NCBI GenBank assembly: GCA_015709695.1
Contig: CP054183.1
Coordinates: 1,662,992-1,726,991 of the forward strand
Direction: 5' to 3'
Source of the DNA: Gammaproteobacteria bacterium
Lineage (GTDB): Bacteria > Pseudomonadota > Gammaproteobacteria > Steroidobacterales > GCA-2729495
Length of the DNA stretch: 64,000 nucleotides
The stretch's first letter is position 1. Each line of letters begins with the position of its first letter. The notes under the pieces were generated by a model, which saw only the letters and a list, made by a program, of their open reading frames with translations, was not told the origin of the DNA and searched no databases. Shown one piece after another: positions 1 to 64,000 of the stretch. Both the position numbers and the translations under genes were made by a program.

Positions 1-1247
1 ACCCTGATCCCGGCCCCGGCGAGGACGAATGGATCGAGGCCATCCGCACGACGTTCACGCGCGCGGCAACGGCGCAGATGATCTCCGACGTGCCCCTGGG
101 CGCCTTCCTCTCGGGTGGCCTCGATTCCTCCAGCATTCTCGCCGCGATGCGCAGCGCCTTCCCCGACCGGGAAATCCGTGCCTATTCCGCACGATTTCCG
201 CCCGGGGAAATGGCCGCCGAACAGGGCGTCGATGACCAGCCCTTCGCCGAGGCCGTGGCCCGCCACCTTGGCCTGCAGCTCGTCAGCGTGGATATCCGGC
301 CCGATGTGATCAGCCTGCTGCCGCGCATGGTCTACCATCTCGACGAGCCCGACGCCGATCCCGCCATCTTCCCCTCCTATCTGATCGCACGACAGGCACG
401 CGAGGACGGCTTGCGGGTCCTGCTCTCGGGTACGGGCGGTGACGAGGTGTTCTTCGGCTATCGCAGTCATGCCGCCATCAGGCGCATCGAGAGCATGCAG
501 CACCTTCCGCGACCCCTGCTGTCCGGCGCGCTCGGCATCGCCGCCGGCCTCACACGCCGGTTCACCGGCGCCTCGGCACCCCTGGCGCGCCGGCTCGCCA
601 AGTTCCGGCGCGCAATGCAGGCACGATCACCACTGGAACGCCACCTTGCGCTGACCGACTGGTCGGCGCCAGAAGTCCGCGAGCGTCTGCTCGGGCGGCC
701 GCTCCGGCGTGCCGTCCCGCCCTGCCTCCTCAACTACTCGGCTGCCTTCAGCGGCCATGGCAACCTCAACCACCACTCGCATCTCCTCACGCAGACATTC
801 CTCGCCGCGCACAACTTCCTCTATACCGACAAGTCGAGCATGGCTGCTTCCATCGAGGTCCGGGTTCCCTTCATGGATCTCGAAGTCATGCGGCTCGCTG
901 CACGAATTCCCGAGAGACTGATGATGCGCAACAACGTCACGAAGTACCTGCTCAAGCGAGCCATGGAGCCGTGGCTGCCCCGCCAGGTGATCTACCGGCC
1001 CAAGGCCGGATTCGGCGCACCGCTGCGCAAGTGGATACACGGGGACATGGCCGGCGTGGTGACCGAACTGCTGTCGCCAGCGCGTGTGCGCGCACGTGGC
1101 CTGTTCGATCCACAGGCTATCGACCAGCTTCGCCGCGAATCGGTGGCTGGCCGGGCGGATCACTCCTACCTGCTCTACGCGCTGGTCAACCTGGAGGTCT
1201 GGCAGCAGACGTTCGTTGACCGGGCGGGAGAACTGGTGGTGGTGTGA
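1..1247 (+). CDS. Asparagine synthetase (glutamine-hydrolysing), C-terminal part; 5' end outside window
   Basis: This is the ATP-pyrophosphatase half of an asparagine synthetase-type amidotransferase. The frame is already open at the first bases of the window, so the N-terminal glutaminase domain lies upstream. The PP-loop SGGLDSS is near nt 111-131, followed by LSGTGGDEVFFGY and EVRVPFMD, which match the family's ATP- and aspartate-binding segments. Such enzymes amidate small molecules or sugars, and related amidotransferases are regular members of exosortase-associated polysaccharide loci. It is followed after 18 nt by a glycosyltransferase on the same strand, so a role in surface polysaccharide decoration is likely. 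Housekeeping asparagine synthesis cannot be excluded without the missing N-terminus. Confidence 0.9.
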   Translation, partial: PDPGPGEDEWIEAIRTTFTRAATAQMISDVPLGAFLSGGLDSSSILAAMRSAFPDREIRAYSARFPPGEMAAEQGVDDQPFAEAVARHLGLQLVSVDIRPDVISLLPRMVYHLDEPDADPAIFPSYLIARQAREDGLRVLLSGTGGDEVFFGYRSHAAIRRIESMQHLPRPLLSGALGIAAGLTRRFTGASAPLARRLAKFRRAMQARSPLERHLALTDWSAPEVRERLLGRPLRRAVPPCLLNYSAAFSGHGNLNHHSHLLTQTFLAAHNFLYTDKSSMAASIEVRVPFMDLEVMRLAARIPERLMMRNNVTKYLLKRAMEPWLPRQVIYRPKAGFGAPLRKWIHGDMAGVVTELLSPARVRARGLFDPQAIDQLRRESVAGRADHSYLLYALVNLEVWQQTFVDRAGELVVV

Positions 1248-1265
1248 TGCGCAGGTGCTGCTGAC

Positions 1266-2390
1266 ATGCGGGTCGCAATCGTCGCCCATGCCCTCCGCGC
1301 TGGCGGGGGTGTCCCGGTCGGCGTAAACATAGCGGGCGGCCTGCCACGCGTCCGCCCCGACTGGGAATTTCTCTGTGTTGTACCCGACATGCCGGAATAT
1401 CTGGCGGCCACAGGGCAGCCGCATGTGCACACCCTGCCATTCCGGCAGACAAGCCGGGCCACTCGTCTACTGTTCGAGCAGATGGCCCTCCCACGCGCAA
1501 TTCGCCGCTTCGCGCCGGACATCATTTTCAGCTTGGGCAACGCAACTGTTCCCGTTCATGCCCGCCTCCATGCAATGCTGCTGCAGGATGCGCATTTCGT
1601 TTATCCGGCCAGCCATTACGGGCCGCTGAGTCCAGCTGACCGTCTACAGCTGGCCGTAAACCGCCTACGCCTGCGACGCTCGCTCCGCTACGCGCGGCTT
1701 GTGTTTCTGCAGACGACCTGCATGAAAGCTCGGTTTCTGGAGGCTTGGAATTTCGCCGGTTCTGTGGCCGTCTTACCCAACTTCCTCGACAGCCGGCCGC
1801 ATGCGACGCCACACTCCACCCCGCCCCAAGGGCTGCCTCTGCGCGTGCTGGTGCTCAGTCGCTACTATCCGCACAAGAACCTGGAACTAATCGCTAATAC
1901 ATTCCGGCAGTTTCGCCACGAGCTGCATGATATTGAGATCCGCTTGACTATCTCTGCAAACCAGCATCCCGGAGCCCGTCGACTATTGCAGGCGATCAGC
2001 GCAGACCACCTTGAACGGCAGATCGTGAATACCGGGCCCATACCGATCACGGATCTTGCGCTCGCTTGCCAGGACGCAGACGTCATGCTGCTGCCATCGC
2101 TGCTGGAATCCTTTTCCGGGACATATTTGGAAGCCATGCAGACCGGCATACCGATCGTCACTTCCAATCTAGACTTTGCACACGAGGTCTGCGGTAATGC
2201 GGCCTTGTACTTTGACCCGACCTCTATGATGGATCTCGCGCAAGCTCTGATTAGACTGAGGGACGATGCGCAGTTACGTCATGATTTGGTGACAGCTGGA
2301 TTCGGCCGCCTCACTTCATTGCAAGTCGACTGGAAGTCAGCCTTGGAACAGGCAGCCACGGCCCTCGAGGACGCCTTTGGAAGGATCTGA
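1266..2390 (+). CDS. GT4-family glycosyltransferase
   Basis: This 374-residue cytoplasmic glycosyltransferase has the GT-B fold of family GT4. The C-terminal half carries the nucleotide-sugar motifs: RVLVLSRYYPHKNLELI opens the second Rossmann domain, and ESFSGTYLEAM is the E-x7-E retaining-transferase motif. The ATG at 1266 follows an AGGTG ribosome site. The gene sits 18 nt after the asparagine synthetase and 5 nt before a membrane protein, so the three are probably co-transcribed. It probably adds one sugar to the lipid-linked repeat unit of the exopolysaccharide; donor and acceptor cannot be read from sequence. Base composition falls through this gene towards the AT-richer cassette downstream. 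Confidence 0.88.
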   Translation: MRVAIVAHALRAGGGVPVGVNIAGGLPRVRPDWEFLCVVPDMPEYLAATGQPHVHTLPFRQTSRATRLLFEQMALPRAIRRFAPDIIFSLGNATVPVHARLHAMLLQDAHFVYPASHYGPLSPADRLQLAVNRLRLRRSLRYARLVFLQTTCMKARFLEAWNFAGSVAVLPNFLDSRPHATPHSTPPQGLPLRVLVLSRYYPHKNLELIANTFRQFRHELHDIEIRLTISANQHPGARRLLQAISADHLERQIVNTGPIPITDLALACQDADVMLLPSLLESFSGTYLEAMQTGIPIVTSNLDFAHEVCGNAALYFDPTSMMDLAQALIRLRDDAQLRHDLVTAGFGRLTSLQVDWKSALEQAATALEDAFGRI

Positions 2391-2395
2391 TCGCG

Positions 2396-3331
2396 ATGCA
2401 TGCTGATGCGGGGCTCTCGGCGTTGACCAAGAAGCATGCAGCACTTCCTTGGAAGATTTGCCTGATCATCATCGCCCTACAAACGCCACTCGTCGCCTAC
2501 TTTCTGATGCACCCCGTTGCCTTCCAGTGGTCGAATGTGATCACAGCTGGCACTGTAACGGATCTAGGCACCGCGCAGCATCGCTTCTTAGACGTGCGTA
2601 CGGCGCTTGGCAAGATTCCATATAACTCTACGGCGCAGGTGTTTGCGATCAATCCGCCCGACCGCTACCAGCGGACGATCATTGAGGGTAACGGCAATTG
2701 CTCGAATTTCGTCAATGGTCTTGCTTACCAATTGATCCATGATGGCGTCTCCTTCCAGATCGCTCACTTTCTCCACATTGAGGACTTTCTGCGAGGGGTT
2801 GGCCATAGCGCTCTCAATGTGCCGTATGAAATCGATGGGCAGCACCACATCGGAATTGTGGATGTAGCCGAGGGCGGAATCCCCATGATGAAGTCACGCA
2901 ATCTGACGCTCGCTGATCTCGCCGCTGGTGGGCTGCACGACGTCACCATAGAACCGCTGAATTCACGGCAGGACCGCGCCAGCCCATACTACGGGCCATT
3001 CCTGGATGGTTCCATCCTGGGAATCATGGATGGTGCGGCGACTGCCAGGTATTTCAGATTCCTGGAGCGCATCTATGTGCCGCTGGGAGGCCGCAAGTTA
3101 GAGACGTATATGTATCGCGGCCTCGCTATTGTGTTCGCGCTATATCCGCCGGTAGTGGTAACGGCAGCCGACTACGAAAAGCTGTTTGCCGGCCACCGGC
3201 CTGTCCGCGTCGCCGCCCGTACACTCACTGCACTACTACGTATCGATGCTGTCCTGGCATTCAGTGCGCCGATCGTGCTGCTTGGCTGGCTGCTATTCCG
3301 GATCATCGGTAACCGCACTGCATTGACGTAG
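2396..3331 (+). CDS. Membrane protein with transglutaminase-like Cys-His-Asp pattern, unknown function
   Basis: This 311-residue protein is not a member of a family I can name with certainty. A hydrophobic segment at about residues 18-38 and another near the C-terminus (about 280-302) suggest two membrane anchors around a soluble domain. In that domain GNCSNFVNGLAYQL, GHSALNVPYE and IVDVAEGG appear in the order Cys, His, Asp, the arrangement of a transglutaminase/cysteine-protease fold. The ATG at 2396 follows AAGGA and lies 5 nt after the glycosyltransferase stop, so it belongs to the same operon. Gene content suggests a part in exopolysaccharide assembly or modification. The catalytic reading is inference. 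Confidence 0.7.
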   Translation: MHADAGLSALTKKHAALPWKICLIIIALQTPLVAYFLMHPVAFQWSNVITAGTVTDLGTAQHRFLDVRTALGKIPYNSTAQVFAINPPDRYQRTIIEGNGNCSNFVNGLAYQLIHDGVSFQIAHFLHIEDFLRGVGHSALNVPYEIDGQHHIGIVDVAEGGIPMMKSRNLTLADLAAGGLHDVTIEPLNSRQDRASPYYGPFLDGSILGIMDGAATARYFRFLERIYVPLGGRKLETYMYRGLAIVFALYPPVVVTAADYEKLFAGHRPVRVAARTLTALLRIDAVLAFSAPIVLLGWLLFRIIGNRTALT

Positions 3332-3357
3332 CGCTCCTACGTCTGCCGCGCGATCGA

Positions 3358-4164
3358 TTAATCAGACGACCCAGCGCGGACAACCCGTCCTTGACGTTGC
3401 GGATGCCAGTTGTCCTTCTTTTGCCCAAGCAACATCAAAGAATCCTTCCAGCCAGGGAACAGTCGCGTAACAGCGAGATAAGCCGCGCGCGCCCAATCGG
3501 GAACCCTACCGAGCATATGGTCGCACCCGCGGAGAAGTATGATCTCCACTTGCAGGTACTGCGCAAGGTGCGCCAGATCGCCAAGGACATACTCGCGCAC
3601 ATGGCCTCGCCATCGCCCTTCCTGCCAGTAGTAATCTTCGAACGGCGGAAGATTCGTCCTGCCACACAGAACCGCTAATCGCTTACGAATGTTCACGGCG
3701 TTTGGAACGGTGATCAGTAGTAACCCGCTGGGAACCGCGAGCCTCAGCAGATCGCAAAGTAGCTCCCGTGGTGAGTCATGGAGATGCTCCAGGACGTCAT
3801 TGAGCATGATGACATCGAACGATTGCTCCGGAAACGGTATCGGCCCGCCATCTGCCACCCGCAGGTCAACTCCTGTCGCCGCGGCAAACTTCATAATCCT
3901 CTCCCGGTTGCCATCCCTCAGATGCCACCCATCGCCAAGATCATCGTAACCAGCACAGGAGAAGCCCAACCGCTGCAATACGGCTGCGTGATCGCACGGG
4001 CCACAGCCGAAGTCGAGGATACGGGATCCGGGTGTGATGAACTGTTCCGCAACTCCAGCGATACTTCTGTACGCCATCTTCCCCCGCGCTTGCGAATCCA
4101 TATAGCCGGGAAATGGAAACATGGCCGCCACATCTTCGATCGCCCGGTCGATTTTCGAACCCAT
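3358..4164 (-). CDS. Class I SAM-dependent methyltransferase
   Basis: This protein of about 268 residues has the SAM-binding core: motif I ILDFGCGPCDHAAVL, a later acidic loop, and MLNDVLEHLHDSP, typical of small-molecule or sugar methyltransferases of the Methyltransf_11 type. A longer reading from 4239 would overlap the upstream glycosyltransferase by 59 nt; the ATG at 4164 has GGAG upstream and is preferred. It is the last gene of the minus-strand polysaccharide run and meets the forward-strand membrane protein tail to tail. The most economical role is methylation of a repeat-unit sugar or capping of the chain; the substrate is unknown. Confidence 0.85.
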   Translation of the reverse strand: MGSKIDRAIEDVAAMFPFPGYMDSQARGKMAYRSIAGVAEQFITPGSRILDFGCGPCDHAAVLQRLGFSCAGYDDLGDGWHLRDGNRERIMKFAAATGVDLRVADGGPIPFPEQSFDVIMLNDVLEHLHDSPRELLCDLLRLAVPSGLLLITVPNAVNIRKRLAVLCGRTNLPPFEDYYWQEGRWRGHVREYVLGDLAHLAQYLQVEIILLRGCDHMLGRVPDWARAAYLAVTRLFPGWKDSLMLLGQKKDNWHPQRQGRVVRAGSSD

Positions 4165-4180
4165 CGTTCCGAGACTCCGT

Positions 4181-5335
4181 CTATCGTCCAGCATCGACAA
4201 CCAGCGCACGAACCTGCTCGGCATGGCTGTTATGCTCAAATCCTCGAAAAAGCTGATCTACATCCGACGCCGCACAGCTCGCGAGCCTGCTCATGAGCGA
4301 CCGATCAGCGCCGAGACGGGCGATCGCTTCCGCCAGCTCGTGCGGCGATCTCGGCGGACAGAATACGCAATTCTTCCCATCCTCAAGGAATCCCAGCACA
4401 CCAGGCATCGGCGTTGTGATGATCGGGATACGGAACATCATCGCTTCGTAGAGAACTCGGGGGAACCCCTCAGGATAGTAAGACGGAAAGACAAAGACAT
4501 CTGCGTGTGAATAGCAATGTATCATTTCATCAGCGGACTGATGCCCGAGCAGCGTTAGACGATCTCGCACACCGCACTCACTCGCCAACGCTTCTACTGC
4601 CTCTGATTCCTCCCTCAATCCGCCACCCACCACCACCAGCCTGACATCAAGCCGTTTCTTAGATGTCAGCAAGCCCACCGCCCTCACAATGTCCAAGACC
4701 CCCTTTGATTCCACCAATCTGCCGGCGAACATCAAACTCAGCCGAGGCGATGCAAAGTCGCGCGGATGCGGCTTGATGCCAGGCTTAAATAGGGTCAACG
4801 GTACTTCGTTTACGACCCGCCTACACTTGCGGACTAGCCGCTGGCGAAATCCTTCTCCAGTCGCTACGACAAAATTCGCACCACCGAGCACAACGCCCGT
4901 GAAGTAGCCTTCTTCTTCCCCCCTGGACATCCATGCCCCTCGGACGTACAGGCCGTAGCGACGCCGCAGCAGTTGGCACAGAAGGCCCGCAATGATCGGG
5001 AGCGTCCCGGGAAAGAAGATGTATACAATGTCATATCTGGGAAGAATCACGACCAAGCGGATGATAGCGGTGAGATACCTGAATACCCCGCCCAGACCCT
5101 TTCCTCCTGGTAATACGCTTCCCAGATCCCACACGCGCAGCGCGTCTACGGACAATTGCCCGGACAGGCTCGAATTGTCAGCGTACTCATGAAATGCCGC
5201 GATGGCAGTCGCATCAAAATGCGCTGCAAGATCCGATACCAGATCAACCTCTGCCACCTCCAGTCTTCTAATCGATCCAGATGGAAAGACAGAGTGGTTC
5301 AAAATCACCAACAACCGTACATGCCCACTAGACAT
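4181..5335 (-). CDS. GT4-family glycosyltransferase
   Basis: This 384-residue GT-B enzyme is of family GT4. LSLMFAGRLVESKGVLDIV marks the start of the donor-binding domain, and FPSYYPEGFPRVLYEAM contains the retaining-transferase EGFP...E signature. The reading frame opens further upstream, but the ATG at 5335 has GAGG at good spacing and overlaps the stop of the preceding polymerase gene by 8 nt, which suggests translational coupling. It is the second glycosyltransferase of the locus, so the window supports at least two distinct sugar additions. Base composition is noticeably AT-richer than in the flanking core genes. Confidence 0.87.
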   Translation of the reverse strand: MSSGHVRLLVILNHSVFPSGSIRRLEVAEVDLVSDLAAHFDATAIAAFHEYADNSSLSGQLSVDALRVWDLGSVLPGGKGLGGVFRYLTAIIRLVVILPRYDIVYIFFPGTLPIIAGLLCQLLRRRYGLYVRGAWMSRGEEEGYFTGVVLGGANFVVATGEGFRQRLVRKCRRVVNEVPLTLFKPGIKPHPRDFASPRLSLMFAGRLVESKGVLDIVRAVGLLTSKKRLDVRLVVVGGGLREESEAVEALASECGVRDRLTLLGHQSADEMIHCYSHADVFVFPSYYPEGFPRVLYEAMMFRIPIITTPMPGVLGFLEDGKNCVFCPPRSPHELAEAIARLGADRSLMSRLASCAASDVDQLFRGFEHNSHAEQVRALVVDAGR

Positions 5336-6836
5336 CGAAAGACCTCGTGCGCCGAATGGGCGCCATCCACACGCAGGCCCACACCACCGCAAGTATGAGA
5401 ACTAACCGAAACAGCTGTCCCGTTCCATCTACTACCATTTTGAAGATCATGTACGAGACAAATGGGTATGCCGCGAACAGCACAGGCGCATGAAATCTGT
5501 TATCCACCCACCGCTGCATCATTGCGAGCACCGCCCCATACACAAACATTCCGATGAGAACTCCTCCAAGACCAAGCGCGATATACAACTCTCCGATCAG
5601 TGAGGGACTCAGTGCTGTATTCCATCCTACATGCTCAGGGTACACGAGCAGGTCCATGAACCGACCCGTTTCAATTGTCGGGATGGAATCCCCAAACAAT
5701 TGTCTATCAATTGGCTCAATCCAATTGAGCAACGCCAATGGCCCTAGTAGCTCTCCACCATGCCTTACATACCGCACTGCTATTGCGACTGAATCCAGTT
5801 GCTCGATATTTTGTGCAACCACCCGCACAATCTGCAAATCAAGGTTCTCGTAGAAGTATTCCGTCATCTGCCCCCAATCTGCCCGCACCTTCGTATTGGC
5901 GGTCATCCGATACGTGCCGACAAATGCACTAACCACAATTAGGAGAACACCTCCAGCCAAGATGGCCTGCCACCGGAATCGGCGGCGACCATAGTGGAAT
6001 AGCGTCAACCAGCAAAATAGCGGAGCAATTACCAAGTCTCTGCCCTGAAACAGAAAAAATGCTCCTGACATCATTAACGCTATCGTGAGACACCACCACG
6101 GGTGGTTGTGGATCATACATACGCCAAACAGGCCAAGGGCCGCGAACATCAGCATCGCGCCCCAGAACCAGCCGCCATAAATTCCACGAAAGATGTCCGC
6201 TCGACCTAGGTTGTACTGCAGAAAGTAACTAGTGCCACCACCCTTCATCACCAGAGTGAGATAGCAAACAACTCCAAGTGCACCGAGGACCACCGCTGCA
6301 CCAAGCATGAATGTTCTGGTTTTCCCCGAAAGGTCCCAATGAGCAAGGCCGCTTCGGTTTGACCGGCCACTCCCCAAGCGAACGAGTGAATATCCCGCCA
6401 GCAATGCGAGCATACCAACCAAAGCAAGGACAGCCGCCCACGTAAGGGCCTCATCATTGGCTGCCCCATAAGCAGGCCTTTCGCTGCCGTAAAACGAACC
6501 AAGCCATAAAGGCGCCACAGCCATGCTGACAGCGTAAAGTAAGACCGCCACCGCGACTGGATGCAACGGATCAGCAGATCGCTCCAGCAGTACGAATGAC
6601 GATGCAACAAGACCTAGAATCGCCAATATCATGCAACTTGTCGTCGCCGAGCCCCATGAAGCGCGACTCATCGCGAACATGCCCACTACAGCCAGGAAGA
6701 TGCCTAGCGTAAGCTTCCCACCATCACTCCCGTGTCGCGTCCTAATCGTATTGATTGGGGCGCTCATTCCAACTTGTGTTTTTCGACCACTGCCAAGCAC
6801 AACTCCTTCCTCTTCAACCCGCCCCAGACGTCTCAT
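5328..6836 (-). CDS. Wzy-like O-antigen/exopolysaccharide repeat-unit polymerase
   Basis: This is an integral membrane protein of up to 502 residues with about ten or more hydrophobic segments and a long polar loop in its second half, containing RMTANTKVRADWGQMTEYFY. That topology is the hallmark of Wzy-type polymerases, which join lipid-linked repeat units in the periplasm. GRDLVIAPLFCWLTLFHYG resembles the conserved region of the oligosaccharide repeat unit polymerase group. The start at 6836 has AAGG seven nt upstream and overlaps the preceding gene by 23 nt; an ATG at 6767 is the alternative. Wzy proteins diverge strongly in sequence, so the call rests on topology and on the adjacent flippase and chain-length genes. 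Confidence 0.8.
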   Translation of the reverse strand: MRRLGRVEEEGVVLGSGRKTQVGMSAPINTIRTRHGSDGGKLTLGIFLAVVGMFAMSRASWGSATTSCMILAILGLVASSFVLLERSADPLHPVAVAVLLYAVSMAVAPLWLGSFYGSERPAYGAANDEALTWAAVLALVGMLALLAGYSLVRLGSGRSNRSGLAHWDLSGKTRTFMLGAAVVLGALGVVCYLTLVMKGGGTSYFLQYNLGRADIFRGIYGGWFWGAMLMFAALGLFGVCMIHNHPWWCLTIALMMSGAFFLFQGRDLVIAPLFCWLTLFHYGRRRFRWQAILAGGVLLIVVSAFVGTYRMTANTKVRADWGQMTEYFYENLDLQIVRVVAQNIEQLDSVAIAVRYVRHGGELLGPLALLNWIEPIDRQLFGDSIPTIETGRFMDLLVYPEHVGWNTALSPSLIGELYIALGLGGVLIGMFVYGAVLAMMQRWVDNRFHAPVLFAAYPFVSYMIFKMVVDGTGQLFRLVLILAVVWACVWMAPIRRTRSFDV

Positions 6837-8181
6837 GCGACCGCCTTAGCTCATCATGCAATAACCGCCTTACACCGGAAGTCATCAGCGTTTGCTCTGG
6901 TATTTTTGTCATCCACGGCGACCCCATAGCAGCCGTGCCGAACTGCCTGATCCTACCCAGCTCACCCTGCAGACGAGCCACTGATACGTCTGTCGGAAGA
7001 CTCCAACCGAGAGAAGGCGGACCTGCGCCGTATACTCTTCGCCACAGCGGAACAGAATCGCTGGACTGCGAATACAGATGCATCAGAGCGTAACTTGTCT
7101 TGTCCAGATACACCTCAGCGCAGCCTTCACTCACTACGACACCAGCCATTTCTCCGAGAAGTTCCCGAATGCCTTGCTGCCACGCATTCGGATCGCCTGG
7201 TTCATGGCCATGCTGGTCAGACCAGCAAACCAATGGGGGTGTCGCAAGAACCATATCTAGATAGATACCGCCTGCCCGCTGCCCATCTAGGTCATTGAGT
7301 GCGCCCCTCGCCTTCCGTATGATCTCTCGCCATTCTGGCGAGGCCGGGCACGCGTAGCAAAGGTCCTGAAGTGTGTTGCTGTATGAAATTAGGCCACCAA
7401 ACCGCCCTCGAACAGCGACACGATTACCAATCGCTCGAAATGACTCCAATCGCTGATCCCAAAGCAAACCATTTACGTATGGCAGCGCAACAGCTCCTGC
7501 AGCACGAGCCCGGCGCATGAGCAGCCCGAAACCGCCCTCATCTCTGGCGCGATAATCGGGGTACATCGTATCGAATGCATGTCGCCGATACTGGGTAAAC
7601 CACACGCCGATCGGTCGCGGGAAGTCCGCATATATCTCGTCGAGGTAGCGGCCTTGCACATCCGAATCTGGGCTAGAGGCCACGACACACCAGCTAAAGT
7701 CATTCTTGTGCGCCTTCGTCCAGCTGGCCCACGTCTGCTTAAGCGCCCACTCTCTATAAACAGCAGCAGCAGCCTCAATGGTGGGTGGAATCTCCACTGC
7801 CTCGACTTCTGGCGTCTTACCATGAAAGGTAATTCTCAACTTGCGCCTTGGGTAAATTGCCCAATCAGATGACTGGCCGTCGGCATCCTTGGAGAACACC
7901 AATAATCCCTTCTTCGCACTGAAGAAGGCAGCCATCTGCATGCAATGATCTCTGGATGGATAGCGCCGGAAGATCGGCGCCAGAGAGCTAGTCAATTGCC
8001 CATGCTCTCGCGGAAGGAGAATTGAATCGTAGGTCGAGATATCGAACTCCCTTGAGACGCCTGCCCCCTCGGCGCTGAGCACCGCACGTGCCCTACCAAG
8101 CAGCGAACCCGCAATACCAAGCGCTACGCTTTTGGTGATCGTGCGTCTTGTCCAATAAACCGTCATCCTACCGACTCGCAT
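6814..8181 (-). CDS. Tat-exported putative glycoside-hydrolase-like protein
   Basis: This 455-residue protein begins with a likely twin-arginine signal, TRRTITKSVALGIAGSLLG, so it probably crosses the inner membrane folded. The body has segments such as GVWFTQYRRHAFDTMYPDY, GAVALPYVNGLLWDQRL and GGIYLDMVLATPPLVCW. These recall the TIM-barrel proteins annotated as DUF6259-like or glycosidase-like, with acidic residues at strand ends. I cannot name the enzyme family securely. It lies between flippase and polymerase genes on the same strand. A periplasmic polysaccharide-trimming or release activity would fit but is inference. An internal ATG at 8166 is an alternative start that keeps the signal. 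Confidence 0.65.
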   Translation of the reverse strand: MRVGRMTVYWTRRTITKSVALGIAGSLLGRARAVLSAEGAGVSREFDISTYDSILLPREHGQLTSSLAPIFRRYPSRDHCMQMAAFFSAKKGLLVFSKDADGQSSDWAIYPRRKLRITFHGKTPEVEAVEIPPTIEAAAAVYREWALKQTWASWTKAHKNDFSWCVVASSPDSDVQGRYLDEIYADFPRPIGVWFTQYRRHAFDTMYPDYRARDEGGFGLLMRRARAAGAVALPYVNGLLWDQRLESFRAIGNRVAVRGRFGGLISYSNTLQDLCYACPASPEWREIIRKARGALNDLDGQRAGGIYLDMVLATPPLVCWSDQHGHEPGDPNAWQQGIRELLGEMAGVVVSEGCAEVYLDKTSYALMHLYSQSSDSVPLWRRVYGAGPPSLGWSLPTDVSVARLQGELGRIRQFGTAAMGSPWMTKIPEQTLMTSGVRRLLHDELRRSHETSGAG

Positions 8182-8207
8182 ACCGGCTAGCCCGCTACTC
8201 CAAGACT

Positions 8208-9680
8208 CTATCTCAGTGCACTTCGTATATCGGATCGCACCACACTGATCAATTGCTCCCCGTCCCTGCCCAGAAGCACTCCCGTATTCTTGCTGAAAAC
8301 GAATGCCAAGAGCACCCCTCCAATTCCAACGCCACTTAACAGCACCGCGGCACTTCCAATATCAATGGCCACACCCACCGCATGCGTTGCTCCTCCGAGT
8401 ACTAGCGCCGCCATTCCTATCCGCGTCGCCGGCACAAGCGCGCGAAGAACTTCTGCGATTGAGACGTCTGCCAGCCGACAACAAAGGTACGTCATGAGCA
8501 TTGCATCGAGCATTGTTGAGACAACAACGGCCCATGCAACACCGTTAATGCCCAAGCTCAGAAGTACAAATCCAAGCGAAAACACCATGGCTGCGAACAA
8601 CCACTGCCGCCATGCTCGCGTGTATGTCGCACCGAGGGCGCGCGCTGTCGGGTCCGCTACCTTATGGAGCATTCGAAATGGAACCGCCAGCGCCAAAATT
8701 TGGACAACTGCGACAGCCGCGCTCCATTGCTTTCCAAGGATCACACTCACACCCGCATCTGCGAAAAGCCAAGTAAGGACCGCCATTGGAACACTTATCA
8801 AGGAAGCACCACTAACAGCCATGAGGTAGGCCTTGGGAAGCCGGATTGTGTCACCCTGCAATCTGGCGATGACTGGAAATACAAACCTATCGAAGACCTG
8901 GCCTATATAGAAGGAGGGCATCGTGACTAGTTGGTTAGCCCTTCCATAGTGCCCAGTTGAAACAACACCGATAAAGGCCGCAACCAGATAGCTATCGGCC
9001 TGACTGCCAACGTAGCTGCCAAAGCGTGCAAAGGTTTGCCCGACACCAAACTTCAAGATCTGCTTTCCGTCTGCGAAACTGCTTGGTAGCGCAGAAAGAT
9101 TTCGATGCCTAGCCCCCAACAAGGCCGCCCTTATGGCTGCCTGACCAATCTGACCAATGATCACGGACCAATAGGATAGCCCTGACATCGCGCACCCCAC
9201 TGCAACCACCGCGTATCCAATACCGAAACTCCAGCCATCCACACGCGCCAAGAAGCGAAAATCTAACTCGCGCTGACATAAAGATTCCTGAACAGCTGAC
9301 CAGCCACGAATGAGAAAGACAACGGAAAGGACACGGATAGCTGGGATCAGGACTTCCACTCCAGTTAGCTGACCCAGGAGCGGCGCCATAAGCCAGACTA
9401 CGACTGCAACGCCAATTCCAAAGAGGCAGGACAGCAGAAATCCGGAGCCAAGCAACGACGGCGAGAGAGTTGCCGAATGAACTATGAACGGCGCAACACC
9501 GAACTCCGAGAAGGCGAGGCACAGCTGCGTTACGAGCGTCGCAATCGTTGCAACCCCAAACTCAAAGGGCGTCAACAGGCGAGCCAGTGCGACGAGCGCG
9601 ATGAGTTGTGCGCCTGTTTGGAGGACGGTACCTGATGTGGCCCACAGAAAGCTGCGGGACAGTGTCCCCGGCTTTGTCAT
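8208..9680 (-). CDS. Wzx-type oligosaccharide flippase (MOP superfamily)
   Basis: This 490-residue polytopic membrane protein has about twelve to fourteen hydrophobic segments, and its N-terminal region resembles the WzxC-like polysaccharide exporters. The early motif LARLLTPFEFGVATIATLV is characteristic of the Polysacc_synt family. It would flip undecaprenyl-linked repeat units to the periplasm for the Wzy polymerase encoded two genes downstream. It starts 59 nt after the stop of the exosortase-associated ATPase gene on the same strand, so the conserved export-control genes and the variable cassette probably share one transcript. GC content is lower than in the genes upstream. Confidence 0.9.
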   Translation of the reverse strand: MTKPGTLSRSFLWATSGTVLQTGAQLIALVALARLLTPFEFGVATIATLVTQLCLAFSEFGVAPFIVHSATLSPSLLGSGFLLSCLFGIGVAVVVWLMAPLLGQLTGVEVLIPAIRVLSVVFLIRGWSAVQESLCQRELDFRFLARVDGWSFGIGYAVVAVGCAMSGLSYWSVIIGQIGQAAIRAALLGARHRNLSALPSSFADGKQILKFGVGQTFARFGSYVGSQADSYLVAAFIGVVSTGHYGRANQLVTMPSFYIGQVFDRFVFPVIARLQGDTIRLPKAYLMAVSGASLISVPMAVLTWLFADAGVSVILGKQWSAAVAVVQILALAVPFRMLHKVADPTARALGATYTRAWRQWLFAAMVFSLGFVLLSLGINGVAWAVVVSTMLDAMLMTYLCCRLADVSIAEVLRALVPATRIGMAALVLGGATHAVGVAIDIGSAAVLLSGVGIGGVLLAFVFSKNTGVLLGRDGEQLISVVRSDIRSALR

Positions 9681-9739
9681 CGCGTGAACCTGATTTGCCG
9701 AAGAGCGCCTAGTACCTCGATCACTGACAGTCCGAGGGT

Positions 9740-10606
9740 TTATCCCGGCGATTCGCTATTGGCTGGTGAGATCCTATGCCGTCTCGCGGACCCCACCGGC
9801 AACCCCATCCGCACCCGGTCCCGCAGTACCGACCGCACCGTTGCGCCCTCGATGCGCGCCTGCTCGGCCGAGAACCCATACACCAGGCACAGGTCGCAGA
9901 GCGTGTTGACCAGCCGCGGGATGCCGTCGCTGGCGGCGGCGATGAGGCGCACGGCCTCGGGGGCAAAGACTTCGGGGCTGCCGCCGGCGACCTTCATGCG
10001 GTGGGCGATGTAGGCGGCGACGTCGCCGAAGCTGAAGGGGGCGAGGTTGTAGGCGACGGAGACGCGCTGCGTGAGCTGGCGCAGCTCGTGCTTCTTCAGC
10101 AGGTCGTGCAGCTCGGGCTGGCCGACGAGGATGAGGTGCAGCAGGTAGTCCTTCTGGGCGTTGACGTTGGAGAGCATGCGGATCTCTTCCAGGCCCTTGA
10201 CGCCGAGGTTCTGCGCCTCGTCGACGATCAGCACCACCGGGTGGCCGGCGGCGTACTCGCGGATGAGGAACTGCACGAAGTCGTCGTAGAGTTCGACCTG
10301 GGTCTTGCCCTTGTAGGGCAGGCCGTAGGCCATCATGATCCACTCGGCCATCTCGCCGAAGTTGTTGTGCGTGAAGTTGATGAGGCCGACGCGCAGCTCG
10401 GGCCCGACTTCGTCGAGCAGGCGGTTGATCAGCGTGGTCTTGCCGCAGCCGACCTCGCCGGTGATGACGGTGAAGCCCTGGCGGTTCTGGATGCTGTACT
10501 GGAGCAGCGTCAGCGCCGTGGCGTGGCGCTTGGACATGTAGAGGAACGAGGGATCGGGCAGCAGCGCGAAGGGGCGTTCCTTGAGGCCGTAGAAGCTTTC
10601 GTACAT
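9740..10606 (-). CDS. Exosortase/PEP-CTERM-associated AAA ATPase
   Basis: This 288-residue ATPase is of the ExeA-like/AAA type regularly found in exosortase A loci. The start MYESFYGLKERPF is diagnostic for the family and places the initiator at 10606 rather than at the more distal codon. Walker A GEVGCGKT is at about residues 50-57 and Walker B VVLIVDEAQNL follows; a later LVGQPEL resembles the sensor region. It follows the tyrosine kinase gene by 31 nt. In these loci the ATPase is thought to support polysaccharide export or regulation, but its exact role has not been established. Confidence 0.92.
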   Translation of the reverse strand: MYESFYGLKERPFALLPDPSFLYMSKRHATALTLLQYSIQNRQGFTVITGEVGCGKTTLINRLLDEVGPELRVGLINFTHNNFGEMAEWIMMAYGLPYKGKTQVELYDDFVQFLIREYAAGHPVVLIVDEAQNLGVKGLEEIRMLSNVNAQKDYLLHLILVGQPELHDLLKKHELRQLTQRVSVAYNLAPFSFGDVAAYIAHRMKVAGGSPEVFAPEAVRLIAAASDGIPRLVNTLCDLCLVYGFSAEQARIEGATVRSVLRDRVRMGLPVGSARRHRISPANSESPG

Positions 10607-10637
10607 CCCGTGTAACCGGCCGCGGCTGGCGCCGTCC

Positions 10638-11483
10638 CTACTCGCTGGCGAGCGAGGCGCGCTGCCTGGCGTAGCCGTAGCCACCGCGGGGCGCGTGGGC
10701 CTTGTTGAGCACGGTGCCGATCACCGGCGCGCTCTTCAGCACCTCCAGCGCCTTCTGCAGGTCCTCGCGCGAGGTGCCGCCCGCCTCGGCCACCATGAGC
10801 ATCGAATCGGTGTAGGGGGCGAAGGCGAGCGCATCGTCGGCGGCCAGGATCGGCGGCAGGTCGAACACCACGAGGCGGTCCGGATAGCGGTGCTTGATCT
10901 CGTTCACCAGCGCCACCATCTTCGGCGAGCGCAGCATCTCGGAGGAGTTCTGGATGGGCTCGCGTCCCGGCAGCACCACGAGGCGCTCGATCGACGGCGT
11001 GAACAGCATGCGGTGGACGGACACCTCGCCCTTGAGGTAGTCGCTCAGGCCCAGCTCCGGCTGGTAATTGAAGTACTGGTGCACCGAGGGCTTGCGCAGG
11101 TCGAGGTCCACCAGCAGCACGGTGTGCGTGACTTCCATCGCCAGGCTGATGGCGAGGTTGATGGCCGTCAGCGTCTTGCCGCAGCCGCTGGCCGGGCCGG
11201 TGACGGCCACCGAGGTCCAGTGGTTCTCCCGCAGGGTCTGCAGCACGCGCGTGCGCAGCATGCGGTAAGCGTCGGAGAGCTCGTGGCCGGGGACGGCGGC
11301 GACCAGGCGGTTGTCGCGCAGCACCTGCTCGGGCACGTCGACGATCCGCGTCTGCGTGTAGCGCACGCCGGTGGAAAGGTCCTGCGCGGGGTTGCCGCCG
11401 GCGGCGCCCGGCCGGGGCTCGGTGCCGAGGTTCTGCGCGCGCTCGCGCCCCGCCTGTTCCAGTGCCTTGCGAATCCGTTCCAT
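10638..11483 (-). CDS. Exosortase-associated tyrosine autokinase (BY-kinase)
   Basis: This 281-residue cytoplasmic BY-kinase domain belongs to the group associated with exosortase loci. The start MERIRKALEQA is typical. Walker A VTGPASGCGKTLTAINLA lies around residues 95-111 (Lys103), Walker A' is VLLVDLDLRKPSV, and Walker B is RLVVFDLPPIL. Such kinases pair with a Wzz-like membrane partner, encoded directly upstream (11500-13263), and control chain length and export through autophosphorylation. The usual C-terminal tyrosine cluster is thin here: only the YGYARQRASL region has candidate tyrosines. Confidence 0.93.
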   Translation of the reverse strand: MERIRKALEQAGRERAQNLGTEPRPGAAGGNPAQDLSTGVRYTQTRIVDVPEQVLRDNRLVAAVPGHELSDAYRMLRTRVLQTLRENHWTSVAVTGPASGCGKTLTAINLAISLAMEVTHTVLLVDLDLRKPSVHQYFNYQPELGLSDYLKGEVSVHRMLFTPSIERLVVLPGREPIQNSSEMLRSPKMVALVNEIKHRYPDRLVVFDLPPILAADDALAFAPYTDSMLMVAEAGGTSREDLQKALEVLKSAPVIGTVLNKAHAPRGGYGYARQRASLASE

Positions 11484-11499
11484 GGGAAGTCCTACGCCA

Positions 11500-13263
11500 T
11501 CACATGCCCAGGCGTCGCAGGGCGACGTACCAGGCCACGTCCAGGTTGATGATGAAGAAGTGGATCAGTACGGCGACCACGGCCAGCACCGCCGGCACCA
11601 CGACCAGCGCGGTGATCCGCCGTTTCTGCTTCTGCGCCTGGTCGCCGCTGTTCTGGATCAGCGGGATCTCGGCGAGCGGCGGCGAGCCCTGCACGCGCTC
11701 GATGGCGCGCGCGCTGTTGACCGAGCCGTCGAGGGATTCCGCCACCTGCGGCCAGCCGAGCGCCACCGCCAGCACCAGCACCAGCAGCAGCGCCAGCAAC
11801 ACCGGGCGGTTGGGGCTCGCCGGCACCAGCGGCATGTTCGGCGGCTCCACCAGGGTGAAGCGCTCGCCCTTCGCCTGGGTTTCCATCGCCTGGCCCATCT
11901 TCGCGGCGAACAGGCGGTCCTTGGCGTTGCGGTAGTTCTCGGCGGTGGTCACCAGCGTGCGCTGCAGGGCGGAGAGCTGGCGCTCCACGTCCGAGGTCTG
12001 CATGGCGTTGTGCTCGTAGCTGGCGATCTTCGCCTGCACCTTGGCGCGCTCGTCCCGCAGTGCGGCTGCCTTGGAATCCAGCGCCGCGCGCTGCGCCTGC
12101 ACCTGGATGTAGGCCGGGTTGGTCGGCTCGCGCGAGGGGCGGCGCGCGGACACCGGCGGCTCGGCCGCCAGCTTGCCCTCCAGCGTCTGGATCTGCCGCT
12201 GCAGCGTCAGCACCTCGGGGTGGTCGGCGCTGTAGCGCTCGCGGGCCTTGGCGAGCTGCGCCCGCAGGCTGGTGATGCGCGAGGCGGTGTCGTTCGGGCT
12301 GACGTTCTCGCCGACTTCCTGGCGCAGCGCCTCGACGTCGCGGCGCATGCGCACCACGTCGGGGTGGTCGGGGCTGTAGCGGCCCTCCAGCAAAGCGAGC
12401 TGGCTCTCCATGGCGCGCAGCTGGTCGGCCGGCGCGGCGATGCCCCGGCCATCCGGCATGATCACCGGCGCCATGGGCTCGAGCTGCGCGAGCTGCGCAT
12501 CGAGCATGATCTTCGACTGCTCGATGTCCTTGATCTGGCGGTCGATCTCCATGAGGTCGGCATCCGAACGCTGCAGCATCTGCAGGTTGAAGACGCTCTC
12601 CTCGGGCAGCGAGCCCTTGTTCTCCTGCTTCACCCTGGCGATCTGGCTCTCCAGCTCGCGCACCTGGCCGTCGAGGCGGTCCACCTCGGCCTGCATGAAC
12701 TGGCTGGTCTCGGCGGTCTGCTCGGTGCGGGCGCGGACGTTCTCGCCGAGGTAGAGGGTGACCAGCTCGTTGGCCACCTTCTGGGCGATCGCCGGGTTCT
12801 CGTGCTCGAAGCCGACGGTGAAGGCGATGGTCTGGTTGATCGGCCGTCCGCCTGCCTGCTCGGCCAGCGGCGCATCGATGACGTCGATGCGGATATCCTT
12901 CTGCACGTCCTCGACCAGCAGCAGCGTCGGCAGGTACTTGCGTTCCTTCGGGAAGAGGTCGAACTTCTCGATGATCTGCTGCAGGTTGGTGCGCGTCATG
13001 ACGCGCTGGTTGATGTACTGGATCTGCCGCGCCGCCATGGTGGTCACCGTGGTCGGCACCAGCCCGGGCGGGATCTCCGGATCCTCGATGAGGATCGTCG
13101 CATTGGAGAGGTAGCGGTTCGGCCAGAGGAAAATGGCCAGCAGGCCCAGCACCAGCAGCGCGGCCGCCGCCTTCAGGGCGGTGCCGCCACGCCGGCGCAG
13201 GGCGTCCATGTAATCCTGGAGACTCTTCGAGTCGTCCTCGGGAAGGGGAATGTCGTAAGCCAT
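11500..13263 (-). CDS. Exosortase-associated polysaccharide chain-length determinant (Wzz-like)
   Basis: This 587-residue inner-membrane co-polymerase has a first membrane segment at about residues 30-48 and a second near 557-577. Between them is a long periplasmic coiled-coil region (roughly 180-480) rich in Glu, Gln and Leu. This is the Wzz/GumC architecture of the PEP-CTERM chain-length determinant family. With the BY-kinase encoded 16 nt downstream it should set polymer length for the Wzy pathway. Within the coiled coil the phrases YSPDHPDVVRMRRDVE and YSADHPEVLTLQRQIQ form an internal repeat. A candidate sigma54 promoter lies about 140 nt upstream. Confidence 0.93.
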   Translation of the reverse strand: MAYDIPLPEDDSKSLQDYMDALRRRGGTALKAAAALLVLGLLAIFLWPNRYLSNATILIEDPEIPPGLVPTTVTTMAARQIQYINQRVMTRTNLQQIIEKFDLFPKERKYLPTLLLVEDVQKDIRIDVIDAPLAEQAGGRPINQTIAFTVGFEHENPAIAQKVANELVTLYLGENVRARTEQTAETSQFMQAEVDRLDGQVRELESQIARVKQENKGSLPEESVFNLQMLQRSDADLMEIDRQIKDIEQSKIMLDAQLAQLEPMAPVIMPDGRGIAAPADQLRAMESQLALLEGRYSPDHPDVVRMRRDVEALRQEVGENVSPNDTASRITSLRAQLAKARERYSADHPEVLTLQRQIQTLEGKLAAEPPVSARRPSREPTNPAYIQVQAQRAALDSKAAALRDERAKVQAKIASYEHNAMQTSDVERQLSALQRTLVTTAENYRNAKDRLFAAKMGQAMETQAKGERFTLVEPPNMPLVPASPNRPVLLALLLVLVLAVALGWPQVAESLDGSVNSARAIERVQGSPPLAEIPLIQNSGDQAQKQKRRITALVVVPAVLAVVAVLIHFFIINLDVAWYVALRRLGM

Positions 13264-13402
13264 GCGCGGCCTGGTGCTCCCTGGGATGGTTGTCGCCGGT
13301 TCGGGTTCTGGGTGTTCTACTCAGCGTGCCGGCGGAGTCTAGCGGACAGGCCGCCGTGGCGATGTGACCAGCCGCCCAGAAAAATGATGTAACTTGCTGT
13401 CC

Positions 13403-13418
13403 TGCTTGGTATCTGCCA
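13403..13418 (-). promoter_or_regulatory. Candidate sigma54 (-24/-12) promoter for the polysaccharide operon
   Basis: Read on the minus strand the element is TGGCAGATACCAAGCA. It has the invariant GG and GC separated by exactly ten bases, with TGGC at -24 and GCA at -12. It lies about 140 nt upstream of the chain-length determinant gene. Exosortase loci often use sigma54 with the PrsK/PrsR pair, so the location is sensible, but no PrsR gene is in this window. Confidence 0.45.
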
Positions 13419-13550
13419 GCCCGTTGGGGCGACGGGGCGAAATATAGCACTATCGCGGCGCGCCCGTCTCGGCGGCCTTGCAGTGCCCATGCATCGCCGG
13501 CCGGAGCCGGCGCAATGCAGTGTTGGCAGGGAGAATTAAGGGCCGATTAA

Positions 13551-13568
13551 GGGCCTCGACCGAGGCCC
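13551..13568 (-). terminator. Short hairpin after the PEP-CTERM gene
   Basis: The sequence gggcctcgaccgaggccc is a perfect inverted repeat with a 7-bp stem and a 4-nt loop, 25 nt past the stop of the PEP-CTERM gene. On the minus strand it is followed only by TTAAT, so it is a weak intrinsic terminator at best. Confidence 0.4.
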
Positions 13569-13593
13569 GTTGGTGTTCGGGTTGCGCCCCGGC

Positions 13594-14385
13594 TCAGGTG
13601 CGGCGACGGCGGGCGCGGGCGACGATGCCGGCGGCGCCGGTCAGGAACAGCCAGGCGGCGCCGGGCAGCGGCACGGCGGTGCTGCCGCCGAAGAAGCCGC
13701 TGGTGATGCAATCCTGCAGCCAGTCACCGTCCCAGTGGTGGTCCATGTGGCCGCGCCAGTCGTGGCGCCAGATGCGGGACCAGTCGTGCCCGCCCTTGCC
13801 GAAGGTCTGCATCGCGAAGCGCGGGCTCATGTTGTCGTCGTCGTCCCATGAGCCGCAGCCGCCGGAGTCGCACTCGCCACTGCGGAAGCCCGCCACGCGG
13901 GCGGCGAAGAACTCGTGGCCCTGCGGGCTCTTGCCGGTGGAGAGGATGGCGTAGTCCTCCGGGGTGTCGCCGTCGATGCCGGTGATCGAAAACGTCAGCG
14001 TTTCCAGGCGGGCGTTGCCCTTGCCGCGCAGCTTGATGTCGAAGCGGCCGAAGCCATCCATGCGACGGTCGTTGACCGCCTTCCAGCCCTGCGGCAGGCC
14101 GCTGATGTCCATGGCCTCGGCGTCACCGCCGGGGACCACGTTGAGGGCGAAGGACTGGATGCCGAAGTTGCTGCCGGCGATGCCGGTCAGCGGGCCGAGC
14201 ACCTGCACGGTGAAGTCGATGGCTCCGCCGGCGCCATCGGCCACATCCACCCGCAGGTAGTTGGTGCCGTCGGCGAGGACGTTGGATTGATCGAGGTAGA
14301 ACGAGAGCGACGAAGCCTGGGCGGAAACGGACAGCGCGAGCGAAGCGCAGAGCCCCGCGAAACGCGTGAACTTCAGCGAACTCAT
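13594..14385 (-). CDS. PEP-CTERM (VPLPA-type) exported protein
   Basis: This secreted protein of about 263 residues has an N-terminal signal peptide ending near SAQASS. Its C-terminal sorting tail VPLPGAAWLFLTGAAGIV is followed by an Arg-rich end, the tripartite signal recognised by an exosortase. The middle resembles a cohesin/beta-sandwich-like domain (YLRVDVADGAGGAIDFTVQV) and then a His/Trp/Asp-rich stretch near residues 195-235 (for example HDWRGHMDHHWDGDW) that may bind metal. The ATG at 14385 is preferred over 14394 because AAGGGGG is then correctly spaced. It is probably an extracellular or matrix protein made with the neighbouring exopolysaccharide. Confidence 0.85.
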   Translation of the reverse strand: MSSLKFTRFAGLCASLALSVSAQASSLSFYLDQSNVLADGTNYLRVDVADGAGGAIDFTVQVLGPLTGIAGSNFGIQSFALNVVPGGDAEAMDISGLPQGWKAVNDRRMDGFGRFDIKLRGKGNARLETLTFSITGIDGDTPEDYAILSTGKSPQGHEFFAARVAGFRSGECDSGGCGSWDDDDNMSPRFAMQTFGKGGHDWSRIWRHDWRGHMDHHWDGDWLQDCITSGFFGGSTAVPLPGAAWLFLTGAAGIVARARRRRT

Positions 14386-14589
14386 GGTTGCCATCCCCCT
14401 TCACCTGCGGCGCAGCCGGCATCGGCCAGCGCGCTTGGAGTTGTTCTTGGACAGCAACTTAGCAAACGCGAATGCCCGCCAGCAAGCCGTTTTGGACATA
14501 ACGCCCGCGCGCCCCGGTGCCGCCCTGCGCACCCTCCCGACCCACCTGGTCGGCAACTCCCAACCGAACCGTAACACCGGCACCGGAAT

Positions 14590-15432
14590 TCACTCCAACT
14601 TATTGTTTAGTCGACGGGTGACGGTGGCGAGCTGGGTTTGCTGCGCGGGGGTCAGGGGCGCCGCCACGGCCAGGGCCAGCAGCCAGAGGCAGTGGACATG
14701 GTCGTAGAGCCGGCGGGCGAGCGTCAGCCGCACCACGGGGACGCGCGCCGCGGCGCCGAAATAGGCGCGGGTCAGCCGCCCGGCCAGGGCCGCCGGCAGG
14801 CGGTGGTGCTGGAGGAGGACGGCGAGGTCGAACAGCGGGTCACCGAGCGCGGCGTATTCCCAGTCGATCAGCAGCGGCTTGCGCAGGCCGACGACATTGG
14901 CGGGGATGGGATCGTGGTGGCACAGCGTGGATGGCCCCTGCAGGCAGTCCGCCATCAGCCGCCGCGCGGCGCGCGCGAGCTGCCGGGCATGGCGGCCGCC
15001 CGCGCGCCGCGCATAGCCGTCGAGGCTCGCCTCGAGGTCCAGCGGCTGGCCCGGCAGGCGTGACTCGTGCAAGCGCCGCAGCAGCCCGGCCAGCGTCTCG
15101 ATGCGCCCGGGCAGCGCCAGCTCCGCCGCGCGCCAGGCACGGCCCGGGGCATGGCGCGTGACCAGCACCGCGGGCGGGCCCGGCCAGAGCAGGAGCGGCT
15201 CCGGTGCGATGCCGGCGGCGGCCGCCGCCGACCAGGCGGCGAATTCCACGCCGCGATCGGGGGCGAAGCCCGCGGCCAGCGGCTCGTCGATGCGCAAGAC
15301 GAAGCGCTCGGCGCCACGTCCGGCGAGCCAGCTCGATTTCAGCGGACCCGCGTGCAGCCGGTGCAGCAGGCGCAGGCCACGCAGTCCGTGCCGGCCCGAG
15401 CCTGCCCGGCGCAGTGCCGCCTCGGGCGTCAT
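14590..15432 (-). CDS. Thiamine-kinase-like phosphotransferase (APH/choline kinase fold)
   Basis: This 280-residue kinase has an aminoglycoside-phosphotransferase fold. The catalytic loop CHHDPIPANVV contains the Asp base, and LLIDWEYAALGDPLFDLA is the Mg-binding DxD-type segment. It starts ATG at 15432, overlapping the TGA of pnuT in an ATGA junction, so it is translationally coupled to it. Its place as the last gene of a TPP-riboswitch operon indicates phosphorylation of imported thiamine to thiamine monophosphate or a related salvage step. An alternative substrate such as choline is possible but less likely here. A frame reading open to 15984 only reflects high GC. Confidence 0.85.
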   Translation of the reverse strand: MTPEAALRRAGSGRHGLRGLRLLHRLHAGPLKSSWLAGRGAERFVLRIDEPLAAGFAPDRGVEFAAWSAAAAAGIAPEPLLLWPGPPAVLVTRHAPGRAWRAAELALPGRIETLAGLLRRLHESRLPGQPLDLEASLDGYARRAGGRHARQLARAARRLMADCLQGPSTLCHHDPIPANVVGLRKPLLIDWEYAALGDPLFDLAVLLQHHRLPAALAGRLTRAYFGAAARVPVVRLTLARRLYDHVHCLWLLALAVAAPLTPAQQTQLATVTRRLNNKLE

Positions 15433-16049
15433 GCGGGCTGCGCCACGAGATCGCGGCGCCAGGCGCGGTAACCGCGCAGGATCAGCAGCAGGTACAGCCC
15501 GAAGAGCAGCACCGTCAGCCACAGGCCGCGCTGCGCGTAGATCCACATCGAGGCGCTGTCGATGACGAACCACCACAGCCAGTTCTCCAGCAGCTTGCGC
15601 GCCACCATCCAGGTGGCCAGCACCGAGGCCCAGGCGACCAGCGCATCGGCGTAGGGCAGCGCCGCCGGTGTCCAGGCGGCGAGCAGCGCGCCGTTGGCGA
15701 GGCCGAGCGCGAGGACCAGCAACAGCGCCTGCCCCTGCCGGCGCAGGGGCCAGCGCGTCACCGGCAGCGGCCGGGCCGGGCGCGCCCAGTGCAGCCAGCC
15801 GTAGACGGAGACGCCGATGTAGAAGAGCTGCAGCACGGCTTCGCTGTACAGCGCGGCGCGGAAGAACAGCAGCAGGTAGATCAGCGTGCTGGCGATGCCC
15901 GCCGCCCAGCACCAGATGTTCTGGCGGATGGCGAGCAGCAGGTAGGCGATGGCGAGTACCACGGCGAGCGCCTCCCAGGGCCATAGCGCCGCGACCTGCG
16001 CGAGGATCTGCCCGCCGGCTGGACCCAGCGGCTCAGTGGCCGGCGCCAT
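15429..16049 (-). CDS. pnuT: PnuT thiamine transporter (PnuC family)
   Basis: This 206-residue inner-membrane protein has about seven hydrophobic helices. The PnuC-family signature WCWAAGIASTLIYLLLFF and the following AVLQLFYIGVSVYGWLHW are clear. PnuC paralogues preceded by TPP riboswitches import thiamine (PnuT) rather than nicotinamide riboside, by facilitated diffusion with trapping by phosphorylation. Here a kinase gene follows with a 4-nt overlap, matching that mechanism. The start overlaps the end of the thiamine-binding protein gene by 17 nt. Confidence 0.92.
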   Translation of the reverse strand: MAPATEPLGPAGGQILAQVAALWPWEALAVVLAIAYLLLAIRQNIWCWAAGIASTLIYLLLFFRAALYSEAVLQLFYIGVSVYGWLHWARPARPLPVTRWPLRRQGQALLLVLALGLANGALLAAWTPAALPYADALVAWASVLATWMVARKLLENWLWWFVIDSASMWIYAQRGLWLTVLLFGLYLLLILRGYRAWRRDLVAQPA

Positions 16050-16314
16050 CGATTCCCGGCGCCGAGCCGATGGCGAGGTCCGCGTTCAGGTACTTGACGA
16101 CGAAGGCCATGGCGCCGGGGCCAGCCATGCTCGCCTGCATGCAGCGGTCGATCGCGCCGGTGACGGCGGCGAACTCACCGCGCAGCTGCGTGCTCATCTG
16201 GTTGCTGATGACCTCGATCCCCGGCTGGCGGCGCAGGTGGAAGATGAACTCGGTGATGGTGGTGACGAACTGCTCGTTGAGCGGGTACAGGCTGATCTCG
16301 GCGGTGATGCGCAT
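16033..16314 (-). CDS. YkoF-like/MTH1187-family thiamine-binding protein
   Basis: This is a small protein of 93 residues with the ferredoxin-like fold of the YkoF/MTH1187 family: it begins RITAEISLYPLNEQF and later has GIEVISNQMSTQLRGEF. Family members bind thiamine or its hydroxymethylpyrimidine part. It carries no signal peptide, so a cytoplasmic buffering or delivery role is likely. It lies between the TonB receptor and the PnuT transporter, supporting thiamine as ligand. The gene is only 27 nt after the receptor gene, so the same riboswitch should control it. Confidence 0.82.
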   Translation of the reverse strand: MRITAEISLYPLNEQFVTTITEFIFHLRRQPGIEVISNQMSTQLRGEFAAVTGAIDRCMQASMAGPGAMAFVVKYLNADLAIGSAPGIDGAGH

Positions 16315-16341
16315 GCTGCTCTCCTCGGAAACGGGTGGCGG

Positions 16342-18555
16342 TCACATCCGCCAGGCGAGCCCGATACCCACCTGGCGCGGATCGCCGAGGCGGAGATAAC
16401 GCCTGGCGGGGAAATCGGGCGGCTCGTTGCCGAAATAGTAACCGCGGGTCACCCAGGTCTCGTCGAACAGGTTGCGCACCCAGAACACGGCTTCCCAGTG
16501 GTCCCAGCGGCGTCCGGCGCGCAGGTTGAACAGCTCGGCGGCCGGCGCCTTGCGGTCGCCGCCGGTGCTGCTGTCGTAATCGAAGACATAGCAGCCGCGT
16601 CCGCTGGCATCGAGGCTGGCGAACCACCCTGCCCCGTCCTGCCAGAGCAGGCCGGCCGACCAGCTCAGCGGCGGCGCGTGGGGGAATTCGCGGCCCTCGA
16701 ACTCCGGGCGGGTGGCGAAGCGCTGCAGCTCGGTGTCGAGCAGGCCGAGGCCGGCGCGCAGCGTCAGCGACGCGCCCAGCCGCCAGGACAGCTGCGCCTC
16801 GGCGCCGAGCGCGCGCGCTGCCTGCGCGTTGTCGGTGAGGAAGATGAAGGTGTTCGGGTCCCCGGCGCTGAGCTGGATCGGCACCCGCACCTGCATGCGC
16901 TCGCGCTGCTGCCAGAACAGGCTGGCGTCGAGCCAGAGATCGGCATCGCCGAGATGCGTGCCGATCTCGTAGTTCCACAGCGCCTCCGGGCCGAACTCGA
17001 TCTGCTCGCGCGACACCTGCAGGCCCGGCTGCGAGAAATCGGTGCGTGCCAGGCCGGGGTTGAAGCCGCCGGCCTTGTAGCCGCGGGCGACGCGGCCATA
17101 GACGGTGGCGAGCGGGCCGAGCTCGCGGGTCAGGGTCAGCTCGCCGCCCCAGAGGCGGTCGGTGGGCGCGAACTGGTTGCTGGCGGTGACGGCGGCCGCG
17201 CGGTCATCGAGCTGGTCCTGGTAGCGGGCCTCGCGCCGCTCGCCGCGCAGGCCGAGCGCCAGGCGCGTGGCGCTGCCGAGTGGCAGGGAGACCTCGCCGA
17301 ACAGGGCCAGGCTGGTGGCGCGGTAGCGGCTGGTGACGCTGCGATCGGTGGCCAGCGGCGCGCAGAAGGCGGCGCCCGGATCCGGCGGCGCGGGACAGGC
17401 CGCGTCGTCGAGGTCGAGCAGGCCGTGGTCGGTGACGAGGTTGTCCTCCTCGAGCCGCTGGCCATAGGCACCGAGCAGCCAGTCGACGCGGCCGAAGAGC
17501 CGCCCGTCCGGGCCCGACAGCAGCCGCAGTTCCTGCGACAGGGTGTCGCGCTCGCGGTCGGTGAGCTGGGTGTAGGCGTAGACATCGGGCGCCCAGAGCG
17601 CGGGGTTGCCCCAGTCGGCATCGAAGCCGAAGCGGATGTCCGAGTCGGCCGTAGCGGTGATGCTCACCAGGCTCGCGGCCGTGCCGAGATCGCCGGTCAC
17701 GCGCAGCGAGCCGGCGCGGCTGCGCTGGGCGTCGCGGCCGGGCTGGTCGGACTGCGTGGTGAAGCCGTTGTCGATCGACCAGTCGTCGTAGCCGTCGTCG
17801 ATGTCGACGTACAGCGCCGTGGCATCCACCTGCCAGCCTGGCGCGGGATGCCAGCGCAGGCGGCCGCGGCCGGTCAGCTCGTCGCGCCGCGCGCTGTCAT
17901 CGCGGCCGAGGTAGGCGTTGCGGCGAAAGCCGTCGCCGCGGAACTGCTGCAGGGCCAGGCGCCAGGCGAGCGCCTCGCCCGTGCCGGGCACCGGCCCGCC
18001 GCCGGCGGCGCCGATGCCGCGGGCGCCGTCGCTGCCGGCCAGGGTCTCGACCCGCGCGTCGGGCTCGGCGGTGGGTGCCACGGAGCTCAGGTAGATCATG
18101 CCGGCCAGGGCGTTGGCGCCGTAGCGCGTGGCCTGCGGGCCGCGCAGTACTTCCACGCGCGCGGTGTCGAAGGTGGTGGCGATGCCGCCGATGCCGGAGA
18201 AATCCACGTCGTCGATGACGAAGCCGACAGAGGGATTCGGCGCGCCCTCGTACTGCTCGAGCTCGCCGCTGCCGCGCACCTGGAAATAGCGCGCGCGGGC
18301 GCCCTCGCCGGAGAAGCCGAGGTTCGGCACCGCGGCGCCGAGCTCCTCGAAATGCTGCAGGGCGAGCGCCTGTACCGCGGCTGCGTCGAGCACGGCGACG
18401 CTGGCGGGCACCTCGCGCAGGGCTTCGCCCGGGCGCAGGCGCGCGGTGACGACGATTTCCTCGAGGCCGGCGGCGGGGCCGGGCCCGGCGGCGGCGGCAG
18501 TGGCGAGAGCCAGCAGCACGGCGGCGGCCAGCAAGCGATCAGGGCGGAAGGGCAT
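16342..18555 (-). CDS. TonB-dependent receptor for thiamine or thiamine phosphates
   Basis: This 737-residue outer-membrane receptor begins with a signal peptide (LLAAAVLLALATAAAAGPGP). The plug domain at about residues 50-170 includes VEVLRGPQATRYGANALAG, and a 22-strand barrel rich in alternating aromatic residues follows. The last residue is Met after GLAWR, not the usual aromatic residue. Its start codon is preceded by a TPP riboswitch, which makes thiamine or its phosphates the expected cargo. Known thiamine loci of this type put the receptor (often called omr1) beside pnuT and a salvage kinase, as here. Confidence 0.92.
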   Translation of the reverse strand: MPFRPDRLLAAAVLLALATAAAAGPGPAAGLEEIVVTARLRPGEALREVPASVAVLDAAAVQALALQHFEELGAAVPNLGFSGEGARARYFQVRGSGELEQYEGAPNPSVGFVIDDVDFSGIGGIATTFDTARVEVLRGPQATRYGANALAGMIYLSSVAPTAEPDARVETLAGSDGARGIGAAGGGPVPGTGEALAWRLALQQFRGDGFRRNAYLGRDDSARRDELTGRGRLRWHPAPGWQVDATALYVDIDDGYDDWSIDNGFTTQSDQPGRDAQRSRAGSLRVTGDLGTAASLVSITATADSDIRFGFDADWGNPALWAPDVYAYTQLTDRERDTLSQELRLLSGPDGRLFGRVDWLLGAYGQRLEEDNLVTDHGLLDLDDAACPAPPDPGAAFCAPLATDRSVTSRYRATSLALFGEVSLPLGSATRLALGLRGERREARYQDQLDDRAAAVTASNQFAPTDRLWGGELTLTRELGPLATVYGRVARGYKAGGFNPGLARTDFSQPGLQVSREQIEFGPEALWNYEIGTHLGDADLWLDASLFWQQRERMQVRVPIQLSAGDPNTFIFLTDNAQAARALGAEAQLSWRLGASLTLRAGLGLLDTELQRFATRPEFEGREFPHAPPLSWSAGLLWQDGAGWFASLDASGRGCYVFDYDSSTGGDRKAPAAELFNLRAGRRWDHWEAVFWVRNLFDETWVTRGYYFGNEPPDFPARRYLRLGDPRQVGIGLAWRM

Positions 18556-18564
18556 CGGGTACGG

Positions 18565-18652
18565 TCCTGTTCCTACGCCGGTACTAACCGGATCAGGTTC
18601 AAAGGGTTCCCGGCTCGCGGGTCTCAGGCTGCGTCAGCCACCCCTCAGACGC
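18565..18652 (-). promoter_or_regulatory. TPP riboswitch (THI element)
   Basis: Read on the minus strand this contains the conserved THI-box pieces in order: GGGGTG, then CTGAGA, then ACCCTTTGAACCTGATC followed by GGTTAGTACCGGCG. These form the pyrimidine- and pyrophosphate-sensing arms of the thiamine pyrophosphate riboswitch. A possible Shine-Dalgarno AGGA at 18565-18568 lies immediately beside the closing stem and nine nt from the receptor start codon, so control is probably at translation initiation: high TPP hides the ribosome site. All four downstream genes are closely packed and should follow. Confidence 0.96.
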
Positions 18653-18734
18653 GCTCATCTTAGGCGAGGCTGCCCGGCAGGGAAAGCGCCAGATGGGTAA
18701 ACTGTGCGCCCCGATTTTCCTCAGGAACCCGGCC

Positions 18735-19604
18735 ATGACGCAGAGCGCGGACTACAAGGCGATCGACGCCGTCGTCAACATCTGGACCGAGGAGGCGCTC
18801 TCCAAGCGCCCGAACTGGGGCACCTCGTTCTTCTCCGGGAAGATGAATGCCGACCAGAACCTCATCGCCAACCCGCTGAGCCTCGAGGCGATGATTGACC
18901 AGCTGGATGCGGCGGGCATCGAGATCGCCTTCCTCGTGGCCGCGCGCTCAGGCCGTCCCGGGCTGCCGGGCTGCTACCACATGCCCTACGACGTCGTGGC
19001 GCGCGCGGTCGCCAGGCACCCCACCCGCTTCCGTGCGCTGGCCGGCATCGACCCGTTCACCGGCATGAAGGGCGTGCGGGAGTTCGAATCCGCGGTGAAG
19101 AACGACGGCTTCATCGGCGCGCACCTCTATCCGCACTGGTTCGAGCTGGCGCCCGACGAGGCGAAGTACTACCCGTTCTACGCCAAGTGCTGCGAGCTCG
19201 GGGTGCCGATCCAGATGCAGGTGGGCCAGTCGATGATCTATGCGCCGGACTTTCCCTGCCGCAGCGTCGGCCGGCCGATCACCCTGGATGCGGTGGCCTG
19301 CGACTTCCCCGAGCTGAAGCTGATCGGCATCCACGTCGGCATCCCCTGGACCGAGGAGATGATCGCCATGGCATGGAAACACAAGAACGTCTACATCGGC
19401 AGCGATGCGCACCGGCCGAAGTACTGGCCGGAGAGCTTCCGGCGCTACATCAACACCCAGGGGCAGGACAAGGTGATCTTCGGCACCGACTTCCCGGTGC
19501 TGCCCTTCAAGCGCACCGTCGAGGACATCGATGCCCTCGGCCTCAAGCCCGAAGCACGCCGCAAGCTGATGCGCGACAACGTCGTGCGGATCTACGGCCT
19601 GTAA
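18735..19604 (+). CDS. Amidohydrolase-2 family metal-dependent hydrolase or decarboxylase
   Basis: This 289-residue protein has the amidohydrolase-2 TIM barrel. Segments HLYPHWFELAPDE, LIGIHVGIPWTEEMI and IFGTDFPVLPFKRTVED correspond to the metal and substrate residues near the ends of later strands; the FGTDFP motif holds the last catalytic Asp. The usual N-terminal HxH is not present: the first strand reads AIDAVVNIWTEE, so the metal site may be altered. The ATG at 18735 has AGGA nine nt upstream. Relatives include decarboxylases of the ACMSD/2,3-DHB type. It faces the CoA-transferase gene tail to tail. Substrate unknown. Confidence 0.8.
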   Translation: MTQSADYKAIDAVVNIWTEEALSKRPNWGTSFFSGKMNADQNLIANPLSLEAMIDQLDAAGIEIAFLVAARSGRPGLPGCYHMPYDVVARAVARHPTRFRALAGIDPFTGMKGVREFESAVKNDGFIGAHLYPHWFELAPDEAKYYPFYAKCCELGVPIQMQVGQSMIYAPDFPCRSVGRPITLDAVACDFPELKLIGIHVGIPWTEEMIAMAWKHKNVYIGSDAHRPKYWPESFRRYINTQGQDKVIFGTDFPVLPFKRTVEDIDALGLKPEARRKLMRDNVVRIYGL

Positions 19605-19621
19605 GAAAAGAAAAAGGTGTC

Positions 19622-19778
19622 AGAAAAAGGTGTCAGACTTATTTAAGAAAAGGTGTCAGACATATTTTTGGAAAAGGTGTCAGACATATTTTTCGCGCGT
19701 CACGTGAAAAATATGTCTGACACCTTTTCCAAAAATATGTCTGACACCTTTTCTTAAATAAGTCTGACACCTTTTTCT
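19622..19778. repeat. Perfect 73-bp inverted repeat built from GGTGTCAGAC units
   Basis: The arms 19622-19694 and 19706-19778 are exact reverse complements over 73 bp, around an 11-nt centre (gcgcgtcacgt). Each arm has three copies of GGTGTCAGAC separated by AT-rich linkers (ttatttaagaaaa, atatttttggaaaa), and a partial fourth copy precedes the left arm. It fills the gap between two convergent genes. As RNA it would form one very long hairpin on either strand, so it may end transcription in both directions. The unit also resembles sequence at 63564-63646, suggesting a dispersed REP/REPIN-like family. Confidence 0.95.
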
Positions 19779-19785
19779 CTTTTTC

Positions 19786-20979
19786 TCAGGCCTGGAGCGT
19801 GGCGCCGGATTCCAGCATGGCGTCGATGTCGGCCTGGCTGCAGCCGGCCTCGCGCAGCACCTCGACGCTGTGTTCGCCGAGGCGCGGCTGCAGGCGGCGC
19901 ACGTCGGCGGGGGTCTCGGAGAAGGTGTAGGGAAAGCGCGTCATGCGCAGCCGGCCCTCGGTGGGGTGATCCACCTCCTGCCAGAAATCGACCGCCTGCA
20001 GGTGCGGGTCGCGCACCAGGTCCTCGAGCGAATTGACGGCGTTGGTCGGCACGCTGGTCTCGCCGAAGATCCTCAGCCACTCGCCGGTGCTGCGCGTGGC
20101 CATGATCTTCGCGGTCTCGCTGTAGGTGTCGTCGATGTTGGTCACCCGGCTGTTCAGCGTGCGGAAGCGCGGATCGGTGATCAGCTCGGGATGACCGGAT
20201 ACCTTGCAGAAGGTCTCCCAGTGGTTGTCCAGGTACGGCAGGATGGCGATGTAGCCGTCCAGCGTCTTGTAGGGCTTGCGGTGGTAGCTCATCAGGCGCG
20301 TGTAGCCGGCGGTGCCGATGGGCGGCTCGAAGCTCATGCCCCAGAGATGCTCGGCCATGACGAAGTACACCATGGTCTCGAACATCGGCACCTCGATCTC
20401 CTGCCCGCGGCCGGTGCGCTCGCGGCTGAACAGCGCCGCCGTCACCGCCTGCACCACCGCCATGGCGGTGGTCTTGTCGGCGACCACGGTGGGCAGGTAG
20501 CGCGGCTCGCCGAGCACCATCTCGTTGAGCATGGCGATGCCGCTGATGGCCTGGATCGAGTCGTCGAGGGCGCCGCGGCTGCCGTAGGGACCCTTGCGGC
20601 CATAGCCGTAGGTGCCGCAGTAGATGATCTTCGGGTTGACGGCGCGGAAATCCTTGTAGGCCAGGCCCAGCTTGTCCATGACCTGGGCGCGGTTGTTGTG
20701 GATCACCACGTCGCAGGATTCGGCGATCTTCAGCACCGCGGCACGCGCCGCGGGCTGCTTCACGTCGAGCACCACGCTGCGCTTGTTGCGGTTGCAGGTG
20801 AGATAGAGCGCCGACATGCCCTTGCTGCGCGAGGCGCCCAGGGTGCGGTTGCTGTCACCGCGAGGCGGCTCCACCTTGATGACCTCGGCACCCATGTCCG
20901 CCAGGATCTGGCAGGCCCAGGGGCCGAGGACGACGGCCGTCATCTCGAGGATTTTGACGCCTGTGAGGGGACCGGACAT
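19786..20979 (-). CDS. Class III CoA-transferase (CaiB/BaiF family)
   Basis: This 397-residue protein of the CaiB/BaiF family moves CoA between carboxylic acids. The start GVKILEMTAVVLGPWACQIL and GAEVIKVEPPRGD are characteristic, as are NRNKRSVVLDVK and GRGQEIEVPMFETM. In the last segment Glu appears to sit where formyl-CoA transferase has its catalytic Asp; other family members seem to share this, but I could not align them. The gene follows the small protein gene by 3 nt. Substrates are unknown; carnitine, bile-acid or aromatic acid CoA transfer are family possibilities. Confidence 0.92.
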   Translation of the reverse strand: MSGPLTGVKILEMTAVVLGPWACQILADMGAEVIKVEPPRGDSNRTLGASRSKGMSALYLTCNRNKRSVVLDVKQPAARAAVLKIAESCDVVIHNNRAQVMDKLGLAYKDFRAVNPKIIYCGTYGYGRKGPYGSRGALDDSIQAISGIAMLNEMVLGEPRYLPTVVADKTTAMAVVQAVTAALFSRERTGRGQEIEVPMFETMVYFVMAEHLWGMSFEPPIGTAGYTRLMSYHRKPYKTLDGYIAILPYLDNHWETFCKVSGHPELITDPRFRTLNSRVTNIDDTYSETAKIMATRSTGEWLRIFGETSVPTNAVNSLEDLVRDPHLQAVDFWQEVDHPTEGRLRMTRFPYTFSETPADVRRLQPRLGEHSVEVLREAGCSQADIDAMLESGATLQA

Positions 20980-20982
20980 CCC

Positions 20983-21240
20983 TCAGAACACGACGCGGTG
21001 CTTGCGCCGCGGCTCGCGCGGCAGCTCGGCGGGCGGGATCAGCCGCATCTGGTCGAAGTTCACGCTGAAGCCGCGCACCTGGATGCGCTCGAGGAAGGCC
21101 GCATAGCGGCGCGCGCGCTTCGGCGCGTCGACCACGTTCATGCGGTGGGCGATGCGCTTGTAGCGCAGCTTCTGCTCACCGGTCTCGGCGCGGAGCCACC
21201 GGCTCACGGCCGGGCTCTTCTTGTGCGGGATCAGCTTCAT
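20983..21240 (-). CDS. Small basic protein of unknown function
   Basis: This 85-residue basic protein (many Arg and Lys, for example RRYAAFLERIQVRGF) has no signal peptide or membrane segment. A strong ribosome site AGAGAGG lies six nt before the ATG, and the stop is 3 nt from the CoA-transferase start, so it is probably the first gene of that two-gene unit. I do not recognise the family. The conserved-looking spacing and coding bias support a real gene rather than a shadow. Confidence 0.65.
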   Translation of the reverse strand: MKLIPHKKSPAVSRWLRAETGEQKLRYKRIAHRMNVVDAPKRARRYAAFLERIQVRGFSVNFDQMRLIPPAELPREPRRKHRVVF

Positions 21241-21335
21241 GATTGCCTCTCTGGGCCTGATTTCCGGAAGCGCAGGAATATGCCGCCTGCGCCCGGGCCT
21301 GTCAATGAAGCACGATGCCGCGGACCGGTCGGGCC

Positions 21336-23762
21336 TCAGCCCGCGCCGAGCTTCGCCAGCGCCGCCTTCGCCTCGACCACGCCGGGGAACTCGGCCTTGC
21401 CGTCACCCACGGCCTTGCCCAGCGACTGCTTCGCGCCCGCGGTGTTGTTGGTGGCGATGTAGGCCATGCCCAGGTGGTACTGCAGCATGGGGATGTTGCT
21501 GGCGCCGGCCACCGCCCGCTCGAGGAACTGCACCGCCTTCGGGTAGTCCTTGTTGCGGTAATAGGCCCAGCCAATGGTGTCGAGCACCGCGGGGTTGGTG
21601 GTCTCCGCGAGCGGCTTGACCAGCTCCAGCGCATGCGACCAGCTCGCCGCGTCGGAGCGGTAGTCCAGCAGCAGCGCGGCCAGGTTGTTGGCGGCCACCT
21701 CGACCTTCGGGTTGGCCTTGAGCAGTTCCTCGTAGTGGGTGATGGCCTCGTCCCAGCGACGCTGCTGCTCGTACTCCGAGCCGAGCAGCATGCCGAGCTC
21801 GGCATTGCCGGGGTTGGCGGCGAGACCCTTCTTGTACGCCTCGATGCGCGCGGCCGGGTCGTCGTTGTCGAGGCTGGCCAGCGCCGCCCAGGCCATGCTG
21901 GCCTTGGGCTGGGCGGTGACGATCTCCTGGAAGATCTTCTCGGCGGAGACCTTGTCACCGGCCTGGGCGCGCACGCCACCCTCGAGGAACTTCGCCGAGA
22001 GGTCCTGCGGATTGGCCGCCTGGAAGTCCTTCAGCGCCTTCATCGCCTCGTCCTTGCGGCCCATGGCGTTGAGCGTGCCGACCAGGCCTTCCAGCGCCAG
22101 GGTCCACTGCGGGTTGCGCTCCAGCGCTTTGCGGAAGGCGTCCGCCGCCTCGGCGTTCTTCTCCTGCGAGCGCATGACGCGCGCCAGCTGGAAGTAGCCG
22201 ACGCCCTTGTCGTCGGGCAGCGCCACCATGCGGCGCGCCTCGGCCTCGGCGGCGCTCCACTGCTTCTGCGAGCCGAGCAGCGTCACCAGACGGCTGCCGG
22301 CATCGAGGTCGCCGGGCGCCTTCTTCAGGTGGTCGCGCAGCACCTGCTCGGCGCCGTCGATGTTCTTGTCCGCCACTTCCAGGGCCGCGAGCTCGCGCGG
22401 GCCATCGGCATTCAGCGGGTCGGCGGCGATCAGGCGCCGGTAGGCATCCTTGGCGAGGACCTTGTCGTCCATCAGCGTGTGGGTGCGGGCCAGCAGCAGC
22501 ATCGCCCGGGTGTTCTCCGGCTCCTTGCGCAGCACCGTGCGGATATCGGCGATGGCGTCGTCGAACTTCTTGTCGCGCACGCGCAGCCCGGCGCGGATCA
22601 GCAGCGCCTCGGGGTTGTCGGGTTCGTCGGCGAGCACGGCCTCGATCTGCGCCCGGCCGGGCTCGATCTCGCCCTTGGCGATCTTCAGCGCCGCCACCCG
22701 CACCCGCGCCGACATCCCGGCCTTGGACTTCGGATCGCGCTTGGCCAGCTCCTCGTAGACGGCGAGCGCCGCATCGGGCTTGCGCGTGGCCTCGTAGAGC
22801 CGGCCGAGGGCGAGCCGCAGCTCGGGCTGGTCGGGATCCTCGGCGACGAAGGCCTCGAGCGCCTTCTCCGCCTCCTCGGGGCTGCGCATCTGGCCGAGGA
22901 ACTGCGCCAGGCCGAGGCGCGCGTCGACATCCTTGGGGTCCGTGGCGATGACGCTGCGCATGACCTTCTCGGCGTCGTCGATGCGGCCCTCGCCGGCGTA
23001 GAAGCGCGCCAGCTGGTACTGCAGCTCCTCTTCCTTGGGAAAGTCGCGGATCAGGTCACGGATGCCCTGCTCCACCTCGTCCTTGCGGTTCTGCTGGGCG
23101 AGGATGGCGATGCGCACCTGGCGCAGCGGCTTGGCGGCCTCGGCAGCGAGCCGGGCGATGCCGGCATCGAGGATCTTCAGGCCGGCGGCGGCGTCGCCCT
23201 GCTGGGCCTCGATGGCGGCGCGCAGCAGGATGCCGTCCACCAGGTCCGGGTCCTTGGCCAGCGCGGCATCGAGTTCCTTGCGGCCCTCCTCCATCTTCTT
23301 GTCCTGGAGCAGCAGGCGCGCGTTGAGCACCCGCACCGTCGGGTCATCGGGCGCCAGCGCGGTGGCGGCCTTGGCCTGCTCGGCGGCCTGCTCGTAGGCC
23401 TGGCCGAAGAAGTACAGCGTGCCGAGCTTGACGCGCGCCGGGACCATGTTCGGATCGGAGTCCACGGCCATCAGCAGCTGCTGGATCATCGGCCGGAATT
23501 CCTGCTGCTTCTCGGCGATCTCCGCCAGCATGTAGTGCGCCCTGGCGTTCTTCGGCTCGATCTGCGCGGCGTTCGCCGCCTCGAGCTTCGCCTTGACGTA
23601 GTCGCCCTGGGCGAAGAGCTCCTCCGCCTTCTTCATGTAGTTGGCGGCGCGCTCCTCCGGCGGCGTGCAGGCGGCGAGCGTGGCGAGCGCCGCGCCGAGC
23701 GCCAGCGCGGTCAGCCAGCGGGCACGCGGGTTGCGGGTGGACGGGGCCGATGCATGGTTCAT
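21336..23762 (-). CDS. prsT: PEP-CTERM system TPR-repeat lipoprotein PrsT
   Basis: This 808-residue outer or inner membrane lipoprotein has signal sequence LATLAAC with Cys32 as lipobox cysteine. The rest is a long array of tetratricopeptide repeats (about twenty, for example NARAHYMLAEIAEKQQEF and NPQWTLALEGLVGTLNAMG). It matches the TPR lipoprotein that marks exosortase A-type loci and is presumed to scaffold polysaccharide secretion or PEP-CTERM protein handling. The stop of the wecB gene directly abuts its start codon (23763/23762), so the genes are one operon. Confidence 0.93.
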   Translation of the reverse strand: MNHASAPSTRNPRARWLTALALGAALATLAACTPPEERAANYMKKAEELFAQGDYVKAKLEAANAAQIEPKNARAHYMLAEIAEKQQEFRPMIQQLLMAVDSDPNMVPARVKLGTLYFFGQAYEQAAEQAKAATALAPDDPTVRVLNARLLLQDKKMEEGRKELDAALAKDPDLVDGILLRAAIEAQQGDAAAGLKILDAGIARLAAEAAKPLRQVRIAILAQQNRKDEVEQGIRDLIRDFPKEEELQYQLARFYAGEGRIDDAEKVMRSVIATDPKDVDARLGLAQFLGQMRSPEEAEKALEAFVAEDPDQPELRLALGRLYEATRKPDAALAVYEELAKRDPKSKAGMSARVRVAALKIAKGEIEPGRAQIEAVLADEPDNPEALLIRAGLRVRDKKFDDAIADIRTVLRKEPENTRAMLLLARTHTLMDDKVLAKDAYRRLIAADPLNADGPRELAALEVADKNIDGAEQVLRDHLKKAPGDLDAGSRLVTLLGSQKQWSAAEAEARRMVALPDDKGVGYFQLARVMRSQEKNAEAADAFRKALERNPQWTLALEGLVGTLNAMGRKDEAMKALKDFQAANPQDLSAKFLEGGVRAQAGDKVSAEKIFQEIVTAQPKASMAWAALASLDNDDPAARIEAYKKGLAANPGNAELGMLLGSEYEQQRRWDEAITHYEELLKANPKVEVAANNLAALLLDYRSDAASWSHALELVKPLAETTNPAVLDTIGWAYYRNKDYPKAVQFLERAVAGASNIPMLQYHLGMAYIATNNTAGAKQSLGKAVGDGKAEFPGVVEAKAALAKLGAG

Positions 23763-24899
23763 TCAGGACACTCCGTTGATGGCGGCCGCCGGGGCCGTCT
23801 CGAGGCGGGCACGCAGGCTGGCGACACAGCGGCCGGCCGTGCGCCCGTCCCACAGTTCGGGCTTGCGCCCCGCCGGCCAGTCGCCGGCGAGCGCTTTGCC
23901 GATATTCTCCAACAGCGCCGCCGGCTTCACCAGCCGGTTGCTGCCCTCGGTGACCGTGACCGGCCGCTCGGTGTTGGGCCGCACGGTCAGGCAGGGAATG
24001 CCGAGGTAGGTAGTCTCCTCCTGCAGCCCGCCGGAATCGGTGACCGCCAGGGCCGCGTGGGTGACCAGGCCCATGAACTGCACGTAGCCCAGCGGCTCGA
24101 TCAGGCGGATGCCGGGCGTGGTCGCCAGGCCGTCGTGCAGGCCGAACTCGCGCAGCTGCTTGCGCGTGCGCGGGTGCACCGGGAACACCATGTCGATGGA
24201 GCGGGCGGCCGCCTGCAGCTGCGTGACCAGGCCGCGCAGGGTCGCCGGGTCGTCGACGTTGGAGGGCCGGTGCAGGGTGACCACGCCGTAGCGGCGGCCG
24301 CCGAGGCCGAGGCCGGCGCTGGTGGCGTCGGCGGCGATCTTCGCGCGCAGCAGCTCGAAGGAGTCGAGCATGATGTTGCCGACGCGCTCGATGCGCGAGG
24401 CGGGCACGCCCTCGCGCCGCAGGTTCTCGTCGCCGTCGGGCGAAGGCGTCCACAGCAGGTCGGAGATGGCATCGGTGACCAGCCGGTTGATCTCCTCCGG
24501 CATGGCGCGGTCGCCGCTGCGCAGGCCCGCCTCGAGGTGTGCCACCGGGATCAGCAGCTTGGCGCAGACCAGGGCCACCGCGGCCGTGGAGTTGACGTCG
24601 CCGACGACGATGGTCCAGTCCGGCCGCTCGCGCAGCGCGACCTGCTCGTAGGCCATCATCACGCGGCCGGTCTGCTCGGCGTGGCTGCCGCTGCCGACGG
24701 CGAGGTGATGATGCGGCTCGGGCAGCCCCAGGTCGCTGAAGAAGGCATCCGACATGTTGGCGTCGTAATGCTGGCCGGTGTGGACGATGCGCGGTGCGAA
24801 CAGCGGATCGGCGGCCAGCGCATGGTAGAGCGGCGCCACCTTCATGAAGTTCGGGCGCGCCGCGGCCACCAGGTGCACGAGGACCGGGCGGCTCATCAC
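23763..24899 (-). CDS. wecB: UDP-N-acetylglucosamine 2-epimerase (non-hydrolysing)
   Basis: This 378-residue cytoplasmic enzyme converts UDP-GlcNAc to UDP-ManNAc for surface polysaccharide synthesis. The signatures are RPNFMKVAPLYHAL near the start, TGQHYDANMSDAFF, HLEAGLRSGDRAMPEE and TDSGGLQEETTYLGIP, all diagnostic for WecB. The length fits the family. Its ATG overlaps the exosortase stop codon by 4 nt and it abuts prsT, so it is translated with the exosortase unit. It suggests that the polymer contains ManNAc or a derivative such as ManNAcA. Confidence 0.95.
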   Translation of the reverse strand: MMSRPVLVHLVAAARPNFMKVAPLYHALAADPLFAPRIVHTGQHYDANMSDAFFSDLGLPEPHHHLAVGSGSHAEQTGRVMMAYEQVALRERPDWTIVVGDVNSTAAVALVCAKLLIPVAHLEAGLRSGDRAMPEEINRLVTDAISDLLWTPSPDGDENLRREGVPASRIERVGNIMLDSFELLRAKIAADATSAGLGLGGRRYGVVTLHRPSNVDDPATLRGLVTQLQAAARSIDMVFPVHPRTRKQLREFGLHDGLATTPGIRLIEPLGYVQFMGLVTHAALAVTDSGGLQEETTYLGIPCLTVRPNTERPVTVTEGSNRLVKPAALLENIGKALAGDWPAGRKPELWDGRTAGRCVASLRARLETAPAAAINGVS

Positions 24900-26524
24900 T
24901 CGGCCTTCGCGGTCTGCAGCACCGCTTCGCGCCCCGGCACGAAGTAGGCGAGCTTCGGGTCGAGGGCGCGCACGAAGGCCTGCAGCCGCTGGTCCGCCTT
25001 CTCCAGGCCGTCGGGCCCGTCATCCACCATGGTGATGACGCGCACCAGGGCGCCGTCGGTGCGCCGCTGGGTCAGGCCGTCCCAGAAGATGTACCACTTC
25101 ACCAGGTACTCGTTGGTGAGCATGCGGCCACGCTGCGCGAACCAGTAGTACACCAGCTGGCGGGCGCCGCCCTGGGCGATGATCGAGCGGTTCACCGGCA
25201 ACGGGCCGCCATCGGCACGCACGTCGGGGATCTCCACGGCCTGCAGCATCTGCATCTGCCAGCCGCCGCCAGGCAGGCAGGTGGCCGGCGAGTGGATGGC
25301 GCGGCCGCTGCGCTGGTTGCTGTAGTAGGCCATCCACAGGCTGACTTCCGCGTGTTCGTCGGCGCGGCGGTAGAGCGCGAGGATGGTGTCGTCCGCCTTC
25401 AGGGTATCCAGCGAGACCTGGTCCACGGGCATCTCGCTGCCATGCCAGTCGCCGAGCACCAGCGGAAAGCTGGCGAGGCTGGAACGCGCCGGCACCAGGT
25501 CCTGGCGCTGTTCGACCACACCCATGATCGCGGTGCCGATCAGCACGGCGAGACCGGCGACGAAGCCGGCGCGCTGCGCGCCCTGCGCGGTGAAGATCCG
25601 CCAGGCCTCGGCCAGCGGCGGCGTGTCCATGCGAAGCGACCTCAGCAGGCGCCGCCCGGAGAGGCGCGCCATCAGCGTCATCTCCAGGAACAGGATGGCC
25701 ACGCAGGCCATGAACACCACCCAGCCCTCGAAGTCGTGCAGGAAGCCCTCGGCCTGCTCCGAGCCGTAGAGGCTCACCAGGATGCCGATGCCGCCGATGC
25801 GCACGCTGTTCATCAGCACCGTGAGCGGCACCGACGAGAGGAAGACGATGGCACGCTGCCAGGCCGGCGCCTGGAACAGCACCGCGCAGAGGAAGCCGAA
25901 GCTCATCAGCGGGAACAGGTAGCGCAGGCCGCTGCAGGCCTCGGCCACCGCCAGCTGGTAGCTGCCGAGGTCGATGAGGTTGCCCTCGACGAACACCGGC
26001 ACGCCGGCGAGGCGGATCACCGCCACGCCGATCTGCGTGGACAGCAGCTGCAGCCCTGCGGTGAGCTTCACCTCGAGGAAATCCGGCAGCGGCACCATGA
26101 ACACCAGGTAGAACAGCGCCGGCCACACCAGCTTCACCGCCGGCCAGCCCCAGACGGCGACGAAGCAGCCCCAGACGGCGGTGATGAAGCCGTACTGCGC
26201 GATGGTGAAGATCGAACTCAACGAGCCGAGCAGCAGCAGCAGGAAACCGAGCAGCACCAGCCACAGCCCGGCGAGCGAGCCCGGCCAGGGCACCGCCGCC
26301 AGTTCGCGCGAGCGGGTGGCGATCAGGAAGGCGGCGATGAACGGGATCAGGTAGCAGTGGTTGTACTCGTCGCGCGGCCAGTCCTTGACCCACATCCAGT
26401 GCAGGGAGTCGCGGAAGGCGAAGATCAGGATACCGATGAGCACCGCCAGCAGCAGGGTGGCGGGCAGCTTGCTGGCGCTGCCCGGGGCTGGCGCGCCGGA
26501 TGGTGCAATCGTCTCTGCTGACAT
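24896..26524 (-). CDS. Exosortase fused to EpsI domain (XrtA/XrtD type)
   Basis: This 542-residue inner-membrane transpeptidase-like enzyme cleaves PEP-CTERM tails. The N-terminal part (about 1-290) has eight or so helices with the exosortase catalytic residues: Cys197 in AEACSGLRYLFP, Arg242 in MNSVRIGG and His263 in FLHDFEGWVVF. The C-terminal 230 residues are an EpsI domain (for example SRAIHSPATCLPGG-like RSGRAIHSPATCLPGGGW). The ATG at 26524 follows GGCGAGA and discards 41 non-conserved residues. The sorting tails in this window are of VPxPA type, which favours XrtD, while the PrsT, kinase and ATPase neighbours are typical of XrtA; I leave this open. Confidence 0.93.
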   Translation of the reverse strand: MSAETIAPSGAPAPGSASKLPATLLLAVLIGILIFAFRDSLHWMWVKDWPRDEYNHCYLIPFIAAFLIATRSRELAAVPWPGSLAGLWLVLLGFLLLLLGSLSSIFTIAQYGFITAVWGCFVAVWGWPAVKLVWPALFYLVFMVPLPDFLEVKLTAGLQLLSTQIGVAVIRLAGVPVFVEGNLIDLGSYQLAVAEACSGLRYLFPLMSFGFLCAVLFQAPAWQRAIVFLSSVPLTVLMNSVRIGGIGILVSLYGSEQAEGFLHDFEGWVVFMACVAILFLEMTLMARLSGRRLLRSLRMDTPPLAEAWRIFTAQGAQRAGFVAGLAVLIGTAIMGVVEQRQDLVPARSSLASFPLVLGDWHGSEMPVDQVSLDTLKADDTILALYRRADEHAEVSLWMAYYSNQRSGRAIHSPATCLPGGGWQMQMLQAVEIPDVRADGGPLPVNRSIIAQGGARQLVYYWFAQRGRMLTNEYLVKWYIFWDGLTQRRTDGALVRVITMVDDGPDGLEKADQRLQAFVRALDPKLAYFVPGREAVLQTAKAE

Positions 26525-26762
26525 CGTTCTCGCCGGTGTTGTGCTCAGGCGGCAGCGCGGTGGGCGCCCCGGCTCCGGGTCTGCATGCTGGGCAGGCTCA
26601 TTTAAGGATTTATTAAGGCCCCATGGGGCCCGCTGCGTCCGACGCATTCTCTCCCGGGCGGGGTGCTCCGCTCCATGGCGCGGGTCTCAGTCCGTAGTGG
26701 TCGTGGTGTTGCCATAACGCTGCCGGACCGGCGACAGCCGTTATCATGCCCTGCAGCCCGCG

Positions 26763-28871
26763 ATGGCGGGCACCGGTGCCCACGCTATGAATGGTAACCC
26801 AGGACCCCCGCCCGCCCATGGCACGGACGCGGCCGCGATCGAAGCGGCCAACCGCGCCCTCAAGGATGCCGCCTGGGCGGAACAGAACGGGCTGGCGGAG
26901 CGTGCCATCGCCGCCTACCGGCGCGTGGTGCAGCTGGCGCCGCACATCCACCAGGCGCACAACAATCTCTCCGGCCTGCTGCTCGGCATCGGCCAGGCGC
27001 AGGAAGCGCTGGCCGCGGCGCGCCAGGCGCTCGCCCTGCAGCCCGACGACCCGATGGTCAACGCCAATGCCGGCCAGGCCAGCGTCGCCTGCGGGCTGGT
27101 CGACGAAGGCATCGCCCTGCTGCGCAAGGCGCTGCTGGCCCGCTCGGACATGCACCCGCTGCGCGCCCTGCTGGCCGACGTGCTGGTGGATGCCGGCCGG
27201 CTCGAGGACGGCGCCGCGCTGTTCAGCTCCGTCGAGGGCCAGTACCAGAACGACGCGCGCTTCCTCGCCGCCGCCGCGCGCCTGTATGCGCGTGTCGGGC
27301 TGGCGGGCAGCGCCGAGGCGAGCTACATCCGCCTGCTGCAGCTCGAGCCGCGGCGCGCCGCCACCTACAACGACTGCGCCCAGCTCTACAACGAGCACAC
27401 GCAGTTCAGCAAGGCACGCGAGCTGTGCCTCAAGGGCCTGATGCTCGAACCCGATGCACCGGTGATGTGGAACACGCTGGCCAACGCCCAGGCCTGCATG
27501 GGGCAGACCGGCGAGGCGCTGCAGTCCTACCACAGGGCGCTGGAGCTCGCGCCGGCGCTGGCCGCCACACGCTCCAACCTGCTGCTCGCCATGCACTACT
27601 CCAGCGAGGTGACGCCGGCGCAGCGGGTGCAGGCGCACCGCGAGTTCGGCCGCCTGCACGCGCAGCCGGCCGCCGCCGCGCGCGCCTTCGCCAACAGCGC
27701 GGATCCGGGGCGACGCCTGCGCATCGGCTACAGCTCGCCGGATTTCCGCACCCACTCGGTGGCCTTCTTCTTCGAGCCGCTGCTCGAGCACCGCGACCGC
27801 GAGGGCTTCGAGGTCGTGGCCTTCGCCGACGTCAAGGGTCCGGACGCGGTGACCGCGAGGCTGCGGAGCCAGTGCGACGAGTGGCACAGCATCGTCAACC
27901 TGCCGGACGCCGTCATCGCCGAGCGCGTGCGCGCCGCCGGGATCGACATCCTCGTCGACCTCGCCGGCCACGCCGGCAACACCCATGCGGCCGCCCTGGC
28001 CTGGAAGGGCGCGCCGGTGCAGGTCACCTACTGCGGCTACCCGGACACCACCGGGCTCGAGGCCGTCGACTACCGCATCACCGATGACATCGCCGATCCG
28101 CCCGGCGTCGATGCCGACTACGCCGAGCGGCTGGTACGGCTGCCGGGGAGCTTCCTCTGCTTCCGCCCGCCGCCGCTGCTGCCCGACATCACCCCGCCGC
28201 CGGGGCCGGGCCGCGGCCACGTCACCTTCGGCTGCTTCAACCGCGAGTTCAAGGTATCGAAGCAGGCCTACGACCTCTGGGCGCGGATCCTGCGCTCGGT
28301 GCCGGGCTCGCGCCTGGTGATGAAGTGCCTGGGCGCGGCCGACGCCGGCACCCGCGCCTTCCTCCTCGGCGAGTTCGAGCGCCGCGGCATACCGGCTGCG
28401 CGCATCGAGCTGGTGGGCTTCATCGCCAGCCAGCAGGAGCACTACGGCTGGTACCGGCAGGTGGACGTGGCGCTCGACACCTTTCCCTACAACGGCACCA
28501 CCACCACGCTCGACTCGCTGATGATGGGCGTCCCGGTGGTGACGCTGGCCGGCGACTGCCACGCCGGCCGCGTGGGTGCGAGCCTGCTCACCCGCATCGG
28601 CATCCCGGAGTTCATCGCCCGCGACGCCGACGAGTACGTCGCGCTCGCCATCGAGCTGGCCTGCGATCCGGAGCGCATCGCCGGGCTGCACGGCAGCCTG
28701 CGCCAGCAGCTGTTCGCCAGCGAGCTCTGCGACGGCGCGACGTTCATGGCCGGCTTCGAGTTCGCGCTGCGCGGCATGTGGGCCAACTGGTGCCGCCGGC
28801 AGGGCGCGACGCTGACGCCCCGGCAGCAGGCCATGGCGGCCTTCGATTTCAGCGTGCTGCGGCGGTCCTGA
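26763..28871 (+). CDS. TPR protein with GT41 O-GlcNAc-transferase (SPINDLY-like) domain
   Basis: This protein of up to 702 residues has tetratricopeptide repeats at about residues 25-265 (for example HIHQAHNNLSGLLLGIGQ). A GT41 catalytic region at about 300-690 opens with RRLRIGYSSPDFRTHSVAFF and includes HAGNTHAAALAWKGAPVQV and LDTFPYNGTTTTLDSLMMG, the UDP-sugar site of OGT-like enzymes. It should add a sugar to Ser/Thr of protein substrates held by the TPR. It reads divergently from the exosortase. An ATG at 26787 is an alternative start; neither has a clear ribosome site. Confidence 0.92.
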   Translation: MAGTGAHAMNGNPGPPPAHGTDAAAIEAANRALKDAAWAEQNGLAERAIAAYRRVVQLAPHIHQAHNNLSGLLLGIGQAQEALAAARQALALQPDDPMVNANAGQASVACGLVDEGIALLRKALLARSDMHPLRALLADVLVDAGRLEDGAALFSSVEGQYQNDARFLAAAARLYARVGLAGSAEASYIRLLQLEPRRAATYNDCAQLYNEHTQFSKARELCLKGLMLEPDAPVMWNTLANAQACMGQTGEALQSYHRALELAPALAATRSNLLLAMHYSSEVTPAQRVQAHREFGRLHAQPAAAARAFANSADPGRRLRIGYSSPDFRTHSVAFFFEPLLEHRDREGFEVVAFADVKGPDAVTARLRSQCDEWHSIVNLPDAVIAERVRAAGIDILVDLAGHAGNTHAAALAWKGAPVQVTYCGYPDTTGLEAVDYRITDDIADPPGVDADYAERLVRLPGSFLCFRPPPLLPDITPPPGPGRGHVTFGCFNREFKVSKQAYDLWARILRSVPGSRLVMKCLGAADAGTRAFLLGEFERRGIPAARIELVGFIASQQEHYGWYRQVDVALDTFPYNGTTTTLDSLMMGVPVVTLAGDCHAGRVGASLLTRIGIPEFIARDADEYVALAIELACDPERIAGLHGSLRQQLFASELCDGATFMAGFEFALRGMWANWCRRQGATLTPRQQAMAAFDFSVLRRS

Positions 28872-28888
28872 GCAGCGGCCAGCCGCCT

Positions 28889-29782
28889 TCAGGCCTGGGC
28901 GATCAGCCCCTGCACGAACTGCCTGCCCGCCGCGTTCTCCGGCGGAATCAGCTCATCGTGCAGGCATTGCAGCAGCTCGCGGACCAGTTCGTGCCGGCCC
29001 TGCTGCCGGTACTGCGCGGCACGCTGGATGATGTCCTCGCCGAGACGGCCGCGCAGCGAGGGATGGTGGCTGATCCTCACCGGGCCGTCGAAGCGCCGCT
29101 GCGCGCCGGTGCCGCGGAAGTTCCAGCCCTCGTCGAGGATCGCGAGCTTCACCCCGTGGCGGTTGTTGTCGGGGCTGAGCAGCTCCACCAGGCTGGTCTG
29201 GTCCATGAACAGCGCCTCGCGACGGATCTCCGGGTCGGCGATGTGCGCGGTCACCGCGGTCGGCGGCGGCACCGGCCGGTTGCCAAGCTCGAAATTCTGC
29301 CGCGTGAGCTCCTCCCAGCCGGCGAGCAGCGCCTGCACCGGCGGCGAGCGGCGGAAGAGGATGTGGCCGACGTTGAACATGGCCCTGCCGGTCATCTGCG
29401 CGCACTTGCTGACATCGGGCTGGCAGACGGCCATGGCGATGTCGATGTCGCGCAGGCGCCCGAACAGGGTGAGGAACTCGGCGCTCAGCACGCGTGTGTC
29501 GGTATCCAGGTGCAGGGTGTACTCGTAGGGCGACTGGCGCAGCGAGCGGATGCGGTCGAGCTGGCCCTCGGCCCACAGGCTCTGGTAGCTGCGCCGCGTG
29601 GCCAGCGGCACCACGCTGCTGAAGGCCGGGCTGCGGCAGAAGGGCAGCTCCGGCAGGTCGGTGAACAGCGTCACCGGCAGCTGTGGGGCGAAGTCGCGCG
29701 CGCTGGCGGCGGAGAGGAAGGCCTCCGCCACGTAATGCGGCCGGCGCGTCGCCACGTAGACCATGCCGATGTCCGCCGTCAC
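28889..29782 (-). CDS. Glycosyltransferase-like protein with DxD motif
   Basis: This 297-residue soluble protein starts at a GTG (29782) placed after GAGGGGG, and the start lies 10 nt past the end of the sulfotransferase-like gene. The N-terminal Rossmann-like part leads to YEYTLHLDTDTRVL, a DxD motif that binds nucleotide sugar and metal in GT-A enzymes. Further on are QPDVSKCAQM and FRRSPPVQALLAGWEELT, as in proteins that move sugars to peptide or polysaccharide acceptors. I cannot assign a CAZy family by eye. It is the last of a four-gene minus-strand unit starting at the SlyD-like gene. Confidence 0.75.
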   Translation of the reverse strand: MTADIGMVYVATRRPHYVAEAFLSAASARDFAPQLPVTLFTDLPELPFCRSPAFSSVVPLATRRSYQSLWAEGQLDRIRSLRQSPYEYTLHLDTDTRVLSAEFLTLFGRLRDIDIAMAVCQPDVSKCAQMTGRAMFNVGHILFRRSPPVQALLAGWEELTRQNFELGNRPVPPPTAVTAHIADPEIRREALFMDQTSLVELLSPDNNRHGVKLAILDEGWNFRGTGAQRRFDGPVRISHHPSLRGRLGEDIIQRAAQYRQQGRHELVRELLQCLHDELIPPENAAGRQFVQGLIAQA

Positions 29783-29792
29783 CGTCACCCCC

Positions 29793-30557
29793 TCAGGCCG
29801 CGAGCCCGAGCCGGCGCAGGATGTCGGCGTCGAGCCCGGCGCGGAAGGCGGCGAGCAACGCCGGGCTGGCCGCCTCCGCCCGCGTGAACTCGCGCTCCAG
29901 CTGCGTGGCGACCGGCGCACCGAGCAGTTCGTAGATCTCCTCGGTGCCGCGGGGATGCAGGTAGCCCGCGGGCTGCTGCAACCCGCCGCTGCGGCGCAGT
30001 CGCAGCGCCGCCGCCATGCGCTCCAGCCAGCGCTCCGGGTCCTGGCGCAGGGCATCGGTGTCGACAACGATGCTGCGCGGCCCGAGGTTCGCCAGCCAGT
30101 CCGCATGGCGGGTGTTCCAGGCGGCGGCGGCTTCCGCGGGCGAGCTGCCGAAGGGCAGAAAATCCGGCGCCTCGGCGGCGATGCGCAGCACGCTCGCATA
30201 CCAGCGTGCGGGATCGCGCACCGCCAGCGCCACGGCGAAGTCCTGCGCGCGCTGGGCGGCAACCGCCTCGCGGTAGAAGGCGCTGCCGGCGAGGCCCGCC
30301 CAGGCCGCCGGCTGCTCGTGCCTGAAGCGGTGCAGTTCCGCCGCGTAGCGCGGATCGACGAACTCGTCGGGCCCGAGTTCCCTGCCATCGCGGTAGATCG
30401 GCCCGTGCTTCCAGCCGAGCAGCATGGTGGCGGTGCGCAGCCCAGTGAAATTCCGCCGCAGCATCCAGGTCAGCAGGTTGGTGCCCGAGCGCATCAGGCC
30501 CGCGATGCGCACCAGCGTGGGCGCTGGCGCCCCTGGCCCGGCATTGGCTGGCGTCAC
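29793..30557 (-). CDS. Sulfotransferase-like protein
   Basis: This 254-residue cytoplasmic protein has near its start VRIAGLMRSGTNLLTWML, which matches the 5'-phosphosulfate loop of PAPS-dependent sulfotransferases (RSGTN in place of a P-loop GKS). A later ALAVRDPARWYASVLR corresponds to the 3'-phosphate binding region. It overlaps the oxygenase gene stop by 4 nt (ATGA) and is followed by the DxD glycosyltransferase-like gene. It could sulfate a sugar on polysaccharide or on protein; target unknown. Confidence 0.78.
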   Translation of the reverse strand: MTPANAGPGAPAPTLVRIAGLMRSGTNLLTWMLRRNFTGLRTATMLLGWKHGPIYRDGRELGPDEFVDPRYAAELHRFRHEQPAAWAGLAGSAFYREAVAAQRAQDFAVALAVRDPARWYASVLRIAAEAPDFLPFGSSPAEAAAAWNTRHADWLANLGPRSIVVDTDALRQDPERWLERMAAALRLRRSGGLQQPAGYLHPRGTEEIYELLGAPVATQLEREFTRAEAASPALLAAFRAGLDADILRRLGLAA

Positions 30558-32035
30558 GGCGGCAGCAGGTCGAAGGCGATGCAGAGCCGTTCCTCGTCGG
30601 AGCGGAAGGGAATGGTGCGGTGATAGAGCGACGAGGGAAAGAAGGCGATCTGGCCGGGCTTCGGCTGGTGCAGCAGGGTCGGCGATGGCCGCTCCGACAG
30701 CCGCGGATAGGCGCCGCTCTCCAGGCCGAACTCGATGGCGCCCTCGCCCGCCGCCGCGCGCTGCGGCAGCTGCAGGTACAGGCAGCCGCTCATCCAGCCG
30801 AAGGGGTGGTTGTGGAAATGCTGGTGGCCGCCCGTCAGCAGGCGCACGAACCAGCCCTGCAGCCGCAGCGTGCCGGGCCAGCGGGTGATCATGGTCATGC
30901 TGGTGGGCATCAGCGCGGCGCGATAGCGCTCCAGCCCGGCGAGGATGTCGCGCTCCAGCCGCGCCAGCGCCGGAAAGCCGTGGCGGAACAGGTTGCCGCC
31001 GGTCTGGAAGCCGCCGATGGTGGTGACGCCGCGGGGCTCCCAGATCGCCGTCACCTGGCTGGCCTCGCGGATCAGGTCCTGCAGGAAGGCCTGGTCGGCG
31101 CCCACGCCGGTGTAGACATCCATGACCCGCACGCGCTGCAGCGGATCCGGGCAGAACGGATGGGGATCGCGCCGGCCCAGGTGCCAGGAGGCGTAGGCCG
31201 CGAGCGAGGCCGAGTGCAGGTTGGTCGCCTCCGCCTCGCTGTGGCCGCGGATTTCCTCGAAGAACTCCTCATGCCGGCCGAGGCGCAGCAGGCACTCCAG
31301 GGCCTGCGCATGCGCGTAGGGCTTGCCCGAGGCGCGCAGCAGCGGCAGGGCCTCGGCATAGTCAGTGCCATTCTTCAGCATCAGGCCCAGGCTTTCGCTG
31401 GCCTCCGCCTGCCCGGGCTCCAGGGCGATGGCGCGGCGGTAGCTTGCCACCGCCTCCTCCACGCGCCCGGCATCGCGCAGGCCGTTGCCGAGGAAGGCGT
31501 GGACGGCGGCGCTCTCCGGGGCGGTGGCCCGCGCCGCCTCGAGAAACGGCAGGGCCTCGGCGGGCCGGCGCAGCTGCACCAGCAGGTTGCCGAGGCTGAG
31601 GTTGGCGCGACCGTGATGCGCATCGGCGGCGACGGCGCGCCGGTACTCGGCTTCGGCCGCCTCCAGCTCGCCGCAGGCATGCAGCGCATTGCCGAGGTTG
31701 GTGCGCGCCTCGATATGGCCGGCGTCGAGCGCCAGCGCGGCACGCAACGGCGCCAGCGCCGCCTCCGGATGGCCGAGCATGACCTGCATGGCGCCGAGGT
31801 CGGACTGCACCGCGACCAGCGCGGGATCGGCGCGAAGCGCGCGCTCGAGCAGCCGCAGCGCCTCCTCACCGCGCCCGCAACGGAAGCGTACCAGCGCCAG
31901 CAGGTGCAGGGCCCGCGGATCGGCGGCCTGCTGCGCCAGCCGCGCCTCGCAGGCGGCCTCGGCCTCCGTCAGCCGTCCGGCGGCCAGCGCGGTCCGCGCC
32001 GCGGCCAGCGGCTCCTCGATGGCGATGCTGCTCAT
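30554..32035 (-). CDS. TPR protein with C-terminal 2OG-Fe(II) oxygenase-like domain
   Basis: This 493-residue protein has about eight TPR units at roughly residues 10-260 (for example AHHGRANLSLGNLLVQLRR). The C-terminal domain contains QHFHNHPFGWMSGCLYLQLP and PGQIAFFPSSLYHRTIPF. These match the putative 2-oxoglutarate/Fe(II) oxygenase family PF13759, whose metal residues are in the first His cluster and the later His. Family members are often fused to TPR and lie near sulfotransferases, as here. The ATG at 32035 follows GAGG and lies 7 nt after the SlyD-like gene. Hydroxylation of a protein or peptide substrate is a reasonable guess. Confidence 0.82.
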   Translation of the reverse strand: MSSIAIEEPLAAARTALAAGRLTEAEAACEARLAQQAADPRALHLLALVRFRCGRGEEALRLLERALRADPALVAVQSDLGAMQVMLGHPEAALAPLRAALALDAGHIEARTNLGNALHACGELEAAEAEYRRAVAADAHHGRANLSLGNLLVQLRRPAEALPFLEAARATAPESAAVHAFLGNGLRDAGRVEEAVASYRRAIALEPGQAEASESLGLMLKNGTDYAEALPLLRASGKPYAHAQALECLLRLGRHEEFFEEIRGHSEAEATNLHSASLAAYASWHLGRRDPHPFCPDPLQRVRVMDVYTGVGADQAFLQDLIREASQVTAIWEPRGVTTIGGFQTGGNLFRHGFPALARLERDILAGLERYRAALMPTSMTMITRWPGTLRLQGWFVRLLTGGHQHFHNHPFGWMSGCLYLQLPQRAAAGEGAIEFGLESGAYPRLSERPSPTLLHQPKPGQIAFFPSSLYHRTIPFRSDEERLCIAFDLLPP

Positions 32036-32042
32036 GATGGCC

Positions 32043-32507
32043 TCAGTCCTCGCCAAGTTCCTCGGCGGTCGCCGCGCGCACGGCGACGACCTGACCCTCG
32101 AAGCGCAGGGTCTGCCCCGCCAGCGGGTGGTTGGCATCCAGTGTCACCGTGGTCTCGTCGAGCGCGGTGACGACATAGCGCCGCGGCGGGGTGCCGTCGG
32201 TGGCGTCGCCTTCACGGTCCACCTGCATGCCGAGGGTGATCTGATCGGCATGGGCGATGGCGGCACGCGGCACCACCTCGATGAGGCGCGCCTCGCGCTC
32301 GCCGAAGCCCTCTTCCGGGGTGATGGTGATGTCGAAGCGCTCCCCCGCCGAGCGACCCGCCAGCGCCTGTTCCAGCAGCGGCAGGATGCCCTCGGCGCCG
32401 TGCAGGTAATCCAGCGGCTCGCCGGCCGGCGAACTGTCGAGCAGCTCGCCCCGGTCATTGCTGAGGCGGTACTCGAGGCTGACGACGCAGCGGTCGGCGA
32501 TCTGCAT
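32043..32507 (-). CDS. SlyD-like FKBP-type peptidyl-prolyl isomerase
   Basis: This 154-residue cytoplasmic PPIase begins MQIADRCVVSLEYRLSND and has LDYLHGAEGILPLLEQAL, the flap of SlyD-type FKBPs. An insert-in-flap chaperone domain follows (residues about 70-125). Unlike E. coli SlyD there is no long His/Cys-rich metal-binding tail; it ends EELGED. It is the first gene of the unit with the TPR oxygenase, sulfotransferase-like and glycosyltransferase-like genes, and it may help fold their substrates. Confidence 0.9.
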   Translation of the reverse strand: MQIADRCVVSLEYRLSNDRGELLDSSPAGEPLDYLHGAEGILPLLEQALAGRSAGERFDITITPEEGFGEREARLIEVVPRAAIAHADQITLGMQVDREGDATDGTPPRRYVVTALDETTVTLDANHPLAGQTLRFEGQVVAVRAATAEELGED

Positions 32508-32603
32508 GGGCGGTCCTTGCGCGGAGCGGTAGTATCGTTATAGCGGCCATTCTCGGGGCCAGCCAGCGACGCGGTCAAATCACCAGGATTGACTTAATGC
32601 GCC

Positions 32604-33908
32604 ATGAATGAAAAACCCTATCTCGAAGCGGTCCGGCAGCAGTACGAAGCGCTGCCCTATCCGCCGCGCGATCCCGCCGACGAAGCGCGGCGGCTGGTGC
32701 TCGCCACCTCGGGCAACCTGCTGGTGATCAACCACCACTGCTTCGGCGGACGTCGCGACTTCCGCCAGGGCTTCCGCTGCCTGGTGGCCGGCGGCGGCAC
32801 CGGGGACACCACGATCTTCCTCGCCGAGCAACTGCGGCATCACGACGCCGAGGTGGTGTACCTCGACCTCTCCACCGCCTCGCGTGCCGTGGCCGAGGCC
32901 CGCGCCCGGGTGCGGGGCCTGAAGAACATCCGCTGGGTCACCGGCTCGATCCTCGAGCTGCCGCGGCTCGGGCTGGGCCGGTTCGACTACATCGAATGCT
33001 GTGGCGTGCTGCATCACCTGGAGTCCACCGAAGCGGGCCTCGCGGCGCTCACGGCGGTGCTCGCGGAGGATGGCGCGCTGTTCCTCATGCTCTACGGGCG
33101 TCATGGCCGGCGGGTGGTCTACGACATGCAGCAGCTGCTGCGCGACTGGCTGCCCGCGGGGCTGCCGATCCCGGAGAAGATCCGGCTGACCCGCCAGCTG
33201 CTGGCGGCCCTGCCGGCGACCCACGGCTTTGCCCGCGACTACGAGCAGTGGCGCAGCGAGATCGAGGCCGAAGGCCTCGGCGATGCCGGCCTCTACGACC
33301 TGCTCCTGCACAGCCAGGACCGCTGCTTCGAGGTGCCCGAGCTCTACGCGCTGGCCGCCGGCGCCGGGCTGCAGCTGCTCGGCTTCGCCCATCGCGCCGA
33401 CGCCTACGAGCCGCGCAACCACATCGGCGACGGCGGGCTCGCCCCCACCCTTGCAGGCTGGAGCCTGGAACGGCGCCAGGCGCTGGCGGAGCAACTGGTC
33501 GGCAACCTGCGCAAGCACGAGTTCTTCCTCGGCCGGCAGCCGGGACGCACCGCGACCCTGGACGACGAGGGCCTGGCGCTGCGTTCCTTCGGCACGCTGC
33601 ACGACAATGCCGCGAAGCTGGCCGCCGACATGGTGCCGGGGCGCGTGCTGCGCTACCGGGATCCGGAACACAGCCTGCCGATCGCCTGCAGCGCCATCTC
33701 GAAGCAGATCTATGCCCACATGGACGGGAGCCTGTCGCTTGCGGACCTGCGCCGTCACATCCTGGCCACGGTGCCGGGCTCGACCGCGGAGCAGGTCGCG
33801 CAGGAACTGCGGCAGGTCTACGACCAGCTCCACCCGCGCGGCTACCTCTACCTGATCGAGGCCGGCCGCTACGGCGTCACCGTGCCGGACTACGCGCAGC
33901 TGCGCTGA
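32604..33908 (+). CDS. Class I SAM methyltransferase with C-terminal PqqD/winged-helix-like domain
   Basis: This is a methyltransferase of 434 residues, larger than usual. It starts with VRQQYEALPYPPRDP, a phrase typical of a group of protein-linked methyltransferases. The SAM motif FRCLVAGGGTGDTTIFLA is near residue 60 and YIECCGVLHHLES follows. The C-terminal 90 residues (about 345-434) contain SKQIYAHMDGSLSLADLRRHI, which resembles peptide-binding or regulatory domains seen in modification systems. It diverges from the SlyD-like gene, so it could share control with that unit. Substrate unknown. Confidence 0.82.
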   Translation: MNEKPYLEAVRQQYEALPYPPRDPADEARRLVLATSGNLLVINHHCFGGRRDFRQGFRCLVAGGGTGDTTIFLAEQLRHHDAEVVYLDLSTASRAVAEARARVRGLKNIRWVTGSILELPRLGLGRFDYIECCGVLHHLESTEAGLAALTAVLAEDGALFLMLYGRHGRRVVYDMQQLLRDWLPAGLPIPEKIRLTRQLLAALPATHGFARDYEQWRSEIEAEGLGDAGLYDLLLHSQDRCFEVPELYALAAGAGLQLLGFAHRADAYEPRNHIGDGGLAPTLAGWSLERRQALAEQLVGNLRKHEFFLGRQPGRTATLDDEGLALRSFGTLHDNAAKLAADMVPGRVLRYRDPEHSLPIACSAISKQIYAHMDGSLSLADLRRHILATVPGSTAEQVAQELRQVYDQLHPRGYLYLIEAGRYGVTVPDYAQLR

Positions 33909-33961
33909 CGGCGAGCCCGGCCGCCACCCTGCCGGCCAGGGCAACGCCGGCACAATGAAAA

Positions 33962-33985
33962 AGCCCCGCCATCGCTGGCGGGGCT
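33962..33985 (+). terminator. Rho-independent terminator after the methyltransferase gene
   Basis: A 10-bp perfect stem agccccgcca/tggcggggct with a tcgc loop is preceded by AAAAA and followed by ctcttcc. It is a strong hairpin 53 nt past the stop and could also end transcription of the convergent PEP-CTERM gene from the other side. Confidence 0.85.
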
Positions 33986-34043
33986 CTTCCGTGCGAGGAC
34001 CGGACGTTGGCGCCCGGCCGCTGTCAGGTCACCCTGGCGAACC

Positions 34044-34709
34044 TCAGGCCCTGGCGCGGCGACGTACCGCACCGAGCAGGCCCACGGCGGAACCGAACAG
34101 CCAGACCGCTGCCGGCACCGGGACGACGGCCTGCGGGCCGGCGTTGAACGTCCAGGTCTGGCCTGCCGTACCCGTGCTGTTCGACAGCGTCAGCGCGGTG
34201 CCGACCCAGCTGAGGGTCGAGATGCCGTTCAGGTCAGCCACGCTCTGCGCCGGTCCTTTGACAATGTCATCACCGCCCATGGTGCGGGTGACGGACGAGC
34301 CGGAGTACACCACCGTCGATTCGTTGGTGAAGTTGGCACCGAAGGTGTAGTTGCCGCAGATGCTGGCGCCGACCACACCGCCGAAGTTGCCTTCGATGCA
34401 GGACCAGGTGGTCGCACTCGCCGCACCACCGCCACCGATCACCAGACCCGTCGAGGTGTGACGCATCAGGGTGGACGTCGGTGACGTGTTGAAGCGGACA
34501 TTCAGCGTGCCGCCGGTCTGGCTCATGATGCCGGTCACGTCATCGTACTGCCACGTGGCGGTGGACGATGAAATGTTGCCGGCCGAGGGGCCATTGGCGC
34601 TGCTCATGGCGATGCCGGTCAGCGTGGCCGAGTACAAGGCCGCGTTGGCGGAAGCAGCACCCAGGGTGGCGGCGATCGCCAGCCCCAGCTTGGTTGCAGT
34701 CTTGTTCAT
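34044..34709 (-). CDS. PEP-CTERM exported protein, paralogue 1 of 3
   Basis: This 221-residue secreted protein has a signal peptide ending at ASANAA. The domain that follows is shared with the next two genes: STATWQYDDVTGIMSQTGG, then a Cys pair around SCIEGNFGGVVGASICGNYT, then VVYSGSSVTRTMGGDD. The tail VPVPAAVWLFGSAVGLLG with a basic end is a PEP-CTERM signal. The ATG at 34709 has TGGAGG at suitable spacing. I do not recognise the central domain. The protein is probably released or anchored at the outer surface by the exosortase encoded at 24896-26524. Confidence 0.88.
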   Translation of the reverse strand: MNKTATKLGLAIAATLGAASANAALYSATLTGIAMSSANGPSAGNISSSTATWQYDDVTGIMSQTGGTLNVRFNTSPTSTLMRHTSTGLVIGGGGAASATTWSCIEGNFGGVVGASICGNYTFGANFTNESTVVYSGSSVTRTMGGDDIVKGPAQSVADLNGISTLSWVGTALTLSNSTGTAGQTWTFNAGPQAVVPVPAAVWLFGSAVGLLGAVRRRARA

Positions 34710-34922
34710 CCAGTCAATCCTCCAGGTATAAGGGTGGGTACGTCTCTTGGTGGCTTCTTCCCGAGGTGACAACCCGGCCATCTCTTCCCCTCCCCCTGTA
34801 CGCCCTTCGTCCTGGAGAGCCCGAGATCCGCTGGCTTTGCGTCACAGGCTCGCGCCTGCTTTGCCCTTTCCTCTTTTTCTCTTCCTCTTTCTCTTCTGCT
34901 CAAACTCTGCGTTTCGATCGCC

Positions 34923-35645
34923 TCATGAAATCTTGCGGCGCCGGGCAAAGCGTCCGGCAGCCAGCACCGCGGGGCCGAGCAGCCAGGCGGCGGCGGGCAC
35001 CGGCACGACGGCCTGCGGGCCGGCGTTGAACACCAGCTGCATGCCCTTGTTGTACAGGGGCGCGCCGGTGATCGTGGTGCAATTGGCGGCAGGCGACAGC
35101 GTGCACACACCGTTGCTCAGGGTCAGCGTGGTGCCCACCCAGCTCACGGTCGACATGCCGCCGAGATCCGCTACGCTCTGCGGCGGGCCTAGCGCAGCGT
35201 CATCGCCACCCATCGTGCGGGTGACCGACGAACCCGAGTACACCAGCGTCGAGTCGTTGGCGTAGTTGGCGCCGAAGGTGTAGTTGCCGCAGAGGTTGGC
35301 GCCCACGTTTCCGCCGAAGTTGCCTTCCTGGCACGTATAGGTCGTGGCACTGGCTGCACCGCCGGCGCCGATCGTCAGACCGGTGGTGAGGTAGCGGAAT
35401 AGCGTGGTGGTCGGGGTCGTGGTGAAGCGGACGTTCAACGTGCCGCCGCTCTGGGTCATGATTCCGGTGACATCGTCGTACTGCCACGTGGCAGTCGACG
35501 AGGTGATGTTGCCGTTCGAGGCACCGTTGTTGCTGAACGTCTGGAACGAGGTCAGCGTGGCCGAATACAGCGCCGCATCGGCGGCCGTGGCACCCAGCGT
35601 CGCCGCGATGGCGAGGCCGAGCGCAGTTCTGGTCTTGTTCCCCAT
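34923..35645 (-). CDS. PEP-CTERM exported protein, paralogue 2 of 3
   Basis: This 240-residue protein has a signal peptide ending at ATAADA and the same central domain as its two neighbours: STATWQYDDVTGIMTQSGG, CQEGNFGGNVGANLCGNYT and VVYSGSSVTRTMGGDD (here LVYSGSSVTRTMGGDD). It carries an extra loop, CTLSPAANCTTITGAPLYN, that is absent from paralogue 1 and present in paralogue 3. The tail is VPVPAAAWLLGPAVLAAG with RRRK. AGAGGGG lies just before the ATG. Close similarity at DNA and protein level indicates tandem duplication. Confidence 0.88.
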   Translation of the reverse strand: MGNKTRTALGLAIAATLGATAADAALYSATLTSFQTFSNNGASNGNITSSTATWQYDDVTGIMTQSGGTLNVRFTTTPTTTLFRYLTTGLTIGAGGAASATTYTCQEGNFGGNVGANLCGNYTFGANYANDSTLVYSGSSVTRTMGGDDAALGPPQSVADLGGMSTVSWVGTTLTLSNGVCTLSPAANCTTITGAPLYNKGMQLVFNAGPQAVVPVPAAAWLLGPAVLAAGRFARRRKIS

Positions 35646-35792
35646 CTGTCCCCTCTTCTTTCGTTCTTTATGGAAGGCCAGCGACCCCGACTCTATCGGA
35701 CTGCCCGGGGGGTGCGGCAACCTGTCCCTTTACATAAAGCCGGGGTATTCACCCGGAACCTGCCGGCCTGACCACTATGTGGACAGGGCAGC

Positions 35793-37142
35793 TCAGGCCC
35801 GCCGCCGGCGCCGGCCCAGGGCCGCGCCGCCGAAGAGCGAGAGGATCGCCCAGTCGAGCGCGCTGCCGCCGTCGTCCTCGCGCAGGCCGGTGGAGCTGAA
35901 CGGCGGGTTCGGCGCGGCGATGGTCACGCTGATGGTGCCGCTGTCCGAATCGCCATCAGCGTCGGTGATGGTGTAGCCGAAGCTGTCGCTGCCGCCCGTC
36001 TGCGCGCCGGTCAGCGTGTAGGTGACGGAGGTGCCCGAGACCGAGGTCGTGCCCAGCGTGCCGGCGGTGGCAGTGACGGTCACGGGAGCATCACCCATGA
36101 GGTTGCCGGTGATGGCCGCCACGTCGAGGGTCTGCGGCCCGCCGCTGGCGGGTACGGTCAGGCTGCCGTTGTTGGCGTTCGGCACCGCGTTGTTCACGGT
36201 GACAGCCACGGTGGCGCTGTCGGACTGGCTGCCGCTGGTGACCGTGTAGCCGAAGTTCTCGGCATAAGTGGCGGTATTGGGCACCGCGGAGGGCGTCAGG
36301 GTGAGGCGGATGCTGGCCGCCGAAGCGGTGCAGGGATCCGCGCAGGCCTGCGAAGCGGTGGCGCCGTTGTCGGTGATGACCACCGCGCCGCCGTGATCCG
36401 GCGGGGTGCTGATGGACACGGTGACCGGATCCACGAGGCTGGTGTCGTTCGCCAGCGCATCGATCACCACCGCGGTGTTCACGCGGGTGATGGCGCTGTC
36501 GTTCACCGCGTCGGGCGGCAGCGGCAGCTGGAAGGTCACCCTGATGCCCTTGTTGTACAGCGGGTTGCCGGCGATCGTGGTGCAGTTGCTGGCCGGTGAC
36601 AGCGTGCACACGCCGTTGGTCAGGACCAGCGAGGTGCCGGTGACGGTGGCGGTCATGCCGTCGAGGTCCGACAGGCTCTGCGGCGGGCCGAGCGGCGCGT
36701 CGTCGCCACCCATGGTGCGGGTCACGGACGGGCCCGAGTAGACCACGGTCGACTCGTCGGTGAAGTTGGCGCCGAACGTGTAGTTGCCGCAAAGGTTCGC
36801 GCCCACCACGCCGCCGAAATTGCCTTCGATGCAGGACCAGGTGGTGGCGCTGGCTGCGCCGCCGGCGCCAATCGCCAGGCCCGTCGACGTATGGCGGAAC
36901 AGGGTCGTGGCTGGCGAGGTGTTGAAACGGGCATTCAGGTCGCCACCCGTCTGGGTGACGATGCCGGTGGCATCGTCGTACTGCCAAGTGGCCGTCGTCG
37001 AGCTCAGGTTGCCGTTCGAAGGACCGTTGTTGCTGAAGGTCGTGTACTGCTGGAGGGTGACCGTGGTCACCGCCGCCTGCGCCGTGCCCGCACCCAGACT
37101 TGCCGCAATGGCCATCGCCAGCGCGTTGGTATTCCGATTCAT
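35793..37142 (-). CDS. Exported paralogue 3 with cadherin/Ig-like repeats and GlyGly-CTERM-like tail
   Basis: This 449-residue protein shares the signal peptide and first 210 residues with the two genes downstream of it on the same strand (STATWQYDD-like, GANLCGNYTFGANFTDEST, CTLSPASNCTTIAGNP). After LPLPPDAVNDSAITRVNT it continues with about two beta-sandwich repeats of the VLANDT/cadherin-like kind (ENFGYTVTSGSQSDSATVAV, DSFGYTITDADGDSDSGTI). The end, DDGGSALDWAILSLFGGAAL plus RRRRR, is a GlyGly-CTERM-like tail, not PEP-CTERM. The ATG at 37142 follows GGGAGGG six nt away, so a longer upstream frame is rejected. Confidence 0.85.
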   Translation of the reverse strand: MNRNTNALAMAIAASLGAGTAQAAVTTVTLQQYTTFSNNGPSNGNLSSTTATWQYDDATGIVTQTGGDLNARFNTSPATTLFRHTSTGLAIGAGGAASATTWSCIEGNFGGVVGANLCGNYTFGANFTDESTVVYSGPSVTRTMGGDDAPLGPPQSLSDLDGMTATVTGTSLVLTNGVCTLSPASNCTTIAGNPLYNKGIRVTFQLPLPPDAVNDSAITRVNTAVVIDALANDTSLVDPVTVSISTPPDHGGAVVITDNGATASQACADPCTASAASIRLTLTPSAVPNTATYAENFGYTVTSGSQSDSATVAVTVNNAVPNANNGSLTVPASGGPQTLDVAAITGNLMGDAPVTVTATAGTLGTTSVSGTSVTYTLTGAQTGGSDSFGYTITDADGDSDSGTISVTIAAPNPPFSSTGLREDDGGSALDWAILSLFGGAALGRRRRRA

Positions 37143-37228
37143 TCGCGACCCTCCCCGCGATGCGGGAACAATGGACAACAAGACACCCGTCGCGACGTTA
37201 CTGGCTTGCACCAGGACAGGCAAGACCG

Positions 37229-38023
37229 TCAGGTGGTCACGAATGCAGCCACTGCCTCGGCCCAGGCCTCGGGCATCTCGTCGATGCAATCGATGGTGCC
37301 GCCGGCGAGCTCCGTGTAGGCGAAATGCGGGAACAGCTGCTGCGCCTTCTGCGAGTAGCCGTAGATCGCATCGCCGGTGTTGGCGAGGATCAGCGTCGGC
37401 TGGACGAGCCGGGCCATCGCCGCCTCGTGCGCATAGCTCATGACGGCATCGTGCGCGTACCACACAGTGCGCCCGGCAAGCAGGCCATGGACGAAGTTGG
37501 CGTGGAAAGCCTCGAGATCGGTCCAGGCCGGCTGCGCCCGGTGACGCACGCCCCAGAGCTCGGCGAGGTGGCTGCCATCCCAGCGCAGGTTCCACTCTTT
37601 CTCGCGGGAGAGCAGCGCGCGCCATTGCGCGCGTTCGGCATCGCTCATGGGCAGCGGCCCGTGCAGCACCACCTTGTCCACCCGCGCGGGATACTGCAGC
37701 GCCGCCTCGGTCACCAGCACGGCACCGGTGTGGTGGCCGCAGACGCTGGCCCTGGGGATATGCAGCGCGTCGAGCACGGCGGGCACGATGTGCGCATAGT
37801 CGGCGATGCTGGGCGGCGCATCGGGCACGTCCGAGCCGCCGAAGCCGGGGATGTCCACGGCGATGGCGCGCAGGCCCCGCCGCGCGAGCGGCCCGAGGAC
37901 GCGGGCGAACTGCACGCTGTCGGTGGGGGACTGGTGAACCAGCACGAGCGGCCGGCCCTCCCCGCACTGCGTGTAGTGGATCTGGCCCCAGCGGCCGTCG
38001 GCATAACCCTTGCGCGGCTTCAT
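37229..38023 (-). CDS. Alpha/beta hydrolase with GHHTG in place of GxSxG
   Basis: This 264-residue alpha/beta-hydrolase-fold protein has the oxyanion region [12 protein letters not shown], and [11 protein letters not shown] is typical. The nucleophile elbow reads [15 protein letters not shown]: His stands where Ser, Cys or Asp normally acts. I have an impression that a subgroup carries this HHTG elbow, so it may be a family trait rather than damage. The later [13 protein letters not shown] holds the acid position. The ATG at 38023 has AGGGG eight nt upstream. It diverges from the SDR gene across a nested palindrome. Reaction unknown. Confidence 0.85.
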
Positions 38024-38049
38024 CGGCATCACCCCTGCTTTCAGCGATT

Positions 38050-38190
38050 CCGGGACAGTGTACCCATCTGCGGAGCCGCTACGGCGTACAGGGGAGACCG
38101 GGGGGCCCTTCGTGCCTTCAGAAGGCACGAAGGGGGCCCCCGGTCTCTAATCAGCCGATGTGCCATCCGCAGATGGGTACACTGTCCCGG
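38050..38190. repeat. Nested inverted repeats between divergent genes
   Basis: An outer pair of exact 25-bp inverted repeats (38050-38074 and 38166-38190, containing GGGACAGTGTACCCATCTG) encloses an inner hairpin at 38094-38147. The inner arms gagaccgggggg.../...cccccggtctc match over about 26 bp apart from the G/C run lengths, around the centre ccttcagaagg. Outer unit, spacing and inner stem together look like a small non-autonomous mobile or REPIN-type element that landed in the promoter region between the hydrolase and SDR genes. Confidence 0.9.
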
Positions 38191-38259
38191 CGCCGCGGAA
38201 AGCCGGTAGGATGGCGCACTCCTTTATATGGCTGCCGGATGGACAGGACGAGGACGGAC

Positions 38260-39021
38260 ATGGAACTCAAGGGCAAGACCATCGTGATCACCGGGGCGGC
38301 GCGCGGGCTGGGCGCGGCCATGGCACGGCGGCTGGCGAAGCACGGGCCGAAGCTGGCGCTGGTGGACATGGACGCCGCGAGCTGCAGCGAGGTGGTCGCC
38401 GCCTGCAAGGCGGCCGGGGCCGAGGCGCGCGCCTACGGCGCCAACGTGGCGAAGGAAGCCGACGTGGTGAAGCTCTTCGACGACATCGTCCGCGACACCG
38501 GCGGCATCGACGCGCTGGTCAACAATGCCGGCATCACCCGCGATGCCCTGCTCCTCAAGGTCGCCGAGGGCAAGCCCACCGTGAAAATGAGCCTGGAACA
38601 GTGGCAGGCGGTGATCGACGTCAACCTGACCGGCGTCTTCCTCTGCGGCCGCGAAGCGGCGCAGCGCATGGCCGAGGCCGGCCGCAAGGGCTGCATCGTC
38701 AACATCTCGAGCATTTCCCGCGCCGGCAACATGGGGCAGACGAACTACTCCGCCGCCAAGGCGGGCGTCGCCGCCATGGCGGTGACCTGGGCCAAGGAGC
38801 TGGCGCGCTACGGCATCCGTGCCGCGGCGGTGGCGCCGGGCTTCATCAACACGGAAATGGTGGCCGGCATGAAGCCGGAGGCGCGCGAGAAACTGGTGTC
38901 GGGCATCCCGCTGCGGCGCATGGGCGAGCCGGACGAGATCGCCCACACCGTCGAGTTCATCCTGCAGAACGACTACGTGTCCGGGCGCGTGTTCGAGATC
39001 GACGGCGCGCTGCGGCTGTAG
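38260..39021 (+). CDS. SDR-family oxidoreductase (FabG-like)
   Basis: This 253-residue NAD(P)-dependent short-chain dehydrogenase has cofactor motif TGAARGLG near residues 12-19, structural NNAG, catalytic Ser in [10 protein letters not shown] and YSAAK ([12 protein letters not shown]). The whole is close to 3-oxoacyl-ACP reductase. The ATG at 38260 has GAGG upstream; an ATG at 38239 is less likely. It is a lone gene here, not beside other fatty-acid genes, so a specific ketoreductase role is as likely as fatty-acid synthesis. Confidence 0.92.
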
Positions 39022-39036
39022 CCGCGGGCCGGCCGT

Positions 39037-39513
39037 TCAGCGCTTGTCGAACTTGCCGGTCCAGCTGGCGTCGAAGATGCCGGTGTCGTAGGGGTTGACG
39101 CCATCACGCCGCTTCGGCGGCGGCTTCGGCGCGTCCCGCTTCAGGCCCCAGGGATCGTCGCGCGAGTCGGTCTCGTGCAGTTCCCAGGTGTAGGTGTCGA
39201 ACGGGTCGACCTGGTCCGCCCTGGCGTCGGGCGCTGCCTGCCGCTCGCGCGGGGCCGGCGCCGTGGCACGCGCCGCGGCGGGCGGCGGACGGCGCAGGGC
39301 ACCGGTTTCCTCGTCGGGTTGCAGCTCCCAGGTGTAGGTATTCATGGTGTCGCGCGCGGGCGCGTTGTCCTCGAGGACCTTCACCCACTCGCTGGCATAG
39401 GCCTCGCCCGGCCTGCGTCCGGCGCGAGCCGCCCCGGGCGGTCGCGCACGACCCGGCCCGGCACCGGCCTGGCCGTTTCCGGCGAGTCCTTTCAACCACT
39501 TGACCCAGCCCAT
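39037..39513 (-). CDS. Hypothetical protein with repeated YTWEL motif
   Basis: This is a 158-residue (possibly 171) hydrophilic protein rich in Pro, Ala and Arg. It has no membrane helix; the start MGWVKWLKGLAG may form a short amphipathic helix. Two similar blocks, MNTYTWELQPDEETG and FDTYTWELHETDSRD, and a final NPYDTGIFDASWTGKFDKR suggest short linear motifs in a mostly disordered chain. I do not know the family. It is convergent with the SDR gene and divergent from the hut promoter. The start codon is uncertain (39513, 39531 or 39552). Confidence 0.6.
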   Translation of the reverse strand: MGWVKWLKGLAGNGQAGAGPGRARPPGAARAGRRPGEAYASEWVKVLEDNAPARDTMNTYTWELQPDEETGALRRPPPAAARATAPAPRERQAAPDARADQVDPFDTYTWELHETDSRDDPWGLKRDAPKPPPKRRDGVNPYDTGIFDASWTGKFDKR

Positions 39514-39625
39514 CGGTGGCGTACCTGACATAAGGGATGTTGGCAGCGCCACACTACGCCGGCACCGGATGGCGCGACGTGATGCGCCTCACGGTGTCGG
39601 GCAAAAAGGCCGCCTCGCCGGCCGG

Positions 39626-39656
39626 CTGACACGGCAGGCCATCCCTGCTGTATTAT
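39626..39656 (+). promoter_or_regulatory. Candidate sigma70 promoter of the hut operon
   Basis: CTGACA at 39626-39631 and TATTAT at 39651-39656 match the -35 and -10 boxes in five of six positions each, with a somewhat long 19-nt spacer. The HutC-like operator begins immediately after the -10 box, so a bound repressor would cover the start site. Confidence 0.5.
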
Positions 39657-39670
39657 CCTGTCTATACAGG
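39657..39670. promoter_or_regulatory. Candidate HutC operator
   Basis: CCTGTCTATACAGG is an imperfect palindrome with exact 5-bp arms (CCTGT/ACAGG), close to the TGTATA-type sites bound by HutC repressors. It lies between the -10 box and the hutU start (39706). The hutC gene is the last gene of the operon it would control, giving autoregulation released by urocanate. Confidence 0.7.
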
Positions 39671-39705
39671 TCGCCCGGCAGCCCGCCGTGGCGCGGGAGA
39701 CAGGC

Positions 39706-41369
<1,664 letters not shown>

Positions 41370-41373
<4 letters not shown>

Positions 41374-42611
41374 GCGACGGCGCGCAGACCCTCTGGCACG
41401 GCGCGGGCCTCTGCACCAGCGTGGCCGGCGCGGCGCCGGTCGCCGATGGCGCGCTGGTGACGCAGGATGGCCGCATCCGCTGGGCGGGTCCCGCGGCCGC
41501 GCTGCCGCCGGCGTTGCGTGCCGCCTGCACGGTGCGGCACCACCTCGGCGGCGCCTGGCTGACGCCCGGTCTCATCGACTGCCACACCCACCTGGTCTTC
41601 GCCGGCAGCCGCGCGCGGGAATACGCCGCGCGCCTGCGCGGTGCCAGCTACGCCGGCATCGCCGGCGAGGGTGGCGGCATCCTCTCGACCATGCGCGCGA
41701 CCCGCGCCGCCGACGAGGCGACGCTGCTGGCGCAGAGCCGCCCGCGACTGGCCGCGCTCTGTGCCGAGGGCGTGACCACGGTGGAGATCAAGTCCGGATA
41801 CGGGCTGGACTTCGACAGCGAGGCAAAGATGCTGCGCGTCGCCCGCGCGCTCGGCCGGGAGCTGCCGGTCAGCGTCACCACCAGCTTCCTCGGCGCGCAC
41901 GCGCTGCCACCGGAGTTCGCCGGGCGCGCCGACGACTACATCGACACCCTCGCCCGCGACTGGCTGCCGCGGCTGGCGCGCGCCGGGCTCGTCGATGCGG
42001 TGGACGTGTACTGCGATGCCATCGGCTTCAGTCCGGCGCAGGCCCGGCGCCTGTTCGAGGCGGCCGGCGCGCTCGGCCTGCCGGTGAAGATGCACGCCGA
42101 GCAGCTGTCGAACCTCGGCGGCTCGCGTCTCGCCGCGCGGTTCGGCGCGCTGTCCTGCGATCACCTGGAGCACAGCGACGCGGCGGATGTCGCCGCGCTC
42201 GCCGCCGCCGGCACCACCGCCGTGCTGCTGCCCGTCGCCTGGTATTGCCTCGGCGAGACGCAACGGCCACCGGTGGCCGCGCTGCGCGACGCCAGCGTGG
42301 AACTCGCGGTGGCGAGCGACTGCAATCCCGGCTCGGCACCCGGGGCGTCGCTGCTGCTGGCGCTCGCCATGGCCACCCGCTCCTTCGGCCTCGCCCAGCA
42401 CGAGGCGCTGGCCGGTGCGACCCGCGGCGCCGCGAAGGCACTGGGCCTGGCCGCGGACCGCGGCACGCTGGCCACCGGACAGGCGGCCGACTTCGCCATC
42501 TGGGACATCGGCGAGCCGGACGAGCTCGGTTACTGGACCGGCTTCAATCCCTGCCGCGCCGTGGTGCGCGCGGGGGAACTCGTGCACGGGGAGCTGAGCC
42601 ATGGACATTGA
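41370..42611 (+). CDS. hutI: Imidazolonepropionase
   Basis: This 413-residue metal-dependent amidohydrolase acts at step three of histidine breakdown, opening the imidazolone ring. The GTG start at 41370 overlaps the hutU stop as GTGA. Zn ligands His72 and His74 are in [14 protein letters not shown], and [15 protein letters not shown] and [15 protein letters not shown] match later conserved parts. It overlaps the start of the formimidoylglutamase gene by 11 nt. Confidence 0.96.
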
Positions 42612-43617
42612 CCGCAAGCTCTGGAGCGGCCGCGTCGATGCGGCGGAAGGCGCCCGCGCGCGGCGCTGGCACCAGGTGGTGCAACCGCTGCAGCCCGGGC
42701 TGGCGCCCGGTGTCGCCCTGCTCGGTTTCGCCTGCGACGCCGGCGTGCGCCGCAACCAGGGCCGGCCCGGTGCGGCCGCGGGGCCGGCCGCCATCCGCGG
42801 CATGGCGGCGGCGCTGGCCTGGCACGGCGACGGGCACAGGCCGCTGATCGATGCCGGCGATGTCGCCTGCAGCGGCGATGAACTCGAGGCCGCGCAGGCC
42901 ACGCTCGGCGAGCGCGTGGCCGGCCTGCTGCGCGCCGGCCACCTGCCCCTGCTCCTCGGCGGCGGACACGAGATCGCCTGGGGTTCGTTCCAGGGCGTGG
43001 CCCAGGCGTTCCCCGACCAGCTCGACGGCTATGGCGTGCTCAACTTCGACGCCCACTTCGACCTGCGCCGCCCGCCGGACGGGCGAGGTCATTCCGGTAC
43101 ACCCTTTCTGCAGATCTCGGAGGCCCTTGCCTTGCGCCACCTGCCCTTCCGCTACCTCTGCGCCGGCGTCAGCGAGGCGTCGAACACCCGGTCCAGCTTC
43201 GACACCGCGCACCGGCTCGGCGTCAGCTGGATCGGCAACGAGGAACTCACCTGGCCGAACCTGCAACGGGCAACGGCCGTCATCGATGCCTTCCTCGATC
43301 GCGTGAAACTGCTCCAGCTCAGCATATGCCTCGATGCCCTGCCCGGCTGGGCGGCGCCCGGCGTCAGCGCCCCGGCGGCACGCGGCGTGGCGCCGGACCT
43401 GTTCTTCGCCCTCCTCGACCACGTGCTGCGGCGCGTGGCCGGCGCGCCCGCGGGCACCGCACCGCGCCTGGTGCTCGCCGAGATCGCCGAGTGCAACCCG
43501 GCCTTCGACCGCGATGGCATCACCAGCCGGCTCGCCGCGCGCATCGCCTTCGATGTCGCCCGCACGGTGACCGCGCCCGGCATCGCCCGGCCGCGGGCCG
43601 GAGGTGCCGCATGCTGA
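42601..43617 (+). CDS. hutG: Formimidoylglutamase (arginase family)
   Basis: This 338-residue enzyme would hydrolyse N-formimidoyl-glutamate to glutamate and formamide, closing the HutU-I-G-H route. Arginase-family metal motifs are present: GGGHEIAWG (His123), NFDAHFDLR (Asp150, His152, Asp154) and SICLDALPG (Asp245). At position 243 Cys takes the place of the first Asp of the usual DxD pair, which normally bridges the second Mn; this could be a subfamily trait or affect metal binding. [12 protein letters not shown] afterwards is typical of HutG. The gene overlaps hutH by 7 nt. Confidence 0.92.
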
Positions 43618-45134
43618 CCCTCGGCAGTGCCCCGCTCGGGCTCGACGAGCTGCGCCGGGCCTGGGCCGGTCCGCTGCGCATCGCCCTCGCGCCGGAAGGG
43701 CTCGAACGCGCCCAGGCCTCGGCCATGGCGCTGGCGCGGCTGGTCACGCACGATGCCCCGGCCTACGGCATCAACACCGGATTCGGCTTGCTGGCGAACA
43801 CGCGCATCGCCCGCGAGCAGCAGGCGAAGCTGCAGCAGAACCTGGTGCTGTCGCACGCGGCGGGCGTCGGCGAGCCGCTGTCCGATGACGTGGTGCGCCT
43901 GGTGATGATCCTGAAACTGGCGAGCCTGCTGCGCGGCCAGTCGGGCGTCAGCCGCGCGGTGCTCGACCTGCTGGCGGCACTGCTCGATGCGCAGGCCTGG
44001 CCGGTGGTGCCCGCGCAGGGCTCGGTGGGTGCGAGCGGCGACCTCGCGCCGCTGGCCCATCTGGCGCTGCCGCTGATGGGTCACGGCCAGTTGCGCCTCG
44101 AGGGCGTCACGCTGCCGGCGGACCAGGCGCTGGCGCGGCTCGGGCTGCAGCCGCTGGCGCTCGGCCCCAAGGAGGGCCTGGCCCTGCTCAACGGCACGCA
44201 GGTGTCGACGGCGCTGGCGCTGGCGGCGCTGTTCGAGACCGAGACCGCGGCGCTCGCTGCCGTGGTGACCGGTGCGCTCAGCGTCGACGCCCTGCGCGGC
44301 AGCGACGCGCCCTTCGACGAGCGCATCCAGGCGGTGCGCGGCCACGCCGGACAGCAGCGCGTCGCCGCCTGCTACCGGCGCCTGCTTGCCGGCAGCGGCA
44401 TCCGCGCCTCGCATCGCGACTGCACGCGGGTGCAGGACCCCTACTCGCTGCGCTGCCAGCCGCAGGTGATGGGCGCCTGCCTCGACCTGCTCGGCTTCGC
44501 CGCCGGCACGCTGCGGATCGAGGCCAATGCGGTGACCGACAACCCGCTGATCTTCGGCGACGAGGTGCTCTCCGGCGGCAACTTCCACGCCGAGCCGGTG
44601 GCCTTCGCCGCCGACCAGCTGGCGCTGGCGGCCGCCGAGATCGGCAGCCTCGCGGAGCGGCGCATCGCCCTGCTGGTCGACCCGAAGATGAGCGGCCTGC
44701 CGGCCTTCCTCGTCGCCGACAGCGGCCTGAACTCCGGCTTCATGATCGCGCAGGTCACCGCCGCGGCGCTGGTGGCCGAGAACCGCATGCTCGCCCACCC
44801 GGCGAGCATCGACTCGATCCCCACCTCGGCGAACCAGGAGGACCACGTGAGCATGGCCACGCATGGCGCGCGCCGTTCGCTGGCGATGGCGGCGAACCTG
44901 CAGCAGGTCATCGCCATCGAGTACCTCGCCGCCTGCCAGGGCATCGACTTCCACCGCCCGCTGGCGACCTCGCCCGTCCTCGCCGTCGCCCATGCCACCC
45001 TGCGCCGCGAGGTGCCCTTCCTGGACGCCGATCGCCTGATGGCCGATGACATCGCCGCGGCCGTCCGGCTGCTGCGCAGCGGTGAACCGGCGGCACTGGC
45101 CGGCGAGCTGCGCCTGGGCGCAGACCAGCCATGA
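43611..45134 (+). CDS. hutH: Histidine ammonia-lyase
   Basis: This 507-residue enzyme deaminates histidine to urocanate. Ala141-Ser142-Gly143 in [14 protein letters not shown] form the MIO cofactor autocatalytically. [15 protein letters not shown] and [17 protein letters not shown] are further family signatures. The ATG at 43611 has a perfect GGAGG seven nt upstream, so a longer frame reading from 43326 is rejected. The stop overlaps the hutC start in ATGA. Confidence 0.97.
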
Positions 45135-45889
45135 GCACGCGCAACCGCGATGAACCGCAGGCCGACCGGCTGCCGGCCGCCAGCGCGGCACCGCGCTACC
45201 GGCAGGTCAGGAGCCATGTGCTGGGCCTGATCACCTCGGGAGCGCTCGCGCCGCACGACCGCATCCCTTCGGAGAACGAGCTGGTGCGCACGCTCGGCGT
45301 CTCGCGCATGACCGTGAACCGCGCGCTGCGGGAGCTGGCGGAGAGCGGCGTGCTGTTGCGCGTCTCCGGGGTCGGCACCTTCGTCGCCGACCGGCGCGTG
45401 CATGCGCACCCGCTGGAGGTGCGCAACATCGCCGACGAGGTGCGCGAGCGCGGCCATGCCTACAGCGCGCGCGTGGTCAGACTGCTGGCGATCAAGGCCG
45501 GCGCCGAGCTCGCCGGGCGCATGGGCGTGGTGCCGAACACCAGCCTGCACCACTCCAGCATCGTGCACTGCGAGAACGGCACGCCGCTGCAGCTCGAGGA
45601 CCGCTACGTCAACCCGGATGCGGCACCCGGCTACCTGAAGAACGACTTCACCCGCGTGACACCCTACGAGTTCCTGGTGCGGGTCGCGCCGCTGCACGAG
45701 GCGGAGCACACGGTGCAGGCGGTCATGCCCGATGCGCGCCTGCGGCGCCTGCTGAAGCTCGAGGCGGACGAGGCCTGCCTGCTGATCCGCCGCCGCACCT
45801 GGAGCGGTGGTCGCGTGGTGACGGCGGCGGATCTCTACCACCCGGGAAAACGCTACGAGCTCTCGGGCACCTTCAAGCCCCTGGCCTGA
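45131..45889 (+). CDS. hutC: HutC, GntR-family repressor of histidine utilisation
   Basis: This 252-residue regulator has an N-terminal winged helix ([40 protein letters not shown]) and a C-terminal UTRA ligand domain (about 95-240) that senses urocanate in this subfamily. It is the fifth gene of the hut operon and overlaps hutH by 4 nt. The palindrome at 39657-39670 is its likely target. No formimidoylglutamate deiminase is needed because hutG is present. Confidence 0.95.
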
Positions 45890-45898
45890 GGCATCGCG

Positions 45899-46963
45899 CT
45901 ACATGCCCGCGTGGCCGCCGGCCGCCGGCGCCGCGGGTCGCGGCAGCGCGGGATCGAAGCCCATGAAGCCCGGGTTGTTGTGCTTGCCGTAGGGCTTCTT
46001 CAGTGACTCGCTGAGGTAGAAGTCCGGGTCGTAGGCGACATCCTTCCACATGTAGAAGCCGGGCTTGTCGATGCCCTCGTACTCCACCACCAGCATCGAG
46101 CCTGCGCCTTCCTTGCCGCCGGCGGTGGTGTGCTCCTCGATGTGGTCGTGGGCCATCCAGATGCCGGGGTTGTTCATGCGCACGATGAGGTCGTAGCGCT
46201 CGCCGGGCTGCATGGCGATGACATCCACCGGATAGGGCGTGATGGGCAGGCCATCCTTGTGGGTGACCAGCGAATCGTGGCCATGCAGGTGGAAGGCCAC
46301 CGGCGCATTGGGCGCATACAGGCGCAGGCGCAGCACATCGCCCTTCTTCACGCGGATCGGCTGGTTTCCCGGATGGGACTTGCCGTTGATGGAGAAGTAG
46401 TCGAGCTCGCGGTGCGGCACGCCGTTCTTGCCATACTCCTTCGCCACCGAGGAATCCCAGCCGGAGAACATGACGATGGCGTCCTTCGTCACCTGCTTCT
46501 CCAGCGCCGTCGGCTTCTTCGGATCGACGATCATCGGCCCCCACATGCCGCGCAGGTCGATGTGCTCGGCGGTGTTGACGTGGCAGTGGTACCAGAGGCT
46601 GCCCGGCTTGTCGGCGACGAAGCGGTAGGTGAAGCTGTCGCCGGGCTCGATGGCCTTCTGCGAGACGTCGGGGACGCCATCCATCTGCCAGGTGCCGGTC
46701 TGGTAGGTGCCATGGAAGTGGACGGTGTGGCTCATGGTGGTGTTGTTCTGCACCGTCACCTCCACGTCATCGCCCTCCCGCACGTGGATCAGCGGTCCCG
46801 GCACCTGGCCGTCGTAGGCCCACACCTTGGTGGTGAGCCCGGGCGCCACCTCGAAGTCGAACTCCTCGATGGTCATGTCGAACTTGCGCAATTCGGCCTG
46901 CGCGCCGGGCGCCAGACCCAGTGCCAGAAGCAGGGCGCATGCAGCACGTGATGCAGCGGTCAT
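45899..46963 (-). CDS. Two-domain multicopper oxidase
   Basis: This 354-residue periplasmic protein has a signal peptide (ALLLALGLAPGAQA) and two cupredoxin domains. Domain 1 contains HTVHFHGTYQ and LWYHCHVNTAEHIDLRGM, which gives a type 1 copper (Cys, two His, Met) and trinuclear-site His ligands. Domain 2 contains FHLHGHDSLV and WMAHDHIEEH without a Cys. That is the layout of two-domain laccase-like oxidases with type 1 copper in domain 1. It is the last gene of the nirK cluster, 12 nt after a cytochrome c gene. It may oxidise metal, nitric oxide or organic donors. Confidence 0.88.
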   Translation of the reverse strand: MTAASRAACALLLALGLAPGAQAELRKFDMTIEEFDFEVAPGLTTKVWAYDGQVPGPLIHVREGDDVEVTVQNNTTMSHTVHFHGTYQTGTWQMDGVPDVSQKAIEPGDSFTYRFVADKPGSLWYHCHVNTAEHIDLRGMWGPMIVDPKKPTALEKQVTKDAIVMFSGWDSSVAKEYGKNGVPHRELDYFSINGKSHPGNQPIRVKKGDVLRLRLYAPNAPVAFHLHGHDSLVTHKDGLPITPYPVDVIAMQPGERYDLIVRMNNPGIWMAHDHIEEHTTAGGKEGAGSMLVVEYEGIDKPGFYMWKDVAYDPDFYLSESLKKPYGKHNNPGFMGFDPALPRPAAPAAGGHAGM

Positions 46964-46975
46964 CGTCGATCCCTC

Positions 46976-47320
46976 CTACTGCTTCGCGCAGCACATCTGG
47001 CGCAGGTGCGCGACCAGCGCGCGGATGTCGTCATCGCCGAGGTTGCCGCCCCAGATGGGCATCAGCACCGACTTGTTGATGGACTTGCCGCCCTGCTGGA
47101 TGACCTTGAACAGCTCCTCGTCGGTGCGCGCCGACATTTCCTTGCTGTCGGTGTGGTCGCGCGGCTGCACCGACATGTGGGTGGCGTTGACGCCCTTGCC
47201 GTTGCCCTGCACGCCGTGGCACTGCACGCAGTAGACCTGGTAGAGCTCGGCGCCGCGATCGGCGGCCCCGGCCGTCGCGCCCAGCAGCAGCAACGGCACC
47301 AGCATCAGAAGTTTCCTCAT
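46976..47320 (-). CDS. Monohaem cytochrome c
   Basis: This 114-residue periplasmic cytochrome has a signal peptide (LVPLLLLGATAGAA), haem motif CVQCH near residues 31-35 and a likely Met ligand in SVLMPIWGG. GGERGAELYQVY-like features (RGAELYQVYCVQCHG) fit class I cytochromes of the c5/cbb3 subunit type. The C-terminus ends with MCCAKQ, an unusual Cys pair after the fold. The ATG at 47320 overlaps the stop of the dihaem cytochrome gene by 4 nt. It probably passes electrons to NirK or the multicopper oxidase. Confidence 0.88.
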   Translation of the reverse strand: MRKLLMLVPLLLLGATAGAADRGAELYQVYCVQCHGVQGNGKGVNATHMSVQPRDHTDSKEMSARTDEELFKVIQQGGKSINKSVLMPIWGGNLGDDDIRALVAHLRQMCCAKQ

Positions 47321-48006
47321 GGCTGCTTCTCCCCGATGACCTTCAGATAGTCGGCCAGCTTGTGGACCGCATCGGCATTGCTGTCGCCGCGCGGCATCAT
47401 GGTGTGCGGATCCCAGGCCACGGGATTGGCGATGTAGGAGCTGATGAAGGCCGGCTGCAGCCGCTTCCATGCCGTGTACAGCTCCGGCCCGGAGACACCG
47501 CCCACGCCCGGCTCGTCCTGGTGGCAGCCGTCGCAGCCCTTGAACTTGCCGAAGTTCATCTTGCCCATGCGCTCGGCGATCGTGCCGGGCTGGTAGGCCT
47601 CGGCCTTGATCAGGTCATCGCGCGGGGCCAGCGTCATCAGGTAGTCGGCCATGGCACCGGCCTGCGCCGCCGGCACCGCCGGATGCGCCGGCAGCTTCGC
47701 GGCATCGACCACGTCCCCCTCGGCGCCCTTGTTCACCAGGGCGGGCGGGAAGATGCCCGCGGGCCGCAGCCGTACCGGCTTCTCGAGCCAGGCAGCCAGC
47801 CAGTCCCGCCGGAACTTGTTGCCGGCGTAGTCGAGCGGCGGACCCTTGCGCTGTGCGCGCTCGCCGATACCCAGGGTGGCGTAGTCGTGGCCGAGGGCGT
47901 GGCAGCCGGCGCATTGCTGCTGCACGTCCGCGGCGATGTCGGCGTCGGCCGCCAGCGGCAGGGCCACCAGCAGCAACGCCATGAGCGGAGCGGTGATGTG
48001 CTTCAT
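47317..48006 (-). CDS. Dihaem cytochrome c
   Basis: This 229-residue periplasmic protein has two c-type haem sites, CAGCH near residue 33 and CDGCH near residue 155, in two class I-like halves. Candidate Met ligands lie in ADYLMTLAP and HTMMPRGDSNAD. The signal peptide is ITAPLMALLLVALPLAADA. The ATG at 48006 replaces a long unconserved extension. It lies 11 nt after nirK and overlaps the next cytochrome gene, so it is a good candidate for the electron carrier between the quinol/bc1 level and NirK. Confidence 0.88.
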   Translation of the reverse strand: MKHITAPLMALLLVALPLAADADIAADVQQQCAGCHALGHDYATLGIGERAQRKGPPLDYAGNKFRRDWLAAWLEKPVRLRPAGIFPPALVNKGAEGDVVDAAKLPAHPAVPAAQAGAMADYLMTLAPRDDLIKAEAYQPGTIAERMGKMNFGKFKGCDGCHQDEPGVGGVSGPELYTAWKRLQPAFISSYIANPVAWDPHTMMPRGDSNADAVHKLADYLKVIGEKQP

Positions 48007-48017
48007 GGCAGTTCCTT

Positions 48018-48947
48018 TCAGCGGACGATCAGCTGGTCGCCGCGGCCGGCGGTCGGGCTGGCATCGGCATGATTCATCAGCACGGTGATGCCGCCGTTCA
48101 TGGCATGCGTCATGCTGTGGTCGACCAGCGCGTTGTTGGTGGGGCGGTCCTTCGGGCTGACGATGTCGAGCACCACGCCATGGGATGGCGGTACCTGCAC
48201 CGTCTGCATGCCCCACAGCACGTTCTTCGGGTTGCCGTTGTCCCAGACGCGGTCCCAGATGCCGGCGATGGGGTGGAACGCCGCCCAGTCATTGATCATG
48301 GCGTTGACGAAAAAGATGCGTACCCGCTCGCCGGGCTTCGATTCCAGCGTCAGGCTGGCATTGGAGTCGTGCACCGGGTCGTAGTGGAACACCCGGCCGT
48401 TGACCAGCACGCCCTTCCATTTCTGCCCGGCCGTGCGCTCCTCGGCCGAGGCGCCGGCCTCGAACAGGTCGCCATGCACCAGCACGTACTCGCGATCGGG
48501 CTTCGGGTAGTCGCGGCTGTAGCCCTCCTTCGGATCGACGATGACCACGCCGTACATGCCGCGCGAGATGTGCTCGGACATCGAGTCGGCGCCGCAGTGG
48601 TAGATCCACACGCCCGGATACTCGGCCTTCCAGGTGAAGCCCTTCTTCTCGCCGGGCTTGACCGCCTCGAACTCGCCGAGCACGTCGAAGCGCCCGGCAT
48701 GGAAATCCATGGAGTGGCTGTTCTTGTTGGCGGCGTCGTTGACCAGCGTGAAGTCGATGACATCGCCTTCCTTCACGCGCAGCAGCGGGCCGGGGATGGT
48801 GCCGCCGTAGGTCCACATCGGCGCCCTGGTGCCGGCGTTGTCGATCTCGATCTCGACCTCGCGCACCGGGATCTCCACCTTGACGGTTTCGGCGAGCGTG
48901 GGCGCGGCGGCCAGCAGCAACGCGAGCGCAAGCGGACGGGTCTTCAT
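48018..48947 (-). CDS. nirK: Copper-containing nitrite reductase (NirK type)
   Basis: This 309-residue periplasmic enzyme with a signal peptide (LALALLLAAAPTLA) has all copper and catalytic residues in order: Asp81 and His83 in SHSMDFHAG, His117-Cys118 in WIYHCGADS, His126 and Met131 in SEHISRGM, His225 in AAFHPIAG and His277 in LVDHSMTH. These match type 1 and type 2 copper sites plus the Asp/His pair needed to reduce nitrite to NO. It starts at 48947 after GGGAGG. An FNR/DNR-type box lies about 50 nt upstream and a NorR-like regulator gene diverges from it. Confidence 0.92.
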   Translation of the reverse strand: MKTRPLALALLLAAAPTLAETVKVEIPVREVEIEIDNAGTRAPMWTYGGTIPGPLLRVKEGDVIDFTLVNDAANKNSHSMDFHAGRFDVLGEFEAVKPGEKKGFTWKAEYPGVWIYHCGADSMSEHISRGMYGVVIVDPKEGYSRDYPKPDREYVLVHGDLFEAGASAEERTAGQKWKGVLVNGRVFHYDPVHDSNASLTLESKPGERVRIFFVNAMINDWAAFHPIAGIWDRVWDNGNPKNVLWGMQTVQVPPSHGVVLDIVSPKDRPTNNALVDHSMTHAMNGGITVLMNHADASPTAGRGDQLIVR

Positions 48948-48995
48948 GCAACGGTTCCTCCCTGTACTGGTGATCGGGCAGCAGACGGCCCTCAA

Positions 48996-49009
48996 TTGAC
49001 CTGGATCAA
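48996..49009. promoter_or_regulatory. Candidate FNR/DNR-family box
   Basis: TTGACCTGGATCAA fits the palindrome TTGAT-N4-ATCAA in nine of ten arm positions. It lies between nirK and the NorR-like gene, its centre about 55 nt from the nirK start, at a usual activator position. It implies induction under low oxygen or nitrogen oxides. Confidence 0.7.
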
Positions 49010-49061
49010 GAATCGGGCCAGAATCCGCTTCCCTTCGGAATCAATGTCTTGAAAGAGTCCG

Positions 49062-50657
<1,596 letters not shown>

Positions 50658-50668
50658 GAGGGATGGTC

Positions 50669-51553
50669 ATGGACGACGGCATGCGGATCCAGCGGCGCAG
50701 CCGCGACCTCGGCGGCGGCTTCGTCGTCGGGCGGGTGCTGCCCCACGCGCAACGGCGCATGGTCGGGCCCTTCATCTTCTTCGACCACCTGGGGCCGCTC
50801 GACCTCGCCCCCGGCATCCCGCGGGAACTCGACGTGCGGCCGCATCCCCACATCGGCCTCGCCACCGTCACCTACCTCTACAGCGGCGCGCTGACCCACC
50901 GTGACAGCCTCGGCTGCCACCAGGAGATCCGTCCGGGTCAGGTCAACTGGATGACCGCGGGCCGCGGCATCACCCACAGCGAGCGCCTCGAGTACGCGCG
51001 CGCCCACGGGGCGCGCATGCACGGTATCCAGGCCTGGGTGGCGCTGCCCCGGGAACTGGAGGAAACCGAGCCGTCCTTCCACCACCATGAAGGCGCCGCG
51101 GAACTGCCGGAGATCCACGAAGGCGGCGTCAGCGGCAGGCTGATCGCCGGCGCCATCGACGGCCAGGCCGCCAGCGTGAGGACCCTCTCGCCCCTGTTCT
51201 ACCTGCACTGGGACATGGAGGCCGGCGCGCGCCGCGGCCTCGGCACGCAATACCGGGAGCGGGCCGTCTATGTCAGCAGCGGCAGGATCGAAATCGACGG
51301 CCACCCCCTGGACACCGGCGACATGCAGGTGCTGCCCCCGGGCCGCGCGGTGACGATCAGCGCCCCGCAACCCGCCACCGTCATGCTGCTCGGGGGCGAA
51401 CCGGTCGGCGAGCGCTACATCGACTGGAACTTCGTCTCCTCCTCGCGCGAGCGGCTGGAGCAGGCGCGCGAGGACTGGCGCATGCAGCGCATGGCCCTGC
51501 CCGCGGGAGACGACCACGAGTTCACGCCGCTGCCGGAGACCGCGGCAGGCTGA
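50669..51553 (+). CDS. Pirin-family protein
   Basis: This 294-residue double cupin protein has N-terminal iron-site motifs HPHIGLATVTYLYSGALTHRD and GRGITHSERL, typical of pirins, which act as redox-sensitive cofactors or quercetinase-like enzymes. The ATG at 50669 sits six nt after AGGAGGG; a nearer ATG at 50663 is too close. It lies 11 nt after the NorR-like gene on the same strand and may be co-transcribed with it. Function in bacteria is variable. Confidence 0.93.
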   Translation: MDDGMRIQRRSRDLGGGFVVGRVLPHAQRRMVGPFIFFDHLGPLDLAPGIPRELDVRPHPHIGLATVTYLYSGALTHRDSLGCHQEIRPGQVNWMTAGRGITHSERLEYARAHGARMHGIQAWVALPRELEETEPSFHHHEGAAELPEIHEGGVSGRLIAGAIDGQAASVRTLSPLFYLHWDMEAGARRGLGTQYRERAVYVSSGRIEIDGHPLDTGDMQVLPPGRAVTISAPQPATVMLLGGEPVGERYIDWNFVSSSRERLEQAREDWRMQRMALPAGDDHEFTPLPETAAG

Positions 51554-51562
51554 ACCTCGCGC

Positions 51563-52318
51563 TCAGGCGTCGCGCCGGTCCCTGGCGATGAAGCGCAGGC
51601 CGACGCCGGGCTCGGTGGCGATGTAGCGCGGCGCCGAAGCATCGTCCCCGAGCTTGGCGCGAAGCTTGCCGACGAGGATGCGCAGGTAGTGCGTGTCCTC
51701 CGCATGCGTCGGTCCCCACAGCTCCTTCAGCAGCTGCGTCTGCGTCACCAGCCGCCCCGGCTGGGAGGCCAGCAACGACAGCAGGGAGAACTCCTTGCGG
51801 GTCAGCACGACGGCCTGCCCGCCGATGGCCACTTCCCGCCGCGCCAGGTCGATGCGCAGGTTGCCGTCGTCGAAGACCGGGGTCTCGTCCCTGCCGGCCG
51901 CGGCATTACGCAGGAAGGAGCGGATGCGGGCCATCAGCTCCTCGACGCCGAAGGGCTTGGTCACGTAGTCGTTGGCCCCGGCATCGAGCAGGGCCACCTT
52001 CTCGTTCTCGTCCGAGCGCACCGTCAGCACGATGACCGGCACCCGCGACCAGAGCCGCAGTTCCCTGAGCACATCCTTGCCGTCCTGGTCCGGGAGGCCC
52101 AGGTCGAGGACGACGAGGTCCGCACCCCTGCTGGCCAGCAGCGTCAGGCCCTGCTGGCCCGTCTCCGCGAGGAGGGTCGAGTAGCCCTGCGAGCGCAGGC
52201 TGATGTCGACGAACTTCCGGATCTGCGCCTCGTCATCGATGATGAGGATGCGCGCGGCCGGCGCCCGCTGTTCGCGCTCAGCGGGAGGCAACACGATCCC
52301 CTGCCTCCGGCTTCGCAT
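51563..52318 (-). CDS. kdpE: KdpE response regulator
   Basis: This is an OmpR-type regulator of up to 251 residues: receiver domain with ILIIDDEAQIRKFV and phospho-acceptor Asp in VVLDLGLPDQDG, Lys in YVTKPFG, and a C-terminal winged helix (LTRKEFSLLSLLASQPGR). Position behind kdpD and overlap with it (41 nt from the 52318 start, less from a GTG at 52294) identify KdpE, activator of the potassium-uptake operon. It meets the pirin gene tail to tail. Confidence 0.95.
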   Translation of the reverse strand: MRSRRQGIVLPPAEREQRAPAARILIIDDEAQIRKFVDISLRSQGYSTLLAETGQQGLTLLASRGADLVVLDLGLPDQDGKDVLRELRLWSRVPVIVLTVRSDENEKVALLDAGANDYVTKPFGVEELMARIRSFLRNAAAGRDETPVFDDGNLRIDLARREVAIGGQAVVLTRKEFSLLSLLASQPGRLVTQTQLLKELWGPTHAEDTHYLRILVGKLRAKLGDDASAPRYIATEPGVGLRFIARDRRDA

Positions 52319-55019
52319 ACTCCCCCCATGGCAGGGTCATGCGCAGCGTGGTCCCGCGGCCGTCCGCGCCCGGCAATGCCTCGACGCTTCCCATATGCGC
52401 ACCGACGATGCCCTGGACGATGGTGAGGCCCAGGCCTGTTCCCTGGCGGCCGCGATCGCCACGCTCCACGCTGTAGAACATGTCGAAGATGCGCCGCCGC
52501 TCTTCCTCGGGGATGCCCGGCCCGCGGTCGGTGATATCGACCTGCAGCCGGTCCGGTGCCGCGCGACGTACCTGTACCAGCACCGCCACCCCGGCCGGCG
52601 AGAACTTCGCCGCATTCTCCATGACGTTGAACAAGGCCTGCTCGATCAGCGCGGAGTGGACGTGGATCGGCGGCAGTCCCGGGGGTATGTCGCACTCTAC
52701 GCGCGTGCCCGGTTCGTAGCGCTGCAGGCGCCTGGAGGCCGAGCCCACCAGCTCGTCGATGCCGATCCACTCCTTCGACAGGGTGAGTGTCTGCTGCCCG
52801 AGCCGTGTCATGTCCAGCAGGTTCTGGATGTAGCGGTCCAGCCGCTCCCCCTCCGTGTGGATGGTCTCCAGCAGGCTCTGCCGGTCGCCCTGGCTCATGT
52901 CCTTTCCGTAGCGTGCCAGGCCATCCGCGGCGCCGATGATCGACGACAGCGGCGAGCGCAGGTCATGCGATACCGAGGACAGCAGCGCCGAGCGCAGCCG
53001 CTCGGTCTCCCCCGTGACGCGCGCCTCCTCCAGGTCCGATACCAGGCGGGTGCGCAGGGCTGCCTGCCCGATGTCCTCCACCATGCTCTCCGCAAGCCGG
53101 CGCTGCTCGAACGACAACCGGCCCATGTCGGGGGGAAACTTCAGGCCGACCACGCCCAGCGTGTCCTGGCCCGAGCGGACCGGCAGGAACCACCAGGGCG
53201 AATGCGTCAGGGTGTCGGTGTAGCGCCCGCTCGCCTGGCCGTGCTGCCCGGTCCAGGAGGCTGCCATGCGGTCCTTCTCCGTCAGCCCCTGCGCCCCGTC
53301 CGCCGGGCCCGACTCGCCCTTGATGTCCATCCACACCTGCGCATGCAGGGTCGATTGCAGGATCGCCGAGCCCGCCGCGATGACCTGACCGAGGTCGGCG
53401 GCCACCGCCAGCTTGCGCCCCAGGCCCTGCATGGCAGTCGCATGGGCATTGGATGCCCGCAGCGCCACCACCTGTCGCCGCAACTGCGAGGCCAGCCGGC
53501 CGGCGATCAGCGCCGCCGCCAGGAACAGCATCACCGTGGCCACGCCACGCTGGGCACTGATCAGGAAGGTGAAGCGCGGCTCGATGAAGAAGAAGTTGTA
53601 GGCAAGGAAGCACAGCGCGGCGGTGATGAAGGCCGCCGTCATGCGGGTCCTCGATGCCACCAGCATCACCGCCACCAGGAACACCATCGACAGGTCCTGC
53701 AGGCCGAGGAAGTGCTCGGCGACGGCGGCGGCAGCCGTCGCCCCGGCGCTGGCCATGAGGATCAGCCCCGGTTCCTGCCGCGCCAGCGCCGCGCCGGAGA
53801 ATTCCGGCATGCGCAGCGAGCGCTTGCGGGCCTGCGGAGTGCTGACGATCGTCAGCTCGTAGCGCGCCCCCCGCTGCAGCAATTGCTGGGTCAGCGTGCG
53901 GTTGAAGATGCGGGCGAAGGGCCGCTCGCGCGTGCGCCCGATGATGATGGAACGGGCGCCACGCGCCCCTGCCGCATCGAGCAGGGCGAGGGTGATGTCG
54001 GTGTTGTGCAGCACCTCGGTATCGCCGCCGAGGTCGCGCGCCAGGGCGAACGCCTTGTCGATCTCCGCCTGGCGCTGCTGCTCCTCGCGGGCCGCCCTGC
54101 CAGGCACCGGTGCCGCCGCGCCTGGCTCGCCGGCCTGCACGGCTGCATCGGCCGAGCGCCCGGTATCCACGGTCACCACCGACCACGGTGCACCGCGGCG
54201 TTCGGCGATACGGGCACCGGCCCGAACCAGGTACTCGGAATGGCCGCGGCCGTCGATGGCAATGAGGATGTGGCTGCGGATGGCGATGCCTTCCAGCCCG
54301 CGGGCCGCCCGGCTCTCGCGCAGGTCGGCGTCCACGTGTTCCGCAACGGTCTGCATGGCAAGTTCCCGCAGCGCCGTCAGGTTCGAGGGCGAGAAGAATG
54401 CCTGCAGGGCCTGGGCCGCGTGCTCGGGCAGATAGACCTTGCCCTGGTTCAGGCGCTCGATCAGCTCGCGCGCCGGCAGGTCGACCAGGCGGATGTCGCG
54501 CAGGCGCTCGAAGATGGAATCGGGCACGGTTTCGCTGACCCGCACCCCGGTGATCTGGTGCACCAGGTCGTTCAGGCTCTCCAGGTGCTGGACGTTGACG
54601 GTGGTGTAGATATCGATGCCGGTGTCGAGCAGCTCCTCCACGTCCTGCCAGCGGCGTTCGTGGCGGCTCCCCGGGACATTGCGGTGCGCCAGTTCGTCGA
54701 CGAGGGCGATCGCGGGCCTGCGCGCCAGCAGGCCGTCGAGATCCAGCTCCTCGAGTTGCCGGCCACGGTACTCCACGACCTTTCGCGGCATGACCGGCAG
54801 GCCGTCGACCATGGCCTGCGTCTCGCTGCGACCATGGGTCTCGACGATGCCGACGACGACGTCCGTCCCCTTGGCCTGCAGCTCGCGTGCGCGGGCCAGC
54901 ATGGCGTAGGTCTTGCCGACGCCGGGGGCTGCCCCGAGAAATACCGTCAGCCGCCCGGCGGCCTGGCGCTTCAGCTCACCGAGCAGGGCATCCGCCTGCT
55001 CACTCCGTTCAGCTCCCAT
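52278..55019 (-). CDS. kdpD: KdpD sensor histidine kinase
   Basis: This 913-residue membrane sensor has an N-terminal KdpD domain with Walker-like FLGAAPGVGKTYAMLARA and VDELAHRNVPGSRHERR, then a universal-stress-like domain and a four-helix membrane region (about 400-490). A GAF-like domain and the kinase core (SSVSHDLRSPLSS, ATP-binding GTGLGLTIV) follow. It senses K+ limitation and phosphorylates KdpE. The ATG at 55019 is preferred over 55052 because GAGG lies upstream. It is followed by kdpE with overlap. Confidence 0.95.
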   Translation of the reverse strand: MGAERSEQADALLGELKRQAAGRLTVFLGAAPGVGKTYAMLARARELQAKGTDVVVGIVETHGRSETQAMVDGLPVMPRKVVEYRGRQLEELDLDGLLARRPAIALVDELAHRNVPGSRHERRWQDVEELLDTGIDIYTTVNVQHLESLNDLVHQITGVRVSETVPDSIFERLRDIRLVDLPARELIERLNQGKVYLPEHAAQALQAFFSPSNLTALRELAMQTVAEHVDADLRESRAARGLEGIAIRSHILIAIDGRGHSEYLVRAGARIAERRGAPWSVVTVDTGRSADAAVQAGEPGAAAPVPGRAAREEQQRQAEIDKAFALARDLGGDTEVLHNTDITLALLDAAGARGARSIIIGRTRERPFARIFNRTLTQQLLQRGARYELTIVSTPQARKRSLRMPEFSGAALARQEPGLILMASAGATAAAAVAEHFLGLQDLSMVFLVAVMLVASRTRMTAAFITAALCFLAYNFFFIEPRFTFLISAQRGVATVMLFLAAALIAGRLASQLRRQVVALRASNAHATAMQGLGRKLAVAADLGQVIAAGSAILQSTLHAQVWMDIKGESGPADGAQGLTEKDRMAASWTGQHGQASGRYTDTLTHSPWWFLPVRSGQDTLGVVGLKFPPDMGRLSFEQRRLAESMVEDIGQAALRTRLVSDLEEARVTGETERLRSALLSSVSHDLRSPLSSIIGAADGLARYGKDMSQGDRQSLLETIHTEGERLDRYIQNLLDMTRLGQQTLTLSKEWIGIDELVGSASRRLQRYEPGTRVECDIPPGLPPIHVHSALIEQALFNVMENAAKFSPAGVAVLVQVRRAAPDRLQVDITDRGPGIPEEERRRIFDMFYSVERGDRGRQGTGLGLTIVQGIVGAHMGSVEALPGADGRGTTLRMTLPWGEYAKPEAGDRVASR

Positions 55020-55098
55020 GACAGACCAGGTCCTCGAGTCCGGGCAGCCCATGAGACCACAGGCCGCGGAAGGGCGACAACGGCCGGAGCCGCCACGC

Positions 55099-55752
55099 TC
55101 AGCGGCCGGCTCCTGCAGCGGCGACCGGCGGCAGCTGGCGATCCAGCGCCAGGTTCAGCTCGAGCACGTTGACCCGCGGCCGGCCGAACACGCCGAACTG
55201 CGGCCCCTTGCTGTATCGGGCCACCAGCCCGGCCACGGCCTCCTCGCCAACGCCGCGGGCCCGGGCAATGCGCGCCACCTGGATGGCCGCCGCCTGCGGA
55301 CTGATATGCGGATCGATGCCGCTGCCCGAGTGCGTGATCAGGTCGCCCGGCACCTGCTCCGGCGCCACGCCCTCCCGGCCGGCCACTGCCGCACGGGCTG
55401 CCGTGAGCTGCGCGCGCAGCGCGGGATTGGTGCGTGCCTGGTTGCTGCCGCTCATCGCCATCGGGTTGTATCCCGCCACCGATGGCCGCGGCCGGAAGTA
55501 GCGGTCGCCCGCGAAGGGCTGGGCGACGAGGGACGAACCGGCGATCCTGCCCTGGTCCTCGATCAGGCTGCCGTTGGCGGCAGCGGGAAACAGCGCCTGG
55601 CCCACCCCGACCCCGGCGAGCGAATAGAGGAAACCGAAGCCCGCGAGGCTGACCAGGGCCAGCACGATGGAGCCCCGCAGGACCCCCCGGTCGGATACCG
55701 TGGCCGGCGTCTGGCCGGATCCCCGCGTCGCAATTTTGTCATGACCTTGCAT
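55099..55752 (-). CDS. kdpC: KdpC subunit of potassium ATPase
   Basis: This 217-residue subunit has a single N-terminal membrane helix (about 27-48) and a periplasmic domain. Motifs YFRPRPSVAGYNPMAMSGSN and SGSGIDPHISPQAA are characteristic of KdpC, which helps K+ binding to KdpB/A. The N-terminus is about 20 residues longer than usual. It lies 9 nt after kdpB. Confidence 0.96.
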   Translation of the reverse strand: MQGHDKIATRGSGQTPATVSDRGVLRGSIVLALVSLAGFGFLYSLAGVGVGQALFPAAANGSLIEDQGRIAGSSLVAQPFAGDRYFRPRPSVAGYNPMAMSGSNQARTNPALRAQLTAARAAVAGREGVAPEQVPGDLITHSGSGIDPHISPQAAAIQVARIARARGVGEEAVAGLVARYSKGPQFGVFGRPRVNVLELNLALDRQLPPVAAAGAGR

Positions 55753-55761
55753 GGCGAACCC

Positions 55762-57798
55762 TCAGATGATGAACCAGGCCGACAACACCACGTCGATGGC
55801 CTTGATGCCGGCGAAGGGAAGCAGCACGCCCCCCACGCCGTAGACCAGCATGTTGGTGCGCAGCAGCTCGCTGGCACCGGCTGGCCTGAAATGCACGCCC
55901 CGCAGCGCCAGCGGAATCAGCAGCGGAATGATCAGCGCATTGAAGACCAGCGCCGACAACACCGCACTGGCCGGGCTCGCCAGCCGCATGACATCGAGCA
56001 CCGCCATCTGCGGGATGGCGCCGGCAAACAGCGCCGGCAGGATGGCGAAGTACTTGGACACATCGTTGGCCAGCGAGAAGGTGGTCAGTGCGCCGCGCGT
56101 GATGAGCTGCTGCTTGCCGATCTCGACCACCTCGAGCAGCTTGGTGGGATCGGAATCCAGGTCCACCATGTTGGCCGCCTCCTTGGCGGCCTGCGTGCCG
56201 GAATTCATCGCCAGCCCGACATCCGCCTGGGCCAGCGCCGGCGCATCGTTGGTGCCATCGCCCACCATCGCCACCAGGCGACCCTCCGCCTGCTCCTCGC
56301 GGATGCGGGCCAGCTTGTCCTCCGGTCGCGCCTCGGCGATGTAGTCGTCGACGCCCGCCTCGGCAGCGATGTTCGCCGCCGTGAGGGTGTTGTCGCCGGT
56401 GATCATCACGGTGCGCACCCCCATGGCCCGCAGGCGCGCAAAGCGTTCCTTGATGCCGTGCTTCACGACATCGGACAGCTCGATGACGCCGAGCACCTGG
56501 TGCCCGTCGCTGACCACCAGCGGCGTCGCTCCCCTCCTCGCCACCTCGCCGACACGCGCCTCCAGCCCGGCGGGCACCTCGCCCTGCAGGGCCTGCACAT
56601 GCGCCACGATGGCATCCATGGCGCCCTTGCGGATCACCCGGCCACCAGGCAGGTCCACGCCCGACATCCGCAACTGCGCCGAGAACGGCACGAAGCGCGC
56701 ACCCGCCGGCTCGCCGCCCGGCTCGTCGCCGCCACGCGCCAGCCTGACGATGGACTTGCCCTCGGGCGTCGGGTCCGCCAGCGAGGCCAGCAGGGCGGCC
56801 TGGCGCAGCTGCGCGGCATCGACCCCGGCCAGCGCATGCATGGCGGTGGCCTGCCGGTCGCCGTGGGTGATCGTGCCGGTCTTGTCGAGCAGCAGGACAT
56901 CCACGTCGCCCGCCACCTCGACGGCCTTGCCGGACCTGGCAAGGATGTTGGCCCGCAGTGCGCGGTTCATGCCGGCAATGCCGATGGCCGGCAGCAGGCC
57001 GCCGATGGTGGTCGGGATCAGGCACACCAGCAGCGCCACCAGCAACACCAGGTCGATCTCCACGCCAACGAAGGCGGCGATGAACGGCAGCGTCACGACC
57101 ACCACCAGGAAGGTCAGGGTCATGACTGCCAGCAGGATGCCCAGCGCGATCTCGTTGGGGGTCTTCTGCCGGGATGCGCCCTCCACCAGGGCGATCATGC
57201 GGTCCAGGAAGCTGTTGCCGGGCTCGGCAGTCACCCTGACGACGATGCGGTCCGACAGCACCTTGGTGCCGCCGATGACGCCCGAGCGATCCGTGCCGGC
57301 CTCGCGCAGAACCGGCGCGGATTCGCCGGTCACGGCAGCCTCGTTGACCGTCGCCATCCCTACGATGATCTCGCCATCGGCGGGGATCAGCTGCCCCGAC
57401 TCGACGACGACGCGATCATCCGCACGCAATTCCGCGGCCGGGATGACCGATTCGCCTCCCGACTCGTCGAGGCGGCGCGCCACCAGGTCCTTGCGCGCAC
57501 GCCGCAGCGATGCGGCCTGGCCACGGCCGCGTGCCTCCGCCACCGCCTCGGCGAAATTGGCGAACAGCACCGTGGCCAGCAGCGTGGCGGTCACCGCCCA
57601 GCCGAAGCCCGCGCCGGTCCGGCCCGCGAGCGTCGCCAGGGCGGTGACGATCGTGCCGGCCCAGACCACGGCCATCACCGGGTTGCGCAGGACGTGCCAC
57701 GGCGCAAGCTTGCCGAAAGAATGGATGATCGCCGATCGCAAGTCATGTCCGCTGTCGAGGGACACGTCCGCAGCCAGTCTTGCATGCCTCTTGTTCAT
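55762..57798 (-). CDS. kdpB: KdpB catalytic subunit of potassium ATPase
   Basis: This 678-residue P-type ATPase has phosphorylated Asp305 in [12 protein letters not shown], actuator TGES in [11 protein letters not shown] and hinge [12 protein letters not shown]. Membrane helices near residues 40-80, 215-265 and the C-terminus fit KdpB. It forms the high-affinity K+ pump with KdpA and KdpC. It lies 13 nt after kdpA. Confidence 0.97.
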
Positions 57799-57811
57799 TT
57801 CCGGGCCACCT

Positions 57812-59527
57812 TCAGCGGGAGAGTTGCGATACCAGCAGGAGATGGTCAGCCACCGGCCCGAGCACCAGTACTGGCATGAACTGCAGCAGCGTGAGGATCA
57901 CGACGATACCGATCAGCGTCAGCGCGAAAGTCGGGGTTTCCACGCGCAGCGTGCCGGCACCTTCCGGGGCCTGGCGCTTGGCGGCGAGCATGGCGGCGAT
58001 GGCGAGCGGTATCACCAGTGCCGGAAATCGGCCGGCCGCCAGAACGATGGCGCAGGTCACGTTCCACCATGTGGTCGCGTCGCCCAGACCCTCGAACCCG
58101 GAGCCATTGTTGGCAAAGGCCGAGGTGTACTCGTAGAACACCTGGCTGATGCCATGAAAGCCCGGATTGGAGTTCCCCGTGAGATCGGGAAAGGCCAGCG
58201 CCACGGCGGTGAATCCCAGCAGTACCACCGGCTGCCACAGCACCAGGATGGCGAGCAGCCTGACCTCGGGCCCTTCCACCTTGCGCCCGAACAACTCGGG
58301 CGTGCGGCCGGTCATCAGGCCCGCCAGGAACACGCTCAGCAGCAGGTAGACGATGAACTGCTGGATGCCGCAGCCGACACCGCCCCAGATGCTGTTGATC
58401 AGCATGTTGGTCATCGCCACCAGGCCGGTCAGCGGCGCGGACGAGTCCAGCATCATGTTGACCGAACCGTTGTTGATCTGTGTCGTCGTGGCCGCCCACA
58501 GGGCCGAGGCATCCGCGCCCAGGCGCACTTCCTTGCCCTCCATCAACGCCGGGTCCGCAGTCGTGCCGGAATGTCCCTCCGACCACAGCGCAAGGCCGGT
58601 GGAGGCCACCGACATGATGAGCATGGTGCAGACCACCATGATGCCGAAGGGCCGGCGGCCGGTGAACGGACCGACCATGAAGGCGATGGCCACCGGGATC
58701 AGCGCGATGCCGAGGACCTCCAGAAAATTCGACAATGGCGTCGGATTCTCCAGCGGCACGGTGCTGTTGGGGCCATACCAGCCGCCGCCATTGCTGCCGA
58801 GCTGCTTGATGGCCACCATCGGTGCCACCGGGCCCAGCGGGATCTTCTGCTCGCGGAACTCTGCCGAGGACTCCACCGGCTCGATCACCGGGCCGGCCGC
58901 CAGGGTCGCCGGGACTCCCTGCCAGGTCAGCAACGCCGACCACAGCAGGCAGACCGGCAGCACGCAGCGCAGGGTCGCCCGCGTGACATCGGCCCAGTAG
59001 TTGCCGACATCGACGCCGGTACCCGCGCCATTCGTGCCGCGCTGGCCTGCCTGGCGGCCGCCGAACAGGCCGCGAAGCGTGGCCGCCGCAACCGCAAGGC
59101 CCATGACCGGCGTCACCACCTGCAGGCCGACGATGCCCGTCATCTGTGACAGGTAGGAGAGCTGCGCCTGCCCCGAGTAGTGCTGCTGGTTGGTATTCGT
59201 CAGGAACGACACCATGGTATGCAGCGCGAGGTCCCAGCTCATGTTCGGCACGCCGTCCGGATTGAGTGGCAGCCAGGCCTGGGTCATAAAGATGGTCCAT
59301 ACGACGATGGCCAGCACCAGGTTGCTGAGGAGAAAGGCGCCGGCATAACCGCGCCAGCTCATGCCGATTTCCGCTCGCGTTCCCAGCAGCGCATAGATCG
59401 GCCGCTCGATCCAGCCGAACAACGCATCACCGCGCATCGCCTCGCCGCGCATCACCATGGCGAGGTAGTGGCCCAGTGGCCAGCCAAGCGCCAGGAGCAG
59501 CAGCAGGAACAGCAGGTACTCGATCAT
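57812..59527 (-). CDS. kdpA: KdpA potassium-translocating subunit
   Basis: This 571-residue, about ten-helix subunit forms the K+ path. Selectivity-filter-like repeats appear, for example [30 protein letters not shown] and [27 protein letters not shown] at the start is typical. No kdpF-like small membrane gene is visible in the 66 nt upstream. A porin gene is encoded immediately upstream on the same strand. Confidence 0.97.
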
Positions 59528-59593
59528 GATCCGGGTCTCCGGGAGTGACTGGCCGGCACGGCAGGCGCGCCCATGCGTATGCCTGCACTGCCG

Positions 59594-60298
59594 CTAGAAG
59601 GACGCCTGCAGGGCAAGTTCGGCACGGGATCCGGCCAGGCCGGGGAACAGGCGTTCTGCCGCCGCATCCGTGTCGTGCAGCGTCAGGCGGATTTCGAATG
59701 GGGCCTGGAAGGCCCACACCACACCAAGGGATCCGTGCGTGTAGTCGTCCGCGAAACTGCTGGCGAGCAGGTAGCGGGCGAGCGTTGCCTCCAGGCGCCA
59801 GGTGCCGGCAAGCGGATAGCGCGCACCGGCCAGGATGTAGGTGCCTGTTTCATCGCTCGCCATGGCGTCGCCGGAGTACGCGACGGCCAGCCAGTACCGG
59901 TCGCGCCAGGTCAGCGCGGCGTTGAGTTCATTCCAGTCGAGATCGACCGTGGTCGATGGATACTCGTAGCGCTGGAAATAGAGGTCGAGTGTCCAGTCCG
60001 GGGCAATCCGGCCGCTCCAGCCGACGGCGAGGTCGAACTCGCTGCTGGCGCCATTGTCCGGACTGAACCTGACGTTGTATGCCCAGGCGGACGCATAGAC
60101 GCCTGAATCATGGCCGTACCTGAAGCTGGCCTGGAGGCCGGGTTCCTCCTGGGTCTGGGAGGATCCCCGCCAGACGTAGTCCGATGTCAGGGCAGCGTAG
60201 CCGCTGGCCTGGGCATGCGCCATGCCCGGCAGCCCGAGCAACAGGCCGCAGGCTGCAAGTACGCATTTCGGAATGAACTGACCGGCTGCGGAAGGCAT
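59594..60298 (-). CDS. TorF-family putative porin
   Basis: This 234-residue outer-membrane protein has a signal peptide (LAACGLLLGLPGMAHAQ) and a small beta-barrel with alternating strands; the last residues LALQASF end with Phe, the BAM-type signature. SGYAALTSDYVWRGSSQTQE at the start of the mature chain is the hallmark of the TIGR02001/Gcw_chp (TorF-like) family. It lies 66 nt before kdpA on the same strand, so it may be co-expressed under K+ limitation or sit in front of an own promoter. Cargo unknown. Confidence 0.82.
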   Translation of the reverse strand: MPSAAGQFIPKCVLAACGLLLGLPGMAHAQASGYAALTSDYVWRGSSQTQEEPGLQASFRYGHDSGVYASAWAYNVRFSPDNGASSEFDLAVGWSGRIAPDWTLDLYFQRYEYPSTTVDLDWNELNAALTWRDRYWLAVAYSGDAMASDETGTYILAGARYPLAGTWRLEATLARYLLASSFADDYTHGSLGVVWAFQAPFEIRLTLHDTDAAAERLFPGLAGSRAELALQASF

Positions 60299-60421
60299 GT
60301 CCCTGCATCTCGAGGCACCGCAACATTGCGATGTCCCAGTGTTCGGCAGGGTGCCGTAACTTCTCCATTCCGGGCCGGGCCCGGCCTGTAAGTTTCACGT
60401 AAATTCCGCTGGCGGTCCGCC

Positions 60422-61546
60422 TCAGTTCGCCTGGATGGTGACGAACGGCGTCGGTGCGCTGGGCCCGGACTCGGCGAGAGTCAGCATCACCAGCAGGAAG
60501 GAGAACATCCCCTTCGAGGCCAGGTCACGGTTCTCGATCCAGTACCAGCGGTCGCCGTAGAACACGGTGGCGAAGGCATCGTCCGGCTTGGTCTCGCCGC
60601 TGAGGATGCGGATCAGCGGCGGCAGCGTCTCGCGGCCATCGGGCGGCGCGGGCAGGTGCGGGTAGGCGCGCATCTCGCGCTCGTGCTCCTCCGGGATCTG
60701 CACGAAGGTCGCCAGCTCGTAGAGGATCTGGAAACCGGAGCGGGTGTGCAGGGCGATGACATCGTCACGCCCCGGCGGCAACTCGCCGTAGATGATCGAG
60801 AAGGTGTTCTTCGCCGGGTTCAGCCCCAGCAGCCGCTTGACCACGTCCCAGTCCGCCTGAACCTCGGGGGTCAGGTTGCGGCCGGCGAAGAACATGACGA
60901 GCCCCTCGCTCTTGTTGTCCTTGTCGATTTCCAGCCGCGAACCCACCGTGCCGGAGGCCTGCACCCGCCGCATGGCCTGCAGCAGCTGCACGTACTCCGG
61001 GTCCTCCAGCCGCAGCTGCGCCCCGCCGCGGCTGTTGGACAGGCCGTTCACGGTCTGCACCGCCGCCATGAACAGCATGTCCACGCGCCAGCCCGCCTCG
61101 ACCAGCTCGAACAGGCGGATGGGCGGGATCGGCGTCATCAGCGTGCGCACGAACTGCGAACCCGACAGCGGCACGTAGGTGATGGTCGGCTTGTCCGTGT
61201 ATTGCCCCTGCACGCCGAGGTTGACGACGCTGTTGGAGCTGCTGCTGGACGCCGGCAGGTTGGGATACAGCACGCCGCCGGCCTGCATGCTGCTGACCAG
61301 CTGGTAGCTGCTGACGATCTGCCCGACGTCGACGAAGATCGGCGTGTCGCCGTAGCGCATCTTGACGATGTTCAGCAGCGTCTGCTGCTTCCAGGAATTC
61401 GCCATGGCCTGGGTGAAGTCCAGGCGGTCGCGGTCGAGCGTCACCGCGCCGTAGCTCATGCAGCCGGTCAGCCCGAGCATCGCCATCATCAGGAAACCCG
61501 GCCGCAGCCATCCGGCACGGCGCAGCGCTGGCACTCGTTGCATCAC
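60422..61546 (-). CDS. Lipoprotein of unknown function
   Basis: This 374-residue protein has signal peptide and lipobox MMAMLGLTGC (Cys near residue 29). The mature part begins GAVTLDRDRLDFTQAMANSW and contains SSSSSNSVVNLGVQG, a low-complexity serine stretch, then a mixed alpha/beta region (for example LFELVEAGWRVDMLFMAAV). I do not recognise a family. Its upstream neighbour is the broken glycosyltransferase. Anchoring in the outer membrane is likely since no +2 Asp follows the Cys. Confidence 0.75.
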   Translation of the reverse strand: MMQRVPALRRAGWLRPGFLMMAMLGLTGCMSYGAVTLDRDRLDFTQAMANSWKQQTLLNIVKMRYGDTPIFVDVGQIVSSYQLVSSMQAGGVLYPNLPASSSSSNSVVNLGVQGQYTDKPTITYVPLSGSQFVRTLMTPIPPIRLFELVEAGWRVDMLFMAAVQTVNGLSNSRGGAQLRLEDPEYVQLLQAMRRVQASGTVGSRLEIDKDNKSEGLVMFFAGRNLTPEVQADWDVVKRLLGLNPAKNTFSIIYGELPPGRDDVIALHTRSGFQILYELATFVQIPEEHEREMRAYPHLPAPPDGRETLPPLIRILSGETKPDDAFATVFYGDRWYWIENRDLASKGMFSFLLVMLTLAESGPSAPTPFVTIQAN

Positions 61547-61612
61547 GATCTTCCCCCGTCTGTCAGCTCCGGGTTCCCGTCCCCGGATCGTTGCGGTCTG
61601 GCGGCGGCAAGA

Positions 61613-62696
61613 TTAGCCGAGGTCGCGCGGAAATACAGCTTGCAGCCGTTCGATGACGGCGACTGCCGTGCCCAGGCCATCTTCCCGGGCCATCGTCCTG
61701 CCGAGGTCGGCCGCGCGTGCGATGACAGCCGGCTGCGCAACGAAGTCGAGGGCCGTGGCGAGGGCTGCCGCATCCGGGCGCGCCGTCGACAGCGCCGCCG
61801 GCGCCACCCCCAGCTGCCGCAGGCGGGCCGCCCAGAAGGGCTGGTCCCCGGTGAAGGGCATGACGATGGAGGGCTTGCCCGCCCGCAACGCCGAGTGGCT
61901 CGTGCCGGAGCCGCCGTGGTGGATCACGGCGGCCGTCCGCGGGAACAGCCAGTCATGCGGCGTCTCGCCGATGGCCAGGACATGGTCGGGAAGCCGCATG
62001 CCAGCCAGGCCATTCCAGCCCGGCCAGAACAGCGCGCGTCGGCCGGCCAGGGCGGTGACCACCGCCTCGAGCATCGCGCGCATGTCGATTCCCGTCATGC
62101 TGCCGAATCCCACGTAAGCGGGCGGCTCTCCGGCCGACAGGAACCTCGCCAGTTGCTCCGCAGGCCGGTAGTCCCCTGCCGCCGGAACCAGCCACTGGCC
62201 ACACATGGTCGCCTGGGCCGGCCAGTCCGCGGGCGCGGGCAGCAGCGTCGGTGAAATGCCGTAGAGCATGGGATGGCTCGTCCACAATGCCCTCCTCGCC
62301 GGCAGGCCGAGCACGTCCTGGCGCGCGCGGTTGAGCGCCTTCCTGAACGACAGCCAGAACAGCTGGTTGGTGAGCCGCCAGCCCGGAGGTTACGATGGCA
62401 TCGCAGCCACGTGCCGCCGCCAGCGTTTCGCGCATCCAGGCCGCGGTGTTCGCGTTGACCAGCCTGACGAGCGCGCCGGCCGTGCTGCGCGGCTCCTGCC
62501 GTCCCCACTTGGCAAACAGCTCGCGGATATCGCCGGACAACACCGCCGTGGGCAGGCCCAGCGCCTGTGCCGTACCCAGTGTCCGGGCATCCCCGAGCAG
62601 GAACACCTCGTGTCCTGCCCTGCGCAGCGCATCTCCCAGGGCGGCCAGCGGGCGGACATCGCCCTCGGTGCCGTAGGTCAGGATCCCGAGCTTCAT
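61613..62696 (-). pseudogene. Broken UGT/GT28-like glycosyltransferase
   Basis: The N-terminal half (KLGILTYGTEGDVRPLAALG, then DAIVTSGLAA) and the C-terminal half (LTNQLFWLSFRKALNRARQD, PTLLPAPADWP, VIHHGGSGTSHSALRAGKPS) belong to one UDP-sugar-dependent macrolide/sterol-type glycosyltransferase, but they are in different frames. The switch is near 62385-62395. At that point about 40 residues that normally carry the acceptor-loop and a Pro-rich PTxxFP segment are missing, so the damage is a deletion with frameshift, not a single-base error. The total span of 1084 nt is not a multiple of three. The full gene would have made a glycosyltransferase of about 400 residues. Confidence 0.8.
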
Positions 62697-62870
62697 GATG
62701 CGTTCCGAGCGCTGCTGGCCAGGCCCCGGAGGAATGGCTCGCAAGATGGCCAGCTGCGATGCCGCCCTGGATCATGAGGCACGCGAACTCCGTGCAGCCG
62801 CGGCCGGTCGGGGCCGGACGGCCGGCGGCGGATCGGTCGTGTGTTGACCGCTACCGCAACCGCGGCAGGA

Positions 62871-63494
62871 CTACTTCCGCCGTGCCCTCAGCGCCACCAG
62901 GCCGAAGCCGGACAGCAGGAGAGGCAGTGCACCGGGCAATGGCGTGACCACGGGGTCCACCGTCCTGAACAGGGCATAGCCGCCCTCGCTGGCACTGCTG
63001 CCACCGAAGACGTCCGTCCACACGAAGCTCGCCGGGGAACCGCCGATCAGGCTGCCGTAGGGTGAAGACCCGTTGGGCATGCTCACCATGAGAGTGGACC
63101 AGGCCGTTGCGGAGGTCGCTAGGGCTTCGGCATCACTCGCGGACGGATCCTTGATGCTGCCGTGGTCCTTGCCCACCCAGTCGGTCGTGTTCGAGTAGAG
63201 CTTGGTGCCGGCAATGTCGAACTCGCCGATCCAGGCATGCGGCGGGCCGTAGGACGCGCTGTCCCAGGCGGCGACGAAAATATGCTGCCCGGCACTGGCT
63301 TCGAAGCTGAAGGTCGCTCCCTGGCCCGGCCAGGTGGTGCTTCCCGAGGCCCCGACCTCGGTCAGGGAAGCGCCGTCGGCATCGCCGACGAACACCCTGT
63401 AGTAGTCGTCCGCCACCACCCTCGCCGTGACCGTTTCGGCATGGGCGGTGGTCGCGGCAGCCAGGAGCAGGCCAGCCAGGAAATATGTCTTCAT
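62871..63494 (-). CDS. PEP-CTERM exported protein
   Basis: This 207-residue secreted protein has signal peptide YFLAGLLLAAATTAHA. The mature domain has VVADDYYRVFVGDADG and GQHIFVAAWDSASYG, a beta-rich fold with many Trp, Gly and Ser residues. The tail TPLPGALPLLLSGFGLVALR plus RRK is a PEP-CTERM (VPLPA-like) sorting signal. The ATG at 63494 is preferred; an in-frame ATG at 63512 is possible. The upstream 63495-63772 region carries degenerate repeats. Confidence 0.85.
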   Translation of the reverse strand: MKTYFLAGLLLAAATTAHAETVTARVVADDYYRVFVGDADGASLTEVGASGSTTWPGQGATFSFEASAGQHIFVAAWDSASYGPPHAWIGEFDIAGTKLYSNTTDWVGKDHGSIKDPSASDAEALATSATAWSTLMVSMPNGSSPYGSLIGGSPASFVWTDVFGGSSASEGGYALFRTVDPVVTPLPGALPLLLSGFGLVALRARRK

Positions 63495-63563
63495 GGGTGC
63501 TTCCGCCTTCATTCCTGATTCTTGTCGTTCTGCGTCACATCTTACGCCGACTGCAAGCACCCT

Positions 63564-63646
63564 CGAAATGGTATCTGACATATTTTCCCCAGGAGAAATG
63601 GTGCCCGCGGAAATGGTGCCGGAAATGGTGCCTGACATATTTTTCA
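63564..63646. repeat. Degenerate tandem GAAATGGTGCC / TGACATATTTT repeats
   Basis: Four copies of GAAATGGT (63565, 63595, 63610, 63622) alternate with two copies of TGACATATTTT (63576, 63633). The combination GGT(A/G)(T/C)CTGACATATTTT is close to GGTGTCAGACATATTTTT in the 19622-19778 inverted repeat. It lies between the PEP-CTERM gene and the toxin gene and seems a decayed member of the same family. Confidence 0.75.
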
Positions 63647-63703
63647 GAGCGGGCCACACGATTCCGACCGCCCTCGGGTCACAACGACATCCGCAAACGA
63701 GAA

Positions 63704-63727
63704 CGCCCGACCGGAACCAGTCGGGCG
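63704..63727 (-). terminator. Hairpin terminator after toxin gene
   Basis: On the minus strand CGCCCGACTGG and CCGGTCGGGCG pair over 11 bp with one mismatch around a TTC loop, followed by TTCTCGTTT. It lies about 45 nt after the toxin stop and fits an intrinsic terminator. Confidence 0.7.
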
Positions 63728-63772
63728 TCGATGAATGGTGCACGTCTGCGGTTTTCTACGTGCTCTTGATCG

Positions 63773-64000
63773 TCACCCCCCAAGTAGACGCCGCGCCAAG
63801 AGTGACTGCATATCCCGCCGACCATCGGCGATCATGTAGATGTAGACCTTCTGACCCATGATACGGTAGATCACTCGATAGGGCTTGAAGGCAGTCTGCC
63901 GATAATCCCGAATGCCGAGGCCAGCCAGTTCCTTGGGATAGGCACCACGCTCCGGGAACGCCATCAGGCTTTCGACGACCTCCAACAAACGATCCAGGAC
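63773..64000 (-). CDS. ParE/RelE-type toxin, 5' end outside window
   Basis: This is the last 75 residues of a type II toxin. RLLEVVESLMAFPERGAYP, GIRDYRQTAFKPYRVIYRI and YIYMIADGRRDMQSLL match the ParE/RelE fold, in which the chain interferes with gyrase or mRNA. The frame continues past base 64000, so start codon and antitoxin gene, normally upstream, cannot be seen. A terminator-like hairpin follows it. Confidence 0.88.
   Translation of the reverse strand, partial: VLDRLLEVVESLMAFPERGAYPKELAGLGIRDYRQTAFKPYRVIYRIMGQKVYIYMIADGRRDMQSLLARRLLGG

Follow-up and report, generated by a model that had tools for sequence, protein, structure and literature searches.

What do the predicted modification enzymes encoded beside the exosortase gene of this gammaproteobacterial genome act on, and could their substrate be the protein cargo of that exosortase? 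The window, which is the whole stretch of DNA analysed here (64,000 nt, G000:C1:1662992-1726991), is part of a 3.1 Mb genome in one contig, and a preliminary description had placed six enzyme genes at 26763-33908. All six were found there in the orientations claimed, and just past them lie three paralogous genes for candidate cargo proteins (PEPa1, PEPa2 and PEPb, 34044-37142), which that description had not included.

Gene content and enzyme families of the locus

The features on which the analysis is based are as follows.

21336..23762, minus strand: PrsT-like TPR lipoprotein (lipobox-like N-terminus and repeats, seen directly)
24896..26524, minus strand: exosortase XrtD fused to an EpsI domain (TIGR04152, 562.7 bits, cut-off 400)
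26763..28871, plus strand: SPINDLY-like TPR-GT41 protein, putative O-glycosyltransferase, cassette type (GT41a) (PF13844, 163.9 bits, and TPR)
28889..29782, minus strand: glycosyltransferase-like protein with DxD motif, predicted GT-A fold (LD(T/S)DT motif kept in five relatives)
29793..30557, minus strand: sulfotransferase-like protein, predicted TPST-like fold (PF13469, 24.5 bits, cut-off 27)
30554..32035, minus strand: TPR repeats fused to a 2OG-Fe(II) oxygenase, hydroxylase-like (PF13759, 76.2 bits, and TPR)
32043..32507, minus strand: SlyD-like FKBP peptidyl-prolyl isomerase (PF00254, FKBP_C, 34.3 bits)
32604..33908, plus strand: class I SAM methyltransferase with a weakly PqqD-like tail (PF08242, Methyltransf_12, 59 bits)
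34044..34709, minus strand: cargo PEPa1, with signal peptide, conserved domain (family A5) and VPLPA-type CTERM tag; likely substrate
34923..35645, minus strand: cargo PEPa2, same family as PEPa1 (376.9 bits to the family profile; VPLPA tail 19.3 bits, sub-threshold)
35793..37142, minus strand: cargo PEPb, with the PEPa domain, Big_9 and a different C-terminal tail (313.9 bits to the family profile; PF17963, 31.3 bits)

The minus strand at approximately 21.3–26.5 kb carries the genes for the PrsT-like lipoprotein, WecB and XrtD-EpsI, and the GT41 gene starts at 26763 on the opposite strand, pointing away from XrtD. The genes for SlyD, the TPR-oxygenase, the sulfotransferase-like protein and the GT-A protein (32507 to 28889) follow one another with no more than about 10 bp between them, and show start/stop overlaps in relatives, for which gene starts came from a simple purpose-written caller; the four genes are thus as tightly packed as first described. 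The methyltransferase gene points away from this unit. All six enzymes lack a signal-like N-terminus, and 19-residue hydropathy gave no clear membrane segment in any of them, with the maximum of the methyltransferase (1.69) lying inside its domain. A peptide substrate of the RiPP type was rejected, as no small precursor gene was seen in the lists of open reading frames (≥60 aa) of the cluster. A scan for sigma-54-like promoters gave 24 sites versus 36 expected.

Two TPR arrays joined to different catalytic domains had been noted, and both were recovered, one on the GT41 enzyme and one on the oxygenase. The latter scores above the gathering cut-off of PF13759, and its metal-ligand region (HNHP...YHRTIPF) is kept in five relatives. 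Its assignment and that of the SlyD-like isomerase both stood, the isomerase also giving 110 bits to NF008008 (under its cut-off of 174) and 105 bits to SlyD structures. The methyltransferase, with a protein lysine methyltransferase (PDB 8hkr, 80 bits) as its best match, was likewise recognised, while the PqqD-like tail attributed to it reached only 12.4 bits (cut-off 23.4).

The two remaining enzymes were assigned mostly from predicted structures, which bore out the first assignments despite sub-threshold or absent Pfam matches. The DxD protein, whose family has no Pfam or NCBIfam match, models as a GT-A fold (AF2 pLDDT 76, low TM-scores), with Foldseek matches to GTB, glycogenin, LgtC and COLGALT1. 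The sulfotransferase-like protein appears to carry the marks of a PAPS-dependent enzyme, namely a P-loop-like 5′-phosphosulfate motif and an RDP...S 3′-phosphate motif (GLMRSG(T/S)NLL and VRDP...S, nucleotide-binding, kept in five relatives) together with the fold, at a Pfam score below threshold. The top Foldseek matches of its AF2 model (pLDDT 72) were TPST1/2 (E 3.8e-4, TM approximately 0.4), and an APS kinase gene, for PAPS supply, is present in the same genome. TPST1/2 are eukaryotic Golgi enzymes, whereas the protein described here lacks a signal or membrane segment and has no detectable sequence similarity to them. Sequence searches of the PDB gave no meaningful match for either protein, and the viral structure library gave nothing at E ≤ 0.001 for the sulfotransferase-like protein, with its weak matches mostly annotated as sulfotransferases. 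Among 369 sampled genomes of the class, the sulfotransferase family gave only one partial 29-bit match elsewhere, and 399 sampled genomes of the phylum gave only weak distant matches to the GT-A family, so no source lineage was found; a plasmid search with the GT-A protein returned a single 26% match, from Halolamina. The enzyme classes, comprising a SPINDLY-like GT41, a TPR-oxygenase, a TPST-like sulfotransferase and a lysine-methyltransferase-like protein, fit a role in protein modification.

A SPINDLY-like GT41 enzyme

The GT41 gene had been described as a TPR-GT41 of O-GlcNAc transferase type facing away from the exosortase operon. Its domain make-up and orientation hold, whereas the resemblance to OGT does not: among solved structures in the PDB the protein scores highest with SPINDLY (337 bits), followed by TtOGT (288), XcOGT (154) and human OGT (139). 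An HMW1C/NGT type of enzyme was rejected as its closest kin, at approximately 40 bits. N-X-S/T enrichment, taken as a sign of HMW1C-like N-glycosylation, was not significant for most of the cargo, with 2/10 cargo rows differing from shuffled sequences at P <0.05. The cassette GT41 is therefore nearest to the SPINDLY protein O-fucosyltransferase and not to O-GlcNAc transferase, and its own O-fucosyltransferase activity is putative.

The residues fixing the GDP-fucose pocket were taken from work on SPINDLY, where K689 and Y744 select GDP-fucose and K665 is essential (PMC9715652, PMC10027727). All three are invariant in the 17 aligned related GT41s, and the arginine with which human OGT contacts uridine (position 731) is absent from all 17, which makes a GDP-sugar more likely than UDP-GlcNAc as predicted donor. 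Other positions differ from SPINDLY in the cassette clade (I592 to Cys or Leu, E752 to Asp, N662 to Arg). Genes for GDP-fucose supply, gmd (C1:3021675) and fcl (C1:1638422), are present in the same genome, and Fcl was found in 6 of 9 genomes with GT41 versus 8 of 31 others (P 0.04). Both are absent from G023, and Fcl from G014, so GDP-fucose would not be the donor everywhere unless it is salvaged. The cassette enzyme shares with SPINDLY its catalytic domain, TPR array and these three residues, but SPINDLY targets nuclear and cytosolic proteins, whereas the bacterial enzyme is encoded beside exported surface proteins.

Linkage to a cargo family and to the exosortase

PEPa1 and PEPa2 have a signal-like N-terminus and a hydrophobic C-terminal tail, and PEPa carries a conserved YDD tyrosine. 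As judged from sequence profiles, PEPa1 combines a signal peptide with a VPLPA/PEP-CTERM tail expected of XrtD cargo (tail alone: TIGR02595 17.7 bits, cut-off 16; TIGR03370 24.0 bits, cut-off 25.35), while the tail of PEPa2 stays sub-threshold and that of PEPb is different, matching only JDVT/MYXO-CTERM models below their cut-offs. A profile of this family was searched in 60 relatives, and GT41 was searched in 40 genomes of the bacterial family at E ≤ 1e-60.

Since the linkage and clade groups were drawn after the data had been seen, the P values are descriptive. A gene with the cargo domain was found within 10 kb of 11 of the 22 GT41 loci (9 genomes), versus 0.63 expected by random placement (P ~5e-12). 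The loci are not wholly independent of one another, G007 and G009 being near-copies, and several of the unlinked ones are on short contigs. By hand count, 18/59 genes of the cargo family were near GT41, compared with 1/32 of other PEP-CTERM genes of these genomes, matched by their C-terminal tail only (Fisher P 0.002). In a tree of 36 cargo domains, 16 rows formed a core clade (SH-aLRT 93 at its fork, below star level) found only in G000, G001, G002, G007, G009 and G023, which are exactly the 6/40 genomes with a cassette-type GT41 (P 2.6e-7 across all 40, 0.004 when confined to the genus). In G007, G014, G021 and G026, a second cargo clade (subfamily B) shows linkage to another GT41 subfamily. 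Some core-clade cargo genes are not linked to GT41, though their host genomes carry GT41a, and G035 and G013 have cargo-like proteins with no GT41 at E ≤ 1e-60. PEP-CTERM cargo had been suggested as the substrate, and this linkage and co-inheritance of a SPINDLY-like GT41 with one VPLPA-CTERM cargo family upholds it as the likely one.

The same kinds of chemistry recur at GT41/cargo loci with different enzymes, as a shared substrate predicts. Unrelated sulfotransferases were detected at L130 (7261-8613, TPR and Sulfotransfer_3, 135 bits) and L042 (7341-7991, Sulfotransfer_4, 42 bits), a 2OG oxygenase at L042 (4301-4873, PF13640, 50.6 bits), and methyltransferases at such loci as well. A further candidate oxygenase (L043, 17120-18088) was rejected, having only a weak Nucleotid_trans match. 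Relatives of SlyD were present at five other cargo/GT41 loci, and PrsT paralogues near GT41/cargo at L042, L089, L127, L130 and L132.

The genes are tied closely to the cargo and only loosely to the exosortase. All six had been predicted to keep their synteny with exosortases, and the check for genes scattered independently of exosortases went against this: XrtD scored above its cut-off in 32/60 relatives versus 5/60 with the GT-A gene. The cassette genomes nearly all belong to one genus, and several loci are broken in draft assemblies. The cassette adjoins XrtD, WecB and PrsT in G007 (L043, L089), and cargo, hydrolase and SDR genes in G009 (L039). In G023, from another genus, it is accompanied on contig C68 by the hydrolase gene, a PrsT paralogue and three cargo genes, whereas C42 holds both XrtD genes of full length. 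G002 (L045) has GT41, SlyD, methyltransferase and cargo genes without the trio of GT-A, sulfotransferase-like and TPR-oxygenase genes, and the trio is thus optional; the cluster includes the methyltransferase gene in G000 and G002, but the cassette regions examined in G007, G009 and G023 do not. XrtD is the expected sorter of the PEPa/PEPb cargo, as a neighbour that is not co-inherited with the cassette.

The first of three alternatives is that the tailoring enzymes decorate an exopolysaccharide made by neighbouring polysaccharide genes, with the cargo only binding the polysaccharide. XrtD loci do stand amid polysaccharide genes (L098), the GT-A enzyme suits either role, and decoration of polysaccharides by sulfotransferases and methyltransferases is common. 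We nevertheless consider this unlikely, as SPINDLY-like TPR-GT41s act on proteins (PMC9715652, PMC10027727), the G023 module travels with cargo and not with polysaccharide genes, and the best fold matches of the sulfotransferase-like protein are protein tyrosine sulfotransferases.

In G004 (L048), XrtD directly adjoins the hydrolase and SDR genes with neither cassette nor cargo there, and in G008 (L046) other VPLPA-type proteins are encoded in between, which makes the interval beside XrtD a variable cargo island. Enzymes and cargo might then be close merely through a shared insertion hot spot, with no common substrate, but this is still less probable, given that the GT41-cargo pairing recurs away from XrtD in several genera, and that the order and tight spacing of the trio are kept across two genera. 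Least probable is that the GT41 modifies many cytoplasmic proteins, with the cargo as one target or none, like the nucleocytoplasmic OGT and SPINDLY with their intracellular protein targets in eukaryotes (PMC9715652, PMC10027727), since there are several GT41 paralogues per genome, roughly half of the loci lie next to cargo, and GT41 (E ≤ 1e-60) is absent from 31/40 family genomes, as befits dedicated rather than housekeeping targets.

A proposed cargo-dedicated modification pathway and its significance

Our preferred reading, to which we give a probability of roughly 60%, is that the locus encodes a protein modification module dedicated to the cargo, with cytoplasmic enzymes acting on PEPa/PEPb before export. 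In the order of steps, donor sugar and chemical outcomes that we infer for this substrate, the TPR groove of the GT41 would hold the unfolded cargo while a single sugar is added to Ser/Thr, with a GDP-sugar (for example GDP-fucose) as the most likely donor, and the GT-A enzyme may lengthen that sugar. The TPR-oxygenase would hydroxylate the cargo, the TPST-like enzyme may sulfate it on tyrosine or on the sugar, and the methyltransferase would methylate it, with SlyD isomerising prolines or maintaining the cargo in an export-competent state. By analogy with HMW1C/HMW1 (PMC3983070), this decoration would most likely precede exit via Sec, after which XrtD would process the VPLPA tail.

In the HMW1 system, as proposed here, a GT41 enzyme is encoded with one exported surface protein, which it modifies in the cytoplasm prior to Sec export (PMC3983070). 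HMW1C differs in being an N-glycosyltransferase without TPR and with only approximately 40 bits to the cassette GT41, and HMW1 leaves the cell by two-partner secretion. To our knowledge, HMW1C has no oxygenase, sulfotransferase or methyltransferase partners. The locus shares XrtD, a PrsT-like protein and VPLPA-type cargo with the PEP-CTERM/exosortase system, but the enzymes described here are linked to one cargo family and not to the exosortase, and the part of the 2006 description of that system covered here assigns no modification enzyme (PMC1569441). The same part of that study (Haft 2006, PMC1569441) reports that PEP-CTERM proteins are enriched in Ser, Thr and Asn, a glycoprotein-like composition, and notes a possible guiding role of TPR domains in covalent modification. 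A literature search of titles and abstract openings, with most subscription papers outside its scope, returned neither an exosortase/PEP-CTERM modification cassette of such make-up nor a paper naming a modification enzyme for PEP-CTERM proteins, which agrees with the initial statement that no described system with this combination was known.

The cassette supplies candidate enzymes and a likely partner cargo for the glycoprotein suspicion of 2006, which can thereby be put to a direct test. A further suggestion from it is that some bacterial SPINDLY-like GT41s serve secreted proteins, like HMW1C, and not only intracellular targets. A more far-reaching and tentative reading, which we regard as possible but doubtful, is that of a transferable cassette that moves with its cargo and uses any exosortase of the host, providing O-fucosylation, hydroxylation, sulfation of tyrosine or sugar, and methylation of one surface protein family. 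If true, exosortase cargo would have its first dedicated modification system known to us, with bacterial protein O-fucosylation and tyrosine sulfation brought together on one substrate.

Variable interval and exosortase copies

The stretch of the window between the exosortase XrtD and the hydrolase/SDR gene pair (26.5-37.2 kb) is a variable cargo island: the corresponding interval lacks an insert in one relative (G004, L048), and holds a different VPLPA-type family in another (G008, L046). The window's own genome has two full-length XrtD genes approximately 31 kb apart (C1:1655217-1656674, L098, and window 24896-26524), and several genomes of the genus carry two copies, the first in a polysaccharide locus and the other beside WecB/PrsT. 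Elsewhere in the window, 39706-45889 and 51563-59527 probably contain histidine-utilisation and Kdp potassium transporter genes, as judged by eye from the translations.

Cargo proteins with a non-VPLPA tail

Three cargo members combine the PEPa domain with Ig/cadherin-like repeats and a non-VPLPA tail (GGSALDWAILSLFGGAALGRRRRRA):
window 35793-37142 (-), PEPb
L089 6768-8684
L128 4750-6732
The nearest models for these tails were MYXO-, JDVT- or GlyGly-CTERM, all sub-threshold, and one and the same cargo domain may be served by two different sorting systems.

Further enzymes and PrsT-like paralogues

At other loci with GT41 glycosyltransferase and/or cargo genes, unrelated sulfotransferases are encoded, together with small methyltransferases and one 2OG oxygenase of the PKHD type (L042 4301-8544; L130 7261-8613; L129 5399-6496); the L129 product had no family match, and appeared sulfotransferase-like on inspection by eye. 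An extra gene, conserved in G007 and G009, lies between SlyD and the TPR-oxygenase:
L043 17120-18088 (G007 cassette region), weak nucleotide-diphospho-sugar transferase match
Paralogues of the PrsT-like TPR lipoprotein recur at five GT41/cargo loci away from XrtD, which suggests a cargo-specific role for these proteins:
L042 14347-16734
L089 895-3267
L127 15483-17900
L130 1268-3652
L132 350-2725
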